Origin: Rhodanobacter sp.
GTDB lineage: Bacteria > Pseudomonadota > Gammaproteobacteria > Xanthomonadales > Rhodanobacteraceae
DNA length: 64,000 bases
Assembly (NCBI GenBank): GCA_024711345.1
Contig: JANJTA010000021.1
Coordinates: 62,001-126,000 of the forward strand
Reading direction: 5' to 3'
The notes under the pieces are model-generated. The model was not told where the DNA came from, did no database searches, and was given only the letters and a program-made list of their open reading frames with translations. The position numbers and the translations under genes were made by a program. This document shows, piece by piece, positions 1-64,000 of the stretch; position 1 is the stretch's first letter, and every line of letters starts with the position of its first letter.

Positions 1-1151
1 ACCTCCAGCAGCTTCGCCGCCAGCACCACCAGCAACGGGGTCAGCGCCATCGACAGGGTGATCGCCAGCACCAGCGCGTCGCGCTGGAGCACGCCGATCA
101 GCCGCTGCTCGGCCGCCTGGCGCAACACCACGAAGGCAAACTCGCCGCCGCACGCCAGCAGTACCACCAGGCGCAGGGTATCGGAACGGTTGAGCCCGCC
201 CAGCAGCCGCCCCAGCGGCCACAGCAGCACGCTCTTCAACAACAGCAGCGCGCCGACCAGGGCGAACATCAAGCCGGGCCGGTGCAGCAGCAGCGACAGG
301 TCCATCGACATGCCCACGCTGATGAAGAACAGCCCCAGCAGCAGGCCCTTGAACGGCTCGATGTTCGATTCCAGCTCGTGCCGGTACTCCGAATCGGCCA
401 GCAGCATGCCGGCCAGGAACGCGCCCAGGGTGGCTGACACGCCGGCCATCTCCATCAGCAGCGCCACGCCCAGCACCACCAGCAGCGCGGTGGCGGTGAA
501 CACTTCCACCGAATCGGCCTTGGCCACGAAGCGGAACACCGGGCGCAACAGGTAGCGGCCGCCGACGATCACCGCCACGATCACGCCCACCGTGCGCAGC
601 ACCGCCAGCAGGTTGAAGTCCTGCGCGGTGGAGGACGCCAGCAGCGGCACCGCGGCGATCAGCGGGATCGCCGCCAGATCCTGGAACAGCAGTACCGAAA
701 ACACCTGGCGGCCGTAAGCCGAACCGGCCTCCTTGCGCTCGGCCAGGATCTGCAGGCCGAACGCGGTGGACGACAGCGCCAGGCTGCCGCCCACGATCGC
801 CGCGCCCTTGCCGGTGAGGCCGACCATGAAATAACCGGCCGCCGCGATCGCCACGCTGGTCGAGAGCACCTGCAGCAGGCCGGTGCCGAACACCGAGCGG
901 CGCATCACCCACAGGCGCTGCGGCGACAGTTCCAGGCCGATCACGAACAGCATCAGCTCGACGCCGAACTCGGAGATCGTCGCCACTCCCTCGGTGTCGC
1001 TGACCAGCCCCAGCAGCTGCGGCCCGATCGCCACGCCGGCGATCAGGTAGCCGAGCACCGCGCCCAGCCGGAAGCGCTTGGTCAGCGGTACCGCGATCAC
1101 CGCCGCCAGCAGGAACACCACCGCGGTCTGCAGGAAATGATGGCTGTCCAA
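1..1151 (-). CDS. CPA2/Kef-type cation:proton antiporter, membrane domain (3' end outside window)
   Basis: Inner-membrane monovalent cation:proton antiporter of the CPA2 family. Reading leftward from a TTG codon at 1151, the frame stays open for 383 codons to the window edge and is almost all hydrophobic helices. It includes LGAVLGYLIAGVAIGP near the N terminus and GGSLALSSTAF in the middle, both typical of Kef/CPA2 exchangers. No ATG lies near the N terminus, so TTG is the best start; it places the first helix (HHFLQTAVVFLLAAV) at the very start. Family members are about 550-650 residues with a C-terminal RCK/TrkA-N domain. That part would lie outside the window, so whether this is a glutathione-gated KefB/KefC or a simple exchanger cannot be told. 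Confidence 0.85.
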   Translation of the reverse strand, partial: MDSHHFLQTAVVFLLAAVIAVPLTKRFRLGAVLGYLIAGVAIGPQLLGLVSDTEGVATISEFGVELMLFVIGLELSPQRLWVMRRSVFGTGLLQVLSTSVAIAAAGYFMVGLTGKGAAIVGGSLALSSTAFGLQILAERKEAGSAYGRQVFSVLLFQDLAAIPLIAAVPLLASSTAQDFNLLAVLRTVGVIVAVIVGGRYLLRPVFRFVAKADSVEVFTATALLVVLGVALLMEMAGVSATLGAFLAGMLLADSEYRHELESNIEPFKGLLLGLFFISVGMSMDLSLLLHRPGLMFALVGALLLLKSVLLWPLGRLLGGLNRSDTLRLVVLLACGGEFAFVVLRQAAEQRLIGVLQRDALVLAITLSMALTPLLVVLAAKLLE

Positions 1152-1240
1152 GCGCTGGCGGCTCCGGTCGGGGATACCCGATTATTCCACGCGCAGGATG
1201 ACCGCACGGCATCGCCGCATCGGTTCCGTGTCGGGCGGCC

Positions 1241-1275
1241 GAAAAACGATCAGGCCCGCACGGGGCGGGCCTGAT
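1241..1275 (-). terminator. Rho-independent terminator of the M3 peptidase gene
   Basis: A perfect 11-bp inverted repeat (1249-1259 with 1265-1275, loop of 5) is followed on the minus strand by a T run (complement of the A run at 1242-1246). It lies 28 bases after the peptidase stop codon and points in the same direction. Confidence 0.9.
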
Positions 1276-1302
1276 TGGCCGTTTCGGGAACGGGCGTGCC
1301 GC

Positions 1303-3483
1303 TTACTGTTTTGGTGCGTCCTTCAGGCCCCGGTTTTCCAGCATCGGCTCGATCTCGGGGTCGTGGCCGCGCCAGTCGCGGTACATCTTCGCCAGCTCCT
1401 CGGTGTTGCCGCGCGAGAGCACCATCGCGCGGAAGCGGTCGCCGTTCTCGCGGCTCAGCCCGCCGTGTTCCTTGAAGCCGATGAACGCATCGTCGGCCAG
1501 CATCTGCGTCCACAGGTAGGCGTAGTAGCCGGCGGCGTAGCCGTTGCCCCAGATGTGCTGGAAGTAGCTGGAGCGGTAGCGCGGCGGCACATAGGAAAGA
1601 TCCACGCCGTCCTTCTTCAGCGCGGCGGTCTCGAACTGGTCGGCGTCCTGCAGCGGCGCGTCGGCGCCGAGCGTGTGCCAGTTCATGTCGAGCAGGGCGG
1701 CGGCGACCAGCTCGGTCATGTCGTACCCCTTGTTGAACTTGCCGGCCTTCTTCATCTTGTCGACCAGCGCCACCGGCATCGGCGCGCCGGTCTGGTAGTG
1801 CTTCGCGTAGTGCGCGAACACCGTCGGATCGGTGGCCCAGTGTTCGTTGAACTGCGACGGGAACTCGACGAAGTCGCGCGCCGTGTTGGTGCCGGACAGG
1901 GTCGGGTACTGCTCGTCGGCGAAGATGCCGTGCAGCGCATGCCCGAACTCGTGGAACATGGTGATCACGTCGTCGAACGACAGCAGCGCCGGCTGACCGG
2001 CGGCCGGCTTGCTGAAGTTGCACACGTTGTAGACCACCGGCTTGGTGCCCAGCAGCTTCGACTGGTTGACCAGGTTGTCCATCCAGGCGCCGCCGTTCTT
2101 GTTGTCGCGCTTGAAGTAGTCGGTGTAGAACAGCGCCAGCGACTTGCCGTCGTGATCGAACACCTCGAACACGCGCATGTCCGGCTGGTACACCGGAATG
2201 TCGTGGCGCTCCTTGAAGGTCAGCCCGTACAGCTGGTTGGCGGCGTAGAACACGCCGTTCTGCAGCACGTTGTCCAGCTCGAAGTACGGCTTGATCTGGT
2301 TCTCGTCGAGGTCGAACTTCGCCTTGCGCACCTGCTCGGCGTAGAAGTTCCAGTCCCACGGCGCCAGCTTGAAGCCGCCGTGCTGCCGGTCGATCACCGC
2401 CTGGATGTCGGCCGCCTCGGCCTTCGCGCGCGCGGTGACCGCGGGCACCAGGTCGTGCATGAACTTCAGCGCCGTCTGCGGCGTCTTCGCCATCTGGTCG
2501 TCCAGCTTCCACGCCGCATAGTTCGGGAAGCCGAGCAGCCTGGCCTGTTCGGCGCGGATCTGCGCCAGCCGCTCGATGGTCTTGCGGGTGTCGTTGGCGT
2601 CGCCCTGCTCGGCGCGGTTCCACGAGGCCTCGAACAGCGCCTGGCGGGTGGCGCGATCGGTCAGGTCCTGCAGTTCGGGCTGCTGGGTGGTGTTCTGCAG
2701 GCTCAGCACGTACTTGCCGTCCTGCTTGCGCTCCTTGCCGGCGGCGGCCGCGGCAGCCAGCTCGGCATCGGACAGGCCGGCCAGCTGCGCCTTGTCGGCG
2801 ATCACCGGCGCGGCCTCCTTGGTCGCGGCCAGCAGCTTGTTGGTGAAGGCGGTGCTCAGCGTCGACTCTTCCTTGTTGAGCTCCTTCAACTTCGCCTTGT
2901 CGGCGTCGGAGAGCTTTGCGCCAGCATGCACGAAATTGCGGTACACCACCTCGACCAGGCGCGCCGACTCCGGATCGAGCTTGAGCGTGTCGCGCTGGTC
3001 GTAGACCGCCTGCACGCGCTGGAACAGCTTGCCGTTGAGGTGGATCGCGTCCTCGTGCGCAGCCAGCTTCGGCGCTTCCTCTTCCTGCACCTTCTGCAGC
3101 GCGTCGTTGGTGTTGGCACCGGTGACGGCGTTGAACGCTGCCATCACCCGGTGCAGCATCGCGCCGGATTTCTCCATCGCCACGTAGGTGTTCTCGAAGG
3201 TGGGCGCGGCCGGGTCATTGGCGATTTTCTCGATCTCGGCCAGCTGCTGGCGCATGCCCTCCTCAATGGCCGGTTGGTAATCGGCGTCGTGGATCTTGTC
3301 GAACGGTGGCGCCTGGAACGGCAGCGTGCTGGCACTGTAGAACGGGTTGCTGGTCATGGCTGTGCTGCTGGCGGCGGCGACGGAAGCGGCCGGCGCGGGG
3401 GGATGGGCGGTTCCCTGCGGCTGCTGCGAGCAGGCGGCAAGGGCCATGGTGGTGGCGATCATGATCGTGCGCAGGCGAAGCAT
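1303..3483 (-). CDS. dcp: M3-family zinc metallopeptidase (peptidyl-dipeptidase Dcp-like), lipoprotein
   Basis: Zinc metallopeptidase of family M3 (peptidyl-dipeptidase/oligopeptidase A type), 726 residues. The catalytic HEFGH motif is at about residues 511-515, in MFHEFGHALHG, with the downstream metal-ligand region ARDFVEFPSQ. The chosen ATG at 3483 gives a classic lipoprotein signal, MLRLRTIMIATTMALAAC, with lipobox LAAC, so the enzyme is probably anchored in the periplasm or envelope. A longer open frame upstream of this start has no signal peptide and is rejected. The Ser/Ala/Pro-rich stretch after the lipobox is a linker. The family cleaves short peptides, often releasing C-terminal dipeptides. 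The gene stands alone and ends at a clear terminator. Confidence 0.93.
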   Translation of the reverse strand: MLRLRTIMIATTMALAACSQQPQGTAHPPAPAASVAAASSTAMTSNPFYSASTLPFQAPPFDKIHDADYQPAIEEGMRQQLAEIEKIANDPAAPTFENTYVAMEKSGAMLHRVMAAFNAVTGANTNDALQKVQEEEAPKLAAHEDAIHLNGKLFQRVQAVYDQRDTLKLDPESARLVEVVYRNFVHAGAKLSDADKAKLKELNKEESTLSTAFTNKLLAATKEAAPVIADKAQLAGLSDAELAAAAAAGKERKQDGKYVLSLQNTTQQPELQDLTDRATRQALFEASWNRAEQGDANDTRKTIERLAQIRAEQARLLGFPNYAAWKLDDQMAKTPQTALKFMHDLVPAVTARAKAEAADIQAVIDRQHGGFKLAPWDWNFYAEQVRKAKFDLDENQIKPYFELDNVLQNGVFYAANQLYGLTFKERHDIPVYQPDMRVFEVFDHDGKSLALFYTDYFKRDNKNGGAWMDNLVNQSKLLGTKPVVYNVCNFSKPAAGQPALLSFDDVITMFHEFGHALHGIFADEQYPTLSGTNTARDFVEFPSQFNEHWATDPTVFAHYAKHYQTGAPMPVALVDKMKKAGKFNKGYDMTELVAAALLDMNWHTLGADAPLQDADQFETAALKKDGVDLSYVPPRYRSSYFQHIWGNGYAAGYYAYLWTQMLADDAFIGFKEHGGLSRENGDRFRAMVLSRGNTEELAKMYRDWRGHDPEIEPMLENRGLKDAPKQ

Positions 3484-3596
3484 GCGGTCTCCCGGGTTGC
3501 GAGGTGCCCGACGGCGGGCAGGACGAGTCGTGACCGCCGACTGTAGCGACAGCGCGGCGAGTTTCCAAACCGCAGGGTCCTGCGCCGGCGCGCCGC

Positions 3597-3944
3597 TCAG
3601 GCCGCCCGCAGGTCGCGCAGCTGCCATGCCGCGCCGATCAGCAGGTACAGCCGGTGGCGCACCACGCTCATCGGCAGGTCGGTGACCAGGTCCACGTCGG
3701 TGCGCAGGTCGGCGACCCGGGCATGCACCTGCGCGGCCGGGTCGGTGGCGCCGAGGCTGGCGTCCACCGCGTCCGGCTCCGGCTGCGCCGCACGCCAGCG
3801 CTGGAACAGGTCGTCGTCGCGCAAGGCCTGCTGCAGCGCGGCGGCAAAATCGTTGGGGCCGGCGCCGTCGTAGGCGAAACGCGGGTCGTCGCCGCGGGCG
3901 TGGGCCAGATCGGCGATCGACAGGTAGTAGTGGTTGCGGGCCAT
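3597..3944 (-). CDS. Conserved hypothetical protein, 115 aa
   Basis: A soluble 115-residue protein beginning MARNHYYLSIADLA. No signal peptide, membrane segment or recognised motif is visible. Its N-terminal half is acidic (GDDPRFAYDG, LRDDDLFQRW) and it ends with a short hydrophobic helix, RHRLYLLIGAAWQLRDL. It lies 52 bases downstream of bioD on the same strand and may be its second cistron. Function unknown. The clean ATG, codon usage typical of the region and lack of a better competing frame support it being real. Confidence 0.65.
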   Translation of the reverse strand: MARNHYYLSIADLAHARGDDPRFAYDGAGPNDFAAALQQALRDDDLFQRWRAAQPEPDAVDASLGATDPAAQVHARVADLRTDVDLVTDLPMSVVRHRLYLLIGAAWQLRDLRAA

Positions 3945-3996
3945 GACGCCTCCGGAGTGCGGACAGGCGCCTATCGCAGCACGCCACGCGTGAAGT

Positions 3997-4674
3997 TCAG
4001 TCCAACGCCGTCACTGCCGCGCGCAGATGGCCGGCGGCCTGCGCCGGCGCCAGGCCGTGCGGCAGCACGCCCAGGCATGGCGCCGGCAGCAGCCGGCACA
4101 GCGTGGCCACGTTCTCCTCCAGCGCGTCCATCGCCGGGTCGACGCAGTTGCCGATCCAGCCGAGCAGGCGGCAGCCGTCGGCGGCGATCGCGCGCGCGCT
4201 GAGCTGGGCATGGTTGAGGCAGCCCAGCCGCAGGCCCACCACCAGGATCACCGGCAGCTGCCACTGTTTCGCGATGTCCGAAGCAAACAACCCCGGCGCC
4301 AGCGGCACCAGCCAGCCGCCGATGCCTTCGACCACCACCGCATCGTGCGTCGCCTGCAGCTGCGCAAAGGCCTCGCGCAGCGGCGCCAGCGTGATCTCGG
4401 TGCCGTCGTGCTCCGCCGCCAGGTGCGGCGACAGCGGCTCGCGCAGCGTTGTCGGGTTGACCAGCGCATACGGCGCCTCCGTGTCGCCGGCTGCCAGCAG
4501 CGCCAGCGCGTCGTCGTTGCGCAGGCCATCCGGCGTTTCCGCACAACCGCTGGCCACCGGCTTCATGCCGCAGGCAGAACGCCCCGCCGCGCGCAGCGCG
4601 TGCAGCAGCGTGCAGGCGGCATGGGTCTTGCCGATGCCGGTGTCGGTGCCGGCGATGAACACGGCGCGGTTCAT
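3997..4674 (-). CDS. bioD: Dethiobiotin synthetase BioD
   Basis: ATP-dependent dethiobiotin synthetase (7,8-diaminononanoate + CO2 to dethiobiotin), the penultimate step of biotin synthesis, 225 residues. The P-loop GTDTGIGKT (residues 9-17) is the BioD signature and is followed by the substrate region GMKPVASGC. Further motifs are VEGIGGWLVPL and the base-recognition region WIGNCVD. The ATG at 4674 puts the P-loop at the usual distance from the N terminus; an upstream in-frame extension is not needed. No other bio gene is in the window. Confidence 0.95.
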   Translation of the reverse strand: MNRAVFIAGTDTGIGKTHAACTLLHALRAAGRSACGMKPVASGCAETPDGLRNDDALALLAAGDTEAPYALVNPTTLREPLSPHLAAEHDGTEITLAPLREAFAQLQATHDAVVVEGIGGWLVPLAPGLFASDIAKQWQLPVILVVGLRLGCLNHAQLSARAIAADGCRLLGWIGNCVDPAMDALEENVATLCRLLPAPCLGVLPHGLAPAQAAGHLRAAVTALD

Positions 4675-4813
4675 GGGTGGCGCTCCTTCGTTGTCCACCT
4701 GCCTGCGTCTACGTGGTGCATCCGTGTTTCCTCCATGCCCGAGCCGGGCGCGATGGTCGGCGCCGCGGCACCGACGTGGCAAGCATGACGTATGGCACAC
4801 GCCGAAGCGGCAC

Positions 4814-4879
4814 TTAGGAAGTTCTTAGGAAATCCGCAGCGAAGTTTTAGGAAACGCGCGCGGCGCGCCTGCCTAGACT
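4814..4879 (+). promoter_or_regulatory. Phased TTAGGAA direct repeats and candidate -10 upstream of the hemerythrin-like gene
   Basis: TTAGGAA occurs at 4814-4820, 4825-4831 and 4847-4853, so the spacings are exactly 11 and 22 bases. Read as CTTAGG-N5-CTTAGG with a degenerate middle unit, this has the architecture of sites for OmpR/PmrA-type response regulators. A weak -10, TAGACT (4874-4879), lies 20 bases after the last repeat, which puts that repeat over the -35 position as for an activator. The regulator is not encoded nearby. Confidence 0.6.
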
Positions 4880-4947
4880 GGCCGTCCCCGACGCGTTGCA
4901 TCGTGCAGCGCCGTCGTTCCACCCCCATCCCATCACGGCAGGCCATC

Positions 4948-5673
4948 ATGCACCACTCATCCCCCCGATCCGTCGCGGCCGCGGCCGCGTCCGCGCGCTA
5001 CAACATGTACGGTTTCATCCACAAGGCGCTGCGCGCCTTCATGGCCGATACCCTGCTGCGGCTGGGCCGCATGGACCTCGCCGACGAGCGCGAGGTCGAC
5101 GCCACGCTGCGGCAGGCGCGCGAGCTGCTCGGCTTCTGTCGGGTGCACCTGGACGACGAGAACCGCTTCGTGCACCCGGCGCTGGAAGCGTGCGAGCCGG
5201 GCTCGGCGGCACGCATCGCCGGCGAGCACGTGCATCACGAGGAAGACATCGCGCTGCTGCTCGAGCAGGTCGACGCGCTGGAGCAGCGGCGCGTGGACGC
5301 CGCCGCCGGCGGGGCCGCCACCGACCTCTACCGCTGGTTCGCGCTGTTCGTCGGCGAGAACTTCCGGCACATGGACTACGAGGAGCGCGAGCACAACGCG
5401 GTGCTGTGGGCGCACTACAGCGACGCCGAGCTGCTGGCGATCGAAGGCGCGCTGGTCGCCTCGTTGCCGCCGCAGGCCAGTGCGCTCGGGTTGCGCTGGA
5501 TGCTGCCCTCGCTCAGCCACGCCGAGCGCCTGCAGCTGCTGGGCGGCATCCGCGCCAACGCCCCCGACCACGTGTTCAGCGGCGCGCTGGCGCTGGCCCG
5601 CGCCCACCTGGACGAACACGACTGGCGCAAGCTGTCCGCCGCGCTGGCGCTGCCGGCGGCGCAGGCCGCCTAG
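4948..5673 (+). CDS. Hemerythrin-like (HHE) domain protein
   Basis: A soluble 241-residue protein with hemerythrin-like spacing of His/Glu residues: VHLDDENRFVHPALE, GEHVHHEEDIALLLEQ and ENFRHMDYEEREHNAVLW. These are the ligands expected for an oxo-bridged diiron site in a four-helix bundle. Such bacterial proteins are linked to oxygen, nitric oxide or iron handling. The ATG at 4948 is used; an internal ATG at 5005 would remove only an Ala-rich leader. Upstream lie the 11-bp phased TTAGGAA repeats. The stop codon overlaps the stop of the convergent gene in a shared CTAG (5670-5673). Confidence 0.8.
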   Translation: MHHSSPRSVAAAAASARYNMYGFIHKALRAFMADTLLRLGRMDLADEREVDATLRQARELLGFCRVHLDDENRFVHPALEACEPGSAARIAGEHVHHEEDIALLLEQVDALEQRRVDAAAGGAATDLYRWFALFVGENFRHMDYEEREHNAVLWAHYSDAELLAIEGALVASLPPQASALGLRWMLPSLSHAERLQLLGGIRANAPDHVFSGALALARAHLDEHDWRKLSAALALPAAQAA

Positions 5674-7016
5674 GGCCGCGTGCCGGCGGGCACGTCGACC
5701 AGCTGCAGCGGCCGCTCCACGCACAGGCGGAAGCGGCCGCGTCCGGTCTTCTCGATACGCACGCAGGCCTCGCGTTCGAGCAGCCGCCACTGCAGCAGGA
5801 TCAGCCGTGCCTCCAGGTTGTCGCTGATGTCCGGCAGGCGGATGCGCGGGTCGAGCCGCAGCTCGCGGTTGGCGAAGCTGCTGCGGCCGGCCTCGTGGTC
5901 GCGCAGCAGCGCCCACAGGATCGCGCCGGCCACGCCCTTGATCAGGTAGTCGTCGCCGAAGAACACGCTGTCGTTCTCGGCGTAGTGGCGCACCGTCACC
6001 GTCGGCCCCGCCACGCGGCGCCGACGCTGCTGCGCCGGGGCCGGCTCGGCGGCGCTCTCGGCCGCGTCGCGGAACAGATTGATCGCCAGGCCCAGCTGCG
6101 CGGCCAGGGTGACCAGCGCGTCTTCGTCGTCGTAGCCGAAGCGCAGGTCCTGCGGGCTCTCCACGTACAGCACGCCGAGCAGGCGACGGCCGGCGCTGAT
6201 CGGTACCGCCAGCTGGCTGCGCGACTCGGCCAGGCCCGGCGGCGGGATCGCGGTTTCCAGCCGATCGGCCTCGTCGCCCTGCGCCACCGCCTCGCGGATC
6301 GCGCGGCCGTAGGCGTACTCGCTGGTCATGTGCGCGATGCGGATCGGCGTGCCCTCGCGCGCCGCCACGCCGATCACGCCCTCGCCCAGCGGGATCTCCG
6401 AGCCGATGCCGGACTGCTCGTAGCCGCAGCTGGCCACGGTGAACAGCTTGCGCCCGCCGCCGTCGAGCAGCAGCACCATCGCGTGGCGTACCTCGAAATC
6501 CTCGCGCAGCGAGGCCAGCATGGCCTCCAGCAGGCTCTCCAGGTCGGCCGCCGCGGCCAGCCGCTGCGTGCCGTGGCGCACCGCCGCCAGCAGGTTGCGC
6601 CGCGGCGGCGAAGGCGGCAGCGGGCGGCCCGGTACCTGCTCGATCGCCTGCACGTGGTAGACGTCCGAACCCTTCAGGCGGAACACCTCGCTCATGCCGA
6701 CGTGCGAGGCGATCCCCGCCAGTTTGGCGCGCATGCGCTCGAACAGCGGCCCCTCGGTTTCGGTGCGCAGGTAGCGCAGCGACAGCCGGTACATCGCCGC
6801 GGTCTGCGGGTGGATCAGCAGCAATCGCGCCTGCGGGTTGGCCAGGATGTTGTGCCGGGTCTTGTTGAAGAACTGGAACGACAGCGCCAGGTGGCTGCCG
6901 TCGAGGTACTCGATCTGCGACAGGTAGGCCACGTTCGGCGTGCCGTCCGGCGCGCAGGTGGCCATCACGCCGGGGATGCTGCCGTCGAGGCAGTCGCGGA
7001 TCGCATCCAGGTTCAC
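5670..7016 (-). CDS. PPOX-like / GAF fusion protein with C-terminal winged-helix-like region
   Basis: A 448-residue fusion. Residues 1-150 form a pyridoxamine-phosphate-oxidase-like split barrel (GVMATCAPDGTPNVAYLSQIEY, LANPQARLLLIHPQT). Residues 165-330 are a GAF domain (RHGTQRLAAAADLESLLEAM ... SQLAVPISAGRRLLGVLYVES). A 100-residue C-terminal region (FFGDDYLIKGVAGAILWALL, then NLEARLILLQWRLLE) resembles the winged-helix tail of GAF regulators. The start is GTG at 7016, overlapping the previous stop as GTGA, so translation is coupled. It is probably a small-molecule or redox sensor; the ligand is unknown. Last gene of a three-gene operon. Confidence 0.75.
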   Translation of the reverse strand: MNLDAIRDCLDGSIPGVMATCAPDGTPNVAYLSQIEYLDGSHLALSFQFFNKTRHNILANPQARLLLIHPQTAAMYRLSLRYLRTETEGPLFERMRAKLAGIASHVGMSEVFRLKGSDVYHVQAIEQVPGRPLPPSPPRRNLLAAVRHGTQRLAAAADLESLLEAMLASLREDFEVRHAMVLLLDGGGRKLFTVASCGYEQSGIGSEIPLGEGVIGVAAREGTPIRIAHMTSEYAYGRAIREAVAQGDEADRLETAIPPPGLAESRSQLAVPISAGRRLLGVLYVESPQDLRFGYDDEDALVTLAAQLGLAINLFRDAAESAAEPAPAQQRRRRVAGPTVTVRHYAENDSVFFGDDYLIKGVAGAILWALLRDHEAGRSSFANRELRLDPRIRLPDISDNLEARLILLQWRLLEREACVRIEKTGRGRFRLCVERPLQLVDVPAGTRP

Positions 7017-7507
7017 GGTGCCGCTCCCAGCGGCCGGCCGGCGTCGGGGCCGGGCGTCTGCACGAACGCCGCCGCCGGAGTGAACGCCACCACGCTCAGC
7101 GTGGCGTCGTCGCCGGCCAGCAGCGCCCGCGCCAGCGCCTCGCTGATGCCGATGCGGCCCAGCTCGGCCACCATCGCCGCGCGGTACGCCGCCACCCGCG
7201 CCAGGTCCGCCGGGCGCGCCCGCGCGATGCTGGCGTCGTCGCCCTTGAGCTGCAGCGAGCGGTGCGTGCTCGGGCTGGTGAACACCACCGCGAGGCGCCC
7301 GTTGCGGCGCAGGTCGTCGAACAGCGCCTGCGCCTGCGCGCTCTGCACGAACAACTGCACCCGGCCGCGGTCGCGGCTCACCCGGCAACCCTGCGCGCGC
7401 ACCAGTTCCGGCGCGTTCGCCGCGTCGCGCGCGGCCACGATGATCGACACCGCGCCCTCGACGAAGCGCACGTGTTCGGCATCGAGCACCATAGGTAGCG
7501 GCGCCAT
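7013..7507 (-). CDS. Pyridoxamine 5'-phosphate oxidase-like (FMN-binding split barrel) protein
   Basis: A 164-residue protein with the split-barrel pattern of flavin-binding pyridoxamine phosphate oxidase relatives: VEGAVSIIVAARDAANAPELVRAQGCRV, then GRVQLFVQSAQAQALFDDLRRNGRLAVVFTSP. It starts at ATG 7507, two bases after the stop of the TMEM175-like gene, and ends by overlapping the start of the PPOX-GAF gene. The two neighbours therefore carry related barrels, one free and one fused to GAF. It may act as a flavin reductase or a binding protein; the substrate cannot be read from sequence. Confidence 0.7.
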   Translation of the reverse strand: MAPLPMVLDAEHVRFVEGAVSIIVAARDAANAPELVRAQGCRVSRDRGRVQLFVQSAQAQALFDDLRRNGRLAVVFTSPSTHRSLQLKGDDASIARARPADLARVAAYRAAMVAELGRIGISEALARALLAGDDATLSVVAFTPAAAFVQTPGPDAGRPLGAAP

Positions 7508-7509
7508 CC

Positions 7510-8193
7510 TCAGCCCATGCCGTGGCGGCGACGGAAGCGGGCGACGAGCGGCCCGATCAGGAACATCAGCGCATAAAGGAAGCCCGGCAACGCCCACAGC
7601 GGCGACGGCGCCGACAGCGGCAGCAGCAGCGCCAGCGCCGCCGAGGCCAGGCCAAGCACGGTCGGCACCATCCACACCAGCTGCTCGCACTGCGCTTCCA
7701 GCGGCGAGGCCGCCACGCGGCGCGCGCGCTGGGCCGCATGGCGGAACAGCAGCACAAGCGTGCCGGCCATGCAGGTGAAGGCGAAGCCGTAGACCACCAG
7801 CAGCACGCGTACCTCGCCGGCACTGGCCAGGGTAAACCGGCTGGGCAATCGCCCGCCGCTGAAGGCGTTGAACAGACTGGCGAACATCATGTGCAGCGGG
7901 TACACGAAGATCAGCGCAAAGAACACCAGCAGCAGCGACAGCCACAGGCCGGTGCCGTCCGCGCTCGGACAGCGGCGCCGCCAGCGCACGTGGCCGTACC
8001 AGAAGTAGGCGATCATCGAGAAACACACGGCAAACGCCGGGATGCCGCCGAGCATGTGCAGCAGCGCCTCCGCACTGTCCGGCACCACGTCGCCGCCGAT
8101 CACCAGCAGGGTCAGCGTGAAGGCGAAGGCGCCGTCCACGAACATGTCCAGTCGCCCCGCGGCGACCCCCTCGCGCTGCTCGGTCAGGCTCAT
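7510..8193 (-). CDS. TMEM175-family potassium channel-like membrane protein
   Basis: A 227-residue integral membrane protein with about six helices. Near the N terminus it has RLDMFVDGAFAFTLTLLVI, a variant of the R-x(3)-FSD-G-x-FA signature of TMEM175 (DUF1211) channels, with Val in place of the usual Ser. Bacterial TMEM175 proteins are potassium-permeable tetrameric channels with two such repeats per chain; only one clear copy is seen here. The start at ATG 8193 gives MSLTEQREG before the signature helix. First gene of the operon with the two PPOX-type genes, diverging from the methionine sulfoxide reductase gene. Confidence 0.8.
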   Translation of the reverse strand: MSLTEQREGVAAGRLDMFVDGAFAFTLTLLVIGGDVVPDSAEALLHMLGGIPAFAVCFSMIAYFWYGHVRWRRRCPSADGTGLWLSLLLVFFALIFVYPLHMMFASLFNAFSGGRLPSRFTLASAGEVRVLLVVYGFAFTCMAGTLVLLFRHAAQRARRVAASPLEAQCEQLVWMVPTVLGLASAALALLLPLSAPSPLWALPGFLYALMFLIGPLVARFRRRHGMG

Positions 8194-8253
8194 CGCGCAT
8201 CCCCATGCCGTTGGCTCGGCGCATAATACGTATTTTGTTGCCGGGTGCGTCGC

Positions 8254-8745
8254 ATGTTCGAACTGAAAACCCACGCCTACGCCAGCAAGCGCGAGCACTA
8301 CGACGACCTGGTGCGGCAGGCGCGCGGAATCCTTGCCGGCGAACGCGACCTGATCGCGAACGCGGCCAACTTCGGCGCGCTGGTCTACCACAGCCTGCCG
8401 CAGGTGAACTGGGCCGGCTTCTACCTGTACGACGGCACCGAGCTGGTGGTCGGCCCGTTCCAGGGCAAGCCGGCGTGCATCCGCATCGCGCTGGGCCGCG
8501 GCGTCTGCGGCACCGCGGCGCAGACGCGCCAGACCCAACTGGTGCGCGACGTCAACGCGTTCGAAGGGCACATCGCCTGCGACGCCGCCTCGCAGTCGGA
8601 GATCGTGGTGCCGCTGGTGAAGGCCGACGGCAGCCTACTCGGCGTGTGGGACGTGGACAGCCCGATCACCGACCGCTTCGACGAGGACGACCGCGCCGGC
8701 ATGGAAGCGCTGTGCGCGGTGTTCATGGCCTCGGTCGACGGCTGA
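8254..8745 (+). CDS. msrC: Free methionine-R-sulfoxide reductase (GAF-type)
   Basis: A 163-residue GAF-fold enzyme that reduces free L-methionine-R-sulfoxide. Cys75, Cys85 and Cys109 (PACIRI, GVCGTA, IACDA) have the same spacing as the three active-site cysteines of the E. coli enzyme (84, 94, 118). NWAGFYLYDG and GVWDVDSP are other family motifs. The ATG at 8254 gives the usual N terminus MFELKTH; an in-frame GTG nine bases upstream is possible. It diverges from the TMEM175/PPOX operon and is followed by a REP-type inverted pair. Confidence 0.92.
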   Translation: MFELKTHAYASKREHYDDLVRQARGILAGERDLIANAANFGALVYHSLPQVNWAGFYLYDGTELVVGPFQGKPACIRIALGRGVCGTAAQTRQTQLVRDVNAFEGHIACDAASQSEIVVPLVKADGSLLGVWDVDSPITDRFDEDDRAGMEALCAVFMASVDG

Positions 8746-8765
8746 TCGACCTCGACACCCTTGTC

Positions 8766-8872
8766 GCAGGAACCCGCTCGCGGGCGATGCCCTGCTTTTG
8801 CGAATCCCGGCTCTCGACAGACGAACGTCCGGTCATCCCGGCCAAGAGCATCGCCCGCGAGCGGGCTCCTGC
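8766..8872. repeat. REP-like inverted pair
   Basis: Two 25-nt arms (8766-8790 and 8848-8872) are reverse complements with a single mismatch and are separated by 57 bases. The core is CCCGCTCGCGGGCGATG, itself partly palindromic (CCCGCTCGCGGG). This is the layout of a bacterial interspersed mosaic (paired REP) element. It fills the space between convergent msrC and engB and ends three bases before the engB stop. Confidence 0.75.
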
Positions 8873-8875
8873 GCG

Positions 8876-9532
8876 TTAGCCTTCGCGATCCTGGTGCACG
8901 CCTTCGCGCGGCTGCCGCAACAGCGCCGCCACCGCCTGCCGCGCCTCGTCCACGCCGGTGCCGGCGGTGGAAGAGAACACCTGCGCGGTGGCATGCAGGC
9001 CGTCGGGAAAGCTCTTGCGCATCACCGCCAGCGCCTGCGCGGCCTGGTTGCGCGAGAGCTTGTCGGCCTTGGTCAGCAGCAGGTGGCAGGGCAGGCCGCT
9101 GACGAAGCAGAAGTCCAGCATCATCCGGTCGAACTCCTTCAGCGGATGGCGGATGTCGGCGATCAGCACCACGCCGTGCAGGCTGCGCCGCTGGTGCAGG
9201 TAGCGGTCGATCTCCTGCCGCCAGTGCTCGCGCAGCTCCTGCGGCACCTTGGCGTAGCCGTAGCCGGGCAGGTCGACCAGGCGCACTTCCGGCGGCGGCT
9301 CGCCCCCGGCCGGCACCAGCGCCGGCAGCGCGAACGCCACCATCTGCTGAGTGCGCCCCGGCGTCTTCGAGGTGCGCGCCAAACCCTTGTGCCCGGTCAA
9401 GGCATTCAGCGCGCTGGACTTGCCGGCATTCGAGCGCCCGGCGAACGCCACCTCGGCACCGCGGTCGGCGGGAAGCTGGCTGACGCGATGGGCGGCGAGC
9501 ACGAACTGCGCGCCTTGCAGGGGATTGGACAT
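8876..9532 (-). CDS. engB: Ribosome biogenesis GTPase EngB (YihA/YsxC)
   Basis: A 218-residue TrmE-Era-EngA-EngB superfamily GTPase needed for assembly of the large ribosomal subunit. All G motifs are visible: G1 GRSNAGKSS (residues 32-40), G2 with TPGRTQQ, G3 DLPGYG and G4 TKADKLSRN. VPQELREHWRQEIDRYL is also characteristic. The start at ATG 9532 gives MSNPLQGAQFVLAA. It is transcribed away from the cytochrome c4 gene and its stop lies next to the REP-like pair. Confidence 0.96.
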   Translation of the reverse strand: MSNPLQGAQFVLAAHRVSQLPADRGAEVAFAGRSNAGKSSALNALTGHKGLARTSKTPGRTQQMVAFALPALVPAGGEPPPEVRLVDLPGYGYAKVPQELREHWRQEIDRYLHQRRSLHGVVLIADIRHPLKEFDRMMLDFCFVSGLPCHLLLTKADKLSRNQAAQALAVMRKSFPDGLHATAQVFSSTAGTGVDEARQAVAALLRQPREGVHQDREG

Positions 9533-9541
9533 GGGGATGGT

Positions 9542-9571
9542 TTGACCAAGCTATGGTGGCACAGGGATAAT
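9542..9571 (+). promoter_or_regulatory. Sigma-70 promoter of the cytochrome c4 gene
   Basis: -35 TTGACC (9542-9547), 18-bp spacer, -10 GATAAT (9566-9571); each hexamer matches the consensus at 5 of 6 positions. Transcription would start near 9578, leaving a leader of about 70 bases before the ATG at 9649. Confidence 0.7.
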
Positions 9572-9648
9572 TCTGCGGTTTCTGCCTGTCGCAGGCCGCG
9601 TGGCCATCATCCCTGGCAGTGTTCGCAAGTCTCTCGGGAGTCAAGTGT

Positions 9649-10407
9649 ATGAGTTTTCGGTCCGCTGGTTTTCGGCCCGCTGTCCTCGGGTCTGCCGTAG
9701 CCTTGGTGTTTGCGCTGACCAGCGGTGCACTGCTCGCCCAGGACGCCCAGCCGGCCGCCGCCGCCACCGCGGCCGCCGCGCCGGCTGCAGCGGCTGCGCC
9801 GGCACCCGCCGCCAGCGTCGCGGTCAAGCCCGGTGACGCCACCGCCGGCCAGGCCAAGGCCGCGGTGTGCGGCGCCTGCCACGGCATGGACGGCAACTCG
9901 GCCGACGCGCAGTACCCGAAGCTGGCCGGCCAGAGCGAGCAGTACATCGTGCGCCAGCTGACCAGCTTCAAGGCCGGCAAGCGGCAGAACCCGATCATGA
10001 TGGGCATGGCCGCGCCGCTGTCCGAGCAGGACATGCACGACCTCGGCGCCTACTTCGCCAGCAAGACCGCGCTGCCCGGCGTGGCCGACCAGGCGCTGGT
10101 GGAGCACGGCCAGACCCTGTTCCGCCAGGGCGACGCCACGCGCGGCATCCCGGCCTGCATGGCCTGCCACAGCATCGACGGCCGCGGCAACCCGGGCGCG
10201 ATGTATCCGCAACTGGCCAGCCAGCACGCGCAGTACCTCCAGGCCACGCTGAAGGCCTGGCACGACGGCACCACCTGGGGCGACGACGCCCACGCGCAGG
10301 TGATGCCGGCGATCGCCAAGCAGCTCAGCGCCGACGACATCGCCGCCCTGGCCAGCTACATCGAAGGCCTGCACAGCGCCGACAGCCAGCCGGCCAGCGC
10401 CCCCTGA
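9649..10407 (+). CDS. Diheme cytochrome c4-type protein
   Basis: A periplasmic 252-residue electron carrier with two class I heme c domains: CGACH at residues 74-78 and CMACH at 170-174, with distal Met candidates in MMGMAAPLS and VMPAIAKQL. The signal peptide covers about the first 30 residues (FALTSGALLAQ) and is followed by an Ala/Pro linker. ATG 9649 is preferred over an earlier in-frame start because it has a GGGAG site 9 bases upstream and gives a proper signal. Cytochromes c4 pass electrons to terminal oxidases. It precedes two DsbA-like genes on the same strand; thiol-disulfide enzymes and c-type cytochromes often cluster. Confidence 0.93.
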   Translation: MSFRSAGFRPAVLGSAVALVFALTSGALLAQDAQPAAAATAAAAPAAAAAPAPAASVAVKPGDATAGQAKAAVCGACHGMDGNSADAQYPKLAGQSEQYIVRQLTSFKAGKRQNPIMMGMAAPLSEQDMHDLGAYFASKTALPGVADQALVEHGQTLFRQGDATRGIPACMACHSIDGRGNPGAMYPQLASQHAQYLQATLKAWHDGTTWGDDAHAQVMPAIAKQLSADDIAALASYIEGLHSADSQPASAP

Positions 10408-10470
10408 TCGAAGCGCGCCGGGCACCATCCCGGCGCTGCCGTTTCACGTTCCGCCTTTTCGAGGTTCGCC

Positions 10471-11352
10471 ATGCTGAAGCGTCTGCCGTTCCTGTGTGCC
10501 GCCCTGCTCGCGCTCGCCGCGTGCAGCCATGACAGCAACAGCGGCAACCCCGCCCAGAGCGCGCCCGCCGCCGCCGGCAGCGCCGAGGCTGCCCCGGCCA
10601 ACCCGGCCACCAGCCCCGCGCCGGCCAGCGCCGGCAGCGCGGTGCCCGCCAGCGCCGGCACGGCCGCCGCCGCACCCGGCGAACCGGCACCTGCTGCGAG
10701 CATCCCGACCGCGGCCGCAGCGCCGTTCGTCGACAACGGCAAGTGGGTCGAGGGCAAGCACTACTTCCTGATCGATCCGGCGCAGCCGACCAGCCACCCC
10801 GGCAAGATCGAGGTGACCGAGGTGTTCTCCTACGGCTGCCCGGCCTGCAACGGCTTCCACGCCACCGCTGACCAGATCGCCAGGAGCCTGCCGCCGAACG
10901 CGGTGATGAACTACCTGGCCGCCTCGTTCCGCCCGGACGAGAACTGGCCGATGTACCAGCGCGCGTTCTACGCGGCGCAGGCGCTGGACCTGGTCGGCAA
11001 GACCCACGACGCGATGTTCGACGCGGTGTGGAAGAGCGGCGAGCTGTCCACCTACAACCTCAAGGCCAGCGGGCTGAAGCCGCGCTCGGCGTGGCCGACC
11101 ATCGAGGATGCGGCGAAGTTCTACGCCAAGTACGGCGTCGACCCGAAGGAGTTCGTCGGCGTCGCCAACTCGTTCACGGTCAACACCCGCATGAAGCGCG
11201 CCGACGACCTGATGAAGGCCTACGGCGTGGAAAGCACGCCGACCATGGTCGTCAACGGCAAGTACCGCTTCACGGCGAGCTCCGCCGGCGGCTACGCGCA
11301 GTCGATCGAGCTGACCCAGTGGCTGGTGGCGAAGGAAGCGGCCGGCAAGTAA
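10471..11352 (+). CDS. DsbA-like thiol:disulfide oxidoreductase lipoprotein (CPAC)
   Basis: A 293-residue thioredoxin-fold protein of the DsbA type. The lipoprotein signal ends in LAAC (around residue 18). About 65 residues of Ala/Pro/Ser-rich low-complexity tether follow, and then the DsbA domain with active site CPAC (Cys123, Cys126) and cis-proline loop ESTPTMVVNG. It therefore probably works on a flexible stalk at a membrane surface in the periplasm. It lies between the cytochrome c4 gene and a second, shorter DsbA paralogue. The CPAC dipeptide differs from the CPHC of canonical DsbA, so a specialised substrate or redox potential is possible. Confidence 0.9.
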   Translation: MLKRLPFLCAALLALAACSHDSNSGNPAQSAPAAAGSAEAAPANPATSPAPASAGSAVPASAGTAAAAPGEPAPAASIPTAAAAPFVDNGKWVEGKHYFLIDPAQPTSHPGKIEVTEVFSYGCPACNGFHATADQIARSLPPNAVMNYLAASFRPDENWPMYQRAFYAAQALDLVGKTHDAMFDAVWKSGELSTYNLKASGLKPRSAWPTIEDAAKFYAKYGVDPKEFVGVANSFTVNTRMKRADDLMKAYGVESTPTMVVNGKYRFTASSAGGYAQSIELTQWLVAKEAAGK

Positions 11353-11423
11353 GCCGGTCCGGCCTGTTCGGTTAATCTGGCCCGCACGGCGGCCCCACCG
11401 CCTACCCGCGAAGAGAGACCTGC

Positions 11424-12074
11424 ATGATCAAGCGATTTGCCCCCCTGCGCGTGCTCACCCTGCTCGCCGGCCTGCTGCTGGCCAGCGCCTGCACCGCGCA
11501 ATCCGGCGCGCCGGCGCCGTATACCGAAGGCAACGAGTACGTCACCCTGCCCGCCCCGCACCAGCGCTACAGCAGCGAGGGCAAGGTGGAGGTGGTCGAG
11601 GTGTTCTCCTACGGCTGCATCCACTGCGCGCAGTTCGCGCCGGCCGCCGAGAAGCTGCGCCAGCAACTGCCGGCCGGGGTCGTGTTCAAGCTGATGCCGG
11701 CGCCGTTCAGCGCCGAGTGGCTGCCGTATGCGCGGGCCTATTACGCGGCCAAGCAGCTGGGTGTGGTCGAGCGCACCCACCTGAAGCTGTTCGACGCCAA
11801 GTTCGCCCAGCATTACCCGATCAATTCACTGGACGAACTGGCCGACTTCTACGCCCGCGAGGGCGTGGACCGCGCCGAGTTCATGCGCCTGGCCACCTCG
11901 CCCGAGGCCACTGCGAAGATGAAGGAAGACCTGGCGCTGATCCGGAAGTGGCAGGTGGACGGCACCCCGACCATCGTGGTCAACGGCAAGTACCGCGTGG
12001 CCACCGTGCACTCGTTCGACGAGATGCTCGCGGTGACGCAGTGGCTGGTCAAACGCGAGCTGGCCGGCAAGTAG
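11424..12074 (+). CDS. DsbA-like thiol:disulfide oxidoreductase (CIHC)
   Basis: A 216-residue DsbA paralogue. The signal peptide LAGLLLASAC fits a lipoprotein, so Cys23 may be lipidated. The active site is CIHC (Cys65, Cys68) and the cis-proline loop is DGTPTIVVNGKYRV. It shares the YGC-x2-C context and the C-terminal TQWLVxxE-LAGK ending with the preceding gene, so the pair arose by duplication, but it lacks the long linker. It lies 71 bases downstream of its partner, most likely in the same transcript. Confidence 0.9.
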   Translation: MIKRFAPLRVLTLLAGLLLASACTAQSGAPAPYTEGNEYVTLPAPHQRYSSEGKVEVVEVFSYGCIHCAQFAPAAEKLRQQLPAGVVFKLMPAPFSAEWLPYARAYYAAKQLGVVERTHLKLFDAKFAQHYPINSLDELADFYAREGVDRAEFMRLATSPEATAKMKEDLALIRKWQVDGTPTIVVNGKYRVATVHSFDEMLAVTQWLVKRELAGK

Positions 12075-12183
12075 GCCCTGCCGGCGGCGCTGGCGCGCCG
12101 TTCATCTGCGCTGGATCATGCTGGGCGCACTGTCCGGCGTCTGCGCGTGCGCGCCTTCGTCCCTTCCCGTGTAGTGTGTCGCG

Positions 12184-12996
12184 ATGAGCCGTGCCGCCAC
12201 TTCCCCTGCCGTCCCCGCCGAGCGCCACCTGCGCCTGCTGAGCTGCAACATCCTGGCCGGCGCCAGCGTGCAGCGTTATCGCGAGTACGTCACCCGCAGC
12301 CTCAACGCGGTGCTGCCGGGGCGCAGCAAGATGGACAACCTCGACCGCCTGGCCGAGGTGCTGGCGCAGTTCGACGTGATCGGCCTGCAGGAGGCCGACG
12401 CCGGCAGCCTGCGCTCGGGCTTCCTCAACCAGACCCGTTACCTCGCCGAGACCGCCGGCCTGCCGTTCTGGAGCCACCAGCCGAACCGGGCGATGGCCCG
12501 GCTGGCGCACTCGGCGAACGGCCTGATCAGCCGGCTGGAGCCGCACGCGGTGCTGGACTACCCGCTGCCCAGCCGCATCCCCGGCCGCGGCGCGCTGCTG
12601 GCCCAGTTCGGTGAGGGTGCGGACGCGCTGGCGGTGATGATCGCACACCTGTCGCTGAGCGCACCGGCGCGCGCGCGCCAGCTCGGCTTCATCGCCGAGC
12701 TGCTGCAGGACTTCCCGCACGCCGTGCTGATGGGCGACCTCAACACCGAACCCGGCAGCACCGAGATGCGCCAGCTGTTCGCCAAGTCCACCCTGCAGCC
12801 GCCGGCGCAGCCGACCCCGACCTTCCCCAGCTGGAAGCCGCGGCGCGCGCTGGACCACATCCTCACCTCGCCGGCGATCCGGCTGGAGAAGACCTGGGCG
12901 CTGCCGCAGGCGTTCTCCGACCACCTGCCGCTGGCGGCGGAAATCAGCCTGCCGGCCACCGTCGGCGGCAAGGCCGCGCCGAGGCGCCGGCGATGA
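12184..12996 (+). CDS. Endonuclease/exonuclease/phosphatase family protein
   Basis: A 270-residue soluble metal-dependent phosphoesterase of the EEP superfamily. Motifs in order are SCNIL (metal/Asn box), GLQEAD (catalytic Glu), IAHLSLS, MGDLNTEP and ALDHIL with SDHLPL (catalytic His). The superfamily covers nucleases and lipid or inositol phosphatases; the substrate cannot be chosen from sequence. No signal peptide is seen. Its stop overlaps the start of the following small membrane-protein gene as ATGA (12993-12996). Confidence 0.88.
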   Translation: MSRAATSPAVPAERHLRLLSCNILAGASVQRYREYVTRSLNAVLPGRSKMDNLDRLAEVLAQFDVIGLQEADAGSLRSGFLNQTRYLAETAGLPFWSHQPNRAMARLAHSANGLISRLEPHAVLDYPLPSRIPGRGALLAQFGEGADALAVMIAHLSLSAPARARQLGFIAELLQDFPHAVLMGDLNTEPGSTEMRQLFAKSTLQPPAQPTPTFPSWKPRRALDHILTSPAIRLEKTWALPQAFSDHLPLAAEISLPATVGGKAAPRRRR

Positions 12997-13409
12997 GCGC
13001 GACGGCATGGCGGCGGGCATGGCCATGGCTGGCGTTGCTGCTGGTGGCGCTGCTGGCGGCGTGGCTGCGCTATGGCTTGGTCGAGCCCGCCGCCATGGCG
13101 CAGCAATGCGGCGACGGCCACGCCCCGTGGTGGTGCCGCTGGCGGCAATGGCTGGTGCTGGGCTTCCTCAACGACGTCTACGGCATCGCGGCGCTCGCCG
13201 CCACTGCACTGGCGTTGCTGTGGAAACGCACGGGATTGGCCTGGCTGGCCGCCGCGCTCGGCGTCGTCGCGCTGCAGCTTTACTGCTTCGAGAGCGGCGC
13301 GCTGGCCCTGCTGTTCGGCTGCCTACGCCTGCTGCGGCTACAGGCGGCGCGCGCGGCACCAGTCGAGCAGTACCGGCACGGCCAGCAGCAGGTTCAGTCC
13401 CAGCCATAG
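12993..13409 (+). CDS. Small integral membrane protein, function unknown
   Basis: A 138-residue hydrophobic protein with about three helices (WPWLALLLVALLAAWL, FLNDVYGIAALAATALALLW, LAWLAAALGVVALQLY) and two Cys in a periplasmic-looking loop, QCGDGHAPWWCRW. It starts in an ATGA overlap with the preceding phosphoesterase gene, a strong sign that it is translated. Its last 24 codons overlap the end of the convergent GH17 gene by 72 bases, which is unusual. No family is recognised. Confidence 0.65.
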   Translation: MSATAWRRAWPWLALLLVALLAAWLRYGLVEPAAMAQQCGDGHAPWWCRWRQWLVLGFLNDVYGIAALAATALALLWKRTGLAWLAAALGVVALQLYCFESGALALLFGCLRLLRLQAARAAPVEQYRHGQQQVQSQP

Positions 13410-14921
13410 CCACGCCACCGCGGTGAGTCCGGCTTCCTGCAGCAGCACCACCGCGGCCAGCAGCGGCAGCCAGGGCGCGAGGAAGCGCTCCTCCAGCAAC
13501 GGCATCGCCGCCGCGTGGCGGTCGCCCAGCCAGCCGAGCAGCGCATAGCCCAGGCACGGCAGCCAGAACAGGCCGAGCGGGAAATCGCGGTAGCGGCCGT
13601 CGACCGCCAGCAGCAGGCCGTAGTAGGCCAGCGCGAACAGCCAGCCGGCGCGCAGCCAGCGCGGCGGTGCGGGCGGTGTCGCTTCGCCGGCCAGCCGCGC
13701 GGCGATCCAGTGCGCCAGCCGCAGTGCGGTGAGCAGGGCCAGCGCGCCGGCGGCAAGCGACACCGCCCACTCCCAACCGTTGCGGCAGGCGTACAACATC
13801 TGCCGGCCTTGCCACGCCAGCGCGCAGCCGCCGGCCGCGCCGGCCAGCATCAGTGCCAGCCAACCGCGCCAACCGTGCCAGCGTCGCCGCCAACCGCCGA
13901 ACAGCGCGAACAGCGCGGCACCCGCCACGCCAGCCAGCCAGCCGGCCCACCAGTGCGGCTCCTCGGTCACCGGCCCACGCATGGCGAACTTCGGCCGCGC
14001 CTGCGCATCGAAGATGCCCCAGTAGCCGCCCGCGGTGCCTTCCTGCGCGCGCTTCCACGGCTGGTCGAACGCCTCGATCACGTTGTACGGCATGTGCACG
14101 GTGGCGGCGTAGCGCAGGAACTCGCGCAGGTAGCGCGCCTCGTTGACCACGCTGGCGCTGGCCGCCTGGCGCGGCCGCCCGGCGCTGGGCCAGCCGGTCT
14201 CGCCGATCATCACGCGGCGGCCGGGGAACGCCTGCTGCACCTTCGCGTAGACCGTCGCCACGTGCTGCACCGCGCGCTCGGGCGGCACCGGCTGGTCTTC
14301 CCAGTACGGCAGGATGTGGATGGTGAGGTAGTCCACCGCGTCGGCCAGCTCGGGATGGCGCAGCCAGAATTCCCACACGTCGGCATAGGTCACCGGCACG
14401 CGGACCGCCGCGCGCACCTGCTGCAGGTAGCCGGCCAGTTGCGCCGAAGTCAGCTCGCCGCGCAGCAGCACCTCGTTGCCCACGATCACCCCGCGCAGCA
14501 CCTGCGGGTACTTGTTCGCGGTGGCGATGCCCAGCGCGACTTGCTGCGCGTTCGCCTTCGCGTCGCCGCTCAGCCAGATGCCCAGCAACACCTTCATGCC
14601 GTAGCGCTCGGCGATCGCCGGCACCGCGCTCAGGCCCTGCCCCTGCGAATAGGTGCGCACGCAGTCGAAGCGCTGCGACAGCGCGCGCAGGTCGGCGTCG
14701 ATGCGTTCGGGGCTGATGAAGGCGTTCGGGTCCAGCGGCGTCTCGCCGGCCTGGCGGAACGGTGCGTAGGAGACGCAGGCGATCCGCGTCGACGGCGCGT
14801 CCGGCAACGCCACCGGCCGCCCGGCCGACCACCACCAGGACGCCCCGGCCAGTGCCGCCAGCAGCAGCGCCAGCCACGCCGGCCAGACGCGACGAAAGAC
14901 AGGCGAAGCTGCTGCTGACAT
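13338..14921 (-). CDS. Membrane-anchored GH17 glycosidase/transglycosylase
   Basis: A 527-residue protein. A short N-terminal anchor helix precedes a GH17 domain (residues 45-330) with both catalytic residues: acid/base Glu150 in VGNEVLLRGE and nucleophile Glu241 in IGETGWPS. The C-terminal 200 residues hold about seven membrane helices. This layout is found in bacterial proteins for periplasmic beta-glucan synthesis (NdvC-like, often labelled beta-(1,6)-glucan synthase), where the GH17 domain acts as a branching glucosyltransferase. ATG 14921, with a GGGAT site, is preferred to an upstream in-frame TTG at 14948. Confidence 0.85.
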   Translation of the reverse strand: MSAAASPVFRRVWPAWLALLLAALAGASWWWSAGRPVALPDAPSTRIACVSYAPFRQAGETPLDPNAFISPERIDADLRALSQRFDCVRTYSQGQGLSAVPAIAERYGMKVLLGIWLSGDAKANAQQVALGIATANKYPQVLRGVIVGNEVLLRGELTSAQLAGYLQQVRAAVRVPVTYADVWEFWLRHPELADAVDYLTIHILPYWEDQPVPPERAVQHVATVYAKVQQAFPGRRVMIGETGWPSAGRPRQAASASVVNEARYLREFLRYAATVHMPYNVIEAFDQPWKRAQEGTAGGYWGIFDAQARPKFAMRGPVTEEPHWWAGWLAGVAGAALFALFGGWRRRWHGWRGWLALMLAGAAGGCALAWQGRQMLYACRNGWEWAVSLAAGALALLTALRLAHWIAARLAGEATPPAPPRWLRAGWLFALAYYGLLLAVDGRYRDFPLGLFWLPCLGYALLGWLGDRHAAAMPLLEERFLAPWLPLLAAVVLLQEAGLTAVAWLWLGLNLLLAVPVLLDWCRARRL

Positions 14922-15046
14922 GCCGATCCCGTGGATGCTGAAAGCCAAACGCCGCAGCTTACCAGCGGCGCCGCGCCATCACCGCACCGCGACAAGCGGT
15001 TCAGCCGCATCGACTACACTGCCCGTGATCCAGCGCAGGAGTCTGC

Positions 15047-17080
15047 ATGTCCGCCTTCCTCTCGCCACGGCGCATCCTGCTCGCCGGGCTACTGCTCGCC
15101 GGCTGCCTGCTGGCGGGCCTGTCGGCACAAGCCGGCGAACCCGACGACGCCCAGCGCGCCGCCTTCCGGCAGGCCTACGCGGCCGCCCAGCAGGGTGGCG
15201 ACGGCTGGCGGCCGCTGGCCAGCGGCCTGCGCGACTACCCGCTCTACCCGTACCTGCCGGCCGCAGCGCTGCAGCACGACATCCAGCAGGCCGACCGCGC
15301 CAGCGTGGAGGCGTACCTCGCGCAATATCCGGACTGGATCCCCGCCGCCGACCTGCGCCGCGCGTTCCTGCTGGAACTGGCGCGCCGGCAGGACTGGAAC
15401 ACGTTCCTCGCGCTGTATCAGAGCGGCCTCGGCGACACGCTGACCTGCGACGCGCTGCAGGCGCGGCTGGCCGGCGGCGGCACGCTGGAGTTCGAACGCG
15501 ACCTGGCCGCGCTGTGGGCCAAACCGAACCTGCCCGATGCCTGCGACCCGGTGCTAGTTGCCGCGCACGACCAGGGCTTGCTGACCGAGGCGCGGCTGTG
15601 GACGCGGATCGACCGCGCCGCCGACGCCGGCCAGGCCGGCACCATCGCCAGCCTCGCCGGCTGGCTCGCCGAGCCTGGTCGCGCCAGCGCACTGCAGCTG
15701 GCGCAGGCATTGCGCGATCCGGCCGCGGCCCTGAACGCCGCGCGCAGCTGGCCCGACCAACCGCGCCAGCGCCAGGCCGCCACGCTGGCGCTGCTGCGCC
15801 AGGCCCGGCGCGACACCGACGCCGCCGACGCCGCCTGGCAGCAGCTGCAGTCCCGCTTCCGCTTCAGCGAAGGGCAACGCAACCAGATCCTGCAAACGCT
15901 GGCGCTGTACCACGCCACCGACTTCGACGACGGCGCGCTGGCCAGGCTGATCGCACTGCCACCCGCCGCGCAAACTGACGCCACCCGCGAATGGCGGGTG
16001 CGCGTGGCGCTGGCGCAGCAGGACTGGAGCGCGGTGCTGGCCGGTCTCGACGCCATGCCCGCCAGCCAGCAGCAGGCCGGCGAATGGCAGTATTTCCGCG
16101 CCCGCGCGCTGGCCGCGCTGGGCCGCGAGGACGAAGCGCGCCGGCTGCTCGACGCCCAGGCCGAGCAGCCGACCTTCTTCGGCTTCATGGCCGCCGACCG
16201 GCTCGACCTGCCGTACGCGATCTGCCCGCTGAACCTCGCCGACGGCGCCTCGCGCGAACAGGCGCTGCTGGCCAACCCCCGCCTGCTGCGCGCGTTCGAG
16301 CTGTACGCGGTGGGCCTGCCGAAGCTGGCCCGGCGTGAATGGGCGCGCGCCCTGCAGGGCGCCGACGCGGCCACCCAGCGGCTCGCCGCCGACCTCGCCA
16401 ACCGGCGCGGCTGGTACGACCGCGCCGTGTTCACCCTGAGCAGCGGCGAGGCGCTGCGGCTGTACGCGCTGCGCTTCCCGCTGGCCAGCCAGGACGGCCT
16501 GGTGCCGCAGGCCGAGCAGGCCGGCGTCGAGCCAGCCTGGGCATACGGTTTGCTGCGCGCGGAAAGCGCCTGGATGAGCGATGCGCAATCCGGTGCCGAC
16601 GCGCGCGGCCTGATGCAGCTGCTGCCAGCCACCGCCGCGCTGGTCGCGAAACGCAACGGTCTCGACTGGGGCGGCGGCGACACGCTGTATGACCCGGTCA
16701 CCAACATCGCGCTGGGCACGCGCTACCTGGCGCAGATGGCCGCGCGCTTCGACGGCTCGCCGTGGCTGGCCAGCGCCGCCTACAACGCCGGACCGAACAA
16801 GGTCGAGCAGTGGCTGGCCGCGCGTGGCACCCTGGCGCCGGACCTGTTCATCGCCACCATCCCGTACAAGGAGACCCGCGAGTACGTGGCACGGGTGATG
16901 GCGTTCAGCGTGATCTACGATTGGCGCCTGCACGGCGACACGGTGGTACCGATGGCCAGCCGCCTGGGCGCGATCGGCCAGCCGTACGCGCTGCCCACCG
17001 CCGCCGCGGCGCAGCGTACCGTCGCCTGCCCCGCCGCGGCGGCGCCGACCCCGGCCGGCGCCGCCAGCGTTTCGCCCTGA
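15047..17080 (+). CDS. slt: Soluble lytic murein transglycosylase (Slt70-like)
   Basis: A 677-residue periplasmic enzyme that cleaves peptidoglycan glycan strands with formation of 1,6-anhydro-MurNAc. The signal peptide ends near SAQAGEP. Residues 30-480 are an alpha-superhelical U-domain, and the C-terminal catalytic domain carries Glu506 in LLRAESAW. GLMQLLPATA, the AYNAGPNKVEQW motif and ETREYVARV follow in the usual order. Length and order match E. coli Slt. An Ala/Pro-rich tail of about 30 residues follows the catalytic domain. It is followed 21 bases later by the epimerase-like gene. Confidence 0.94.
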   Translation: MSAFLSPRRILLAGLLLAGCLLAGLSAQAGEPDDAQRAAFRQAYAAAQQGGDGWRPLASGLRDYPLYPYLPAAALQHDIQQADRASVEAYLAQYPDWIPAADLRRAFLLELARRQDWNTFLALYQSGLGDTLTCDALQARLAGGGTLEFERDLAALWAKPNLPDACDPVLVAAHDQGLLTEARLWTRIDRAADAGQAGTIASLAGWLAEPGRASALQLAQALRDPAAALNAARSWPDQPRQRQAATLALLRQARRDTDAADAAWQQLQSRFRFSEGQRNQILQTLALYHATDFDDGALARLIALPPAAQTDATREWRVRVALAQQDWSAVLAGLDAMPASQQQAGEWQYFRARALAALGREDEARRLLDAQAEQPTFFGFMAADRLDLPYAICPLNLADGASREQALLANPRLLRAFELYAVGLPKLARREWARALQGADAATQRLAADLANRRGWYDRAVFTLSSGEALRLYALRFPLASQDGLVPQAEQAGVEPAWAYGLLRAESAWMSDAQSGADARGLMQLLPATAALVAKRNGLDWGGGDTLYDPVTNIALGTRYLAQMAARFDGSPWLASAAYNAGPNKVEQWLAARGTLAPDLFIATIPYKETREYVARVMAFSVIYDWRLHGDTVVPMASRLGAIGQPYALPTAAAAQRTVACPAAAAPTPAGAASVSP

Positions 17081-17101
17081 AGATCCATCGAGGATCGTCC
17101 C

Positions 17102-18040
17102 ATGGCCGCACAGCAACTCGTCATCCTCGGCGGCACCGGCTTCGTCGGCAGCCACCTGGTGCCGCGACTGGCCGCCGACGGCCACCGCATCGTGCTGCTC
17201 AGCCGCAACCGCGAACGGCACCGCGAGTTCGCCCTGCTGCCCGGGGTGAGCGTGCGCAGCGCCGACGTCCATGACGACGCCGTGCTGCGCCGTCAGCTGG
17301 TCGGCGCCGACGCGGTGCTCAACCTGGTCGGCATCCTCAACCCGCATGGCCGCGACAGCTTCCAGCGCGTGCACGTGGAACTGACCCGCCGGTTGATCGC
17401 CGCGTGCGAGGCCAGCGGCGTGGGCCGCCTGCACCAGATGAGCTCGCTGAAGGCGGGCCAGGGCCTGTCGCAGTACCTGAAGACCCGCGGCGAGGCCGAG
17501 GCGCTGGTCAGGGCTTCGGCACTGGACTGGACCATCTACGAGCCCAGCGTGATCTTCGGCCGTGGCGACGGCCTGGTCAGCCGCTTCGCCAAGCTGCTGC
17601 GGCAGCTGCCGGCGCTGCCGCTGGCGCGCGCACCGGCGCGGATGGCGCCCACCTTCGTCGGCGACGTGGCCGAGGCCATCGCCCGCTGCGTCGATCACCC
17701 GACGCTGGGCCAGCGGCGCAGCTTCGAGCTGTACGGCCCCGAAGTGCTCACACTGGGCGAGATCGTGCGCGCGATCCGCGCCGCCGCCGGCCTGCACACG
17801 CCGATCATCGCGCTGCCCGACAGTCTCGGCCGGTTGCAGGCGCAGGTCGCCGGGCTGCTGCCCGGCAAGCCGTTTTCGCCGGACAACTTCCGCTCGCTGC
17901 TGACCGATTCGGTCGGCACGGCGGATGGCTACGCCGCGCTGGGCATCGTGCCGCAGGCGTTCACGCACTGGCTGCCGCTGCTGCTGGGCGTGCCGCCGCG
18001 GCAACGCCGGCTGGCCGCGGCGCGTTCGCGGCGGCGCTGA
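17102..18040 (+). CDS. NAD-dependent epimerase/dehydratase-like protein (NDUFA9-like)
   Basis: A 312-residue atypical short-chain dehydrogenase. The N terminus has the nucleotide-binding GGTGFVGSHLVPRL. DAVLNLVGILNP, a QMSSLKA segment in the Ser position and a YLKTRGEAE helix follow, a pattern seen in complex I NDUFA9-like bacterial proteins and ubiquinone-linked homologues. The canonical Tyr-x3-Lys pair is altered to Y-x2-T/R, so catalysis is uncertain and a structural or quinone-binding role is possible. It lies directly after slt. Confidence 0.8.
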   Translation: MAAQQLVILGGTGFVGSHLVPRLAADGHRIVLLSRNRERHREFALLPGVSVRSADVHDDAVLRRQLVGADAVLNLVGILNPHGRDSFQRVHVELTRRLIAACEASGVGRLHQMSSLKAGQGLSQYLKTRGEAEALVRASALDWTIYEPSVIFGRGDGLVSRFAKLLRQLPALPLARAPARMAPTFVGDVAEAIARCVDHPTLGQRRSFELYGPEVLTLGEIVRAIRAAAGLHTPIIALPDSLGRLQAQVAGLLPGKPFSPDNFRSLLTDSVGTADGYAALGIVPQAFTHWLPLLLGVPPRQRRLAAARSRRR

Positions 18041-18057
18041 ACGCAACGGCCCGCGGC

Positions 18058-19647
18058 TCAGCGCGCGCCCAGCAGCAGGCGCAGGCGATCCAGCTCGGCG
18101 CCGTAGCGCGCGGCCAGCGCCGGCTCGCGCGACCAGGGCTGGCGCGTGCGCAGCGCCGTGCGCGTATCCGCCGGCTCATGCGCGAAGCCGAGGCAAGCCT
18201 CGTCATGCTCGAGTCCGCCGAACGCCAGCAAGCGGCGCACCGCGGTGGCGGGTTCGGCCAGCAGCGCCTCGTGCTCGTGCACCAGGAAGCTTTGCGGGAA
18301 CAGCTGCTGCCAGTGCCGGCCCAGCCGCTCGTGATCGCGCCAGTAGCTGGCCAGATCGTCCAGGTCGTAGCTGAAGTCGTGGCCGCTGGCGAACAGCTCG
18401 CGGTAGCAGGCGAAGCAGGTTTCCAGCGCATCGCGCCGGCAGTGCACCACCCGCGCGCCAGGCAGCATCGCCATCGCCACGCCGACTAGGCGCCAGTTCA
18501 GCCGGTGCGCGTCGACGACACGCGGCCGGCCGCGAGCCGCCGGCCCGATGCGTGCCAGGTAGTCGGCGCCCAGCCGCGCCCAGTCCGTCGGCGTGGCCGC
18601 GCCCAGCCATTGCAGCAGCGGCTTGCCGCGCCGGGCCGACTCCTCGCTGACCACCCGCTGCAGGTGGGCCGCCTCGTCGACGCCGCCCACGTACGGATGC
18701 GCGGCCAGGATCTGCCCGGTGAGCCTGGCGCCGGCATGCGGCAGCGCCATCAGGAAGATCACCGGCTCGCCCAGCGCGGCGTCTGCCGCCCCGGCCAGCG
18801 GCTCGGCGAACGCCGCGAGCACGGCGTCGACGTGCGCGCGCAGGCGTGCCGCATTCCAGTTCAGCTGCCGGTGCCGCCATCCGTTGGCCTTGCGCAGGGC
18901 GCGGAAGGCGGCGCGGTAGTCGGCCTGATCCTCCAGCGCACGGGCCAGCGCGAAGCCGAGCTGGATGCGCGCGTGCGGCGTCGACGGCGGCATCCGCAGC
19001 ACCTGCTGCAGGCGCTCCAGGTCATCCGTGCCGAAGCGCTCGGTTTCCAGCGCGGACAGGCCGCTCCACGCTCCCGGGTGAGCAGGCTCGCGCTGCAGCA
19101 CCTCGCGATAGTTCGCGGCGGCCTGGGCGTCGGCACCGAGGCTGACCTGCGCCGCAGCCAGCAGCAGGCGCGCCGCCGGATGCTCCGGGTCGAGATCCAG
19201 CGCGCGATGCAGCGCGGTGATCGCGCCCGCCGGGCGCCCCAGCAGCTGGAACATGCGGCCCAGGTTGAACCAGGCCGGAGCGAAGTCCGGCGCCAGCTCG
19301 CAGGCGCGCTGCAGCGCCGACAGCGCCGCCTCGTGCTCGCCCCGGGACTGCAGCGAAACGCCCAGGCTGATATGCAGCAGGGCATCGCGCGGAGCCTTCG
19401 CCAACGCCTGGCGCAGGATCGCCACCGCCTGCGCGTGCTCGCCGCGCAACTGCTGCAGCTGCGCCGACAGCCGCAACGCCTCGGTGCTGTCCGGCGCCAG
19501 CGCCAGCGCCACGGCCAGGGCCGCTTCGGCACGCGCCAGTTCGCCGCTGGCCATCGCGTCGGTGGCTTCGCCGAGCCGCCGCACCGCTTCCGCCGGCAGA
19601 CCCACGGCACGATTCCGCAGCAGCGGATGCGCCTGCCTTGCCGCCAT
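18058..19647 (-). CDS. TPR-repeat sulfotransferase family protein
   Basis: A 529-residue protein in two parts. Residues 20-220 are tetratricopeptide repeats (ALLHISLGVSLQSRGEHEAA, APAWFNLGRMFQLLGR and so on). Residues 270-520 are a sulfotransferase-like domain with a phosphate-binding-type loop in FLMALPHAGARLTGQILAAHP and a 3'-phosphate site pattern ARVVHCRRDALETCFACYREL. The usual loop P-R-S-G-T-T/S is here PHAGARLTG, so the PAPS loop is non-standard. The start is ATG 19647. Proteins of this type modify cell-surface glycans or proteins; the acceptor is unknown. Confidence 0.85.
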   Translation of the reverse strand: MAARQAHPLLRNRAVGLPAEAVRRLGEATDAMASGELARAEAALAVALALAPDSTEALRLSAQLQQLRGEHAQAVAILRQALAKAPRDALLHISLGVSLQSRGEHEAALSALQRACELAPDFAPAWFNLGRMFQLLGRPAGAITALHRALDLDPEHPAARLLLAAAQVSLGADAQAAANYREVLQREPAHPGAWSGLSALETERFGTDDLERLQQVLRMPPSTPHARIQLGFALARALEDQADYRAAFRALRKANGWRHRQLNWNAARLRAHVDAVLAAFAEPLAGAADAALGEPVIFLMALPHAGARLTGQILAAHPYVGGVDEAAHLQRVVSEESARRGKPLLQWLGAATPTDWARLGADYLARIGPAARGRPRVVDAHRLNWRLVGVAMAMLPGARVVHCRRDALETCFACYRELFASGHDFSYDLDDLASYWRDHERLGRHWQQLFPQSFLVHEHEALLAEPATAVRRLLAFGGLEHDEACLGFAHEPADTRTALRTRQPWSREPALAARYGAELDRLRLLLGAR

Positions 19648-19761
19648 CGTCGAAGGCCCCCCTGCCTGCCCGTGGATTCCGGTTGGCCAGCTTACGTGAG
19701 CGCTGCGACGGCATAAAGCCGCCTGCCTCGCGATTCGGCCACGCATGGCAGAATCCCCCGC

Positions 19762-21009
19762 ATGCACATCTACCTGGTCGGCGGCGCGGTCCGCGACAAG
19801 CTGTTGAAGCGGCCGGTGGTCGACCACGACCACGTGGTGGTCGGGGCCACGCCGGAGGAGCTGCTGGCGCTGGGCTACAAGCCGGTGGGCAAGGACTTTC
19901 CGGTATTCCTGCATCCGGCCACCGGCGAGGAGTACGCGCTGGCGCGCACCGAGCGCAAGAGCGGGCGCGGCTACCACGGCTTCGTGTTCCAGGCCGATCC
20001 AACCATCACGCTGGAGCAGGACCTGGCCCGGCGCGACCTCACCATCAACGCGATCGCCGAGGACGAGCACGGCGCGCTGACCGACCCGTTCGGCGGCGTG
20101 CGCGACCTCGAGGCGCGCGTGCTGCGCCACGTGTCGCCGGCGTTCGCCGAGGACCCGGTGCGGGTGCTGCGGGTGGCGCGCTTCGCTGCGCGCTTCGCGC
20201 CGCTGGGTTTCACGGTGGCCGACGAGACGATGGCGCTGATGCGGCAGATGGTGGCCGACGGCGAGGTCGACCAGCTGGTGCCGGAGCGCGTGTGGGCGGA
20301 GACGCGCAAGGCGCTGGGCGAGCCGCAGCCATCGGCCTTCCTGCGCGTGCTGCGCGAAGCCGGCGCGCTGGCGGTGCTGTTCCCGGAGGTCGACGCGCTG
20401 TACGGGGTGCCGCAGCGTGTCGAGTTCCATCCGGAGATCGACACCGGCGTGCATGTGGAGCTGGTGCTGGACGCGGCGGCACGGCTGGCGCCGGGCAACG
20501 ACGTGGTGGGCTTCTGCGCGCTGACCCACGACCTCGGCAAGGCGCTGACGCCGCCCGCCGAGCTGCCGCGCCACATCGGCCACGAGCAGCGCGGCGTGGC
20601 GCCGCTGCGCGCGCTGGCGGCGCGGCTGAAGGTGCCGACCGAGCACGCCGCGCTGGCCGAACTGGTCTGCCGCGAGCACCTCAACGCGCATCGCGCGTTC
20701 GAGCTGAAACCCGCCACCGTGCTGAAGCTGCTGGGGGCGCTGGATGCGCTGCGCCGGCCGGCGCGACTGGAGCTGTTCCTCGCCGCGTGCGAGGCGGACC
20801 AGCGCGGCCGGCTTGGCCGCGAGCATGACGCCTACCCGCCGGCGGACTATCTGCGCGCGGCGCGCGCCGCCGCCGCCGCGGTCCAGTCCGCCGACTTGGT
20901 CGCCCGCGGGCTGGCCGGCCCGGCGATCGGCCAGGCGATGACCGCGGCGCGGATCCACGCCATCGCCGCACTGAAGAGCGGACCATCGCCGGGCGGATCC
21001 GCGGTATAA
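19762..21009 (+). CDS. cca: CCA-adding tRNA nucleotidyltransferase with HD domain
   Basis: A 415-residue multifunctional enzyme that builds and repairs the CCA end of tRNAs. GGAVRD (residues 7-12) and the catalytic Asp21 and Asp23 ([10 protein letters not shown]) match E. coli Cca. [10 protein letters not shown] and [16 protein letters not shown] form the nucleotide-recognition neck, and the C-terminal HD phosphohydrolase motif is THDLGK. The start gives [12 protein letters not shown], the family's invariant N terminus. Confidence 0.97.
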
Positions 21010-21066
21010 AGCCTGGATGACGACGCCCGCCCGGGCACCCGTCGATCCCCCTTTCCGGAGCTGCCC

Positions 21067-23283
21067 GTGTCGAGTGCGTTCACCCCGACTTCTTCCTTGC
21101 GTCAGCGTTTCCGTCCGTTGTGGTGGCTGGTGACCGTCTTCCTGCTGATCTCCTTCGCCACCCGCGTGGTGCTGTTGGCGATGTCCGGCAGCGAGGTGCC
21201 GCACACGCCGCTGAACCTGCTGTACGCCTTCGGCGTGGGGCTGGGCTACGACCTGGTCACCTCCATCTACGTGGCCTGGCCGCTGGTGCTGCTGCTGTGG
21301 ATCGTGCCGACGCGACCCGGCCGCGTGCCCGGACTGTGGCGCTGGCTGTTGTCCGCCGCGGCACTGCTGCTGGCCTGCGCGCTGTGCCTGGTCGCGCTGC
21401 ACCTGATGTACCACGCCACGCTCAAGACCACGTGGCCGGCGCTGCTGCCGTTCCTGTTCGTGTTGCCGCTGACCGCGTTCACCTACACCTCGCGTGCCGG
21501 CCAGTGGGTGCTGTACGGCTTCGCCCTGCTGCTGCTGTACGGGCTGCTGTTCGTGGCGGCGTCCGAGCTGGTGTTCTGGAACGAGTTCAGCGTGCGCTTC
21601 AACTTCATCGCGGTGGACTATCTGGTCTATACCACCGAAGTGGTGGGCAACATCCGCGAGTCCTACCCGATCGGCCTGTGGCTGGCGCTGCTGGCGGTTG
21701 CCACGCTGGTGCTGTTCGCGCTCAGCCGGCGCGCCCTGCGCGTGCGCGACGACGGCAGCCGCTTCTGGCAGCGCGGCAAGGTGGTGCTGCTGTGGTTGCT
21801 GCTGACAGTGGTTTCGGTGGCTGCGGTGAACGGCGGCATGAAGGACCGCACCGGCAACAACTACGTCAACGAACTGGCCGGCAACGGCACCTACCAGTTC
21901 TTCAACGCGTTCCGCAGCAGCCATCTCGACTACGCCAAGTTCTACCGCACGCTGCCGGACGACGAGGCGTTCCGCCGCGTGCGCGCGATGCTGAAGACGC
22001 CCGAGGCCACCTACCTCAGCGACGATCCGCGCGACCTCACCCGCGCGATCCGCCGGGTGGGCCCCGAGAAGCGGCTCAACGTGGTGCTGATCAGCGTGGA
22101 GAGCCTGTCCGGCGACTACCTGGGCACCTTCGGCAACCCCGACCACATCACGCCGTACCTCGACTCGCTGGTCGGGCAGAGCCTGTTCTTCGACAACCTG
22201 TACGCGAACGGCACGCGCACCGTGCGCGGTCTGGAGGCGCTGGCGCTGTCGGTGCCGCCCACGCCCGGCGACTCGCTGCTGAAGGCGCACGACAACGAGA
22301 ACCTGTTCTCGCTGGCCAGCATCTTCAACGACCGCGGCTACCAGTCCGACTTTGTCTACGGCGGTTACGGCCAGTTCGACAACATGAACTACTTCTTCGG
22401 CCACAACGGCTATCGGGCGGTGGATCGACGCGACATTCCGAAGACCGCCACCATCCACAGCGAAAACGTGTGGGGCGTGGCCGACGAGGACCTGTACACG
22501 CTGGCGCTGGGCCAGATGGACGAGATCCACGCGGACGGCAAGCCGTTCTTCCTGCACGTCATGACCACCTCCAACCATCGCCCGTACACCTTCCCGGACG
22601 GCCGCGTGAAGCAGGCCAACGGCACCCGCCTGGGCGCGGTGGCATACACCGACTGGGCCATCGGCGACTTCATCAGGCGCGCGCGGGAGAAGCCGTATTT
22701 CGACGACACCGTGTTCGTGATCACCGCCGACCACTGCGCCTCCAGCGCGGGCAAGACCAGCGTGCCGGTGAACCGCTACCACGTGCCGCTGTGGATCTAC
22801 GCGCCGAAGCACATTCCGCCGCAGCGCGTGGATCGCCTGATGGGCCAGGTCGACATCGCGCCGACCCTGCTCGGCCTGCTCAACTTCAGCTACCGCTCGC
22901 GCTTCTTCGGCTACGACCTGTTCCAGCTCGAACCCGGCCGCGAACGCGCGTTCCCGGCCACCTACGAGAAGCTCGGCTACCTGCACCGCGACGTGCTCAC
23001 CGTACTGGAGCCGCAGCGCAAGCTGGAGCAGATGAAGCCGGACTACGCCAGCGGCGACGCCGTGCCGCTGCAGCCGCAGGACGAGGAACAGATCGACGAG
23101 GCGGTGGCCTACTACCAGGTCGCCAGCGAGCTGTTCAAGCGCGGCCAGCTGGTGCGCCGACCGACCGACGCGACGCCGGTGCAGCCGTTGCCGGCGACAC
23201 CCGCGGCCGATGCGGTTCCTGCGTCCACCGGTTCGGCCGCGGCGCCGGCAACGGCCGCTTCAGCCGCCGCGCCGGCGCACTGA
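21067..23283 (+). CDS. LtaS/OpgB-type sulfatase-fold phosphotransferase, membrane-bound
   Basis: A 738-residue inner-membrane protein. Five N-terminal helices (residues 15-250) precede a large periplasmic alkaline-phosphatase-superfamily domain with VVLISVESLSGDYLGTFG (metal ligand Glu), nucleophile candidate Thr383 in NGTRTVRG, FFLHVMTTSNHRPY and VFVITADHCAS. This is the layout of lipoteichoic-acid synthase-like phosphoglycerol transferases. In Gram-negatives such enzymes decorate periplasmic glucans or lipid A. The start is GTG at 21067 and the C terminus is Ala/Pro-rich. The substrate is not determined; a GH17 glucan enzyme is encoded 6 kb upstream. Confidence 0.87.
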   Translation: MSSAFTPTSSLRQRFRPLWWLVTVFLLISFATRVVLLAMSGSEVPHTPLNLLYAFGVGLGYDLVTSIYVAWPLVLLLWIVPTRPGRVPGLWRWLLSAAALLLACALCLVALHLMYHATLKTTWPALLPFLFVLPLTAFTYTSRAGQWVLYGFALLLLYGLLFVAASELVFWNEFSVRFNFIAVDYLVYTTEVVGNIRESYPIGLWLALLAVATLVLFALSRRALRVRDDGSRFWQRGKVVLLWLLLTVVSVAAVNGGMKDRTGNNYVNELAGNGTYQFFNAFRSSHLDYAKFYRTLPDDEAFRRVRAMLKTPEATYLSDDPRDLTRAIRRVGPEKRLNVVLISVESLSGDYLGTFGNPDHITPYLDSLVGQSLFFDNLYANGTRTVRGLEALALSVPPTPGDSLLKAHDNENLFSLASIFNDRGYQSDFVYGGYGQFDNMNYFFGHNGYRAVDRRDIPKTATIHSENVWGVADEDLYTLALGQMDEIHADGKPFFLHVMTTSNHRPYTFPDGRVKQANGTRLGAVAYTDWAIGDFIRRAREKPYFDDTVFVITADHCASSAGKTSVPVNRYHVPLWIYAPKHIPPQRVDRLMGQVDIAPTLLGLLNFSYRSRFFGYDLFQLEPGRERAFPATYEKLGYLHRDVLTVLEPQRKLEQMKPDYASGDAVPLQPQDEEQIDEAVAYYQVASELFKRGQLVRRPTDATPVQPLPATPAADAVPASTGSAAAPATAASAAAPAH

Positions 23284-23670
23284 CCACGCTTCCACGCGCG
23301 CCAGCACGCTGCCGAGCGGCGTGCGCAACAGCAGCAGCGCGACGGCGATGCCGGCGCCGTCGGCCAGCACGTCCAGTGCATCGGCATCGCGCGGCGGGTC
23401 CAGCCACTGCGCGAACTCGATGAGCACGCCGAAGGCGAGGCAACCCAGCGCGGCCCAGCCGCGCGGGCGGCGCGCACGGTAGACGTTGCCCCACCAGCCC
23501 ATCAGGCAGGTGAAGGTGGTGGCGTGCAGCAGCTTGTCGCCATAGGCGAAATCCAGCGTGATGCCGGGGTCCGGCGCCAGCGCCATCCACAGCACCCACA
23601 GCATGATCGTGCCGCCCAGCGCGACCCAGGCGCGATGCCAGCGCAGCCGTGTGGACGTCCGGACGTCCAT
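23260..23670 (-). CDS. VanZ-like family membrane protein
   Basis: A 136-residue protein with four hydrophobic helices and the VanZ pattern: DFAYGDKLLHATTFTCLMGW (Asp/Lys/His of the first loop) and FGVLIEFAQWLDPPRDADALDVLADGAGIAVALLL. The start is ATG 23670, four bases after the stop of the MidA-like gene, so it is the second gene of that operon. The C-terminal end overlaps the convergent LtaS-like gene by 24 bases. The role of VanZ-like proteins outside glycopeptide resistance is unclear. Confidence 0.85.
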   Translation of the reverse strand: MDVRTSTRLRWHRAWVALGGTIMLWVLWMALAPDPGITLDFAYGDKLLHATTFTCLMGWWGNVYRARRPRGWAALGCLAFGVLIEFAQWLDPPRDADALDVLADGAGIAVALLLLRTPLGSVLARVEAWSVRRRGG

Positions 23671-23674
23671 GGCG

Positions 23675-24868
23675 TCAGAGCCGCCCGCCCTGGTCGGCGG
23701 CGAGCAGCTCGGCCGGCAGCGGCAGCGCATCGAGGCCGCGCGCCAGCAACATGGCCTGGAAGCGCTCGCCCATCTGCTCGGGCAGCATCAACCGCTTGGC
23801 CTGCTGCGCCAGCCGGTAGCGGGTGTGCTCGTCGGCAGGCGCCGCGTGCTCGCGCTCGAACACCTCCTGCAGGCCGGCGCCGATCAGGAACTGCGCCTGC
23901 GGCAGATAGCCGGCCACGCCGAAGCCGGCGCTGTTGCCGGCCTCGGCCAGCGCGGTGAAATCGACCGAGGCGGTAAGGTCGTTCAGCCCCGGCAGGTACA
24001 GCGGGTCGCCGTGCGCGTGATGGCGGTAGTGCGCCATCAGCGTGCCGTCGTCGCGCTCGGGCAGGTAGTACTCGCGGCGCACGTAGCCGTAGTCGACGAA
24101 CAGCATCAGTCCCGCCGTGAGCGCGCCGGCCACCGCCTGGATCCAGTACGGCAGCTGCGGCAGGATTTCCGAGCGGTAGCCGTCGGCAAACTCGACGCCA
24201 AGGTCGCGCTCGACGTGGCGCACCGCGCCAGCCACCAGCGCATCGGCCGGGCGATCGACGCGGACCAGCCGGCCCTCGCCGTCGAGCGCCACGTATTCCT
24301 CGTAGACCTCGCCCTGGCGCATCGCGAAGCGGGTGGCTGGCAGCGCGTCGATCACCTCGTTGGCGAACAGCACGCCGCGCCAGTCCTGCTCGGGCGGGCG
24401 ATCCAGCCACTGCACGCGGGCGCTGAGTTCCGCCGGCAGGTTTGCATGCAGGCGCTCGCGCTGGCGCTCGCGCAGGTCGGCGCTGGGCTCCAGGATCAGG
24501 TACTGCCGCGGCAGCGTGCCACCGGCTGCCAGCGCCTGCAGCGCCGCCTCGGCGAACGCGCCGCTGCCGCCGCCCAGTTCGAGGAAATCCGCCTCGCTAC
24601 CCAGCATCGCCAGCACCGGCTGCACCGCGTTGACCACGCAGCCGGCGAACAGGCCGCCCAGTTCCGGCGCGGTGACGAAATCGCCGGCCGCGCCGAACTT
24701 GGTGCGCCCGGCGCTGTAGTAGCCCAGCCCCGGCGCATACAGGCAACGCTCCATGTACTGCGAAAACGGCATCGGCCCGTGCGAGGCGATCTGCTCGCGC
24801 AGCAGCTGCAGCAGGCGGTCGGAATGGGCGCGCTCGTCGGCGCTCGGTTCGGGGAGGCGGGAGGGCAT
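23675..24868 (-). CDS. SAM-dependent methyltransferase of the MidA/NDUFAF7 family
   Basis: A 397-residue class I methyltransferase. The family signature MPFSQYMERCLYAPGLGYYSAG...GDFVTAPELGGLF is complete, followed by the SAM-binding FLELGGGSGAFAEAAL and LFANEVIDALPATRF. The mitochondrial counterpart NDUFAF7/MidA methylates an arginine of a complex I subunit during assembly; bacterial members are assumed to modify proteins. ATG 24868 (MPSRLPEPS) is chosen because it begins just before the conserved region and has GGAGG-like pairing potential upstream; an in-frame ATG at 24901 is possible. It heads an operon with the VanZ-like gene. Confidence 0.9.
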   Translation of the reverse strand: MPSRLPEPSADERAHSDRLLQLLREQIASHGPMPFSQYMERCLYAPGLGYYSAGRTKFGAAGDFVTAPELGGLFAGCVVNAVQPVLAMLGSEADFLELGGGSGAFAEAALQALAAGGTLPRQYLILEPSADLRERQRERLHANLPAELSARVQWLDRPPEQDWRGVLFANEVIDALPATRFAMRQGEVYEEYVALDGEGRLVRVDRPADALVAGAVRHVERDLGVEFADGYRSEILPQLPYWIQAVAGALTAGLMLFVDYGYVRREYYLPERDDGTLMAHYRHHAHGDPLYLPGLNDLTASVDFTALAEAGNSAGFGVAGYLPQAQFLIGAGLQEVFEREHAAPADEHTRYRLAQQAKRLMLPEQMGERFQAMLLARGLDALPLPAELLAADQGGRL

Positions 24869-24950
24869 GAGCGTTGCCGGTGAGGAAAACGCGGCAAGCA
24901 TAATGGATGGGCCGCGGCCTCCAGCTGCAGCTCATTCTCCGTCCCCCGCT

Positions 24951-27137
24951 TCAGAACTCCTTCTGCAGGCTCAGGTACGCGCCGCGGCGTGGGCCGAACT
25001 GCGGGGCGCCGACGCCGATGCCGCTGCCGTCGCGCAGCTCGTAGGTGCGGTCCAGCGCGTTGATCAGCCCCAGCTGCGCGTGCAGCTGGCCGAAGCGCTC
25101 GAAGGCGAAATCGTGCGAGACGTTGAGGTTCAGCTGGAAGTACGCCGGCAGCGAGGCGCCGTTCGGTACCGCGCCGTCCTTGCGCAGGCCGCTGCCGAAC
25201 AGGTAGTTCGCGCCGATCCGGGTGGCCTCGTCCAGCGCGTAGCTGACGCCGCCGGACGAGGTGAACCGCTGGTCGTGGTCGAGGAAGATCCAGTGGTTGT
25301 TCACCCAGGCCAGGTCGTCCGGCGCGAAGTTGTACTGGCTGGTGATGATACGCGTGGCCGTAGCCTTGCCGAGCGAGGCGTTGAACCAGGCGGACAGCGG
25401 CCCCTGTGCATAGTCGACGGTGAACTCCACGCCCTTCACCCGGCCTGCGGCGTAGTTGAAGGTGGAGTAGACCAGCGCGGAGCCGAACTGGCCCTCGTCC
25501 TGCAGGCGCCGCACCTTGCGGTAGTAGGCGTCCACGCCGACGGTCCAGGCCGCGCCGAGGTTCTGCGAGACGCCGACGTCGAAGTAGTCCGAACGCTCGG
25601 CCAGCGGCGTGTTGTTGCCGCTATCCGCCACGGCGTTGGTGGTGCCGTCGAATTTCGCGATGTTGCTGCTGGCGATCATCTCGGTCGCCGGCGGGGTGAA
25701 GTAGCGCGAGTAGCCGGCGTGCACGGTGGTGCTGCCGCTGGCCTGCCAGACCAGGCCCAGGCGCGGACTCAGCTGGCTCTCGGTGCGCACCAGCCGGTAG
25801 CGGTCGCCGCGCAGGCCATAGTTCAGCGTCCAGTTGTCAGCGATGCTCCATTCGTCCTGCACGTAGGCCGACCAGGTTTTCGCCACGAGGCGGCTGTCGT
25901 CGAGGATGTTGATCGGCGCGGTGCTGGCCTGGTTGCCCTCGACGTCGGCCGGGAACACCCAGGCGTCGTTGCCGCTGACCGCGCGCTCGAAGCTGCCCCA
26001 GATGCCGTAGCGCAGCGTGTGGCGGTTGCCCAGCGGAGTGGAGAAATCCGCCTGCAGTGTGCTGGCGCGATTGCTGCGGGTGACGGCGGAGGCGACGCCG
26101 TTGAACATCAGCTCGCCGATCCGGTCCGGCGCATAGGCGAGGCGGCTGTAGCGCTGGCCCAGCGACAGCTGGTAGTCGGTCGCGCCCAGCTTGCCCTGCA
26201 GCGCCAGCACGCCGAAGCGGGTGTTCTCGCGCTGGCGCTCGTCGAGGTTGGCGGAGTTGAAGTCGACCGTGTCCAGATAGCCGAACTGCGGCGTCTGGTT
26301 CGGGTTGTTCGGGATCTGGAAGCGGTTGTTGGCGACGCCGAACAGGAAGCTCAGGCGGGTGTCGTTGTCGATCAGGTAGCTGACGTCGCCGAAGCCCTTC
26401 ACCTGGTTGGTATGGTCATGGATCGGCTTCTTGCTCGCCGTCGGATTCTCGATGCCGGCGTCGTTCTCCAGGTAGTTGCCGGTGAAGAACCAGCTCCAGC
26501 GGTCGCTGCTGCCCCAGAGCGACGCGTTCGGGTTCAGCGTGGCATTGCTGCCGGCGGTGATGCCCACGCTGCCGCCGTTGCCGAAATCGTGGCCGCTCTT
26601 GGTGGTGATGTCGACCACGGCCGCGGTGCGCAGGCCGTACTGCGCCGGCAACGCGCCGTCGAGCAGCTTCACGCTGTCGATCATGCGCGCGTCCAGGCTC
26701 TGGCCGAAGCCACCGATCGACTCGGGGATGATCACGCCGTTGATGCGGTACTGCAGGTTCGCGTGGTCGCCGCGCACGTGCAGGCCGCCGTAGGAATCCT
26801 GCACCACGCCCGGTGCCTGCAACAGCACCTGGTTCAGCGGCGTGGATGCGCCCAACGGCAGCTGCGCGATCGCCTGGTGGTCGATCACGTACTGGCTGGA
26901 GCCGGTATCCGGCGACAGCGCATTGCGCGCCTGATCCAGCGCGGCGGAGACCGAGACGGCACCCAACTCCTGCACCTGCGCCGGCTGCTTGTTGCGGCTG
27001 CCGTCATCGGCCGCGGCACCCGTGTTCGCGGCGGCGACGGGAGCGGCGACCGGTACGGCCGACGCTGCGTCGTCGGCATGGGCGGCGCTCGCGCCCAGGG
27101 CGACGACGAGGCTCGCGGCGAGCAGGGAAGGTCTCAT
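24951..27137 (-). CDS. TonB-dependent outer-membrane receptor
   Basis: A 728-residue receptor. The signal peptide (MRPSLLAASLVVALGASAAHA) and an Ala-rich linker are followed by the plug (about 55-175, with LNQVLLQAPGVVQDSYGGLHVRGDHANLQYRINGV and SVKLLDGALPAQYG). A 22-strand barrel ends in LSLQKEF with the terminal Phe needed for outer-membrane insertion. The substrate is not evident: no siderophore, B12 or sugar genes adjoin it. A 12-bp perfect palindrome lies 31 bases upstream of the start codon. Confidence 0.93.
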   Translation of the reverse strand: MRPSLLAASLVVALGASAAHADDAASAVPVAAPVAAANTGAAADDGSRNKQPAQVQELGAVSVSAALDQARNALSPDTGSSQYVIDHQAIAQLPLGASTPLNQVLLQAPGVVQDSYGGLHVRGDHANLQYRINGVIIPESIGGFGQSLDARMIDSVKLLDGALPAQYGLRTAAVVDITTKSGHDFGNGGSVGITAGSNATLNPNASLWGSSDRWSWFFTGNYLENDAGIENPTASKKPIHDHTNQVKGFGDVSYLIDNDTRLSFLFGVANNRFQIPNNPNQTPQFGYLDTVDFNSANLDERQRENTRFGVLALQGKLGATDYQLSLGQRYSRLAYAPDRIGELMFNGVASAVTRSNRASTLQADFSTPLGNRHTLRYGIWGSFERAVSGNDAWVFPADVEGNQASTAPINILDDSRLVAKTWSAYVQDEWSIADNWTLNYGLRGDRYRLVRTESQLSPRLGLVWQASGSTTVHAGYSRYFTPPATEMIASSNIAKFDGTTNAVADSGNNTPLAERSDYFDVGVSQNLGAAWTVGVDAYYRKVRRLQDEGQFGSALVYSTFNYAAGRVKGVEFTVDYAQGPLSAWFNASLGKATATRIITSQYNFAPDDLAWVNNHWIFLDHDQRFTSSGGVSYALDEATRIGANYLFGSGLRKDGAVPNGASLPAYFQLNLNVSHDFAFERFGQLHAQLGLINALDRTYELRDGSGIGVGAPQFGPRRGAYLSLQKEF

Positions 27138-27168
27138 TGGGGCTCCGGCAGAAGGTCGAGGAGTTGTA

Positions 27169-27180
27169 ATGTTATAACAT
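27169..27180. promoter_or_regulatory. Perfect 12-bp palindrome upstream of the TonB receptor gene
   Basis: ATGTTATAACAT is fully palindromic, sits in an AT-rich patch in otherwise GC-rich DNA, and contains TATAAC on both strands. It could be the receptor gene's -10, an operator, or both. It resembles the half-sites of Zur/Fur-type boxes but lacks the central spacer of a full Zur site. A second gene diverges at 27298. Confidence 0.45.
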
Positions 27181-27297
27181 CACTAGAAAGTTCTTGCGCC
27201 GCCTGGGCCACAAGTCATGCCGGGCGGCGAACGCGTTGGCCCCGCTTCATGCACCGCCCCTAGACTGGGCCGCGGCAGACCTCCCACGGAGCCACGC

Positions 27298-27912
27298 ATG
27301 AGCCAGCGCAGCCAGCAGGTACCCGCCGTCATCGCACCGGTCGAGCATGGCCGGATCGCCGAGGCGATCCTGGATTTCGTCAGCGAGGTACCCGACAGCC
27401 ACGTCGACAACAGTCCCGCGCCCGCCGCCGCGGCGCGCCGGCTGGCTGGCCAGGCGGCCCAGCGCGCCGCGCTCACCGCCGGTTCGCTGGCCCTGCCGCC
27501 GGGGCCGCTGGGCTGGCTGACCTTGCTGCCGGAACTGGTCGCGATCTGGAAGATCCAGGCGCAGATGGTCAGCGACATCGCCGCCGCCTACGGCCGCCAC
27601 GCCGGCCTCGGTCGCGAGCAGATGCTGTGGTGCCTGTTCCGCCACACCGCGGCGCAGGCGTTCCGCGACCTGGTGGTGCGCATGGGCGATCGCCTGATCT
27701 TCCGGCGCATGTCCTACACGGTGCTCGAGCGCGTGGCGAAGCAGATCGGCCTGAAGCTGACCCGGCGCACGCTGGGCAAGGGCGTCTCGCGCTGGCTGCC
27801 GGTGATCGGCGCACTTGGCGTCGGCGCCTACGCGTACTACGACACCCGGCAGGTCGCCGCCACCGCCATCGCCTTGTTCGAGGGCGAAGCCGCCCTCGAG
27901 GATGAAAGCTGA
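27298..27912 (+). CDS. EcsC/DUF697-like protein, function unknown
   Basis: A 204-residue protein with two amphipathic-to-hydrophobic segments (AALTAGSLALPPGPLGWLTLLPELVAIWKIQAQMVSDIAAAYG and WLPVIGALGVGAYAYYDTRQVA). This pattern, a Gly/Pro-rich hydrophobic segment followed by an IxDIAxAYG helix and a late PxIGAxxGAxxD motif, is like EcsC/DUF697-type membrane-associated proteins. The assignment is by appearance only. The ATG at 27298 follows a TAGACT -10-like hexamer at 27261-27266. It diverges from the TonB receptor gene. Confidence 0.55.
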   Translation: MSQRSQQVPAVIAPVEHGRIAEAILDFVSEVPDSHVDNSPAPAAAARRLAGQAAQRAALTAGSLALPPGPLGWLTLLPELVAIWKIQAQMVSDIAAAYGRHAGLGREQMLWCLFRHTAAQAFRDLVVRMGDRLIFRRMSYTVLERVAKQIGLKLTRRTLGKGVSRWLPVIGALGVGAYAYYDTRQVAATAIALFEGEAALEDES

Positions 27913-27982
27913 GCGCCGTCGCGGATGACGTGCTGCCGGCTTTGCGGCAAGCTGGGGCTCGTGCAATCGCTGGAGCCATCCG

Positions 27983-28729
27983 ATGCCGCCACGCCATGAC
28001 CGCCCGGTGGCGCTGATCACCGGCGCCGGCCGCCGCGTCGGCGCGGTGACTGCGCGCACGCTGCATGCGGCCGGCTACGACCTGGCCCTGCACTACCGCC
28101 ATTCCGCCGCCGACGCCCGCGCGCTCGCCGACGAGCTCGAACGCCAGCGCGGCGGCAGCACCCTGCTGCTGCAGGCCGAACTGGCGGACTTGCCGGCCCT
28201 GCCGGCGCTGATCGAGCAGCTGCTGGCGCACTACGGCCGGCTCGACGCGCTGGTCAACAACGCCTCGGCATTCTTCCCCACCCCGCTGGGCACGGCGACG
28301 CCGCCGCAGTGGGACGCGCTGTTCGCCTCCAACGCACAGGCGCCGTTCTTCCTCAGCCAGGCGGCGATCCCGGCGCTGCGCGAGGCGCGTGGCGGCATCG
28401 TCAACCTGGTCGACATCTACGCCGAGCGGCCGTTGGCGCAGCACACGGTGTACTGCATGGCGAAGGCCGCGCTGGCCGCGATGACCCGCTCGCTGGCACT
28501 GGAACTGGCGCCCGAGGTGCGCGTCAACGGCGTGGCGCCCGGTGCGGTGCTGTGGCCCAGCGACGGCAAGCCGTACGACGACCAGCAGGCGATGCTGGCG
28601 CGCACGCCGCTGCAGCGCGCCGGCACGCCGGACGACGTCGCCGGCGCCGTGCTGTGGCTGCTGCGCGACGCGCCGTACGTCACCGGGCAGATCATCCGGG
28701 TGGACGGCGGTCGCAGCCTGTCGGTATGA
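27983..28729 (+). CDS. Pteridine reductase (short-chain dehydrogenase)
   Basis: A 248-residue NADPH-dependent short-chain dehydrogenase. TGAGRRVG near the N terminus is the TGxxxRxG variant typical of pteridine reductase (PTR1) and FolM rather than TGxxxGxG. DALVNNASAFFPT and the catalytic Tyr-x3-Lys in YCMAKAAL follow, and the protein ends VTGQIIRVDGGRSL. The likely role is reduction of dihydro- or oxidised pterins for tetrahydrobiopterin/tetrahydromonapterin or folate. Single gene, 70 bases after the EcsC-like gene. Confidence 0.9.
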   Translation: MPPRHDRPVALITGAGRRVGAVTARTLHAAGYDLALHYRHSAADARALADELERQRGGSTLLLQAELADLPALPALIEQLLAHYGRLDALVNNASAFFPTPLGTATPPQWDALFASNAQAPFFLSQAAIPALREARGGIVNLVDIYAERPLAQHTVYCMAKAALAAMTRSLALELAPEVRVNGVAPGAVLWPSDGKPYDDQQAMLARTPLQRAGTPDDVAGAVLWLLRDAPYVTGQIIRVDGGRSLSV

Positions 28730-28750
28730 GCGGCGCGTGGTGCGGCGTCG

Positions 28751-29644
28751 CTAACCGCTCTCGCGGTCGTACGGACTGACCAGGCCGTCGGCGGAAAAGC
28801 GCTTGTACTGCCACTGGTACTGCGTGAAAGCCAGCTCCACGCAGGCCTGCACGCCGCGGTTGAGTGCGGTGCAGGCCACCTCCAGCGCGGGGTCGGTCAG
28901 CTCCGGCGGCGCCGGCAGCAGGTGGATGCGGTAGCCGGCGCCGCGCGGCAGCCGTTCGGCGAACGCGTACAGCACGGTGGCGCCGGTGCGCGCGGCGAGG
29001 CGTGGCAGCAGCACCATGGTCAGCGCCGCGCGGCCGAAGAACGGCGCGATCTGGCCCTCGCCCGCACGCGGCTTCTGGTCCGGCAGGATGCCTACCGTGC
29101 CGCCGGCGGCGAGGCGCTTGTACAGCGTGCGCACGCCGGCGCCGTCGGCACGCACCTGCTCGGGCGCCAGCGCGCCGCGCACCTTGCGCAGCAGGCCCTC
29201 GACCGCGGCGATCCGCGGCGGCCGGTACAGGATCGCCATCGGCGTCTTGCGGCACAGCCAGTAGTTGAGCAGCTCCCAGCAGCCCAGGTGCGGCGCGGCG
29301 ATGATCACGCCCTTGCCGGTGGCCAGCGCCGCATCCAGCAGCGCCTCGCCGCGCACCTCGCGCACCAGCGCCAGCGCACGCCCGGCGCCGGCGCCCCAGA
29401 CCTTGACGATCTCGCTGGCCGACTTGCCGCTCTCGGCCAGCACCTCGCGCAGCAGCGCCGCTCGCGCCGCCTCGTCCAGCTGCGGCCGCGCGATCGCCAG
29501 ATTGGCGGCGGTGTTGTGCACCGTGCGCCCGCCGCGCCACAGCAACAGCCGGCCCAGCCCGGCGCCGATGCCGTGAAGTACCCGCAAGGGCAGCAGGGCG
29601 AACAGGCGCAGCAGCAGATAGATCAGGTAGATGTCAGGGCGCAT
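28751..29644 (-). CDS. LpxL/HtrB-type lipid A acyltransferase
   Basis: A 297-residue inner-membrane acyltransferase of the late lipid A acylation family. An N-terminal membrane helix ([21 protein letters not shown]) precedes the catalytic H-x4-E in [17 protein letters not shown] and [16 protein letters not shown] are the other conserved boxes of LpxL/LpxM/LpxP. The chain length and exact position acylated cannot be read. It converges with the pteridine reductase gene. Confidence 0.9.
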
Positions 29645-29725
29645 GGCCGAAAGTGTAGAGGACGCGCGCCGCCAGCCCGCCTTCGCTTATGCTCATGCGC
29701 ATCCCGAACGCCGAACTCCGAGTCC

Positions 29726-30166
29726 ATGATTGCCCTGATCCAGCGCGTTTTGTCCGCCAGCGTCAGTGTCGGTGACGAAACGGTCGGCGCGATCGGCCCC
29801 GGCCTGCTCGCCCTGGTGGCGGTGCAGCCCGACGACGGCGAGGCGCAGGCCAGGCGCATGCTGGAACGCCTGCTCGGCTACCGCGTGTTCGCCGACGCCA
29901 ACGGCAAGATGAACCGCTCGCTCACCGACACCGGCGGCGGCCTGCTGCTGGTCAGCCAGTTCACCCTGGCCGCCGACACTCGTTCCGGCATGCGCCCCAG
30001 CTTCACCAGCGCGGCGCCGCCCGAGCATGGCCGGCGCTGGTTCGAGCGACTGCTGGAGCTGGCCCGCGCCGCGCACCCGGGGGTGGAAACCGGGCGCTTC
30101 GGCGCCCATATGGTGATCCGGCTGGTGAACGACGGCCCGGTGACTTTCTGGCTCGACACCGGCTGA
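29726..30166 (+). CDS. dtd: D-aminoacyl-tRNA deacylase Dtd
   Basis: A 146-residue enzyme that hydrolyses D-aminoacyl-tRNA, preventing D-amino acids (and mischarged glycine) from entering proteins. [15 protein letters not shown], the nucleophile-region motif SQFTLAADT and the chirality-checking cis Gly-Pro motif NDGPVTF are all present. Length matches the family. It lies just upstream of the rpoD promoter. Confidence 0.96.
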
Positions 30167-30273
30167 ACGGACGCCCGCGCGCGGTGTCCAGCCCGGTATG
30201 GCAAAGCTACGGCAACACCGCGATTTGGCGCGATTTTTGCGTGCCTTATCGCGGACCTTTTCCACTTGAAAAC

Positions 30274-30302
30274 TGGTCAAAAAAGCAGCACATCGCTATA
30301 AT
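30274..30302 (+). promoter_or_regulatory. Sigma-70 promoter of rpoD
   Basis: A perfect -10 TATAAT (30297-30302) lies 17 bases after TGGTCA (30274-30279, 4 of 6 matches to TTGACA). Transcription would start near 30309, giving a leader of about 26 bases to the rpoD ATG. Confidence 0.8.
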
Positions 30303-30334
30303 GTCCGGTTCTTGAACCTTGCGGCGGTCGGTGA

Positions 30335-32215
<1,881 letters not shown>

Positions 32216-32236
32216 GTCCGCGCGACAACCGGGCAC

Positions 32237-32269
32237 GTGACGACGGCCGCGCAAGCGCGCCGTCGTCAC
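32237..32269. terminator. Strong hairpin between convergent rpoD and the SnoaL-like gene
   Basis: GTGACGACGG and CCGTCGTCAC form a 10-bp stem continued by CGCGC/GCGCG around an AA loop, with one bulged C: 15 base pairs in all. There is no T run on either strand, so it is not a textbook intrinsic terminator, but its position between two converging genes suggests a bidirectional stop or a 3'-end stabilising structure. Confidence 0.5.
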
Positions 32270-32282
32270 ATCCATCGCCGGC

Positions 32283-32654
32283 TCAGCCCAGGTCGTAGAA
32301 GAACTGCTCGCGCACGACCTTGCCGTCGCGCACCTGATACACGCAGATCTCCGTCATCTGCACGCGGCCGCGGCCCCTGAAGGTCACGTCCATCGTCATC
32401 GACACGCTGAACCAGTTGCCCGCCATCACCGGCTCGCTCACGCTGTTGGCGTGCACCGCCTCCACCATGGCGGCGAACTGGCGGCCCTTTTCGTAGATCG
32501 CCCGCAGTCCCTGCGCGTCGCCCAGCGCCCCTGCCGGTGCGCCCGCCATCTCGATGCTCACCGCGTCCTGCGCGTACAGCTCCCGCTGCGCCTGCTCGTG
32601 CTCGCCCTTGCGGCACAGTTCGACCAGTCGTTTCGCCACGGCTTCGGTATTCAT
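32283..32654 (-). CDS. SnoaL-like (NTF2-fold) protein
   Basis: A 123-residue protein of the NTF2-like superfamily: helix AVAKRLVELCRKGEHEQAQRELYAQDAVSIEMAG, then the beta-sheet FSVSMTMDVTFRGRGRVQMTEICVYQVRDGKVVREQFFYDLG. It belongs with small polyketide-cyclase/steroid-isomerase-like binding proteins; no specific activity can be given. ATG 32654 is chosen because a strong GAGGAGG site sits just upstream. Convergent with rpoD. Confidence 0.8.
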   Translation of the reverse strand: MNTEAVAKRLVELCRKGEHEQAQRELYAQDAVSIEMAGAPAGALGDAQGLRAIYEKGRQFAAMVEAVHANSVSEPVMAGNWFSVSMTMDVTFRGRGRVQMTEICVYQVRDGKVVREQFFYDLG

Positions 32655-32790
32655 GCTCGACCTCCTCGGGGATGGAACCGCCACGCTACGCCACCCCGCT
32701 GACAACGTGCCGTCAGCAGCCTCGATCGCTCGACGCCCGTTGCCCCCACCGTTACCATGCCGGCCTGCGCCACCCCGCCGCCGCCGCAAC

Positions 32791-32866
<76 letters not shown>

Positions 32867-32880
32867 GCACCTCGCAAAGC

Positions 32881-32936
32881 GTGACGAAGATCACGATCTG
32901 CCCGATCGTGAAATGAAAAAATGTGAACAGCTTCAC
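32881..32936 (+). promoter_or_regulatory. Two phased GTGA-N6-TCAC (CRP/Clp-like) sites
   Basis: GTGA-N6-TCAC occurs at 32881-32894 and again at 32923-32936 (the latter preceded by T, giving TGTGA). The centres are 42 bases apart, four turns of B-DNA. A perfect 8-bp inverted repeat, TCACGATC/GATCGTGA (32891-32898 with 32904-32911), overlaps the first site. The core is that of CRP and of Clp, the CRP homologue of Xanthomonadales. The nearest gene downstream is the RMF-like gene at 33090. No clear -10 was found, so a regulatory role is inferred. Confidence 0.5.
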
Positions 32937-32994
32937 CCTGTGTAGCTAATTCGCCGCCGTGAGGCGATCATCCCGGCCATCCCCCGGCATAGAT

Positions 32995-33037
32995 GGATCC
33001 AAGCCCGCTCTGGCGGGCTTTTCCATGCTTGGACTCC
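32995..33037 (+). terminator. Intrinsic terminator with a competing alternative helix (possible attenuator)
   Basis: AAGCCCGC (33001-33008) pairs with GCGGGCTT (33013-33020) around a TCTG loop and is followed by a T run to 33022: a rho-independent terminator on the plus strand. GGATCCAAGC (32995-33004) can instead pair with GCTTGGACTCC (33027-33037) with one bulge. The two helices share bases 33001-33004, so they exclude each other. It lies after the tRNA and 68 bases before the RMF-like gene. Confidence 0.7.
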
Positions 33038-33089
33038 GGTCCGCCGACCTCACCCCAAGCTTCCACGACGCCCACTTGAGGACGCCAGC

Positions 33090-33284
33090 ATGGTCAAGGA
33101 GAGCGGAGTGCAGTATCCGCTGCAGGCATGGATCGAAGGCCATTACGCACGCGACTGCGGCGAACCGCGGGAGAAATGCCCTTACACGCACGGCTCCGCG
33201 ATGGCGCTCGCCTGGCACAAGGGTTGGTGCAATCGCGAACAACTGGACGCCACGAAACGGCCGGAGGCGGGAGCCGGCGACTGA
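33090..33284 (+). CDS. Ribosome modulation factor (RMF)-like small protein
   Basis: A 64-residue protein whose core aligns by eye with E. coli RMF: A-x3-G-x2-A-x3-G-x3-E-x-CPY, then W-x2-GW (here GHYARDCGEPREKCPY and AWHKGW). RMF drives 70S ribosomes into inactive 100S dimers in stationary phase. Here the N terminus is longer by about eight residues. A GAGGAC ribosome-binding site precedes the ATG. The upstream leader holds two CRP/Clp-like sites and a terminator with an alternative fold. E. coli rmf is known to respond to nutrient state, so this context is fitting. Confidence 0.7.
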   Translation: MVKESGVQYPLQAWIEGHYARDCGEPREKCPYTHGSAMALAWHKGWCNREQLDATKRPEAGAGD

Positions 33285-33420
33285 GCTTGCGACTCGACGC
33301 CGGGCACCGGCAGCAATGCTCCCGGCGGCGCCACGTTCCTGCACGAGCGCACCCCGGACGCACGCCGGTCGCTGTCCGGCCAGACTCCGCCGGATCGCGC
33401 AGCAGCGTGCCGCCATCCGC

Positions 33421-34188
33421 TCATCGCTCGACGTACTCGTCATGGCGCCGCCACCATGCGCCATCCTCGTTGCGACCCAGCGGCGCGCGGTCGAGCCACT
33501 GGTACATGCCCCACAGGCCGTCCACGCCGCGCGCGTAAGCGGAATAGGTGTGGTAGACCACGCCATCCTCGAGCGCGAATGCGCTGACGCCCGGGCGGTC
33601 GCGCGCATAGGTGGGTGCGTCGGTGCCGCAGGAGGCTGCCTGCTTGACCACGGCGTCCGGGAACACGGTGCTTTCGTCCACCGCACGGCCGCCGCGCCGG
33701 TAGTTGTATTCGATCCCGCCCGCGCGCAGTTGCGCCTCGCTGAAGCCGACGGCGAAGTCGCTGTTGAAGTCGCTGCCGAACGAGGATGCCCAGGGGAAGC
33801 TCCAGCCCATGCGCTGCCGATACGCCTGCAGCTTGGCCAGCGGCGCGCGCGAGACCGCCCAGAGCATCACGTCGTGGTGCGCCAGGTGCCCGACCACGCC
33901 GTCGAAGCCGTCCGCGATCGCCGAGCACGAGGGGCAGCCCGCCGACCAGTCGGGACCGAACATGAAGTGGTAGACCAGCAGCTGCGAGCGCCCGCGGAAC
34001 AGCTCCGCCAGCGTGGCGCTGCCCTGCGCGGTATCGAAGCGGTAGGCCTTGTCGACGCGCACCCACGGCAGCGCCTGGCGCTGCCTGGCCAGCGCGTCGC
34101 CACGCCGGGTCAGCTCCTTTTCGGCTTCCAGCAATTCCAGCCGCGCGGCCAGCCATTCCGCGCGCGTCCCGGTCTTGGGTCGGGTCAT
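33421..34188 (-). CDS. DUF899-family thioredoxin-like protein
   Basis: A 255-residue protein of the DUF899 family, thioredoxin-fold relatives common in proteobacteria. Diagnostic segments are LPWVRVDKAYRF, LLVYHFMFGPDW, SAGCPSCSAIADGFDG with a CPSC pair in the redox position, and WSFPWASSFGSDFNSDF. The end, GMYQWLDRAPLGRNED, is also conserved. The exact reaction is not established. It is the second gene of an operon with a glutathione S-transferase (21-base gap). Confidence 0.88.
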   Translation of the reverse strand: MTRPKTGTRAEWLAARLELLEAEKELTRRGDALARQRQALPWVRVDKAYRFDTAQGSATLAELFRGRSQLLVYHFMFGPDWSAGCPSCSAIADGFDGVVGHLAHHDVMLWAVSRAPLAKLQAYRQRMGWSFPWASSFGSDFNSDFAVGFSEAQLRAGGIEYNYRRGGRAVDESTVFPDAVVKQAASCGTDAPTYARDRPGVSAFALEDGVVYHTYSAYARGVDGLWGMYQWLDRAPLGRNEDGAWWRRHDEYVER

Positions 34189-34209
34189 GACGTGGTCTCC
34201 TCCGGGCGT

Positions 34210-34863
34210 TCAGGCCGCGGCCGGCGCGTGGCGCATGTAGCCGGCCAGCTGGTTGCGCAAGGCCGCCTGGAAGGCCGGCCGCGCTTCGCAGCGCTTGACG
34301 TAGTCATCGAGCGAAGGAAATTCCGCCACCAGTGCGGTGTGGCGCACGAACCGCAGCGCGGTGACCATCAGGATGTCGGCCGCGCCGAAGCGGTCCAGCA
34401 GGTACTCGCGGCCATCGAGCGTGTCGGCAAGCGCGGCCAGCCGGGCCCGCGCTTCCTCGACCGCCCCCGGGCGACGCAACGCCGCCCACGGCTCGTCGCC
34501 ATGCAGCCGGTCGATCACGAACAGGTTCCACAGCGGCGGCTCGACCGTGTTGAGCGCGCTGAACATCCAGGTCAGCGTCTCGATGCGCCGCTCCGCCGGC
34601 AGCAGTGCCGGGGACTGTTCGGCGACGGCGTAGACGATGGCGCCCGATTCCACCAGGGTCGCGCCATCGGCCTCGACGGCGGGCACCAGGCCGAACGGAT
34701 GCTTGCGCCGATAGGCCGGGGAGTGGCGCTGCGCCGGGTCGATCCAGCGGCTCTCGTAGGCCAGCCCCGCCTCCTCCAGCGCCCAGCGCACGCGCAGGTC
34801 GCGCACCAGTCCGTGGGCAAACGCCGGCACCCAGCTGAAACCCCATACCGCGATGTTCTTCAT
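34210..34863 (-). CDS. Glutathione S-transferase family protein
   Basis: A 217-residue cytosolic protein with a thioredoxin-like N-terminal GSH domain (KNIAVWGFSWVPAFAHGLVRDLRVRWALEEAGL, then HPFGLVPAVEADGATLVESGAIVYAVAE, where the cis-Pro and ES motif bind glutathione). An all-helical C-terminal domain follows (YLLDRFGAADILMVTALRF). The Ser/Trp near position 10 replaces the usual catalytic Ser/Cys context, so the class is uncertain. A strong GAGGAGG site precedes ATG 34863. First gene of the operon with the DUF899 gene, diverging from the TPR-HTH regulator gene. Confidence 0.88.
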   Translation of the reverse strand: MKNIAVWGFSWVPAFAHGLVRDLRVRWALEEAGLAYESRWIDPAQRHSPAYRRKHPFGLVPAVEADGATLVESGAIVYAVAEQSPALLPAERRIETLTWMFSALNTVEPPLWNLFVIDRLHGDEPWAALRRPGAVEEARARLAALADTLDGREYLLDRFGAADILMVTALRFVRHTALVAEFPSLDDYVKRCEARPAFQAALRNQLAGYMRHAPAAA

Positions 34864-35011
34864 GTCGTTCCTCCTCGGGTTGATGTCGTGCCGCGGCCGC
34901 CGCGGTGGCGTGCGCCCGGAACGCGTCAGCTAGACTGCGGCCGGACCGGCGCAAGGCGGGAGTGACAAGCGTGGCGGGATTCGGACGGCGCGACGGGACG
35001 GGCACACCCCG

Positions 35012-36232
35012 ATGGATGCGTTGATCGCCGCCGCGGCGCGCGCGCTGGCGGCGGGCGATCCGCTGGGTGCGCTGCGCCGGGTCGCCCTGCGCGACGACGC
35101 GCCGGCCCTGGCGCTGCGCGGCATCGCGATGGCGCAGCTCGACGACTACCCGCGCGCCCGCGAGCTGCTGCGCCGCGCGGCGCGCGCGTTCGGTCCGCGG
35201 GAGGCCGTGGCCCGCGCCCGCTGCGTGCTGGCCGAGGCCGAGGTGGCACTGGCCTCGCGCGACCTGGCCTGGCCGGAACACGCGCTGGAAACGGCGCAGG
35301 CCACGCTCGCGGCGCACGGCGACCGCGCCAACGCCGCGCATGCACGCTACCTGGCGATCCGCCGCCTGCTGCTGCTCGGGCGGATCGACGAGGCCGCACG
35401 GGCGCTCGACCGGCTCGATGCCGCGCGCAGCCCGCCGCCGCTGCGCGCCATCCACGAACTGCTGCAGGCGGGCATCGCCATGCGCCGCGTGCAGGCGCGA
35501 GCGGCGCACGCCGCGCTCGAACGCGCCACAGAGGCCGCGCGCCGCGCCGGCATTCCCGCGCTGGAGGCGGAAGTCGAAGGTGCGGCGCGCCTGCTGGCCG
35601 CGCCGGCGGCGCGGCGGGTCGCGCAGGGCGTCGAGCAGACGCTGCGATTGCACGAAGTGGAAGCCCTGCTGGCGTCCACCGCGCTGGTGGTGGACGCCTG
35701 CCGCCACGCCGTGCACGCGGGCGGCAGCGTGCTGCCGCTGGCCACGCGACCGGTACTGTTCGCGCTGGTGCGCGCGCTCGGCGAGGCGTGGCCGCACGAC
35801 GCACCGCGCGACGCGCTGATCCGCCGTGCCTTCCGCACCGGCTACATCGATGCGACGCACCGCGCGCGGCTGCGCGTGGAGATCGGACGGCTGCGCGCGC
35901 TGCTGCGCCAGGTGGCCGAGGTGCGCGCGACCAGGCACGGCTTCGTGCTGCTGCCGCGCCATGCCACCGGGGTGGTGGTGCTGGCGCGGCCGGTGGAGGA
36001 GCCGCATGCGGCGGTGCTGGCCCTGCTTGCCGACGGCGAGGCCTGGTCCAGCTCGGCGCTGGCGCTGGCGCTGGGCACCAGCCAGCGCACGGTGCAGCGC
36101 GCGCTCGACGCGCTGGCCGCGGCCGGCAAGGTGCAGCCGCTGGGGCGCGGGCGGGCGCGCCGCTGGAGCACGCCGCCGCTGCCCGGACTCGCGACCATGT
36201 TGTTACTCCCCGCCCCGCTGCCGGGCGACTAG
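35012..36232 (+). CDS. TPR-containing winged-helix transcriptional regulator
   Basis: A 406-residue protein. The first 200 residues are Ala-rich helical TPR-like repeats (ALALRGIAMAQLDDYPRARELLRRAARAFG and following). The C-terminal part has a winged helix-turn-helix (AAVLALLADGEAWSSSALALALGTSQRTVQRALDALAAAGKVQPLG) with the recognition helix in TSQRTVQRALDAL. It is probably a DNA-binding regulator of the adjacent genes: it diverges from the GST/DUF899 operon and is followed 9 bases later by the beta-propeller gene. A TAGACT -10-like hexamer is at 34931-34936. Confidence 0.78.
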   Translation: MDALIAAAARALAAGDPLGALRRVALRDDAPALALRGIAMAQLDDYPRARELLRRAARAFGPREAVARARCVLAEAEVALASRDLAWPEHALETAQATLAAHGDRANAAHARYLAIRRLLLLGRIDEAARALDRLDAARSPPPLRAIHELLQAGIAMRRVQARAAHAALERATEAARRAGIPALEAEVEGAARLLAAPAARRVAQGVEQTLRLHEVEALLASTALVVDACRHAVHAGGSVLPLATRPVLFALVRALGEAWPHDAPRDALIRRAFRTGYIDATHRARLRVEIGRLRALLRQVAEVRATRHGFVLLPRHATGVVVLARPVEEPHAAVLALLADGEAWSSSALALALGTSQRTVQRALDALAAAGKVQPLGRGRARRWSTPPLPGLATMLLLPAPLPGD

Positions 36233-36241
36233 GATGCACGC

Positions 36242-36904
36242 ATGAAACGATCGAACGCCGACATCGTCCGCGAATACGGCCCTCTGCCGGGCGTCAGCCA
36301 GGTGCACGGGGTGAGCTGGGACGGCCACGACGTCTGGTTCGCCACCGGCGAGCAGCTGCACGCGCTGGACCCGGCCAGCGGCGCCACCCGGCGCACGCTC
36401 GAGGTCGCTGCCCGCGCCGGCACCGCGTTCGACGGCCGCCACCTGTACCAGATCGCCGACGAGCGCATCCAGCGCATCGACCCCGCGACCGGCCAGGTAC
36501 TGGGCAGCATCCCGGCGCCTGCCGGCGGCGACAACGCGGGACTGGCGTGGGCCGAGGGCATGCTGTGGCTGGGCCAGTACCGTCAGCGGCGCATCCTCCA
36601 GCTCGACCCGCACACCGGCGCGGTGCTGCGCACGATCGAATCCAACCGCTACGTCACCGGCGTCACCTGGGTCGAGCGCGAGCTGTGGCACGGCACCTGG
36701 GAGGACGAAGCCAGCGAGCTGCGCCACGTCGACGCCGACACCGGCGAGGTGCTGGAGAGCGTGGCGATGCCGCCGGGCATGGTGGTGTCGGGCCTGGAGT
36801 CCGACGGCGGCGGGCTGTTCTACTGCGGCGGCGGCAACAGCGGCCGACTGCGCGCGGTGCGCCGGCCCACGCGCGGGCTGGAAGACGAGGCCGCTTCTCG
36901 ATAG
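36242..36904 (+). CDS. Glutamine cyclotransferase-like beta-propeller protein
   Basis: A 220-residue protein with repeated propeller strands (GVSWDGHDVWFATGEQLHALDPASG, GTAFDGRHLYQIADERIQRIDPATG, GLAWAEGMLWLGQYRQRRILQLDPHTG, GVTWVERELWHGTWEDEASELRHVDADTG). This pattern is typical of glutamine cyclotransferase/YncE-like propellers. There is no signal peptide, so it is cytosolic, and it is short (four to five blades). Its stop codon forms part of a small hairpin (GATAG-AAAAA-CTATC) next to the conserved block upstream of the CoA-lyase gene. Confidence 0.78.
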   Translation: MKRSNADIVREYGPLPGVSQVHGVSWDGHDVWFATGEQLHALDPASGATRRTLEVAARAGTAFDGRHLYQIADERIQRIDPATGQVLGSIPAPAGGDNAGLAWAEGMLWLGQYRQRRILQLDPHTGAVLRTIESNRYVTGVTWVERELWHGTWEDEASELRHVDADTGEVLESVAMPPGMVVSGLESDGGGLFYCGGGNSGRLRAVRRPTRGLEDEAASR

Positions 36905-36924
36905 AAAAACTATCTTTTGAACAT
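36905..36924 (+). promoter_or_regulatory. Conserved promoter block, copy A (CitE-like operon)
   Basis: A 20-nt block matching AAAAACTANCNTNTGAACAT, 78 bases before the CitE-like start codon. It is identical at 17 of 20 positions to the block at 41357-41376 upstream of the TonB receptor of the same locus. A small inverted repeat (GATAG/CTATC, 36900-36914) overlaps its left end. Confidence 0.5.
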
Positions 36925-37002
36925 GCCGCACCGGCTCGATCGAGGCGACGGCATGCCGCACACTGCCGGCCATGACGAGAATGGCGACAAGCGGGCGACT
37001 CC

Positions 37003-37860
37003 ATGCGTAGCAAGCTGTTCGTGCCCGGCTCGCGGCCGGAGCTGTTCGCCAAGGCGCTGGCCGGCGACGCCGATGCGCTGTCGTTCGACCTGGAGGATGC
37101 GGTCGCCGAGGCGCGCAAGGCCGAGGCGCGCGCGATGGTGGCGGATTTCGTCGCCGGTGCGGCGGTGGCCCAGTCGGCCAAGCTCATCATCGTGCGCACC
37201 AATGCGCCGGATTCGCCACACTTCGGGGCGGACCTTGCCGCGCTCGCCCGCCCCGGCGTCACCCTGCTCAACCTGCCCAAGATCGAATCGCCGCAGGCCC
37301 TGCTCGACGCGGTGGCCGCGCTCGAGGCGGCGGAGCATGCGAACGCGGTGACGCACCCGATCGGCCTGCTGGTGAACATCGAGACGCCGCGCGCGCTGGC
37401 CGACGCCGCGCGCATCGCTGCAGCGCACCCGCGCGTGGCGGGACTGCAGCTGGGCCTGGGCGATCTGTTCGAGCCGTACGGCATCGACCGCACCGACCCG
37501 CGCAACGTGCACGCGGCGATGTTCGCCCTGCGCATGGCCGCGGCGCAGGCCGGCGTGTTCGCGATGGACGGCGCCTTCGCCGCGCTCGACGACGACGACG
37601 GCTACCGCGAGGAAGCGCGCATGGCGCGGCGGCTCGGCTTCATCGGCAAGAGCTGCGTGCATCCGCGCCAGGTGGCGCTGGCGAACGCGGCGTTCGCGCC
37701 GTCGGAGGCGGAGCTGGCGGCGGCGCGCCGGATCGTCGAGGCCGCGCAAGCCGCCGGCGCACAAGGGCGCGGCGCCTTCGTGGTCGACGGCCGGATGATC
37801 GACCCGCCCTTCCTGAAGCGCGCGCAGGCCCTGCTTGCTGCCGCACGGCGGCCGGGCTGA
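37003..37860 (+). CDS. CitE-like CoA-ester lyase (HpcH/HpaI aldolase/citrate lyase family)
   Basis: A 285-residue enzyme of the CitE group: RSKLFVPGSRPELFAKAL at the N terminus, the Mg-binding DLEDAV, LPKIESPQALL, VNIETPRALADAA, QLGLGDLFEPYGI and GKSCVHPRQV. This group cleaves beta-hydroxyacyl-CoA esters (citramalyl-, malyl-, beta-methylmalyl- or citryl-CoA) to a 2-oxo acid and an acyl-CoA, or does the reverse. Its stop overlaps the symporter start by one base (TGATG), so the two are translationally coupled. A class III CoA-transferase gene 11.5 kb downstream could supply the CoA ester. The exact substrate is not readable. Confidence 0.9.
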   Translation: MRSKLFVPGSRPELFAKALAGDADALSFDLEDAVAEARKAEARAMVADFVAGAAVAQSAKLIIVRTNAPDSPHFGADLAALARPGVTLLNLPKIESPQALLDAVAALEAAEHANAVTHPIGLLVNIETPRALADAARIAAAHPRVAGLQLGLGDLFEPYGIDRTDPRNVHAAMFALRMAAAQAGVFAMDGAFAALDDDDGYREEARMARRLGFIGKSCVHPRQVALANAAFAPSEAELAAARRIVEAAQAAGAQGRGAFVVDGRMIDPPFLKRAQALLAAARRPG

Positions 37861-40310
37861 TGCGCTGGCGCGAGGGCGTGGGCATCGCGCTTTCTTCCGG
37901 TCAGGCATCGCGCGCACTGCGTGCCTGGCTGGGCCTGCTGCTGCTTGCCGTGCTTGCGCCCGCGCCGGCGCAAAGCCTGGCGCCGCTGCGCAGCGGGCAA
38001 CTGCCGTCGCTGGAAACGGGCGCGCCGCTGCGCGACATCGCCGTCGTCGACGGTCGGCCACTGGCGCTTGCCGACGGCGAAGCCTGGCGTCTCGACCGCG
38101 CCGGCAAGGCATGGATCCGCCTGCCATGGCCAGCCGGCGCATCACCGGCCGCCCGCATCATCGACGACGGCACGCAGGCCTGGCTGCTGAGCGAAACGCC
38201 GGATACGCATGAAGTGACCGGCGTGGCCCGCCTGCACGCCAGCGACGAGCGGCTCCAGCTGCAACCGCTGCCGCCCTTGCCGACCCCGCTGCACGCGGTG
38301 CGCGGCGCCTGGGCCAACGACATCCTGTGGCTCGCCGGCCTCGGCGCGGACGGACGGGCGCAACTGCTGCAGCTGCAGACGAACGCGCCACAGCCGCGCT
38401 GGAACACGTTCGCCGGATGGCCCGGCGACGGCGCGCCCAGCTCGGCGGTCGCCCGCGCCGCGGCCGTGCTGGTCAGCGTGCCCGATCCTTCCGGCGCCAC
38501 CGAGAAACTGTGGCGCTGGAGCGCCGACGACGGCTGGAGCGAACGCGGCCAGGTGCCCGGCCGACTGCTGCCCGGTTCCGGCCATGCGCTGGGCCAGGCC
38601 AACGCGCTCTACCTGGTGCGCGACGACGGCACGCACGCGCAGGCGCCGGCCCGGCTGATGACTTTCCAGACCATCACCAGCGCTTGGGCCACCCTGCCGG
38701 GCGCCGCGCCCACCGGCGTGGTCGCCGCCGGCGCCTGGACCGACGGCCTGTTCTGGGCGCAACGCAGCGCCGACGGCACGCGCATCGACTTCGGCTACGC
38801 CAGCGTGCAGTCCAGCAAGCTGCTGTTGCGCTGGCTGGACTGGATCGTGCTCACGGTCTATCTGCTCAGCATGCTCGGCATCGGCCTGTATTTCTACCTG
38901 CGCGAGAAGCGCAACTCCACCGCCGGCTTCTTCGTCGGCGGGCGCAGCATCCCGTTCTGGGCTGCAGGCATCAGCCTGTACGCCACCAACACCAGCTCGA
39001 TCAGCTTCATCGCGATCCCGGCGAAGGCGTTCGAGACCAACTGGCAGTACCTCACCAACAACCTGATCGCGATCCTGGGACTGATGTTCGTGGCGGTGTG
39101 GATCGTGCCGCTGCTGCGCCGGCTCGATCTGATGAGCGTGTTCTCCTACCTGGAGACGCGCTTCCACCCCGCCATCCGCATGCTGGCCAGCGCGCTGTGC
39201 ATCGTGATGCAGATCGGCAGCCGGATGAGCGTGATCCTGTTCCTGCCGGCGCTGGCAATCGCCACCATCACCGGCATCGACGTGGTGTGGAGCGTGCTGA
39301 TCATGGGCGGGTTCACCATCCTGTACACCACGCTGGGCGGCATGAAGGCGGTGATCTGGACCGATTTCGTGCAGGTGTTCGTGATGTTCGGCGGCGCGCT
39401 GTTCGCGATCGGCTTCATCATCTGGAACATCCATGGCGGCGTGCCGGCGTTCGTCCACACGGCGATGGCCGAGCACAAGATGCACCTGCTCGATTTCAGT
39501 TTCGACCTGACCAAGGCGACGGTGTGGGGCTTCGTGTTCCTGGTGCTGTTCGACGTGGTGCTGACCTTCCCCAAGGACCAGGTCCTGATGCAGCGCATCC
39601 TCTCCACCCGCTCGGACAAGGAGGCCGGCCGCTCGGTGTGGACGTTCGCCGCGGTGATGATCCCCGGCGGCTTCATGTTCTACCTGATCGGCACGGCGCT
39701 GTGGGTCTACTACAAGTCGCACCCCGAGCGGCTGAACCCGACGTTGCCGATCGACGCCACCTTCCCGCTGTTCATCGCGGCCGAGCTGCCGATGGGCGTC
39801 ACCGGTCTGATCATCGCCGGCATCTTCGCCGCCGCGATGTCCACGCTGTCGAGCATCATCAACAGCGTGTCCACCCTGGCCTCGGTGGATTTCTACGAGA
39901 AGCTGGCAAGGAACCCGACGCCGAAGAAGAGCGTGCTGTTCGCCGAGATCACCGGCGTGGCGGTCGGGCTGGTGGCGATCGGTCTGGCCATCGTGCTGTC
40001 GCGCTTCGACATCCACTCGCTGTTCGACGTCTCGATCGAGCTGGCCGGCCTGCTCGGCGGCGGCTTCGCCGGCGCCTACACGCTGGGCATGTTCACCCGC
40101 CGCGCCAACGCACCGGGCGTGGCCATCGGCATCGGCTCCAGCATCTGCCTGACCGTGGTGGCGTGGTGGTTCAAGCTGGTCCACCCGTACTTCTACCTGG
40201 CCATCTCGATCCTGCTGTGCATCGTGATCGGTTACCTGGCCAGCCTGTGCTTCCCGGCCTCCACGCGCTCGCTGAAGGGGCTGACGATCTACGCCGATCG
40301 CACCGGCTGA
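37860..40310 (+). CDS. Beta-propeller / sodium:solute symporter fusion
   Basis: An 816-residue membrane protein. A signal sequence (about 18-40, ending APAQS) is followed by roughly 270 residues of propeller/kelch-like strands (LRDIAVVDGRPLALADGEAWRLD, LHAVRGAWANDILWLAGLGADG, VAAGAWTDGLFWAQ). From residue 320 there is a complete solute:sodium symporter core with 13 helices (GFFVGGRSIPFWAAGISLYATNTSSISFIAIPAKAFE, TLGGMKAVIWTDFVQVFVM, AAMSTLSSIINSVSTLASVDFY). The propeller would face the periplasm and may bind or isomerise the substrate before uptake. Translationally coupled to the CitE-like lyase, so the solute is probably related to the lyase pathway. Confidence 0.88.
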   Translation: MRWREGVGIALSSGQASRALRAWLGLLLLAVLAPAPAQSLAPLRSGQLPSLETGAPLRDIAVVDGRPLALADGEAWRLDRAGKAWIRLPWPAGASPAARIIDDGTQAWLLSETPDTHEVTGVARLHASDERLQLQPLPPLPTPLHAVRGAWANDILWLAGLGADGRAQLLQLQTNAPQPRWNTFAGWPGDGAPSSAVARAAAVLVSVPDPSGATEKLWRWSADDGWSERGQVPGRLLPGSGHALGQANALYLVRDDGTHAQAPARLMTFQTITSAWATLPGAAPTGVVAAGAWTDGLFWAQRSADGTRIDFGYASVQSSKLLLRWLDWIVLTVYLLSMLGIGLYFYLREKRNSTAGFFVGGRSIPFWAAGISLYATNTSSISFIAIPAKAFETNWQYLTNNLIAILGLMFVAVWIVPLLRRLDLMSVFSYLETRFHPAIRMLASALCIVMQIGSRMSVILFLPALAIATITGIDVVWSVLIMGGFTILYTTLGGMKAVIWTDFVQVFVMFGGALFAIGFIIWNIHGGVPAFVHTAMAEHKMHLLDFSFDLTKATVWGFVFLVLFDVVLTFPKDQVLMQRILSTRSDKEAGRSVWTFAAVMIPGGFMFYLIGTALWVYYKSHPERLNPTLPIDATFPLFIAAELPMGVTGLIIAGIFAAAMSTLSSIINSVSTLASVDFYEKLARNPTPKKSVLFAEITGVAVGLVAIGLAIVLSRFDIHSLFDVSIELAGLLGGGFAGAYTLGMFTRRANAPGVAIGIGSSICLTVVAWWFKLVHPYFYLAISILLCIVIGYLASLCFPASTRSLKGLTIYADRTG

Positions 40311-40405
40311 GTACCTTCGAGCACTCGCCGCGAGGCCGCCGGACACGGCATGATGGAAGCGACCGGCAGGCTCCGCTTAGCTGCCGCCCTGACCAGCGAG
40401 GCGCC

Positions 40406-41287
40406 GTGGAAACCCAGTTCCTGCACACCTTCATCACCATCGTCGACCAGGGCTCGATGGCGGCCGCCGCGCGCGTGCTGAACATCACGCCGGCGGCGGT
40501 GGCGCAGCAGATCCGCACGCTGGAGCGCGAGATCGGCGCCCCCCTGATCGCCCGCGTCGGCCGCACGGTCAGCGTCACCGAGGAGGGCTCGCGCATCCTG
40601 CAGCGCTCGCGCGACCTGCTGCGCCACGTGGCCGACCTGCGCAGCGTGGCGAACGAGAACGCGGTCTCCGGCGAGCTGCGCCTGGGCGCCTGCCCCACCG
40701 CGCTGGCCGGCATCCTGCCCGACGTGCTGGCGCGCATGGTCGACGCGTTTCCGCAGATCAACGTGTTCATCAAGCCCGGCTACTCGGCCGAGCTGTACCG
40801 CGCGGTGGAAGCCGGCGATCTCGACGCGGCGGTGGTGTTGCAGGCGCCGTTCGCGCTGCCCAAGACCTGCGAGTGGCTGCTGTTGCGCGAGGAACCGCTG
40901 ATCGTGCTGGCGCCGAAGAGCATGGCCGGGTGCGACCCGCACGAGCTGCTGGCGACCCAGCCGCTGATCCGCTACGACCGCAACCAGTGGGGCGGCCGCC
41001 AGGCCGACGAGTACCTGCGCGCCCACGGCATCGTGCCGCACGAGCGCTTCGAACTGAACGCACTCAACGCGATCGCCGTGATGGTCGACCGCGGCCTCGG
41101 CGTATCGCTGGTGCCGGACTGGGCACACCCGTGGCCGGAGGGCGTGCAGCTGGCGCGCATCCCGCTCCCCGCGCCGACGGTGCCGCGGCGCATCGGCATC
41201 GTGTGGTCGCGCTCCAGCGTGCGCGTGCGGCTGGTCACCGTGTTCCTGCAGGAAAGCCGCAAGGCGGTGCAGGCGCGCGCGTCCTGA
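40406..41287 (+). CDS. LysR-type transcriptional regulator
   Basis: A 293-residue LysR-family regulator. The N-terminal winged helix-turn-helix is FLHTFITIVDQGSMAAAARVLNITPAAVAQQIRTLEREIGAPLIARVGRTVSVTEEG, followed by a linker helix and a periplasmic-binding-protein-like effector domain (SGELRLGACPTALAGILPDVLARMVDAFP). It starts at GTG 40406 with a GCGAGG site upstream. It lies between the symporter gene and the TonB receptor gene. A dyad of LysR form (TTGCTT-N7-AAGCAA) lies at 41337-41355, just downstream. It probably controls this locus. Confidence 0.92.
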   Translation: METQFLHTFITIVDQGSMAAAARVLNITPAAVAQQIRTLEREIGAPLIARVGRTVSVTEEGSRILQRSRDLLRHVADLRSVANENAVSGELRLGACPTALAGILPDVLARMVDAFPQINVFIKPGYSAELYRAVEAGDLDAAVVLQAPFALPKTCEWLLLREEPLIVLAPKSMAGCDPHELLATQPLIRYDRNQWGGRQADEYLRAHGIVPHERFELNALNAIAVMVDRGLGVSLVPDWAHPWPEGVQLARIPLPAPTVPRRIGIVWSRSSVRVRLVTVFLQESRKAVQARAS

Positions 41288-41336
41288 GCCCGCCTGCCCG
41301 ACGCCGATGACGTTGATGTTGCGCCGCGGCAAACAT

Positions 41337-41355
41337 TTGCTTCGTTCGTAAGCAA
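41337..41355. promoter_or_regulatory. Dyad TTGCTT-N7-AAGCAA, candidate LysR-type operator
   Basis: A perfect 6-bp inverted repeat with a 7-base spacer, containing a T-N11-A arrangement (T41338, A41350). It lies in the 276-base gap between lysR and the TonB receptor gene, two bases from conserved block B. Half-site form and position fit binding by the adjacent LysR protein; this is inferred. Confidence 0.5.
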
Positions 41356-41356
41356 C

Positions 41357-41376
41357 AAAAACTAGCCTCTGAACAT
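41357..41376 (+). promoter_or_regulatory. Conserved promoter block, copy B (TonB receptor operon)
   Basis: AAAAACTANCNTNTGAACAT, matching copy A (36905-36924) at 17 of 20 positions. It lies 187 bases before the receptor start codon and two bases after the LysR-type dyad. The rest of the 276-base intergenic stretch (41288-41563) shows no other feature. Confidence 0.5.
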
Positions 41377-41563
41377 AGTCCGCGCTGGTTCATTGCGAAC
41401 GGCGAAGCGCATAGGCTCGCCCAGAATCACGCACAGGGCCGCCGACGCCGGGGAGGGCGCCGCGAATGAGACACACCCCAAACCGTTCGAAGACGCATTG
41501 CGCTGCATCGCGGCCACCGCTCCGCGCGGGCCGCGGCCACCCCACACCACGATGAGACCCGCC

Positions 41564-43825
41564 ATGATCAAGCCACTCTCCGCCGCGATCAGCAGCATCC
41601 TGCTGTTCTCGGCGATCCCGGCCGGCGCGCACGCGCAGGACGCCATGCCCACCGGCAACAGCGCCGCCGCGCAGGACGCCGCCACGCCGGACACCAAGAA
41701 GAAGGACGACAAGGTCGTCGACCTCAACCGCATCATCGTCACCGGCACGCGCACGCCCAAGGCGGTCGACGAGATCCCCGGCGCGATCACCGTGGTCTCG
41801 AAGGAAGAGCTCCAGCACACCCTGCTGGTAACCGAGGACGCCACCGCGGTGCTGGCGCGCTCGGTGCCGGGCTACGCGGAATCCTCGCAGGCGATGAGCA
41901 ACACCGGCGAGACGCTGCGCGGGCGCATCCCGCTGCGCCTGTTCGACGGCATTCCGCAGGGCTCGCCGCTGCGCGAGGGCACCCGCAACGGCACCTTCAC
42001 CGACATGGGCATCATCGGCCGCATCGAGGTGATCAACGGCCCGTCCGCCGCCGAGGGCATCGGCGCCGCCGGCGGCATCATCAACTACATCTCCAAGGTG
42101 CCCACCAAGGAAGGCGCCGAGACCACCTTCACCACCCGCTACCAGACCCAGGGCCACGGCGGCAGCGAAGGCTGGAAGACCGGCCTCACCTTCGCCGCCA
42201 AGCAGGACGCCTACGACGTGCTGCTGTCGGCCTCGTACATCGACCGCGGCATCTCCTACGACGGCAACGGCCGCCGCATCGGCATGAACACCAGCGGCTC
42301 GCTGGCCGACTCCACCTCGAAGAACCTGTTCCTCAAGGGCGGCTTCAACTTCGGCGCGGCCAACGAGCAGCGCCTGCAGGCGACCTACAGCCACTTCAAG
42401 ATCGAGGGCAAGGGCAACTACGTCCAGGTGCTGGGCTGCCGCGGCCCGGACGATGATCCGCCGTGCGACGTGCCGCGCACCAACACCTCGGAGAAGGGCC
42501 ACATCTTCGGTTCGAAGGACGCATTCAACGACTTCGAGCAGTACAGCCTGGCCTACAGCAACGCCGACTTCTTCGGCGGCGCGCTGGAGATCAACGTCTA
42601 CAAGGCCGACCAGGCGATGCGCTACCTGCCGGAGAACAGCTCGGACAAGCAGGATCCGCTGATCGCGCCGCTGGGCACGCTGTTCGACCAGTCGGAAATC
42701 GACTCGCACAAGAAGGGCATCCGCACCTCCTGGACCCGCTCCGACCTGTTCGACGTGAGCGGACTGGAGCTGCACACCGGCATCGACTTCGGCCGCGACA
42801 AGGCGCAGCAGCAGCTGGCGCTGACCAAACGCCTGTGGGTGCCGCCGATGAACTACAAGAGCACGGCGCCGTATGCCCAGCTGTCGTGGGACGTCGGCCC
42901 GGTGACCCTGAGCGGTGGCGTCCGCCGCGAGGACGACAAGCTCACCGTCAACAGCTACACCACCACGTACTACCGCAACCGCGTGTTCGTCGAGGGCGGC
43001 GGCGTGAAGTACACCAAGAACCTGAAGAACTTCGGCGCGATCTGGCGCATCGGCAGCGAATGGTCGCTGTTCGGCTCGTACAGCGAAGGCTTCACTTTGC
43101 CCAACATCGGCATCCCGCTGCGCAACATCAACGTGCCCGGGCAGTCGGTCAGCCGCATCCGCGACCTCGACGCGATCATCTTCAAGAACAGCGAACTCGG
43201 CTTCAACTGGCGCGGCGACCACGGTGCGTTCGGCGCCACCCACTACATCTCCAAGTCGCCGTTCGGCGCCTCGCTGGCGATCGACCCGAACACCAGCGAC
43301 TTCATCCTGACCCGTGCTCCGGTGCGCATCGAGGGTACCGAAGTCACCGGCGAGTGGCGCTTCTCGGATGCGTGGAAGGTGACCGGCCTGTACTCGCACA
43401 TCCGCGGCAAGACGGCGTTCTGGTCGGCCGACCCGGCCGGCCGCTACGGCGCCGGCGGACTCAACAAGCCGATGGGCGTGCTCGACATCAACCCGGACAA
43501 GTTCGCCGCCGCCGTGACCTGGAACTTCCTGCCCAATGCGGACGCCACGCTCGGCTTCACCTCGCTGTTCGGCCGCCACCTCCGCGGCAGCGACACGCGC
43601 GCCTACGACGGCCGCACCTTCAGCTACGACGAGCAGACCCACGGCTACACCCTGTTCGACCTCGGCGTGAACTACGACATGGCGCGCTACGGCAAGCTCT
43701 CGCTGGGCGTGGAGAACCTGTTCGACAAGCAGTACATCCTCAGCTGGTCGCAGCTTGCCGGCTACCAGAACTACTGGGCCGGCCGTGGTCGCATGACCTC
43801 GGTGACGTATACGATCACGTTCTGA
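41564..43825 (+). CDS. TonB-dependent receptor of the catabolic locus
   Basis: A 753-residue outer-membrane receptor. The signal peptide is MIKPLSAAISSILLFSAIPAGAHAQ. An N-terminal acidic/Lys tether is followed by the TonB box/plug region (RIIVTGTRTPKAVDEIPGAITVVSKEEL, GIIGRIEVINGPSAAEGIGAAGGIINYISK) and a barrel ending in SVTYTITF with the terminal Phe. The plug style resembles siderophore/cobalamin-type receptors, but the gene lies with glycosidase and CoA-ester genes, so a plant-derived organic ligand is more likely. ATG 41564 is preferred over ATG 41552 because it begins the signal peptide cleanly. Confidence 0.93.
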   Translation: MIKPLSAAISSILLFSAIPAGAHAQDAMPTGNSAAAQDAATPDTKKKDDKVVDLNRIIVTGTRTPKAVDEIPGAITVVSKEELQHTLLVTEDATAVLARSVPGYAESSQAMSNTGETLRGRIPLRLFDGIPQGSPLREGTRNGTFTDMGIIGRIEVINGPSAAEGIGAAGGIINYISKVPTKEGAETTFTTRYQTQGHGGSEGWKTGLTFAAKQDAYDVLLSASYIDRGISYDGNGRRIGMNTSGSLADSTSKNLFLKGGFNFGAANEQRLQATYSHFKIEGKGNYVQVLGCRGPDDDPPCDVPRTNTSEKGHIFGSKDAFNDFEQYSLAYSNADFFGGALEINVYKADQAMRYLPENSSDKQDPLIAPLGTLFDQSEIDSHKKGIRTSWTRSDLFDVSGLELHTGIDFGRDKAQQQLALTKRLWVPPMNYKSTAPYAQLSWDVGPVTLSGGVRREDDKLTVNSYTTTYYRNRVFVEGGGVKYTKNLKNFGAIWRIGSEWSLFGSYSEGFTLPNIGIPLRNINVPGQSVSRIRDLDAIIFKNSELGFNWRGDHGAFGATHYISKSPFGASLAIDPNTSDFILTRAPVRIEGTEVTGEWRFSDAWKVTGLYSHIRGKTAFWSADPAGRYGAGGLNKPMGVLDINPDKFAAAVTWNFLPNADATLGFTSLFGRHLRGSDTRAYDGRTFSYDEQTHGYTLFDLGVNYDMARYGKLSLGVENLFDKQYILSWSQLAGYQNYWAGRGRMTSVTYTITF

Positions 43826-43892
43826 GTCGGACGTGACGACATACCGGCCGCGACGCCCCACCCGGGCGCCGCGGCCGCGGCGAGGAAACCCG

Positions 43893-45212
43893 ATGGGCGA
43901 GGTTCGCAGCACGCTTACATACACGCGCCGCTCCCGCTGGTTGGTGACGTTGGCGACCGTGCTGCTGTGCGTTGGCCTGCCCGCAACCGCTGTTGCGGCG
44001 ACACCGCTGCCCGAAGCCCGTCCCGAGGCGCAGGGCGTGTCGTCCGCGCGACTGCAGCGCCTGCACGACTTCATGCGCCAGGCCACCGGCGCCGACGGCT
44101 ACCTCGGCGGCGTCACCCTGCTGGCGCGCAACGGCCGCATCGTGGACTGGCAGGCGTACGGCCACCGCGACCTCGCGCGTCGCGTGCCGATGCGCAGGGA
44201 CGCCATCTTCCGCATCTACTCGATGACCAAGACGGTGACCTCGGTCGCGGTGATGCTGCTGGTGGAGGAAGGCAAGCTCGCCCTGGACGATCCGCTGTCG
44301 CGCCACCTGCCCGGCTTCGCCGCGCCGCAGGTGCTGATCGGCGGCAGCATCGACGCGCCGAAGCTGCGACCGGCCGACAAGCCGGTCACCCTGCACGCGC
44401 TGCTCACCCACACCGCCGGTTATCCCGCCGGCCGCAAGGGCGACGAGCTGGCGCTCACGCTGATGGAGCGCATCGACCCGCACGGCGCGGCCGACCTGCG
44501 CGGCTTCGCCGAACGCATGCGCCGCGTGCCGCTGGCCGCCGACCCCGGCACCCGCTTCGGCTACGACGGCGCCTCGCTGGAATTGCTGGCGCGGGTGGTC
44601 GAGGTGGTCTCGGGGCAGTCGTTCGAGAGCTTCCTGCAGCAACGCATCTTCGAGCCGCTGCAGATGCGCGACACCGGTTTCCACGTGCCGGCGGCGCAGC
44701 GCTCGCGCGTGGTGGACCTTACCCGCATGAACGCGCACGGCCGGCTGGAACTCGCCGACACTCTCAGCGCCAGGCATCCGGGCGAGCCGCTGAATGCGTA
44801 CGCCAGCGGCGCCGGCGGCCTGTATTCCACCGCCGGCGACTACGCCCGCTTCGCGCAGATGCTGCTGGACGGCGGCACGCTGGACGGCCACCAGCTGCTG
44901 GGCCGCAAGACGGTGGAGCTGATGCTGCGCAACCATCTCGGCATGCTCGACCCGCCGGTCACCCAGTTCAGCGACGCCGAGGGCTTCGGCCTCGGCGGTT
45001 ACGTGGTGCTGGACCCGGCCCGGCGCGGCCAACTCGGTTCGCCGGGCCAGTTCGGCTGGAGCGGCGCGGCCTCGACCAGCTTCAGCATCGACCCGCACGA
45101 ACACCTGCTGATGATCCTGCTGCTGCAGCACCTGCCGCGCGACGATGGCGGCAAGGAGCTGCCGCGGATCAGCCGCAATTTCTACGATCTGGTCTACCAG
45201 GCGCTGCCATGA
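43893..45212 (+). CDS. Exported class C beta-lactamase-type serine hydrolase (probable esterase)
   Basis: A 439-residue exported protein with a signal around residues 15-38 (WLVTLATVLLCVGLPATAVAA). The serine beta-lactamase/esterase fold has nucleophile Ser110 and Lys113 in IYSMTKTVTS, FGYDGASLELL in the Tyr position, and a late GWSGAASTSFSI in place of KTG. Such proteins without a KTG box are usually esterases or D-peptidases, not antibiotic-hydrolysing enzymes. A GAGGAAA site precedes ATG 43893. It lies 67 bases after the TonB receptor gene, so it may cleave an ester on the imported compound. Confidence 0.86.
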   Translation: MGEVRSTLTYTRRSRWLVTLATVLLCVGLPATAVAATPLPEARPEAQGVSSARLQRLHDFMRQATGADGYLGGVTLLARNGRIVDWQAYGHRDLARRVPMRRDAIFRIYSMTKTVTSVAVMLLVEEGKLALDDPLSRHLPGFAAPQVLIGGSIDAPKLRPADKPVTLHALLTHTAGYPAGRKGDELALTLMERIDPHGAADLRGFAERMRRVPLAADPGTRFGYDGASLELLARVVEVVSGQSFESFLQQRIFEPLQMRDTGFHVPAAQRSRVVDLTRMNAHGRLELADTLSARHPGEPLNAYASGAGGLYSTAGDYARFAQMLLDGGTLDGHQLLGRKTVELMLRNHLGMLDPPVTQFSDAEGFGLGGYVVLDPARRGQLGSPGQFGWSGAASTSFSIDPHEHLLMILLLQHLPRDDGGKELPRISRNFYDLVYQALP

Positions 45213-45243
45213 CTTCGCCACGCACGGCGTTACCGAGTACCCG

Positions 45244-47415
45244 ATGAACACCGACTCCGCTTCCCCCGATACCCCAGCCACCCCGCCCGTGCGCCACGAG
45301 TTCAAGTTCTCGCACGTCACCACCGGCCGCTACCTGCCCGTGCCGGGCAAGGCGCCGGGCTGGCCGTTCGCCGAGATCGGCCACTGGAAGACGGACGTGG
45401 ACGGCTGCGTCGACGACTGGGTGCGCGAGCTCACCGACTGGCGCCGCGAGCACCTCGTGCGCATCGGCTACGACGACGCCAACTACCGCCGCCCCGAACT
45501 GCAGTGGGCGCAGCGCAACTTCGTGCACGCGCAGATGATGGTGGAGGATCGTTATTTCTACGATCCGGTCGCCGGCCGCTACACCGTCGACCGCTACCTG
45601 GACGATCTGGAAGCACGCTACGGCGGCATCGACAGCGTGCTGATCTGGTTCGTCTACCCCAACATCGGCCTCGACGACCGCAACAAGACCGACCTGGCGC
45701 ACGACCTGCCCGGCGGTCTCGCCGGCCTGAAGAGCGCGGTGGACGACTTCCACCGCCGCGGCGTGCGCGTGTTCCTGCCCACCATGCCGTGGGACCACGG
45801 CACGCGCGAGCCGGAGCAGAACGACTGGCAGGCGATCGCCGGACTGGTCAAGGCGGTCGGCGCCGACGGCATCAACGGCGATACCTACAACGGCGTGCCG
45901 CGCGCCTTCTTCGACGCCTGCGACGCGCTCGGCTGCCCGGTGGTGCTGCAGCCCGAATCCACCATCAGTTCCGAGGAACAGCTGATCTGGAACGTGCAGA
46001 GCTGGGGCAAGAAGGCGCCGAACGAGCCGATCCCGCCGGTAGCCAAGTGGAAGTGGCTGGAGCCGCGCCACATGATCAACTACGAGAACCGCTGGGGCCG
46101 CGACCGCAACCACGACCTGCAGTACATCTTCTTCAACGGCATCGGCTACAACGCTTGGGAAAACGTCTGGGGCATCTGGAACCAGCTCACCCCGCGCGAC
46201 GCGGAGACGCTGCGCCGGATCGCCGCGATCGAGCGGCAGTTCGCGCCCGCGCTGGTCAGCCGCGACTGGCGCCCCTACGAGCGCACGCTGCAGGCCGGCG
46301 TGTTCGCCAGCCGCTTCCCGACCGACGCCTTCACGCTGTGGACGCTGGTCAACCGCAACGAGTACGCGGTGGACGGCGAGCAGATCGCGCTGCCGCACCA
46401 TGACGGCACGCAGTACTACGACGCCTGGCACGGTGTGCCGCTGCAGCCGCGGCTGGAGGACGGCCGTGCGGTGTTCGACTTCGCGCTGGAAGGCCGCGGC
46501 TTCGGCGCGCTGCTGGCGCTGGCGCCCGGCGCCGCGATCGACGGCCTCGACGCCTTCCTCGCGCGCATGCGCGAGCGCGCCGCGGTGCCGCTCGGCTCGC
46601 TGTCGGCCCAGTGGCGTTCGCTGCCGCAGCAGCTGGTGCCGATCGTGCCCACCCGCCGCGCCACCGAAGCCCCGCCCGGCATGCTGACGATTCCCGCCGG
46701 CGCGTTCGACTTCGTGGTCGGCGGCGTCGAGATCGAAGGCCAGACCTGGGAAGGCAACGACGTGCAGTACCCGTGGGAGGACAGCGCGCGCCGCCACCAC
46801 CGCCACCGGCTGCAGATGCACGCGTTCTTCATCGACCGCACGCCGGTGACCAATGCGCAGTTCCGCGAATTCCTCGACGCCAGCGGCTGGCGTCCGCGCG
46901 ACCCGCACAACTTCCTGCGCCACTGGATCGACGGCGCGCCGCCGCCGGGCTGGGAGTACAAGCCGGTAACCTGGGTGTCGATCGAGGACGCACGTGCCTA
47001 CGCCGCCTGGGCCGGCAAGCGCCTGCCGCACGAATGGGAATGGCAGGTTGCCGCGCAGGGCCACGACGGCCGCCGCTACCCGTGGGGCAACGACTGGGAT
47101 GCGTCGATGGTGCCCGCCGTCAACCGCGGCCGCACGCTGACCGCACCGGCCGACGTCGACGCGCACCCGGCCGCGGCCAGCCCGTTCGGCCTGCTCGACC
47201 TGGTCGGCAACGTCTGGCAGTGGACCGACGAATACGCCGACGAGCACACCCGCGCCGCGATCCTGCGCGGCGGCAGCAGCTACCAGCCGCAGACTTCGCA
47301 CTGGTATTTCCCGCAGGCCTACCGGCTCGACCAGCACGGCAAGTACCTGCTGATGGCGCCGAGCAAGGACCGCTCCGGCAGCGTCGGCTTCCGCTGCGTG
47401 GTGGACGCGGCATGA
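45244..47415 (+). CDS. TIM-barrel glycosidase-like / SUMF1-domain fusion
   Basis: A 723-residue cytosolic protein without signal peptide. Residues 10-400 look like a glycosidase TIM barrel (DSVLIWFVYPNIGLDDR, VRVFLPTMPWDHGTREPEQ, VGADGINGDTYNGVP, PESTISSEEQL), with catalytic carboxylates likely among these Asp/Glu. Residues 400-470 form a beta domain. Residues 478-722 form a SUMF1/formylglycine-generating-enzyme-like domain (IPAGAF, FFIDRTPVTNAQFREFL, AWAGKRLPHEWEWQVAA, LLDLVGNVWQWTDEY, RGGSSYQPQT). The two redox cysteines of true FGE are absent, since SSYQPQTSHWY stands there. No known family is claimed for the barrel. Its stop overlaps the GH127 start. Confidence 0.75.
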   Translation: MNTDSASPDTPATPPVRHEFKFSHVTTGRYLPVPGKAPGWPFAEIGHWKTDVDGCVDDWVRELTDWRREHLVRIGYDDANYRRPELQWAQRNFVHAQMMVEDRYFYDPVAGRYTVDRYLDDLEARYGGIDSVLIWFVYPNIGLDDRNKTDLAHDLPGGLAGLKSAVDDFHRRGVRVFLPTMPWDHGTREPEQNDWQAIAGLVKAVGADGINGDTYNGVPRAFFDACDALGCPVVLQPESTISSEEQLIWNVQSWGKKAPNEPIPPVAKWKWLEPRHMINYENRWGRDRNHDLQYIFFNGIGYNAWENVWGIWNQLTPRDAETLRRIAAIERQFAPALVSRDWRPYERTLQAGVFASRFPTDAFTLWTLVNRNEYAVDGEQIALPHHDGTQYYDAWHGVPLQPRLEDGRAVFDFALEGRGFGALLALAPGAAIDGLDAFLARMRERAAVPLGSLSAQWRSLPQQLVPIVPTRRATEAPPGMLTIPAGAFDFVVGGVEIEGQTWEGNDVQYPWEDSARRHHRHRLQMHAFFIDRTPVTNAQFREFLDASGWRPRDPHNFLRHWIDGAPPPGWEYKPVTWVSIEDARAYAAWAGKRLPHEWEWQVAAQGHDGRRYPWGNDWDASMVPAVNRGRTLTAPADVDAHPAAASPFGLLDLVGNVWQWTDEYADEHTRAAILRGGSSYQPQTSHWYFPQAYRLDQHGKYLLMAPSKDRSGSVGFRCVVDAA

Positions 47416-49259
47416 GCGCATCGCCCGCCCCGCGGGTGCGGCTCGACGGCCTGCTCGGCGAGGCGCTGGCCGCCAACCTGCGCGGCCGGCTCGCGCACTT
47501 CATCGTCGACGAGCACAGCCCGGCGATCGCGCTGTTCGCGCCGCAGCGGCGCCACGAAAACCGCGAGGGCGACTGGTACGGCGAGCACGCCGGCAAGTGG
47601 CTGGTGGCCGCCGCGAAGGCGGCCGCACGCAACGGCGATGCGGCGCTGCGCGCGAACGTGCTGCGCGTCGCCGACTACCTGGTGTCGATCCAGGAGGCCG
47701 ACGGCTACCTCGGCACCTACGCGCCGGACCACCGCTTCATGCGCCCGCAGCCGCCGAAGCCCATCAGCTGGGACGGCGCGCCCAGCGTGCGCACCTGGGA
47801 CATCTGGACGCATGCCTACCTGCTTCTCGGCCTGCTCGAAGTGCATCGGCATTTTCCCGCGCCGCGCTACCTCGATGCCGCGCGCCGGATCGGCGACCTG
47901 TGCTGGCACACGCTGACCGACGGCGGCATCGACATCACCGAGCTCGGCAACCATCACGGCCTGTCCGCCACGGTGCTGATGGACCCGGCCGTCGAGCTGT
48001 ACTTCGCCACCGGCGAGCCGCGTTACCTCGAACTGGCGCAGCGCGTGCTGCGGCAGGCCGACGACCATCGCGAGCTGGCCCTGCTCACCCGTGCGCTGGA
48101 GGGCACCGACGTCGCCGCCATCGCCACCGGCAAGGCCTACCAGCTGGCGTGGAACCTGGTCGGCCTGGCCAAGCTGCACCGCGCCACCGGCAACGCGGAC
48201 TACCGCCGCGCGGTGGAACTCGCCTGGCACAGCATCCGCGCGCACCATCTGACCCTGGGCGGTGGCCCGTGGGGCGGCGTGGGCCACCGCTCGCGCGAGG
48301 TGTTCAATCCGGCCGGCGTGTTCAGCCCGTACGGCTACGTCGAGACCTGCTCGTCGCTGGCGTGGATCCAGCTGAACCGCGAGCTGCTGGCGATCACCGG
48401 CGAGGCGCGCTACGCCGAGGAGATCGAACGCACCGCCTATAACGACCTGCTCGGTGCGCAGGCGCCCAACGGCAAGGACTGGTGCTACTACGTGTTCCCG
48501 AACGGCCGCCGCGTGCACACCACCTACTGGCGCTGCTGCAAGTCCAGCGGCGCGATGGCGCTGGAGGAACTGCCCGCGCTCGCCTATGCGCAGGCTGCCG
48601 ACGGCAGCGTCACGGTGAACCTCTACGGCCCCGGCGTAGCGCGCTTCGCGCTGGCCGGCGGCGGCGAGCTGAGCATCACCCAGCACACCGCCTACCCGTA
48701 CCCCGGCGACGTCCGGCTGCGCCTCGCCGGTGCGCCGACGATGCGCTTCGCGCTGAAGCTGCGCATCCCGTCGTGGGCCGACGGTGCCGCGCTGGCGGTC
48801 AACGGCGAGGATGCCGCCGTCGCGCTGACGCCGGGTCAATACGCCGTGCTCGACCGCGCATGGCACGACGGCGACGAGCTGGTGGCGCGCTTCCCGATGC
48901 AGCCGCGGTTGCACCGCGCGGTCAACCGCAACGTGCAGGAATCGCGCGCCCCCGACGGCAGCGAAGTGCGCCAGGAAGTGCTGCACTTCGAGTACGCCGC
49001 GATCACCTGCGGCCCGCTGGTCTACGCCACCGGGCTGATCGACGGCTTCAAGCTCGAGGAGACCCTGCGCCTGCCCGCCGCGCCGCCGGAGCGATGGCTG
49101 GCGCTGCAGCCCGCGCACGCCGACGGCGTGCCGCGGATCGCGCTGGACCCCGGCTATCGCGCACCGCTGGAGTTCACCCCGTACTTCGCCACCGGCGGCC
49201 GCGTCGACGGCAGTTGGCGACTGAGCTGGCTGTCGCTCGCCCCGGAGCCGCCGGCGTGA
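47412..49259 (+). CDS. GH127 beta-L-arabinofuranosidase-like glycosidase
   Basis: A 615-residue cytosolic (alpha/alpha)6-barrel enzyme of the GH127/DUF1680 family. In HypBA1 a Glu, three Cys and a zinc ion form the active site. Here Glu311 and Cys313 (YVETCSSLAW) and Cys375-Cys376 (TTYWRCCKSSGAM) reproduce the E-x-C ... CC pattern. WDIWTHAYLLLGLLE and ENREGDWYGEHAGKWL are substrate-barrel segments. It would release L-arabinofuranose or a related furanoside in the cytosol. Translation is coupled (ATGA) to the preceding TIM-barrel/SUMF1 gene, suggesting joint action on one compound. Confidence 0.9.
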   Translation: MSASPAPRVRLDGLLGEALAANLRGRLAHFIVDEHSPAIALFAPQRRHENREGDWYGEHAGKWLVAAAKAAARNGDAALRANVLRVADYLVSIQEADGYLGTYAPDHRFMRPQPPKPISWDGAPSVRTWDIWTHAYLLLGLLEVHRHFPAPRYLDAARRIGDLCWHTLTDGGIDITELGNHHGLSATVLMDPAVELYFATGEPRYLELAQRVLRQADDHRELALLTRALEGTDVAAIATGKAYQLAWNLVGLAKLHRATGNADYRRAVELAWHSIRAHHLTLGGGPWGGVGHRSREVFNPAGVFSPYGYVETCSSLAWIQLNRELLAITGEARYAEEIERTAYNDLLGAQAPNGKDWCYYVFPNGRRVHTTYWRCCKSSGAMALEELPALAYAQAADGSVTVNLYGPGVARFALAGGGELSITQHTAYPYPGDVRLRLAGAPTMRFALKLRIPSWADGAALAVNGEDAAVALTPGQYAVLDRAWHDGDELVARFPMQPRLHRAVNRNVQESRAPDGSEVRQEVLHFEYAAITCGPLVYATGLIDGFKLEETLRLPAAPPERWLALQPAHADGVPRIALDPGYRAPLEFTPYFATGGRVDGSWRLSWLSLAPEPPA

Positions 49260-49289
49260 TCCGCCCGCCCTGCCGAACGGCAGCCGTCA

Positions 49290-49315
49290 CACAAGAATTT
49301 GTGGCGCCAGAACAT
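49290..49315 (+). promoter_or_regulatory. Candidate promoter block, copy C (CoA-transferase gene)
   Basis: CACAA-N4-TTGTG (49290-49303) is followed six bases later by GAACAT (49310-49315) and then AGCCGC. The GAACATAG(T)CCGC core matches copy B, and like A and B it has an inverted repeat just upstream, though the arms differ. It lies 67 bases before the CoA-transferase start. The similarity is weaker than between A and B. Confidence 0.35.
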
Positions 49316-49382
49316 AGCCGCTTCGCCTGTTTCTTCACCAGGGCATGGTGCAGAGTGGCCCGCAGCATCCACCCCGATCCCC

Positions 49383-50600
49383 ATGGACGCGCCGCGCATG
49401 GAAACCCCACCGCCTGAGTCGAAAGCCGCCCACCAGGGCCCACTGGCCGGCGTGCGCGTGCTGGACCTGAGCGCCTACATCGCCGGCCCTTACGCCTGCT
49501 CGCTGCTGGCCGACCAGGGTGCCGACGTGATCAAGGTCGAGCCACCCGACGGTGACAACCTGCGCCAGTACCCGTCCACCTTGCCCCGCGAAAGCCGCGC
49601 CTTCCTCGGCGTGAACCGCAGCAAGCGCGGCATCGTGCTCGACCTCAAGCGCGCGGGCGACCATGCCGTCCTGCTCAAGCTGGTGCGCGACGCCGACGTG
49701 CTGGTGCACAACTTCCGCCCGGGCGTGCCCGAGCGGCTCGGCATCGGCCACGAGCAGCTGAACCCGATCAACCCGCGGCTGGTCTATTGCGCGATCACCG
49801 GCTACGGCGACAGCGGCCCGCTGAAGGACAAGGCCGGCTACGACCAGGTGCTGCAGACCATGACCGGCATGTGCACGCTGCAGGGCAAGCGCGGCGGGCC
49901 GCCGGAGATCATCTACGGCTCGGTGGTCGACTACTACGCCGCGGCGCTGCTGGCGGCGGGGGTGTCCTCCGCGCTGTACGAGCGCGAGCGCAGCGGGCTG
50001 GGCCAGTTCGTCGGCGTGTCGCTGCTGCGCAGCGCGCTGACCATGCAGTCGGCGCGGATGATCTGGGCCGAGGGCGAGTCGCTCGACATCGGCCGCGACA
50101 TGCGCTCCGGCGGCGTCACCGGCATCCACCCCACGCGCGAGGGCTGGATCTACATCTCGGCCAACACGCCGCGCTTCTGGAAGGCGCTGTGCGCGAAGAC
50201 CGGCCTCGACGCGCTGGCCGCCGAGCCGCGCTACGACAGCGTGCGCAAGCGCGCGCAGCACTTCGCCGAGATCCTGCCGCCGCTGCATGCGGCGCTGGCC
50301 GCACGCAGCGCGCTGGAGTGGGAGGCGCTGTTCGGCGACGAGGTACCCTGCGCCGCGGCGCGCCGCATCGAGGACATGTTCGACCACCCGCAGGTGCAGG
50401 CGCAGGGCATCATCGACACCTTCGAGCATCCGGTAGTGGGCCGTTACCGCGGCGTCGCGCAGTCGATCCGCTTCGGCCGCACGCCGGGGCCGGCGCCGTT
50501 TGCCGCGCCCGTGCTCGGCCAGGACACCGCACAGGTGATCGCCGCGGTCGATGCCGGCGCGCCGATCGCCCCCAAGCCGCGCGGCCGGCGCAAGGCCTGA
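49383..50600 (+). CDS. Class III (CaiB/Frc-type) CoA-transferase
   Basis: A 405-residue family III CoA-transferase. GPLAGVRVLDLSAYIAGPYACSLLADQGADVIKVEPPDGD at the N terminus and the catalytic Asp154 in KAGYDQVLQTMTGM are diagnostic; FRPGVPERLGIGHEQL and GEVPCAAARRIEDMF-like segments complete the fold. Members move CoA between organic acids (formyl/oxalate, succinyl/itaconate, mesaconate, citramalate and so on). With the CitE-like lyase it can make a two-step route: activation of a hydroxy acid, then cleavage to a 2-oxo acid and an acyl-CoA. ATG 49383 is used; ATG 49398 is also possible. Confidence 0.9.
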   Translation: MDAPRMETPPPESKAAHQGPLAGVRVLDLSAYIAGPYACSLLADQGADVIKVEPPDGDNLRQYPSTLPRESRAFLGVNRSKRGIVLDLKRAGDHAVLLKLVRDADVLVHNFRPGVPERLGIGHEQLNPINPRLVYCAITGYGDSGPLKDKAGYDQVLQTMTGMCTLQGKRGGPPEIIYGSVVDYYAAALLAAGVSSALYERERSGLGQFVGVSLLRSALTMQSARMIWAEGESLDIGRDMRSGGVTGIHPTREGWIYISANTPRFWKALCAKTGLDALAAEPRYDSVRKRAQHFAEILPPLHAALAARSALEWEALFGDEVPCAAARRIEDMFDHPQVQAQGIIDTFEHPVVGRYRGVAQSIRFGRTPGPAPFAAPVLGQDTAQVIAAVDAGAPIAPKPRGRRKA

Positions 50601-50697
50601 GCACGCCATCCCGCGCGGCCGTTGGCCGCCCTGCGCGAACGCACGGGCCCCGGGGTATGCGTCGCCGGGCCGCTCGCCGAACCGGCCGCGGCACCGG

Positions 50698-50725
50698 TGC
50701 ATCCGATTGCCCGCGCCTGCCGTAT
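50698..50725 (+). promoter_or_regulatory. ECF-type promoter of rpoE-chrR
   Basis: TGCATCCG (50698-50705), 14 bases, CCGTAT (50720-50725). The same layout occurs upstream of the desaturase gene (55972-55999) and, with one change in each element, of tspO on the other strand (55889-55916). The AT-poor context and exact spacing fit an ECF sigma promoter, so rpoE is probably autoregulated. Confidence 0.8.
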
Positions 50726-50790
50726 GCCATGGCATGTAGCAGGCGGAGCGGCCGGATCGTCCGGTGGTCGTCGCCGGCGGGAAGTTGCGT

Positions 50791-51426
50791 ATGATGGTTC
50801 CCCATCCAGCCGTTGCCGAGGTAGCGCCCTTCCGGGCGAAACGAGTCGTGGCCCCTCCCGCGAGCAACGCCACTCCCGATGCGCAGTACTGGTCGATGCA
50901 GATGGCGGCCGTGTCGGCGCAGCGCGACCGCGCCAGCTTCATGCGCATCTACGATCATTTCGCGCCGCGGCTGCAGCGCTACCTGCGCAACCTGGGCGTG
51001 GCCGAGTCGCTCGCCGACGAACTGGTGCAGGAGGCACTGCTGACGCTGTGGCGCAAGGCCGGCCTGTTCGATCCGGCGCGGGCCAGCCTGGCCACCTGGC
51101 TGTACCGCGTGGCGCGCAATCTGTACATCGACCAGGTGCGGCGCGAGCCGCACTGGCTGCCGATCCAGGAAGGACTGGACCGGCTGGACCTTGCCGAGTC
51201 CGACCGGCGCGACTCGGCGCCCGAATCGCTGATCGACCAGGACGCGCTGAAGCAGGCGATCGACCGGCTGCCCGCCGTGCAGGCCAAGCTGGTGCGCATG
51301 TGCTACCTCGAAAGCAAGAGCCACAGCGAAATCGCGCGCGAGCTGGACATGCCGCTGGGCTCGGTCAAATCCTCGCTGCGGCGTGCCTTCGCGAAGCTGC
51401 AGGGCAGCATGGGGGGCGCGCGATGA
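50791..51426 (+). CDS. rpoE: ECF sigma factor RpoE (ChrR-controlled group)
   Basis: A 211-residue extracytoplasmic-function sigma factor with only regions 2 and 4: FMRIYDHFAPRLQRYLRNLGVAESLADELVQEALLTLWRKAGLFDPARASLATWLYRVARNLYIDQVRR (core and -10 binding) and LKQAIDRLPAVQAKLVRMCYLESKSHSEIARELDMPLGSVKSSLRRAFAKLQ (-35 binding). The following gene encodes a ChrR anti-sigma factor, which places it in the singlet-oxygen/organic-peroxide-responding group. ATG 50791 is chosen for its GGGAAG site; an upstream GTG at 50764 is in frame. It is preceded by its own ECF-type promoter. Confidence 0.94.
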   Translation: MMVPHPAVAEVAPFRAKRVVAPPASNATPDAQYWSMQMAAVSAQRDRASFMRIYDHFAPRLQRYLRNLGVAESLADELVQEALLTLWRKAGLFDPARASLATWLYRVARNLYIDQVRREPHWLPIQEGLDRLDLAESDRRDSAPESLIDQDALKQAIDRLPAVQAKLVRMCYLESKSHSEIARELDMPLGSVKSSLRRAFAKLQGSMGGAR

Positions 51427-52085
51427 AACCGAACCACCATCTCGACGATGCCACCCTGCTCAGCTATTCCGCCGGCGCACTGCCGACGGCGTTGGCGGTG
51501 GTCGCCGCCACCCACCTGGAGCGCTGCGCGGCGTGCCGTGCGCGCCTGCTCGACGCCGACCGGATCGGCGGCGTACTGATGCAGCAGCAGCGCATCGACG
51601 CGCCCGCCGACGATGCGCGCGCCGCCATGCTGGCGCTGCTGGACGCCGAGCCGGCGACCGCACCGGCGGCCATGCCGGCCGACCTCATGGAGGAAGCCGA
51701 CCCGGACCGGCTGCCGGCCGCGCTGCAGCCGTGGTTCGGCCACTCGCTGCGCGCGCTGCGCTGGAAACGCGTGGCGCCCGGCGTGCAGCGCATCCGCGCC
51801 GGCAGCATCGCCGGCGGCGAGCTGATGCTGCTGCGCATCGCGCCCGGCAGCAAGTTGCCGCTGCACAGTCATGGCGGCAACGAGCTGACCGTGATCCTGG
51901 ACGGCGCCTACGACGACATGCTCGGCCACTTCGGCCCCGGCGACGTGGCCGACCTGGACGGCCAGACCCAGCACCAGCCGGTGACGTCGCCCGGCGTGCC
52001 GTGCATCTGCGTGGCCGCGACCGATGCGCCGCTCAAATTCTCCGGCTGGGTCGCCCGCACGCTGCAGCCGCTGTTCGGTTTCTGA
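51423..52085 (+). CDS. chrR: Zinc anti-sigma factor ChrR
   Basis: A 220-residue cytosolic anti-sigma factor. The N-terminal zinc domain has His6, His31, Cys35 and Cys38, the same residue numbers as the zinc ligands of Rhodobacter sphaeroides ChrR. The C-terminal cupin has His148, His150, Glu154 and His184, the Rhodobacter ligands (141, 143, 147, 177) shifted by exactly seven. ChrR holds RpoE inactive until singlet oxygen or organic peroxide triggers its proteolysis. It starts in an ATGA overlap with rpoE. Confidence 0.95.
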   Translation: MKPNHHLDDATLLSYSAGALPTALAVVAATHLERCAACRARLLDADRIGGVLMQQQRIDAPADDARAAMLALLDAEPATAPAAMPADLMEEADPDRLPAALQPWFGHSLRALRWKRVAPGVQRIRAGSIAGGELMLLRIAPGSKLPLHSHGGNELTVILDGAYDDMLGHFGPGDVADLDGQTQHQPVTSPGVPCICVAATDAPLKFSGWVARTLQPLFGF

Positions 52086-52116
52086 GCGCCGTGCTGCTCC
52101 GGCGGAGCACAAGCCG

Positions 52117-53532
52117 ATGAGCACGGCAATGGTGCTGTTCCGGTGCGACCTGCGCGTGGCCGACAACCCCGCGCTCGCCGCCGCGTGCGCCGCGCATGCG
52201 CGGGTGCTGCCGGTGTTCATTCACGCGCCTGACGACGACGGCGAGTGGGCGGCCGGCGCCGCCAGCCGCTGGTGGCTGCATCACTCGCTGGCCGCGCTCG
52301 AGCGGGAGCTGCGCGCGAACGGCGGCGGCCTGTACCTGCGCCGGGGCGACCCGCTGGAGGTGCTGCGCGAACTGATCCGCCACAGCGGGGCCCGCGCGGT
52401 GTACTGGAACCGGCGCTACGAACCGGCCGCGATCGCGCACGACACGCGCATCAAGAGCGCGCTGCAGGCCGACGGCATCGCGGTGCACAGCCACAACGCC
52501 GCGCTGTGGTGCGAGCCGTGGCAGCTCGCCACCCGCCAGGGCGAACCGTACAAGGTGTTCACGCCGTACTGGCGCAACCTGCGCCCGCAGCTGCAAGCGG
52601 TCGAACCGCTGCCGGCAGCGCGCTTGCCAGGCTGGGGTGAGCTGCGCGACGGCTTGCCGCTGGACGCGCTCGGACTGTTGCCGCGCATCGCGTGGGCCGG
52701 CGGCCTGGCCGAAAGCTGGCGACCGGGTGAAGCGGGCGCGCGCGAGTTGCTGGACGTGTTCGCCGACGATGCCCTCGGCGACTACGCGCACGCGCGCGAC
52801 CTGCCGGCGCGTCACGGCACCTCACGGCTGTCGCCGCACCTGCACTTCGGCGAGATCTCGCCGCGGCAGATCCACTTCGCACTCGATCGCCGCGCCCGCG
52901 CCACCGACGCCAAACGCCGTCCCGACCTCGAACCCTACCTGCGCGAGCTGGGCTGGCGCGAGTTCGCCCATCACCTGCTGTATCACTTCCCGCACACGCC
53001 GATCGGCAACTTCAATCCGCGCTTCGACGGCTTCCCGTGGGCGCCCGCGGATCCGCCCCTGCTCGAGCGCTGGCAGCACGGCCGCACCGGCATCCCGCTG
53101 GTCGACGCCGGCATGCGCGAGCTGTGGCACACCGGCTGGATGCACAACCGCGTGCGCATGATCGTGGCCAGCTTTCTCACGAAAAACCTGCGCCAGCACT
53201 GGCACCACGGCGCACGCTGGTTCTGGGACACGCTGGTCGATGCCGACCTGGCCAACAACACGCTGGGCTGGCAATGGGTGGCCGGCTGCGGCGCCGATGC
53301 CGCGCCGTATTTTCGCGTGTTCAACCCGATCACCCAGGCGAAGAAATTCGATCCCGACGGTACCTATCTGCGCCGCTGGCTGCCGGAGCTGGCCGATGCC
53401 CCGCCGGCGCTGTTGCATGAACCGTGGAAGGATGCCGCCCTGCTCGAGCGCAGCGGCTACCCCGCGCCGATGGTCGATCTGGGCCAGTCGCGCCAGCAGG
53501 CGCTGGATGCCTACGGCGCGCTCGCGCGCTGA
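52117..53532 (+). CDS. phrB: Deoxyribodipyrimidine photolyase
   Basis: A 471-residue FAD-dependent DNA photolyase that repairs UV-induced cyclobutane pyrimidine dimers with blue light. The N-terminal antenna domain is VLFRCDLRVADNPAL. The C-terminal FAD-binding helices have GTSRLSPHLHFGEISPRQIH, GWREFAHHLLYHFPH, NFNPRFDGFPW, WHTGWMHNRVRMIVASFLTKNL and NNTLGWQWVAGCGADAAPYFRVFNP, including the Trp electron-transfer chain. It follows chrR by 31 bases. Photolyase genes are RpoE-ChrR targets in other bacteria, so co-transcription fits. Confidence 0.96.
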   Translation: MSTAMVLFRCDLRVADNPALAAACAAHARVLPVFIHAPDDDGEWAAGAASRWWLHHSLAALERELRANGGGLYLRRGDPLEVLRELIRHSGARAVYWNRRYEPAAIAHDTRIKSALQADGIAVHSHNAALWCEPWQLATRQGEPYKVFTPYWRNLRPQLQAVEPLPAARLPGWGELRDGLPLDALGLLPRIAWAGGLAESWRPGEAGARELLDVFADDALGDYAHARDLPARHGTSRLSPHLHFGEISPRQIHFALDRRARATDAKRRPDLEPYLRELGWREFAHHLLYHFPHTPIGNFNPRFDGFPWAPADPPLLERWQHGRTGIPLVDAGMRELWHTGWMHNRVRMIVASFLTKNLRQHWHHGARWFWDTLVDADLANNTLGWQWVAGCGADAAPYFRVFNPITQAKKFDPDGTYLRRWLPELADAPPALLHEPWKDAALLERSGYPAPMVDLGQSRQQALDAYGALAR

Positions 53533-53618
53533 AACCAGGCACGCAGCGCCGGGGTAACTTCCGGAGCCGGCGCAGCGAATGGAATGACTCACGCGCTCAT
53601 CCAGGACACGGAGCCTCC

Positions 53619-54731
53619 ATGCCCGACATCGACCCCGCCGCCATTCCATCGACGACCGACCGCCGCTGGCCCGGCCTGCTGGCGATCGCCCTCATCGTGG
53701 CGTCCGCCGCGCTCGCCTTCGCCTGGACCGCCGGCTGGCTGACCCCGGGCCGACTCACGCCGCAGCGCTTCACCGACGCCATCGAGGCCGCCAACGGACA
53801 GGTCTGGCAGGGCTTCCGCCGCGCCCACGCCAAGGGCGTGTGCGTGGCCGGCTATTTCGAAGGCAATGGCCAAGGCCAGGCCCTGTCCAGCGCCCGTGTC
53901 TTCGCGCCGGTGCGCACGCCGTTCGTGGGCCGGCTGTCGATCGGCGGCGGATCGCCCTACGGCCTCGACAACCAGGCACGCGTGCGCAGCATGGCGCTGC
54001 AGCTGGACAGCGACGACGGCCAGCAATGGCGCATGGCGATGAACAGTTTCCCGTTCTTCGGCGTGTCCTCGGTGCAGGCCTTCCACGAGCAGACGCTCGC
54101 CAACGCGCCCGACCCGGCCACCGGCAAACCCGATCCGGCCAGGCAGGCGGCATTCGCCGCAGCCCACCCGGAATTCGCCCGCTTCGCCGCCTGGGCGAAG
54201 AGCGCGCCGTGGCCCACCAGCTGGGCCAACACCACGTTCAACGGCGTCAACACGTTCCGCTTCGTCAACCGCGCCGGCGAGGTGCACGACGTGCGCTGGT
54301 CGATGCAGCCGCGCGCCGCGTTCGCGGCCATGACGCCGGAACAGCGCGCCGCCGCCGATGGCGACTTCCTCGGCGAGGACCTCGGCGCGCGGCTGGCGCA
54401 GGGACCGCTGCGCTGGGACATGCTGGTGACCGTGGCGCAGCCGGGCGACGCGGTCGCCGACCCGTCGCAGAGCTGGCCCGAGGATCGCCGGCGCGTCAAC
54501 GTGGGCAGCGTGGTGATCGAGAGCGCCACGCCGCAGGCCACCGGCGCCTGCCGCGACATCAACTACGACCCGCTGGTGCTGCCTGCCGGCGTGCAGGGTT
54601 CGGACGATCCGATCCTGGCCGCGCGTTCGGCCGTCTATTCGGTGTCGTTCAACCGGCGCGAACATGAAATCGCCGGCGGCAAGGCCGCTGCCGCCACCGG
54701 CCGCGCCGCGCCACAGGAGGCCACGCCATGA
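53619..54731 (+). CDS. SrpA-like catalase-family peroxidase
   Basis: A 370-residue heme peroxidase of the short catalase group. An N-terminal helix (PGLLAIALIVASAALAFAWTAG) anchors it or directs export. The catalytic region is RRAHAKGVCVAGYFEGNGQG, where His is the distal ligand, followed by the NSFPFF motif and the proximal heme-Tyr region NYDPLVLPAGV. Members destroy peroxides but lack the catalase C-terminal domain. The gene is linked by ATGA to cytochrome b561 and lies 86 bases after phrB, within the oxidative-stress block. Confidence 0.9.
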   Translation: MPDIDPAAIPSTTDRRWPGLLAIALIVASAALAFAWTAGWLTPGRLTPQRFTDAIEAANGQVWQGFRRAHAKGVCVAGYFEGNGQGQALSSARVFAPVRTPFVGRLSIGGGSPYGLDNQARVRSMALQLDSDDGQQWRMAMNSFPFFGVSSVQAFHEQTLANAPDPATGKPDPARQAAFAAAHPEFARFAAWAKSAPWPTSWANTTFNGVNTFRFVNRAGEVHDVRWSMQPRAAFAAMTPEQRAAADGDFLGEDLGARLAQGPLRWDMLVTVAQPGDAVADPSQSWPEDRRRVNVGSVVIESATPQATGACRDINYDPLVLPAGVQGSDDPILAARSAVYSVSFNRREHEIAGGKAAAATGRAAPQEATP

Positions 54732-55372
54732 ACCGCCCCACGCCGTCGCCTCGACCGCCGCGCCACTTCAACCTGGTCGCCCGCGTGCTGCACTGGAGCA
54801 TGGCGCTGGCGATTCTCGCCATGCTGTTCGTCGGCGTCGGCATGGTCGCCTCGCTGAGCCTGCGCCCCGTCCTGGTCGACCTGCACCGGCCGCTGGGCAT
54901 CGCGATCCTGCTGCTGGTGATCGTGCGATTGATCAACCGCCTGCGCCATCCCCCGCCGCCGCTGCCGGCCGACCTGCCTCGCGCGCACGCGTTCGCGGCC
55001 AGGGCGTCACACTGGCTGCTCTACACGCTGATGTTCGCGATGCCGCTGGTCGGCTGGTCGATGCTGTCCGCGGGCGGCTATCCGGTGACCATCTTCAAGG
55101 GCTTCGCGCTGCTGCCGATCGCGCCGCACCACGCCACCATCTACGCCGTACTGCGCAGCGCGCACACATGGCTGGCGCTGCTGCTGTTCGCCACCGTGCT
55201 GATGCACCTGGCCGCGGCGCTGTTCCACGCGTGGGTGCGCCGGGACGGGGTGTTCGCGAGCATGGCACGCGGGGCATTGGCGTTGCCCCCGCCAGCGGCC
55301 GCCGACGCGGACCTCGAGTCCGTCGAAGACAAGCCCATCGCGCCCGCGCCGACCAACCAGCGGCAGCAGTGA
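54728..55372 (+). CDS. Cytochrome b561-family membrane protein
   Basis: A 214-residue four-helix heme b protein. His ligand candidates are in RVLHWSMALAILAM, VDLHRPLGIAILLLV, ASHWLLYTLMFAMPLVGW and SAHTWLALLLFATVLMHLAAALFHAW, the order expected of bacterial cytochrome b561. It probably passes electrons from the quinone pool to a periplasmic partner. Its start overlaps the end of the catalase-like gene (ATGA), so it may reduce that peroxidase. The C-terminal 45 residues are Ala/Pro-rich and extra. Confidence 0.9.
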   Translation: MNRPTPSPRPPRHFNLVARVLHWSMALAILAMLFVGVGMVASLSLRPVLVDLHRPLGIAILLLVIVRLINRLRHPPPPLPADLPRAHAFAARASHWLLYTLMFAMPLVGWSMLSAGGYPVTIFKGFALLPIAPHHATIYAVLRSAHTWLALLLFATVLMHLAAALFHAWVRRDGVFASMARGALALPPPAAADADLESVEDKPIAPAPTNQRQQ

Positions 55373-55373
55373 C

Positions 55374-55862
55374 TCAGCCGAGGATCTGCGGATTCAACTG
55401 CCACACCGCGTAGTTCAGCGCCGTGGCGAAGCTGACCCAGCCCAGGTACGGCAGCAGCAGCGCGCCGGCCAGCGGACGCGCGCGCCAGAGGCCGATCACG
55501 GTGGCGACGATCAGCAGCCACAGCAGCACGATGTCGGCGAAGGCCAGCGCGCCGCGGTGCCAGCCGAAGAACAGCCAGCTCCACAGCGCATTGACCGCCA
55601 GCTGCAGCACGAACAGCACGAGCACGCCACGCTGCCGGTGCCAGCCGCCTTCGCGCCAGACCAGCCACGCGGCCACGCCCATCAGTACGTACAGTACCGA
55701 CCACACCGGGCCGAACACCGACGCCGGGGGCGCCCATGATGGTTGCGCCAGCTGCCGGTAGAAGTCGGCGGCCTGCAGCGACGCCAGCGCGCCGATCGCG
55801 GCGGCGGCGAAGCTGAGCAGCAGCCAGCCGACCAGCCCGATGACCTGTTTGATGCCTGACAT
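55374..55862 (-). CDS. tspO: TspO/MBR family protein
   Basis: A 162-residue five-helix membrane protein rich in tryptophan. QPSWAPPASVFGPVWSVLYVLMGVAAWLVW is the diagnostic TspO/benzodiazepine-receptor segment, followed by LQLAVNALWSWLFFGWHRGALAFADI and PYLGWVSFATALNYAVWQLN. TspO binds porphyrins and modulates tetrapyrrole and oxidative-stress responses. It starts at 55862 and diverges from the desaturase operon behind its own ECF-type promoter (55889-55916). Its stop is one base from the cytochrome b561 stop (convergent). Confidence 0.94.
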   Translation of the reverse strand: MSGIKQVIGLVGWLLLSFAAAAIGALASLQAADFYRQLAQPSWAPPASVFGPVWSVLYVLMGVAAWLVWREGGWHRQRGVLVLFVLQLAVNALWSWLFFGWHRGALAFADIVLLWLLIVATVIGLWRARPLAGALLLPYLGWVSFATALNYAVWQLNPQILG

Positions 55863-55888
55863 GCGTCTCTCCCGGTAGTGATGATCGG

Positions 55889-55916
55889 ATACGAGCGGCG
55901 TGGCCGGCCGGATCCA
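55889..55916 (-). promoter_or_regulatory. ECF-type promoter of tspO
   Basis: On the minus strand, TGGATCCG (complement of 55909-55916), 14 bases, TCGTAT (complement of 55889-55894). It differs from the rpoE promoter by one base in each element and has the same spacing. The -10 lies 27 bases before the tspO start codon. Confidence 0.75.
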
Positions 55917-55971
55917 CTGGTTCGCACGGGTCCGGCGCACGCCGCGTGAAGCCGGCCATGGCATCGCCGCA

Positions 55972-55999
55972 TGCATCCGTCGCGCGGCTTCTCCCGTAT
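55972..55999 (+). promoter_or_regulatory. ECF-type promoter of the desaturase/lipid operon
   Basis: TGCATCCG (55972-55979), 14 bases, CCGTAT (55994-55999): both elements and the spacer length are identical to those of the rpoE promoter. The -10 lies 32 bases before the desaturase ATG. Confidence 0.8.
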
Positions 56000-56030
56000 C
56001 TGTCATGAAACCGCTGACAGGTATGCTTCC

Positions 56031-57038
56031 ATGGCCACCCCCGATCCACGCGTGATTGCGTCGCCTGAGCGCGTCGCCCCCTCGACCGGGCGCGCGGCCA
56101 AGCGCGCCAGCCAGGTGCATGCCCGGCTGCTGCACACCGTGCGACGCTGGTTCGACACCAGCGCGATGGTGGAGCGGGACGAGGCGCAGCAGGACCGCAT
56201 CGACTGGCTGCGCGCCGCGCCGTTCGTGGCGATGCATCTGGCCTGCCTCGGCGTGCTCTGGGTCGGCGTGTCGCCGATCGCACTGCTGGTGGCGGCGGCG
56301 CTCTACGCCGTGCGCATGTTCGCGCTGACCGGCTTCTACCACCGCTACTTCTCGCACAAGACCTTCCGCACCTCGCGCGTGGTGCAGTTCGCCTTCGCGG
56401 TGATCGGCGCGGCCTGCGTGCAGCGCGGGCCGCTGTGGTGGGCGGCGCATCATCGCCACCACCACCGCCACGCCGATACCGCGCTCGACCCGCACTCGCC
56501 GGGCGTGCATGGCTTCGCGTGGAGCCACGTCGGCTGGTTCCTCACCCCGCGCCACTTCCGCACCGATCTGGCGCGGGTACCGGATCTGGCGAAATACCCG
56601 GAGCTGCGCTGGCTGGATCGCTACGACATCGCCGTGCCAGTCGTGCTGGCCGCGGCCACGTATGCGTTGGGCGCACTGCTGCAGCAGGTGGCGCCGCAGC
56701 TGCACACCAGCGGCGGGCAGCTGCTGGTGTGGGGGTTCTTCGTCTCCACCGTGGTGCTGTTCCACGCCACCGTGACGATCAACTCGCTGGCGCACCGCTA
56801 CGGCAGGCGCCGTTTCGCGACGAAGGACGACAGCCGCAACAACCTGTGGCTGGCCCTGCTCACCTTCGGCGAGGGCTGGCACAACAACCACCACTATTTC
56901 CCGGGCAGCGCGCGGCAGGGCTTCCGCTGGTGGGAGATCGACCTGACCTGGTACGGCCTGAAGCTGATGGCGTGGCTGGGCCTGGTGCACGACCTGAAGC
57001 CGGTGCCCGCCTGGGTGCGCGCCAAGGCGGGGCGCTGA
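56031..57038 (+). CDS. Acyl-CoA/acyl-lipid fatty acid desaturase (delta-9 type)
   Basis: A 335-residue membrane diiron desaturase. The three His boxes are HRYFSHKTF, HHRHHHRHAD and HNNHHYFPGSARQGF. Hydrophobic pairs flank them (FVAMHLACLGVLWVGVSPIALLVAAAL, VPVVLAAATYALGALL). It inserts a cis double bond into saturated acyl chains; unsaturated chains are the substrate for the cyclopropane-synthase-like enzymes encoded in the same operon. ATG 56031 is preferred since the ECF promoter -10 is only 32 bases upstream. First gene of the eight-gene operon; the next gene begins one base after its stop. Confidence 0.94.
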   Translation: MATPDPRVIASPERVAPSTGRAAKRASQVHARLLHTVRRWFDTSAMVERDEAQQDRIDWLRAAPFVAMHLACLGVLWVGVSPIALLVAAALYAVRMFALTGFYHRYFSHKTFRTSRVVQFAFAVIGAACVQRGPLWWAAHHRHHHRHADTALDPHSPGVHGFAWSHVGWFLTPRHFRTDLARVPDLAKYPELRWLDRYDIAVPVVLAAATYALGALLQQVAPQLHTSGGQLLVWGFFVSTVVLFHATVTINSLAHRYGRRRFATKDDSRNNLWLALLTFGEGWHNNHHYFPGSARQGFRWWEIDLTWYGLKLMAWLGLVHDLKPVPAWVRAKAGR

Positions 57039-57039
57039 G

Positions 57040-58338
57040 ATGCGCATCGCGGTGATCGGCTCGGGCATCGCGGGGCTGGCGTCGGCGTGGCTGCTGTCGC
57101 GCCGGCACGAGGTGACGCTGTACGAGGCGAACGACTACCTCGGCGGCCACACGCACACGCACGCCATCGAGCTGGCTGGCCGCCGCTACGCGGTGGACAC
57201 CGGCTTCATCGTGCACAACCCGGTGCATTACCCGCTGCTGACGCGGCTGTTCGACGAACTGGGCGTGGCCTCGCAGCCGACCACGATGAGTTTCTCGGTG
57301 CACAGCGAGGCGAGCGGGCTGGAGTACAACGCGAGCACGCTGGACGCGCTGTTCTGCCAGCGCCGCAACCTGCTGTCGCCGCGCTTCCTCGGCATGCTGC
57401 GCGACCTGGTCCGCTTCTACCGCGAGGCGCCGGCGCTGCTGGCGCAGCGCGACGACACCACCACGCTGGGCGCGTATCTGGAACGCCACCGCTACGGCGC
57501 GGCGTTCCGCGACGAGCACCTGATCCCGATGGCGTCGGCGCTGTGGTCGTCGCCGTCCGCGCAGATCCTGCAGTTCCCGGTGCGCTACCTGGTGCAGTTC
57601 ATGGCCAACCACCAGATGCTCCAGCTCGCCGATCGCCCGCAATGGCGGGTGGTGAAGGGCGGCTCGTCGACCTACGTGGCGGCATTGCGTGCACACTGGC
57701 CGGTGCGCGAGCGACTGAACTGCCCGGTGTTTTCGATCCATCGCCACGACCGCCACGTCGAAGTGGACAGTGCCGCCGGCATCGCCCACTTCGACCAGGT
57801 CGTGCTGGCCTGCCACAGCGACCAGGCCCTGCGCCTGCTCGGCGACGCCAGCGAGCGCGAGCAGTCGATTCTCGGCGCAATCGGCTATCAGGCCAACGAC
57901 ACCGTGCTGCACACCGACGCCAGCGTGCTGCCGCGCCGGCGCAAGGCATGGGCGGCGTGGAACGCCTGGCTGCCGCGCGACCCCGCGGCCCCCTGCACGG
58001 TCAGCTACTGCATGAACCTGCTGCAGGGCCTCGACGCGCCCGAGCCGTTGGTGGTCACGCTCAACCGCAGCGAGGCGATCGACCCGGCCAGGGTGCTGGC
58101 GCGCATGCGCTACCACCATCCGGTGTACACGCCCGCCGCGGTGGCGGCGCAGGCGCGCAAGGCCGAGATCCAGGGTTGGCGCCGCACCTGGTTTGCCGGC
58201 GCGTACTGGGGCTGGGGTTTCCACGAGGACGGCATGCGCAGCGCGGTGGACGTGGCCGCCGCGCTCGGCGTGTGCTGGCCGCTGGGCGCCGCATCGGCGG
58301 CAGCGTCCGCCGCGCGCGGGGCGGAGCTGGCGGCATGA
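57040..58338 (+). CDS. FAD-dependent amine oxidase-like protein
   Basis: A 432-residue flavoprotein with an N-terminal Rossmann motif [41 protein letters not shown] and a C-terminal FAD-binding end, [19 protein letters not shown]. It resembles the NAD(P)-binding/amine-oxidase genes that sit next to DUF1365 and cfa genes in RpoE-ChrR regulons of other bacteria, where they take part in making modified (furan-type) fatty acids. It probably oxidises or desaturates a membrane lipid chain. It lies between the desaturase and DUF1365 genes, overlapping the latter by ATGA. Confidence 0.9.
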
Positions 58339-59156
58339 CCGCGCAACCGAACACGCTGCCGCTGGCCAGCGCCGTGTACGAGGGTGTGGTGCGCCATCGT
58401 CGCCATGCGCCGCACCCGCACGCATTCAGCTATCGCATGGCCCAGCTGTACCTGGACCTGGACGAGGTCGAGCAGCTGTTCGCCCGGCGCTGGCTGTGGT
58501 CGACCACGCGCGGCAACGTGGCGCAGTTCCGCCGCAGCGACTACCTCGGCCCCGCCGACGTGCCGCTGTCCGAAGCGGTGCGCCGCCGCGTCGAGCAGGC
58601 CACCGGCCGGCGCCCGGTCGGACCGATCCGCCTGCTCACCCACCTGCGCTACTGCGGCCTGGTGTTCAACCCGGTCAGCTTCTACTACTGCTATGCCGCG
58701 GATGGCGAAACGCTGGTGGCGGTGCTGGCCGAGATCACCAACACGCCATGGAAGGAACGCCACGCCTACGTGCTGCCGATCGAGAGCGCGCAGGTGCACG
58801 GCCGCGCGCTGCACTGGACCTTTGCCAAGACCTTCCACGTGTCGCCGTTCATGCCCATGGACTGCGCCTACGACTGGCGCTTCACCCTGCCCGGCGACGA
58901 GCTGCGCGTGCACATGAATGTGCTGCGCGAAGGCCGGCGCGCGTTCGACGCCAGCCTGAACCTGCAGCGCCGGCCGCTCACCGGCGCCGCGCTGGCGCGC
59001 GTGCTGTGGCGCTACCCGCTGATGACCGCGCAGGTGCTGGGCGCGATCCACTGGCACGCGCTGCGCCTGTGGCTGAAGCGCAATCCGGTGTACGACCACC
59101 CTGGCGCAGCACCGCGCGAGGCCGACCGAAACGATGCCCAGCGAGGTTCGCCATGA
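58335..59156 (+). CDS. DUF1365 family protein
   Basis: A 273-residue protein of the DUF1365 family: [68 protein letters not shown] and [19 protein letters not shown]. The family is nearly always adjacent to an amine-oxidase-like gene and a cfa gene, and its biochemical role is unknown; it is probably a membrane-surface partner in lipid modification. Overlaps both neighbours by four bases (ATGA). Confidence 0.92.
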
Positions 59157-60433
59157 ACGAGATTGTCCTGCCCGTCCACCGCCACCGCGCCGCCCTCGGC
59201 GGACTCGACCGCTTCCTGCGCGGCCAGCTGCTTGGCCGGCTGCGCTGCCTGCGCCACGGCCGGCTGCTGCTCGAGGACGCCGACGGCACGCACGCGCTGG
59301 GCGCGCCGGCCAGCGGGCCCGCGGCACCGTCGATCCGGCTGCAGGTGCTGGACGGCGGGTTCTACCGCGCGGTGGCGCGCAACGGCAGCGTCGGCGCCGG
59401 CGAGTCGTACATGGCCGGCCACTGGCGCTGCGACCACCTGGTGGAGCTGGTCCAGCTGCTGCTGCGCAACCGCGACCTGCTCGACGGCATGGAAAGCGGG
59501 CCGGCGCGCCTGGGCGGCATGGCGATGCGCGCGCTGCATGCCCTGCGCCGCAATACCCGCGGCGGCAGCCGGCGCAACATCGCCGCGCACTACGACCTGG
59601 GCAACGACTTCTTCGGCCTGTTCCTGTCGGACGACCTGATGTACTCCTCGGCGTACTGGGCCGGCGCCGACGACACGCTGCAAGCCGCTTCCACCCGCAA
59701 GCTGGACCTGATCTGCCGCAGGCTGGACCCCCAACCCGGCGATCGCGTGCTGGAGATCGGCACCGGCTGGGGCGGCTTCGCGCTGCACGCCGCGCGGCAC
59801 TACGGCTGCCACGTCACCACCGCCACGATCTCGCGCGAGCAGCATGCGCTGGCGTGCGAGCGCGTGGCGGCGGCCGGCCTGGCCGACCGCGTGCAGGTGC
59901 TGCTGCAGGATTACCGCGACCTCGATGGCCAGTACGACAAGCTGGTGTCGATCGAGATGATCGAGGCGATCGGCGCGCCGTATCTGGACGTCTATTTCGG
60001 CAAGCTCGGCCGCCTGCTCAAGCCCGATGGCCTGGCCCTACTGCAGGCGATCACCATCGAGGACCACCGCTACGCGCAAGCCTTGAAGTCGGTGGACTTC
60101 ATCAAGCGCCACGTGTTCCCCGGCAGCTTCATCCCCTCGCTCAGCGCGATGCTGGCGGCCAAGACGCGCCGCAGCGACCTCGGCCTGGTCGCGCAGGAGG
60201 ATTTCGGCGACTCCTACGCGCGCACGCTGCATGCGTGGCGCGAGCGCTTCATGGCGCGGCTGCCCGAGGTGCGCGCGCAGGGCTTCGACGAGCGCTTCAT
60301 CCGGATGTGGGAGTTCTACCTCGCCTACTGCGAAGGCGGCTTCCGCGAGCGTTCGATCGGCGTGTCGCACCTGCTGCTGGCACGTCCGGGCTGGCGGCGG
60401 ACCGGCGCGGGCACGGAGCGCGGCGCGGCATGA
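59153..60433 (+). CDS. Cyclopropane-fatty-acyl-phospholipid synthase-like methyltransferase 1
   Basis: A 426-residue SAM-dependent lipid methyltransferase. The CFA signature [27 protein letters not shown] is followed by the SAM site [16 protein letters not shown] and [25 protein letters not shown]. Two active-site positions differ from E. coli Cfa: its YSCAYW Cys is Ser here (YSSAYW), and its HTIG His region reads LQAITI. The family branch with these changes includes enzymes that methylate rather than cyclopropanate double bonds. It overlaps DUF1365 and DUF2878 genes by ATGA. Confidence 0.92.
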
Positions 60434-60963
60434 ACTTCTGGCTCACCCTGGTCGCCTACGAGGCGGTATGGTTCGCCGCCGTGATCGGCGCGGGCCGCGG
60501 GCTGTGGTGGCCCGGCGTGGCCGCCACGCTGGCGTTCGCGGCGTGGCGCCTCGCGGCGTCCGCGCACCGCCGCGTCGAATGGCGGTTGCTCGCGGTCGCG
60601 CTGGCCGTCGGGCTCGTCCTCGAAAACCTGTGGGTGCGCAGCGGCCTGCTGGGCTACGCCGCGCCGTGGCCGTGGCCCGGGGCGCCGGCGTGGCTGATCG
60701 CGCTGTGGCTGGCCTTCGCGCTGACCATCGTGCCGCTGTTCGGCTACCTGCATGCGCGGCCGCTGCTGGCCGCGCTGCTCGGCGCGCTGGGCGGCCCGCT
60801 GGCCTATCTCGGCGCCGCGCGCGGCTGGCACGCGGTGCTGTTGCCGACGCCGGCGTGGCCGGCGCTGCTGGCGCTGGGCGCGGGCTGGGCGCTGGCGCTG
60901 CCGCTGCTCGCCACGCTGGCGCGGCGCTGGCTGCGCGACGAGCTGCCGCGGGGTGCGCCATGA
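60430..60963 (+). CDS. DUF2878 family membrane protein
   Basis: A 177-residue hydrophobic protein with about six helices and the DUF2878 N terminus [29 protein letters not shown]. Gene order with cfa and DUF1295 genes is the best clue: it is likely a membrane partner of the lipid-modifying operon. Catalytic residues are not evident. Overlaps both neighbours by ATGA. Confidence 0.88.
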   Translation: MNFWLTLVAYEAVWFAAVIGAGRGLWWPGVAATLAFAAWRLAASAHRRVEWRLLAVALAVGLVLENLWVRSGLLGYAAPWPWPGAPAWLIALWLAFALTIVPLFGYLHARPLLAALLGALGGPLAYLGAARGWHAVLLPTPAWPALLALGAGWALALPLLATLARRWLRDELPRGAP

Positions 60964-61757
60964 ATCCGTGGCTGACCCTGCTGCCGGTGTGGCTGCTCGC
61001 GGCGCTGATGATGACGCTGGGCTGGCGCTGGCAGCGCAGGCACGCCAACACCGGCATCGTCGACGTGCTGTGGGCCGCGGGCGTGGGCGGCGCGGCGCTG
61101 CTGCTGGCGCTGCTCGGCAGCGGCGCGCCGGCGCCGCGCCTGGCGCTGGCGCTGGCCGGCGGCCTGTGGGGGCTGCGGCTGGCGCGCCACCTGTGGCGCC
61201 GCGTGGCGCATGAGCCGGAAGACGGCCGCTATCGCGCGCTGCGCGAGCACTGGCAGGGCGACCAGCGCAAGCTGTTCGGCTTCTTCCAGTTGCAGGCCCT
61301 GCTGGTGCCGCTGTTCGCGCTGCCGTTCGTGGCGGTGGCGGCGAACGCGACGACGGCACCGCCGTGGCTGCTCGCGGGCGCGGCGATCTGGCTGGCCGGC
61401 GTGCTCGGCGAAGCGGTCGCCGACGCGCAGCTGGCGCGCTTCCGCGCCGATCCGCGGCAGCGTGGCCGGACCTGCCGCGAAGGGCTCTGGCGCTACTCGC
61501 GCCACCCGAACTACTTCTTCGAATGGCTGCACTGGTTCGCCTACGTGGCGTTCGCCGCCGGCTCGCCGCTGGCCTGGCTGGCGTGGAGCGGGCCGCTGCT
61601 GATGCTGCTGTTCCTGCGCTACGTCAGCGGCATTCCCTACACCGAGGCGCGGGCGCTGCGCACGCGCGGCGAGGACTACCGCGCCTACCAGCGCAGCACG
61701 CCGATGCTGTTTCCGTGGTTTCCGAAACACCCCCGCGACCCGAGGACCGAACGATGA
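60960..61757 (+). CDS. DUF1295 family membrane protein (steroid-5-alpha-reductase-like)
   Basis: A 265-residue membrane protein of the DUF1295 family, with NTGIVDVLWAAGVGGAALLLALL and the conserved C-terminal motif GLWRYSRHPNYFFEWLHWFAYV, followed by YTEARALRTRGEDYRAYQRSTPMLFPWFPK. The RHPNYF box is shared with isoprenylcysteine methyltransferases and steroid 5-alpha-reductases, where it binds the cofactor. It probably reduces or binds a modified acyl chain. Overlaps the second cfa-like gene by ATGA. Confidence 0.92.
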   Translation: MNPWLTLLPVWLLAALMMTLGWRWQRRHANTGIVDVLWAAGVGGAALLLALLGSGAPAPRLALALAGGLWGLRLARHLWRRVAHEPEDGRYRALREHWQGDQRKLFGFFQLQALLVPLFALPFVAVAANATTAPPWLLAGAAIWLAGVLGEAVADAQLARFRADPRQRGRTCREGLWRYSRHPNYFFEWLHWFAYVAFAAGSPLAWLAWSGPLLMLLFLRYVSGIPYTEARALRTRGEDYRAYQRSTPMLFPWFPKHPRDPRTER

Positions 61758-62833
61758 ACACGCTGGCTCTGGACACCGCCGAACTGCCGACCGACCGCGC
61801 CGCGCCGGGCCTGCTCGGCCTGGCCGAACGCGGCCTGTTGCCCGACCCGCTGCTGCGTCTGGGCATCCGCCGGATGTGCGCCGACCGCCTGCGTGAGGAA
61901 CGCGCCGGCGGGTTGTCCGCACAGGGCGAGCGGCAGGCACAGCTGATCGAGCTGCTGCGGCACAGCCCAGTGGCAATCGAGACGGCTGCGGCGAACGCGC
62001 AGCACTACGAGTTGCCGCCCGCGTTCTTCGAACACTGCCTCGGCCCGCGCCTGAAGTATTCGTGCTGCCACTACCCGCGCGGCGACGAGACGCTGGCCGA
62101 GGCGGAGGAGGCGATGCTGGCGCTGTACGGCGAGCGCGCGGAACTGGCCGACGGCCAGCGCATCCTGGAGCTCGGCTGCGGCTGGGGTTCGCTCACCCTG
62201 TGGATGGCCGCGCGCTACCCGAACGCACGCATCACCGCCGTCTCCAACTCGCACCCCCAGCGCCACCACATCGAGGCGCAGTGCCGGCTGCGCGGCCTGG
62301 CCAACGTCCGGGTGCTGACCCGCGACGTGAACGCGCTGGAGCTCGCAGCCGGGCAATTCGACCGCTGCGTCTCGATCGAGATGTTCGAGCACGTGCGCAA
62401 CTACCAGCTGCTGATGCAGCGCATCGCCGGCTGGCTGGCGCCCGGCGGCAAGCTGTTCGTGCACATCTTCGCGCACCGCACGCTGGCCTACCCGTTCGAG
62501 GTGGCCGGCGCGGACAACTGGATGGGGCGGCACTTCTTCACCGGCGGCCTGATGCCGGCGGCCGACACCCTGCTGCATTTCCAGCAGGCGCTGGCCATCG
62601 AGCAGCGCTGGCTGGTCGACGGCACGCACTACGCGAAGACCGCCAACCACTGGCTGCAGCAGCAGGACCGCCAGTGCGACGCGGTGATGGCCGTGCTGCG
62701 CCAGGCGTACGGCGAGCAGGCACCGCTGTGGTTCCGGCGCTGGCGCATGTTCTGGATGGCCTGCGCCGAACTGTTCGGCTACGCCGACGGCCAGGAATGG
62801 CTGGTCGCGCACTACCGCTTCGCGCGGCCGTGA
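61754..62833 (+). CDS. Cyclopropane-fatty-acyl-phospholipid synthase-like methyltransferase 2
   Basis: A 359-residue SAM-dependent enzyme from a different branch than the first copy. NAQHYELPPAFFEHCLGPRLKYSCCHYPRGDETLAEAEEAML is its signature; the SAM site is ILELGCGWGSLTLWMA. It keeps a Cys at the E. coli Cfa Cys position (YSCC) and a His in LFVHIFAHRTL. This branch occurs next to DUF1295 genes in RpoE-ChrR regulons, where related enzymes methylate unsaturated phospholipid chains. It follows DUF1295 by ATGA. Confidence 0.92.
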   Translation: MNTLALDTAELPTDRAAPGLLGLAERGLLPDPLLRLGIRRMCADRLREERAGGLSAQGERQAQLIELLRHSPVAIETAAANAQHYELPPAFFEHCLGPRLKYSCCHYPRGDETLAEAEEAMLALYGERAELADGQRILELGCGWGSLTLWMAARYPNARITAVSNSHPQRHHIEAQCRLRGLANVRVLTRDVNALELAAGQFDRCVSIEMFEHVRNYQLLMQRIAGWLAPGGKLFVHIFAHRTLAYPFEVAGADNWMGRHFFTGGLMPAADTLLHFQQALAIEQRWLVDGTHYAKTANHWLQQQDRQCDAVMAVLRQAYGEQAPLWFRRWRMFWMACAELFGYADGQEWLVAHYRFARP

Positions 62834-62864
62834 TCCCCCACCCACCACTTCCCCCGGAGCGACC

Positions 62865-63401
62865 ATGAAACTTCCGAAGACCCTGCTGATGGCCTGTGCC
62901 GTGCTGCTGAACGCCGGCGCCTGCGCCAGCGAGCTGCCGTCGATCACCCCGGTGGCCCACGTCGACCTGCCCCGCTTCATGGGCAACTGGTACGTGATCG
63001 CCACCATCCCCACCCGCTTCGAGAAGAACGCCTACGACGCGCTGGAGGTCTATACGCTCCGGCCCGATGGCAACGTCGCCACCTCGTTCCACTTCCGCGA
63101 AGGCAGCTTCGACGGCGAGAAGAAGGACATCCACTCCACCGGCTTCGTCAAACCCGGCAGCGGCAACGCGGTGTGGGGCGTGCAGGTGTTCTGGCCGCTC
63201 AAGGCGCAGTACATCGTGGCCTACCTGAAGGAGGACTACAGCCAGGTCATCGTGGCCCGCGACGCGCGCGACTACATGTGGGCGATGGCGCGCACGCCGA
63301 CCATTGCGCCGGCCGACTACGACGCGCTGCTGGCCCGGGTGCAGGCGCTGGGCTACCCGTTGGACAAGGTGCGCAAGGTACCGCAGCAAACGCCGCGGTG
63401 A
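62865..63401 (+). CDS. Lipocalin (Blc-like)
   Basis: A 178-residue exported lipocalin. A signal peptide with a possible lipobox-like Cys (LLNAGAC) is followed by the GxW motif FMGNWYVIATIPTRFEKNAYDALEVYTL, then GVQVFWPLKAQYIVAYLKEDYSQVIVARDARDYMWAMARTPTI. Such lipocalins bind fatty acids or lysophospholipids at the outer membrane. It is the last gene of the operon, 31 bases after the second cfa-like gene, and may carry or protect the modified lipids. Confidence 0.93.
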   Translation: MKLPKTLLMACAVLLNAGACASELPSITPVAHVDLPRFMGNWYVIATIPTRFEKNAYDALEVYTLRPDGNVATSFHFREGSFDGEKKDIHSTGFVKPGSGNAVWGVQVFWPLKAQYIVAYLKEDYSQVIVARDARDYMWAMARTPTIAPADYDALLARVQALGYPLDKVRKVPQQTPR

Positions 63402-63422
63402 CGCCATAATCAGCCGCGCCCG

Positions 63423-63726
63423 GCAAGAAACCTCGCCGACTTGGTGTTCTTCGGCGAGCTTGGCTGCACCCATGGCAAACGCCACCCTTACCAGGTCAAT
63501 CCGACGTGGTTGAAGATCAAGCGCGACTGCAACCTAGTCACCCGCACCTCCACGACCTACGCAGTGAGGTGGCAAGCAGGCTGGTGGAAGCAGACTTGTC
63601 AGATCAAAAAGTGCAGCCATCAGTGGGCATAAGTCGATGAAATGCTCAAAGCGCTATACGCACCTGCGAGCCGAAGACTTGGTTGGGAAGCTGGATCGGA
63701 TCGACAACGGCAACGGGAAATCCTAG
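63423..63726 (+). pseudogene. Tyrosine recombinase (phage-type integrase) remnant, two frameshifts
   Basis: Three consecutive pieces of an integrase C-terminal half lie in three frames. From 63423: NLADLVFFGELG ... GKRHPYQVNPTWLKIKR. From about 63530: PHLHDLRSEVASRLVEADLS, the HxxR box as HDLR. From about 63610 to the TAG at 63724: AAISGHKSMKCSKRYTHLRAEDLV, with GHKS and the Tyr in RYTHL. Stop codons and frameshifts separate them, so no functional enzyme can be made. The N-terminal half is absent, as the lipocalin gene ends 21 bases upstream. Base composition is lower in GC than the neighbours. Confidence 0.8.
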
Positions 63727-64000
63727 CCCAATTCGGTAAACTTGAGCGAGTCACGCGAATTTATGTGAATCTGCGGCGCATAAATAAAGTTATTGGTGGC
63801 AGCAAATCATCACGTAGGAAATCGGTGCCACCACACCGCGCACAGGGGGCGGTTGAAGTGAATGAAAAACAAATTCTGACCGAAGTCGACATCCGCACAG
63901 CCAACGCCAACCTGCTCCCCATCATCCTCGAACGCATGCTTGGAGGCCTACCGTGCTTGACCGAGTAACCGCGACGCGCTTCGACGGTCAACGGAGTAGC
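63727..64000. other. Low-GC tail with no confident gene
   Basis: AT-rich for this genome (for example CATAAATAAAGTTATT around 63779-63794). An open frame of 108 codons spans 63642-63968 but runs through the integrase remnant in another frame, so its first half is not credible. A GTG at 63858 gives a 36-residue peptide, and a GTG at 63954 opens a frame (VLDRVTATRFDGQ) that runs off the window and could be the start of a real gene. None is recognised. Confidence 0.4.

Follow-up and report, generated by a model that had tools for sequence, protein, structure and literature searches.

A conserved gene cluster in Rhodanobacter and its relatives that may break down an esterified ribofuranoside with glycosidases and CoA enzymes

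Described systems and the gene content of the locus

TonB-dependent carbohydrate-utilisation loci have a TonB receptor, an exported hydrolase, an inner-membrane transporter, cytosolic glycosidases and a regulator in common with the Rhodanobacter sp. locus analysed here. In contrast to them, this locus adds a dedicated CoA-transferase and CoA-ester lyase and a fusion protein with a Pfam-less domain. A CoA-transferase is likewise coupled to a CitE-like lyase in the itaconate/citramalate pathway, which runs through a CoA-transferase, a hydratase and citramalyl-CoA lyase, whereas no hydratase was seen in the present cluster and uptake and glycosidase genes are linked to it. The citramalyl-, malyl- and HMG-CoA lyases (malyl-CoA lyase, 4l9y; Rv2498c, 6aq4) belong to the same family as the locus lyase. 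The GH127 β-L-arabinofuranosidases (HypBA1, PDB 3wkw; PDB 6ex6) resemble the locus GH127 in their Pfam domains and in their Glu-x-Cys and Cys-Cys motifs. The locus protein is, however, distant from them (best solved match, 6.8e-31), is set among ribokinase and CoA enzymes and may act on ribose. A search of the open-access full-text literature found no description of this system.

All eight genes were found by Pfam profile search on the + strand (as are the cis elements and the inverted repeat below) between positions 36905 and 50600 of the window, the 64,000-nucleotide stretch analysed, in agreement with the gene set listed in an earlier note on this DNA. The regulator is of the LysR type and has a GTG start (40406-41287; LysR_substrate PF03466, 4.7e-38; PF00126, 6.3e-18). 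The TonB-dependent outer-membrane receptor (41552-43825; PF00593, 8.9e-26; PF07715, 2.4e-10) starts at either 41552 or 41564. An SSS sodium:solute symporter with an exported N-terminal domain is encoded at 37860-40310. The earlier note had described it as propeller-fused; its symporter part is clear (PF00474, 4e-43; TIGR00813, 225 bits against a cut-off of 184), but the propeller part amounts to a weak resemblance of the N-terminal stretch to a kelch mutarotase (NanM model, 5.8e-4).

The exported class-C β-lactamase-fold hydrolase (43893-45212; PF00144, 2.8e-69) is a probable esterase, as judged from its sequence. Esterases are among its nearest solved relatives, and its YSMxK motif is invariant in an alignment of 48 loci. 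The gene is absent from 2 of 30 orthologous stretches, and none of the four low-GC clusters gave a match to it; the ester step is therefore not shared by all clusters. The step is nevertheless supported, because four sphingomonad clusters without the β-lactamase-fold gene have a carboxylesterase-like gene.

On the upstream side, an HTH gene and a propeller gene (35012-36904) were unmatched in the 30 orthologous stretches and in 82 orthologous loci, many of which stop shortly past the CitE gene (8 of the 82 loci extend at least about 1.5 kb beyond it); these two genes probably lie outside the module. Downstream of the cluster, genes for an ECF sigma factor and a photolyase were matched in 1 of the 82 loci, and their membership of the cluster is unsupported.

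Conservation of the cluster and its cis elements

The genes for the symporter, the LysR regulator, the TonB receptor, the fusion protein, GH127 and the CoA-transferase were each present in 30/30 orthologous stretches, and synteny of the cluster was seen across these stretches and the 82 loci. Orthologues of the fusion protein, the CitE-like lyase and the CoA-transferase occur in an identical set of 31 of the 299 genomes of the order. In two Verrucomicrobia, the lyase gene and a different class III CoA-transferase gene directly follow the fusion gene. Correlations between the distance matrices of the cluster genes, computed for the 48 of 78 loci with all nine genes and with LysR left out, ranged from 0.29 to 0.78, a spread too wide to support a claim that they always move as a set.

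Two copies of AAAAACTANCNTNTGAACAT are present in the window as exact matches at 36905 and 41357, against a chance expectation of 0.01 with up to 3 mismatches allowed. The first copy (36905-36924, 0 mismatches), with the core AAAACTA-N5-TGAACAT, lies 98 bp before the CitE start, and the second (41357-41376, exact) lies before the TonB receptor gene, so that the element heads both transcription units of the locus. The 14-letter core has only these two exact copies in the genome; elsewhere it was found at four places with two mismatches, and the reversed control gave 0. With at most one mismatch, 50 copies were found before the TonB receptor and 23 before CitE in 78 orthologous loci. None of these 73 copies sits anywhere else, and the reversed control again gave 0. 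The shared promoter blocks reported in the earlier note are real, and they are conserved at equivalent places in the orthologues. The synteny that it had proposed to look for in relatives was found as well. Its alternative, that the CoA enzymes serve an unrelated pathway, is countered by the identical 31-genome distribution. Together, the co-occurrence in 31/299 genomes, the synteny in 30/30 stretches and the common cis block indicate that the CoA and glycoside arms belong together. On this comparison of sequences, the eight genes form a dedicated module kept together in many soil and water bacteria.

An inverted repeat, TTGCTT-N7-AAGCAA, was considered as a possible regulator site. It is exact and single in the window (41337-41355), where about 7 matches with up to 3 mismatches are expected by chance. 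Of 62 orthologous intergenic regions, 6 contain the repeat in exact form; in 38, 6-8 of its 12 letters match, which is about what shuffled sequence gives (mean 7.3). It was rejected as a general operator on these counts.

Glycosidase-like proteins and CoA enzymes

The earlier note had named two glycosidase-like proteins, one of them a GH127. That assignment holds: in the predicted cytosolic protein (47412-49259), both the catalytic domain (PF07944, 6.8e-41) and the middle domain (PF20736, 1.8e-21) exceed their cut-offs, and E311, C313, C375 and C376 are invariant in 18/18 aligned orthologues. Glu-x-Cys and Cys-Cys motifs of this kind carry a zinc-bound cysteine nucleophile, and characterised GH127 enzymes use β-L-arabinofuranosides as substrates (PMC10728902).

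The second protein (45244-47415) proved to be a fusion of a TIM-barrel domain with a C-terminal SUMF1/FGE-like domain (PF03781, 1.2e-35) that the note had left unnamed. The N-terminal domain gave no Pfam match and no credible PDB profile match. It was modelled by AlphaFold with a pLDDT of 75.8 when taken alone, the full fusion being modelled poorly (53.6). Foldseek returned a weak GH13/GH27-like fold match for this domain, with E-values from 4.3e-10 and TMq of 0.22-0.51 among the 50 matches listed. The likeness was judged by a barrel fold whose strands 4, 5 and 7 end in acidic residues. D191, E216 and E284 (N-terminal-domain numbering) are invariant in 7/7 sequences including a 31% homologue, with E284 falling in a low-pLDDT stretch of the model. 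The domain may represent a new glycosidase family. The C-terminal domain shares PF03781 with the formylglycine-generating enzymes (SUMF1) and differs from them in its fusion to a barrel. Formylglycine-generating enzymes have paired active-site cysteines in their C-terminal domain; the GGSSYQPQTSHW loop of the fusion, placed in the FGE register by eye, contains no cysteine in 18/18 sequences.

The class III CoA-transferase is encoded at 49383-50600 (PF02515, 5.7e-118). We take its catalytic Asp to be that of the GYD/GFD motif, which reads GYD or GFD in 14 of the 16 sequences aligned and GFG in the two Verrucomicrobia. The CitE-like β-hydroxyacyl-CoA lyase (37003-37860) falls within the broad HpcH/HpaI group (PF03328, 5.8e-38), and its predicted metal-binding residues, E127 and D154, are invariant in 13/13 sequences. 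These were equated with Glu112 and Asp138 of Rv2498c (PMC6689899) on the basis of motif rather than alignment. In a search with its family profile, the lyase came closest to malyl-CoA lyases (9.4e-62) and was closer to them than to Rv2498c. The CaiB and CitE proteins score far under every NCBIfam cut-off, the lyase reaching 179.6 bits with citE (cut-off 443.4) and 147.5 bits with RipC_Ccl (cut-off 375). Malate was set aside as the acid by inference, since it enters central metabolism without a CoA step. Citramalate or 3-hydroxy-3-methylglutarate fits better, and an acid of this type is our tentative proposal, at a little under even chances.

Candidate substrate and proposed pathway

The emphasis on arabinosides in the earlier note was not borne out by the neighbouring genes. 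A ribokinase-type gene, with ribokinase as the best model, is present in 26/30 orthologous stretches; ribokinase is encoded outside the cluster in this genome and within it in most relatives. Against the TIGR02152 cut-off of 299.65 bits, two in-cluster kinases (254.7 and 264.0) and that of locus L143 (260.9) score below and the kinase beside the L161 cluster (318.3) above. Another ribokinase is encoded elsewhere in 22 of the 26 genomes with an in-cluster kinase. Among nine genomes compared, ADP-ribosylglycohydrolase-family genes were found in 5/5 whose cluster lacks GH127, four of these being of one genus, and in 0/4 with a GH127 cluster. In Didemnitutus, GH127 is on another contig, alongside a second ADP-ribosylglycohydrolase. 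Collectively, the ribokinase genes and the ADP-ribosylglycohydrolases of GH127-less clusters point to a D-ribofuranoside, and we give ribose, predicted from gene content, about an even chance of being the sugar. Both observations speak against a β-L-arabinofuranoside locus, a reading near that of the earlier note, in which GH127 would free L-arabinose from an acylated plant glycoside, the CoA enzymes would process the acid and the kinase would serve another pathway. That reading has in its favour the GH127 fold and zinc-cysteine motif and the substrates of the characterised enzymes (PMC10728902); none of the clusters that were annotated showed an arabinose-specific gene, and we regard this reading as unlikely.

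The same ADP-ribosylglycohydrolase and ribokinase partners would also suit a locus that scavenges a riboside with N-linked ribose, either nucleoside-like or derived from a cofactor. The common core of the clusters, however, contains no nucleobase or phosphate gene, and GH127 and the GH13/GH27-like barrel suggest O-glycosides, which makes such a substrate improbable. Alternatively, the CoA arm could handle an acid that arises from the sugar or aglycone once the bond is cut, rather than an attached one, as the unusual last steps of a sugar-acid pathway. A ThuA/cytochrome c protein gene in 7/30 stretches and a PhyH oxygenase gene in 3/30 indicate that oxidation steps may be added in some members, but they are not obligatory parts of the cluster, and the common core contains neither a dehydrogenase nor a dehydratase gene; we consider this explanation distinctly unlikely.

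Our favoured reading, to which we assign roughly equal odds of being right or wrong, is of a regulated module that breaks down an esterified D-ribofuranoside after import, a compound that bears a hydroxy-dicarboxylic acid as well. The TonB receptor would bring the compound into the periplasm, where the β-lactamase-fold hydrolase would take off an acyl ester, and the SSS protein would carry what is left, a small glycoside, into the cytosol. Two glycosidic bonds would then be cut by the TIM/SUMF1 protein and by GH127, the latter freeing ribose for conversion to ribose 5-phosphate by ribokinase. The freed acid would be loaded with CoA by the CoA-transferase and the acyl-CoA split by the CitE-like lyase into acetyl-CoA and an oxo-acid, with both transcription units under LysR control. 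The order given in the earlier note, from ester hydrolysis through furanoside removal to activation and splitting of the acid, is consistent with the protein families and their predicted locations.

More speculatively, and less likely than not, this could be a widespread pathway for an environmental ribofuranoside carrying a branched hydroxy-acid. GH127 would then be a cysteine-nucleophile D-ribofuranosidase replaceable by ADP-ribosylglycohydrolases, the TIM/SUMF1 protein would found a new glycoside hydrolase family, and one regulon would salvage both the sugar (ribokinase) and the acid (CoA-transferase and lyase). If this is true, many Xanthomonadales, and some Burkholderiales, sphingomonads and Verrucomicrobia, would use an unrecognised natural compound. 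The finding would also widen the range of GH127 specificities, hint at a new glycosidase family and place CoA-transferase/CitE pairs in a concrete metabolic context. Because the cis element is conserved and the genes co-occur, the substrate can be searched for directly.

Gene content and conservation of the locus

The source genome comprises 3.8 Mb in 41 contigs, and the G+C content of the window is 70.5%. Pfam searches of 36905-50600 (+) identified a CitE-like lyase, an SSS symporter, a LysR regulator, a TonB receptor, a beta-lactamase-fold hydrolase, a fusion protein (45244-47415), a GH127 protein and a class III CoA-transferase, all encoded in the same direction, and the eight-gene set claimed in the earlier note was therefore present in full. 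A simple scan of codon-position G+C independently called six of the eight genes, missing LysR and GH127. The CitE and SSS genes overlap by a single base; the start of GH127 lies four bases ahead of the end of the fusion ORF. The closest named relatives at the locus, judged by fusion protein identity, were Rhodanobacter lindaniclasticus (93%) and R. glycinis (88%). Full-text searches of an open-access library found no prior description of such a system. The region 3' of the locus (50764-58338, +) encodes an ECF sigma factor, a photolyase, a catalase-like protein, a cytochrome b561, a fatty acid desaturase and a flavin amine oxidoreductase, which may be a set of genes for light or oxidative stress.

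Searches of 299 genomes of the order detected the fusion (E<=1e-40), CitE (E<=1e-60) and CoA-transferase (E<=1e-140) genes in an identical set of 31 genomes, own genome counted; the thresholds were chosen to separate orthologues, so that the result covers these orthologues and does not extend to paralogues. The distribution was patchy, with the locus in 2 of the 14 own-genus genomes of this sample. In 15.7-20 kb stretches from the 30 other genomes with the fusion gene, the SSS, LysR, TonB receptor, fusion, GH127 and CoA-transferase genes were each present in 30/30 and the beta-lactamase-fold gene in 28/30 (missing from L052 and L053). CitE was present in 25/30; the remaining five stretches stop before or within it, and the genome-wide search detected CitE in all 30 genomes. 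A wider sample of 82 loci (the best 80 of 140 relatives plus two plasmids), some of them cut by contig ends, contained fusion in 82, CaiB (the CoA-transferase) in 79, TonB receptor and GH127 in 78 each, SSS in 77, LysR in 75, RbsK (a ribokinase-type PfkB kinase) and beta-lactamase-fold in 71 each, and CitE in 68. The proposed gene set is hence syntenic in relatives, which include Roseateles, Pelomonas, a Sphingopyxis plasmid (L063) and two Verrucomicrobia (Didemnitutus L143 and Opitutus L144), the CaiB and RbsK matches of the last pair being just 28-38% identical. A Spirosoma plasmid (L064), also among the 82 loci, contained a single cluster match, to the fusion protein (35% identity; L064:15869-18043). 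This homologue lies in another context, with GH28, ThuA, GH36 and PhyH genes as neighbours, which argues that the family of the fusion protein extends beyond this pathway.

Some clusters carried additional genes. A ThuA plus cytochrome c protein, possibly a periplasmic oxidation step, lies between fusion and GH127 in 7/30 stretches (L052:12122-14950, the copy on which Pfam was run, and L039, L044, L051, L053, L054 and L058). A PhyH-family oxygenase lies on the opposite strand between SSS and LysR in 3/30 (L052:4534-5364 (-), L047 and L058). Beside GH127 in the Opitutus cluster, two adjacent ORFs match two halves of a sulfatase (L144:5759-7660, +), possibly a single broken gene.

A shared element at two promoters

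The earlier note had also described shared promoter blocks, and these were borne out. The block AAAAACTANCNTNTGAACAT occurs with zero mismatches at 36905, 98 bp 5' of CitE, and at 41357, 195 bp 5' of the TonB receptor gene, the chance expectation being 0.01 at up to 3 mismatches. Its 14-letter core (AAAACTA-N5-TGAACAT) has two exact copies in the whole genome, both in this locus, and matches four places elsewhere at two mismatches; the reversed core, used as a control, had zero matches genome-wide. Across 78 orthologous loci (1.64 Mb), 73 core copies were found at <=1 mismatch; the TonB receptor gene was preceded by 50 of them and CitE by the other 23, with none outside those two places (reversed control, 0). 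The core was exact before the TonB receptor in 34/62 scored regions and before CitE in 7/64, and at least 12 of its 14 letters were matched before CitE in 31/64 regions versus 1/640 shuffles. The element is thus not present at both places in all loci. The T-N11-A spacing within the block agrees with that of a LysR box, and the block is a candidate regulator site.

Hydrolases and the candidate sugar

N-terminal hydropathy, a simple measure rather than a signal-peptide predictor, predicted export of the TonB receptor (30/30) and the beta-lactamase-fold protein (25/28) and a cytosolic location for the fusion protein (0/30 hydrophobic) and GH127 (2/30). The beta-lactamase-fold gene was unmatched in four low-GC clusters and was not found in four sphingomonad-order clusters (L149, L160, L163 and L166), which have a carboxylesterase-like gene within or at the cluster edge (Pfam on the two tested, L149 4.4e-80 and L163 3.1e-76). 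The carboxylesterase-like genes lend support to a proposed ester-cleaving step in the pathway.

The C-terminal domain of the fusion protein is SUMF1/FGE-like (Pfam, 1.2e-35), and none of the 18 aligned proteins has a cysteine in the GGSSYQPQTSHW loop, presumably the FGE active-site position. For the N-terminal 457 residues of the window protein, Pfam gave no match with the threshold relaxed to E<=10, and a PDB profile search likewise gave none that was credible. In a Foldseek search their predicted structure (pLDDT 75.8, pTM 0.81) showed similarity to GH13 and GH27 enzymes, with E-values starting at 4.3e-10 and TMq of 0.22-0.51 across the 50 matches listed. D191, E216 and E284, the last in a low-confidence part of the model, are invariant in 7/7 aligned proteins, among them a 31% identical Spirosoma homologue. 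The modelled domain is a putative glycosidase.

A PfkB kinase lies ahead of the fusion gene in 26/30 stretches. The two in-cluster kinases tested scored best with an NCBIfam ribokinase model (254.7 and 264.0 bits, below the cut-off of 299.65), the next family, leaving aside a second ribokinase model, scoring ~100 bits; the kinase adjoining the L161 cluster scored above the cut-off (318.3 bits). The window genome and the four stretches without an in-cluster kinase have a ribokinase elsewhere in the genome (the G291 copy below cut-off), a weak argument because 22 of the 26 genomes with an in-cluster kinase also have another.

In a single genus, four low-GC genomes (G770, G775, G761 and G728), two of them <80% complete, yielded no GH127 in either the cluster or the rest of the genome. 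ADP-ribosylglycohydrolase-family genes adjoin CitE divergently in G770 and G728, lie one ~2 kb ORF away from it in G775 and are found in G761 on a short contig apart from the cluster. Beside its ribokinase-like gene, the Didemnitutus cluster (genome G962) has a homologue (53-56% identity) of the shorter of these ADP-ribosylglycohydrolases, the single GH127 of the genome being on another contig that also carries a second ADP-ribosylglycohydrolase. Four genomes with GH127 in the cluster (G000, G516, G795 and G963) were searched in full, and no ADP-ribosylglycohydrolase was found in any of them. This swap in two distant lineages, in a comparison of nine genomes, four from one genus, suggests that the two enzymes share a reaction on a ribosyl bond. 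Together with the clustered kinase, it points to ribose, at about even odds, as a likelier sugar than arabinose, the earlier note having put its emphasis on arabinosides.

Candidate acid and proposed pathway

The CitE family profile was closest to malyl-CoA lyases (9.4e-62). A study of a relative, Rv2498c, describes a preference for (R)-HMG-CoA and (S)-citramalyl-CoA over malyl-CoA, and its authors warn that function from bioinformatics alone is unreliable in this lyase family (PMC6689899). For the CoA-transferase, the succinate-glutarate, mesaconate and oxalate models gave similar scores, each falling far short of its cut-off, and the closest solved relatives of the protein are formyl-CoA and HMG CoA-transferases. 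Malate would need no CoA activation, which makes a branched acid, for example citramalate or HMG, the preferred candidate. In G770, CitE (L161:17642-18489, -) was matched as two pieces and its ORF is short, pointing to a frameshift in either that assembly or the gene.

In Didemnitutus and Opitutus, the fusion gene is directly followed by genes for the lyase and for a class III CoA-transferase unlike that of the window. These transferases (L143:12975-14294 and L144:12825-14261) have GFG versus GYD or GFD in the other 14 aligned and fall into a separate subgroup, sharing 27-30% identity with the transferase encoded in the window. The retention of lyase and transferase behind the fusion gene, though the transferase differs, connects the acid step with the fusion enzyme. 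We give the overall scheme of riboside and hydroxy-acid catabolism an even chance of being correct. Collectively, cluster conservation and the shared element support well the general idea, put forward in the earlier note, that the eight-gene locus is one catabolic pathway.
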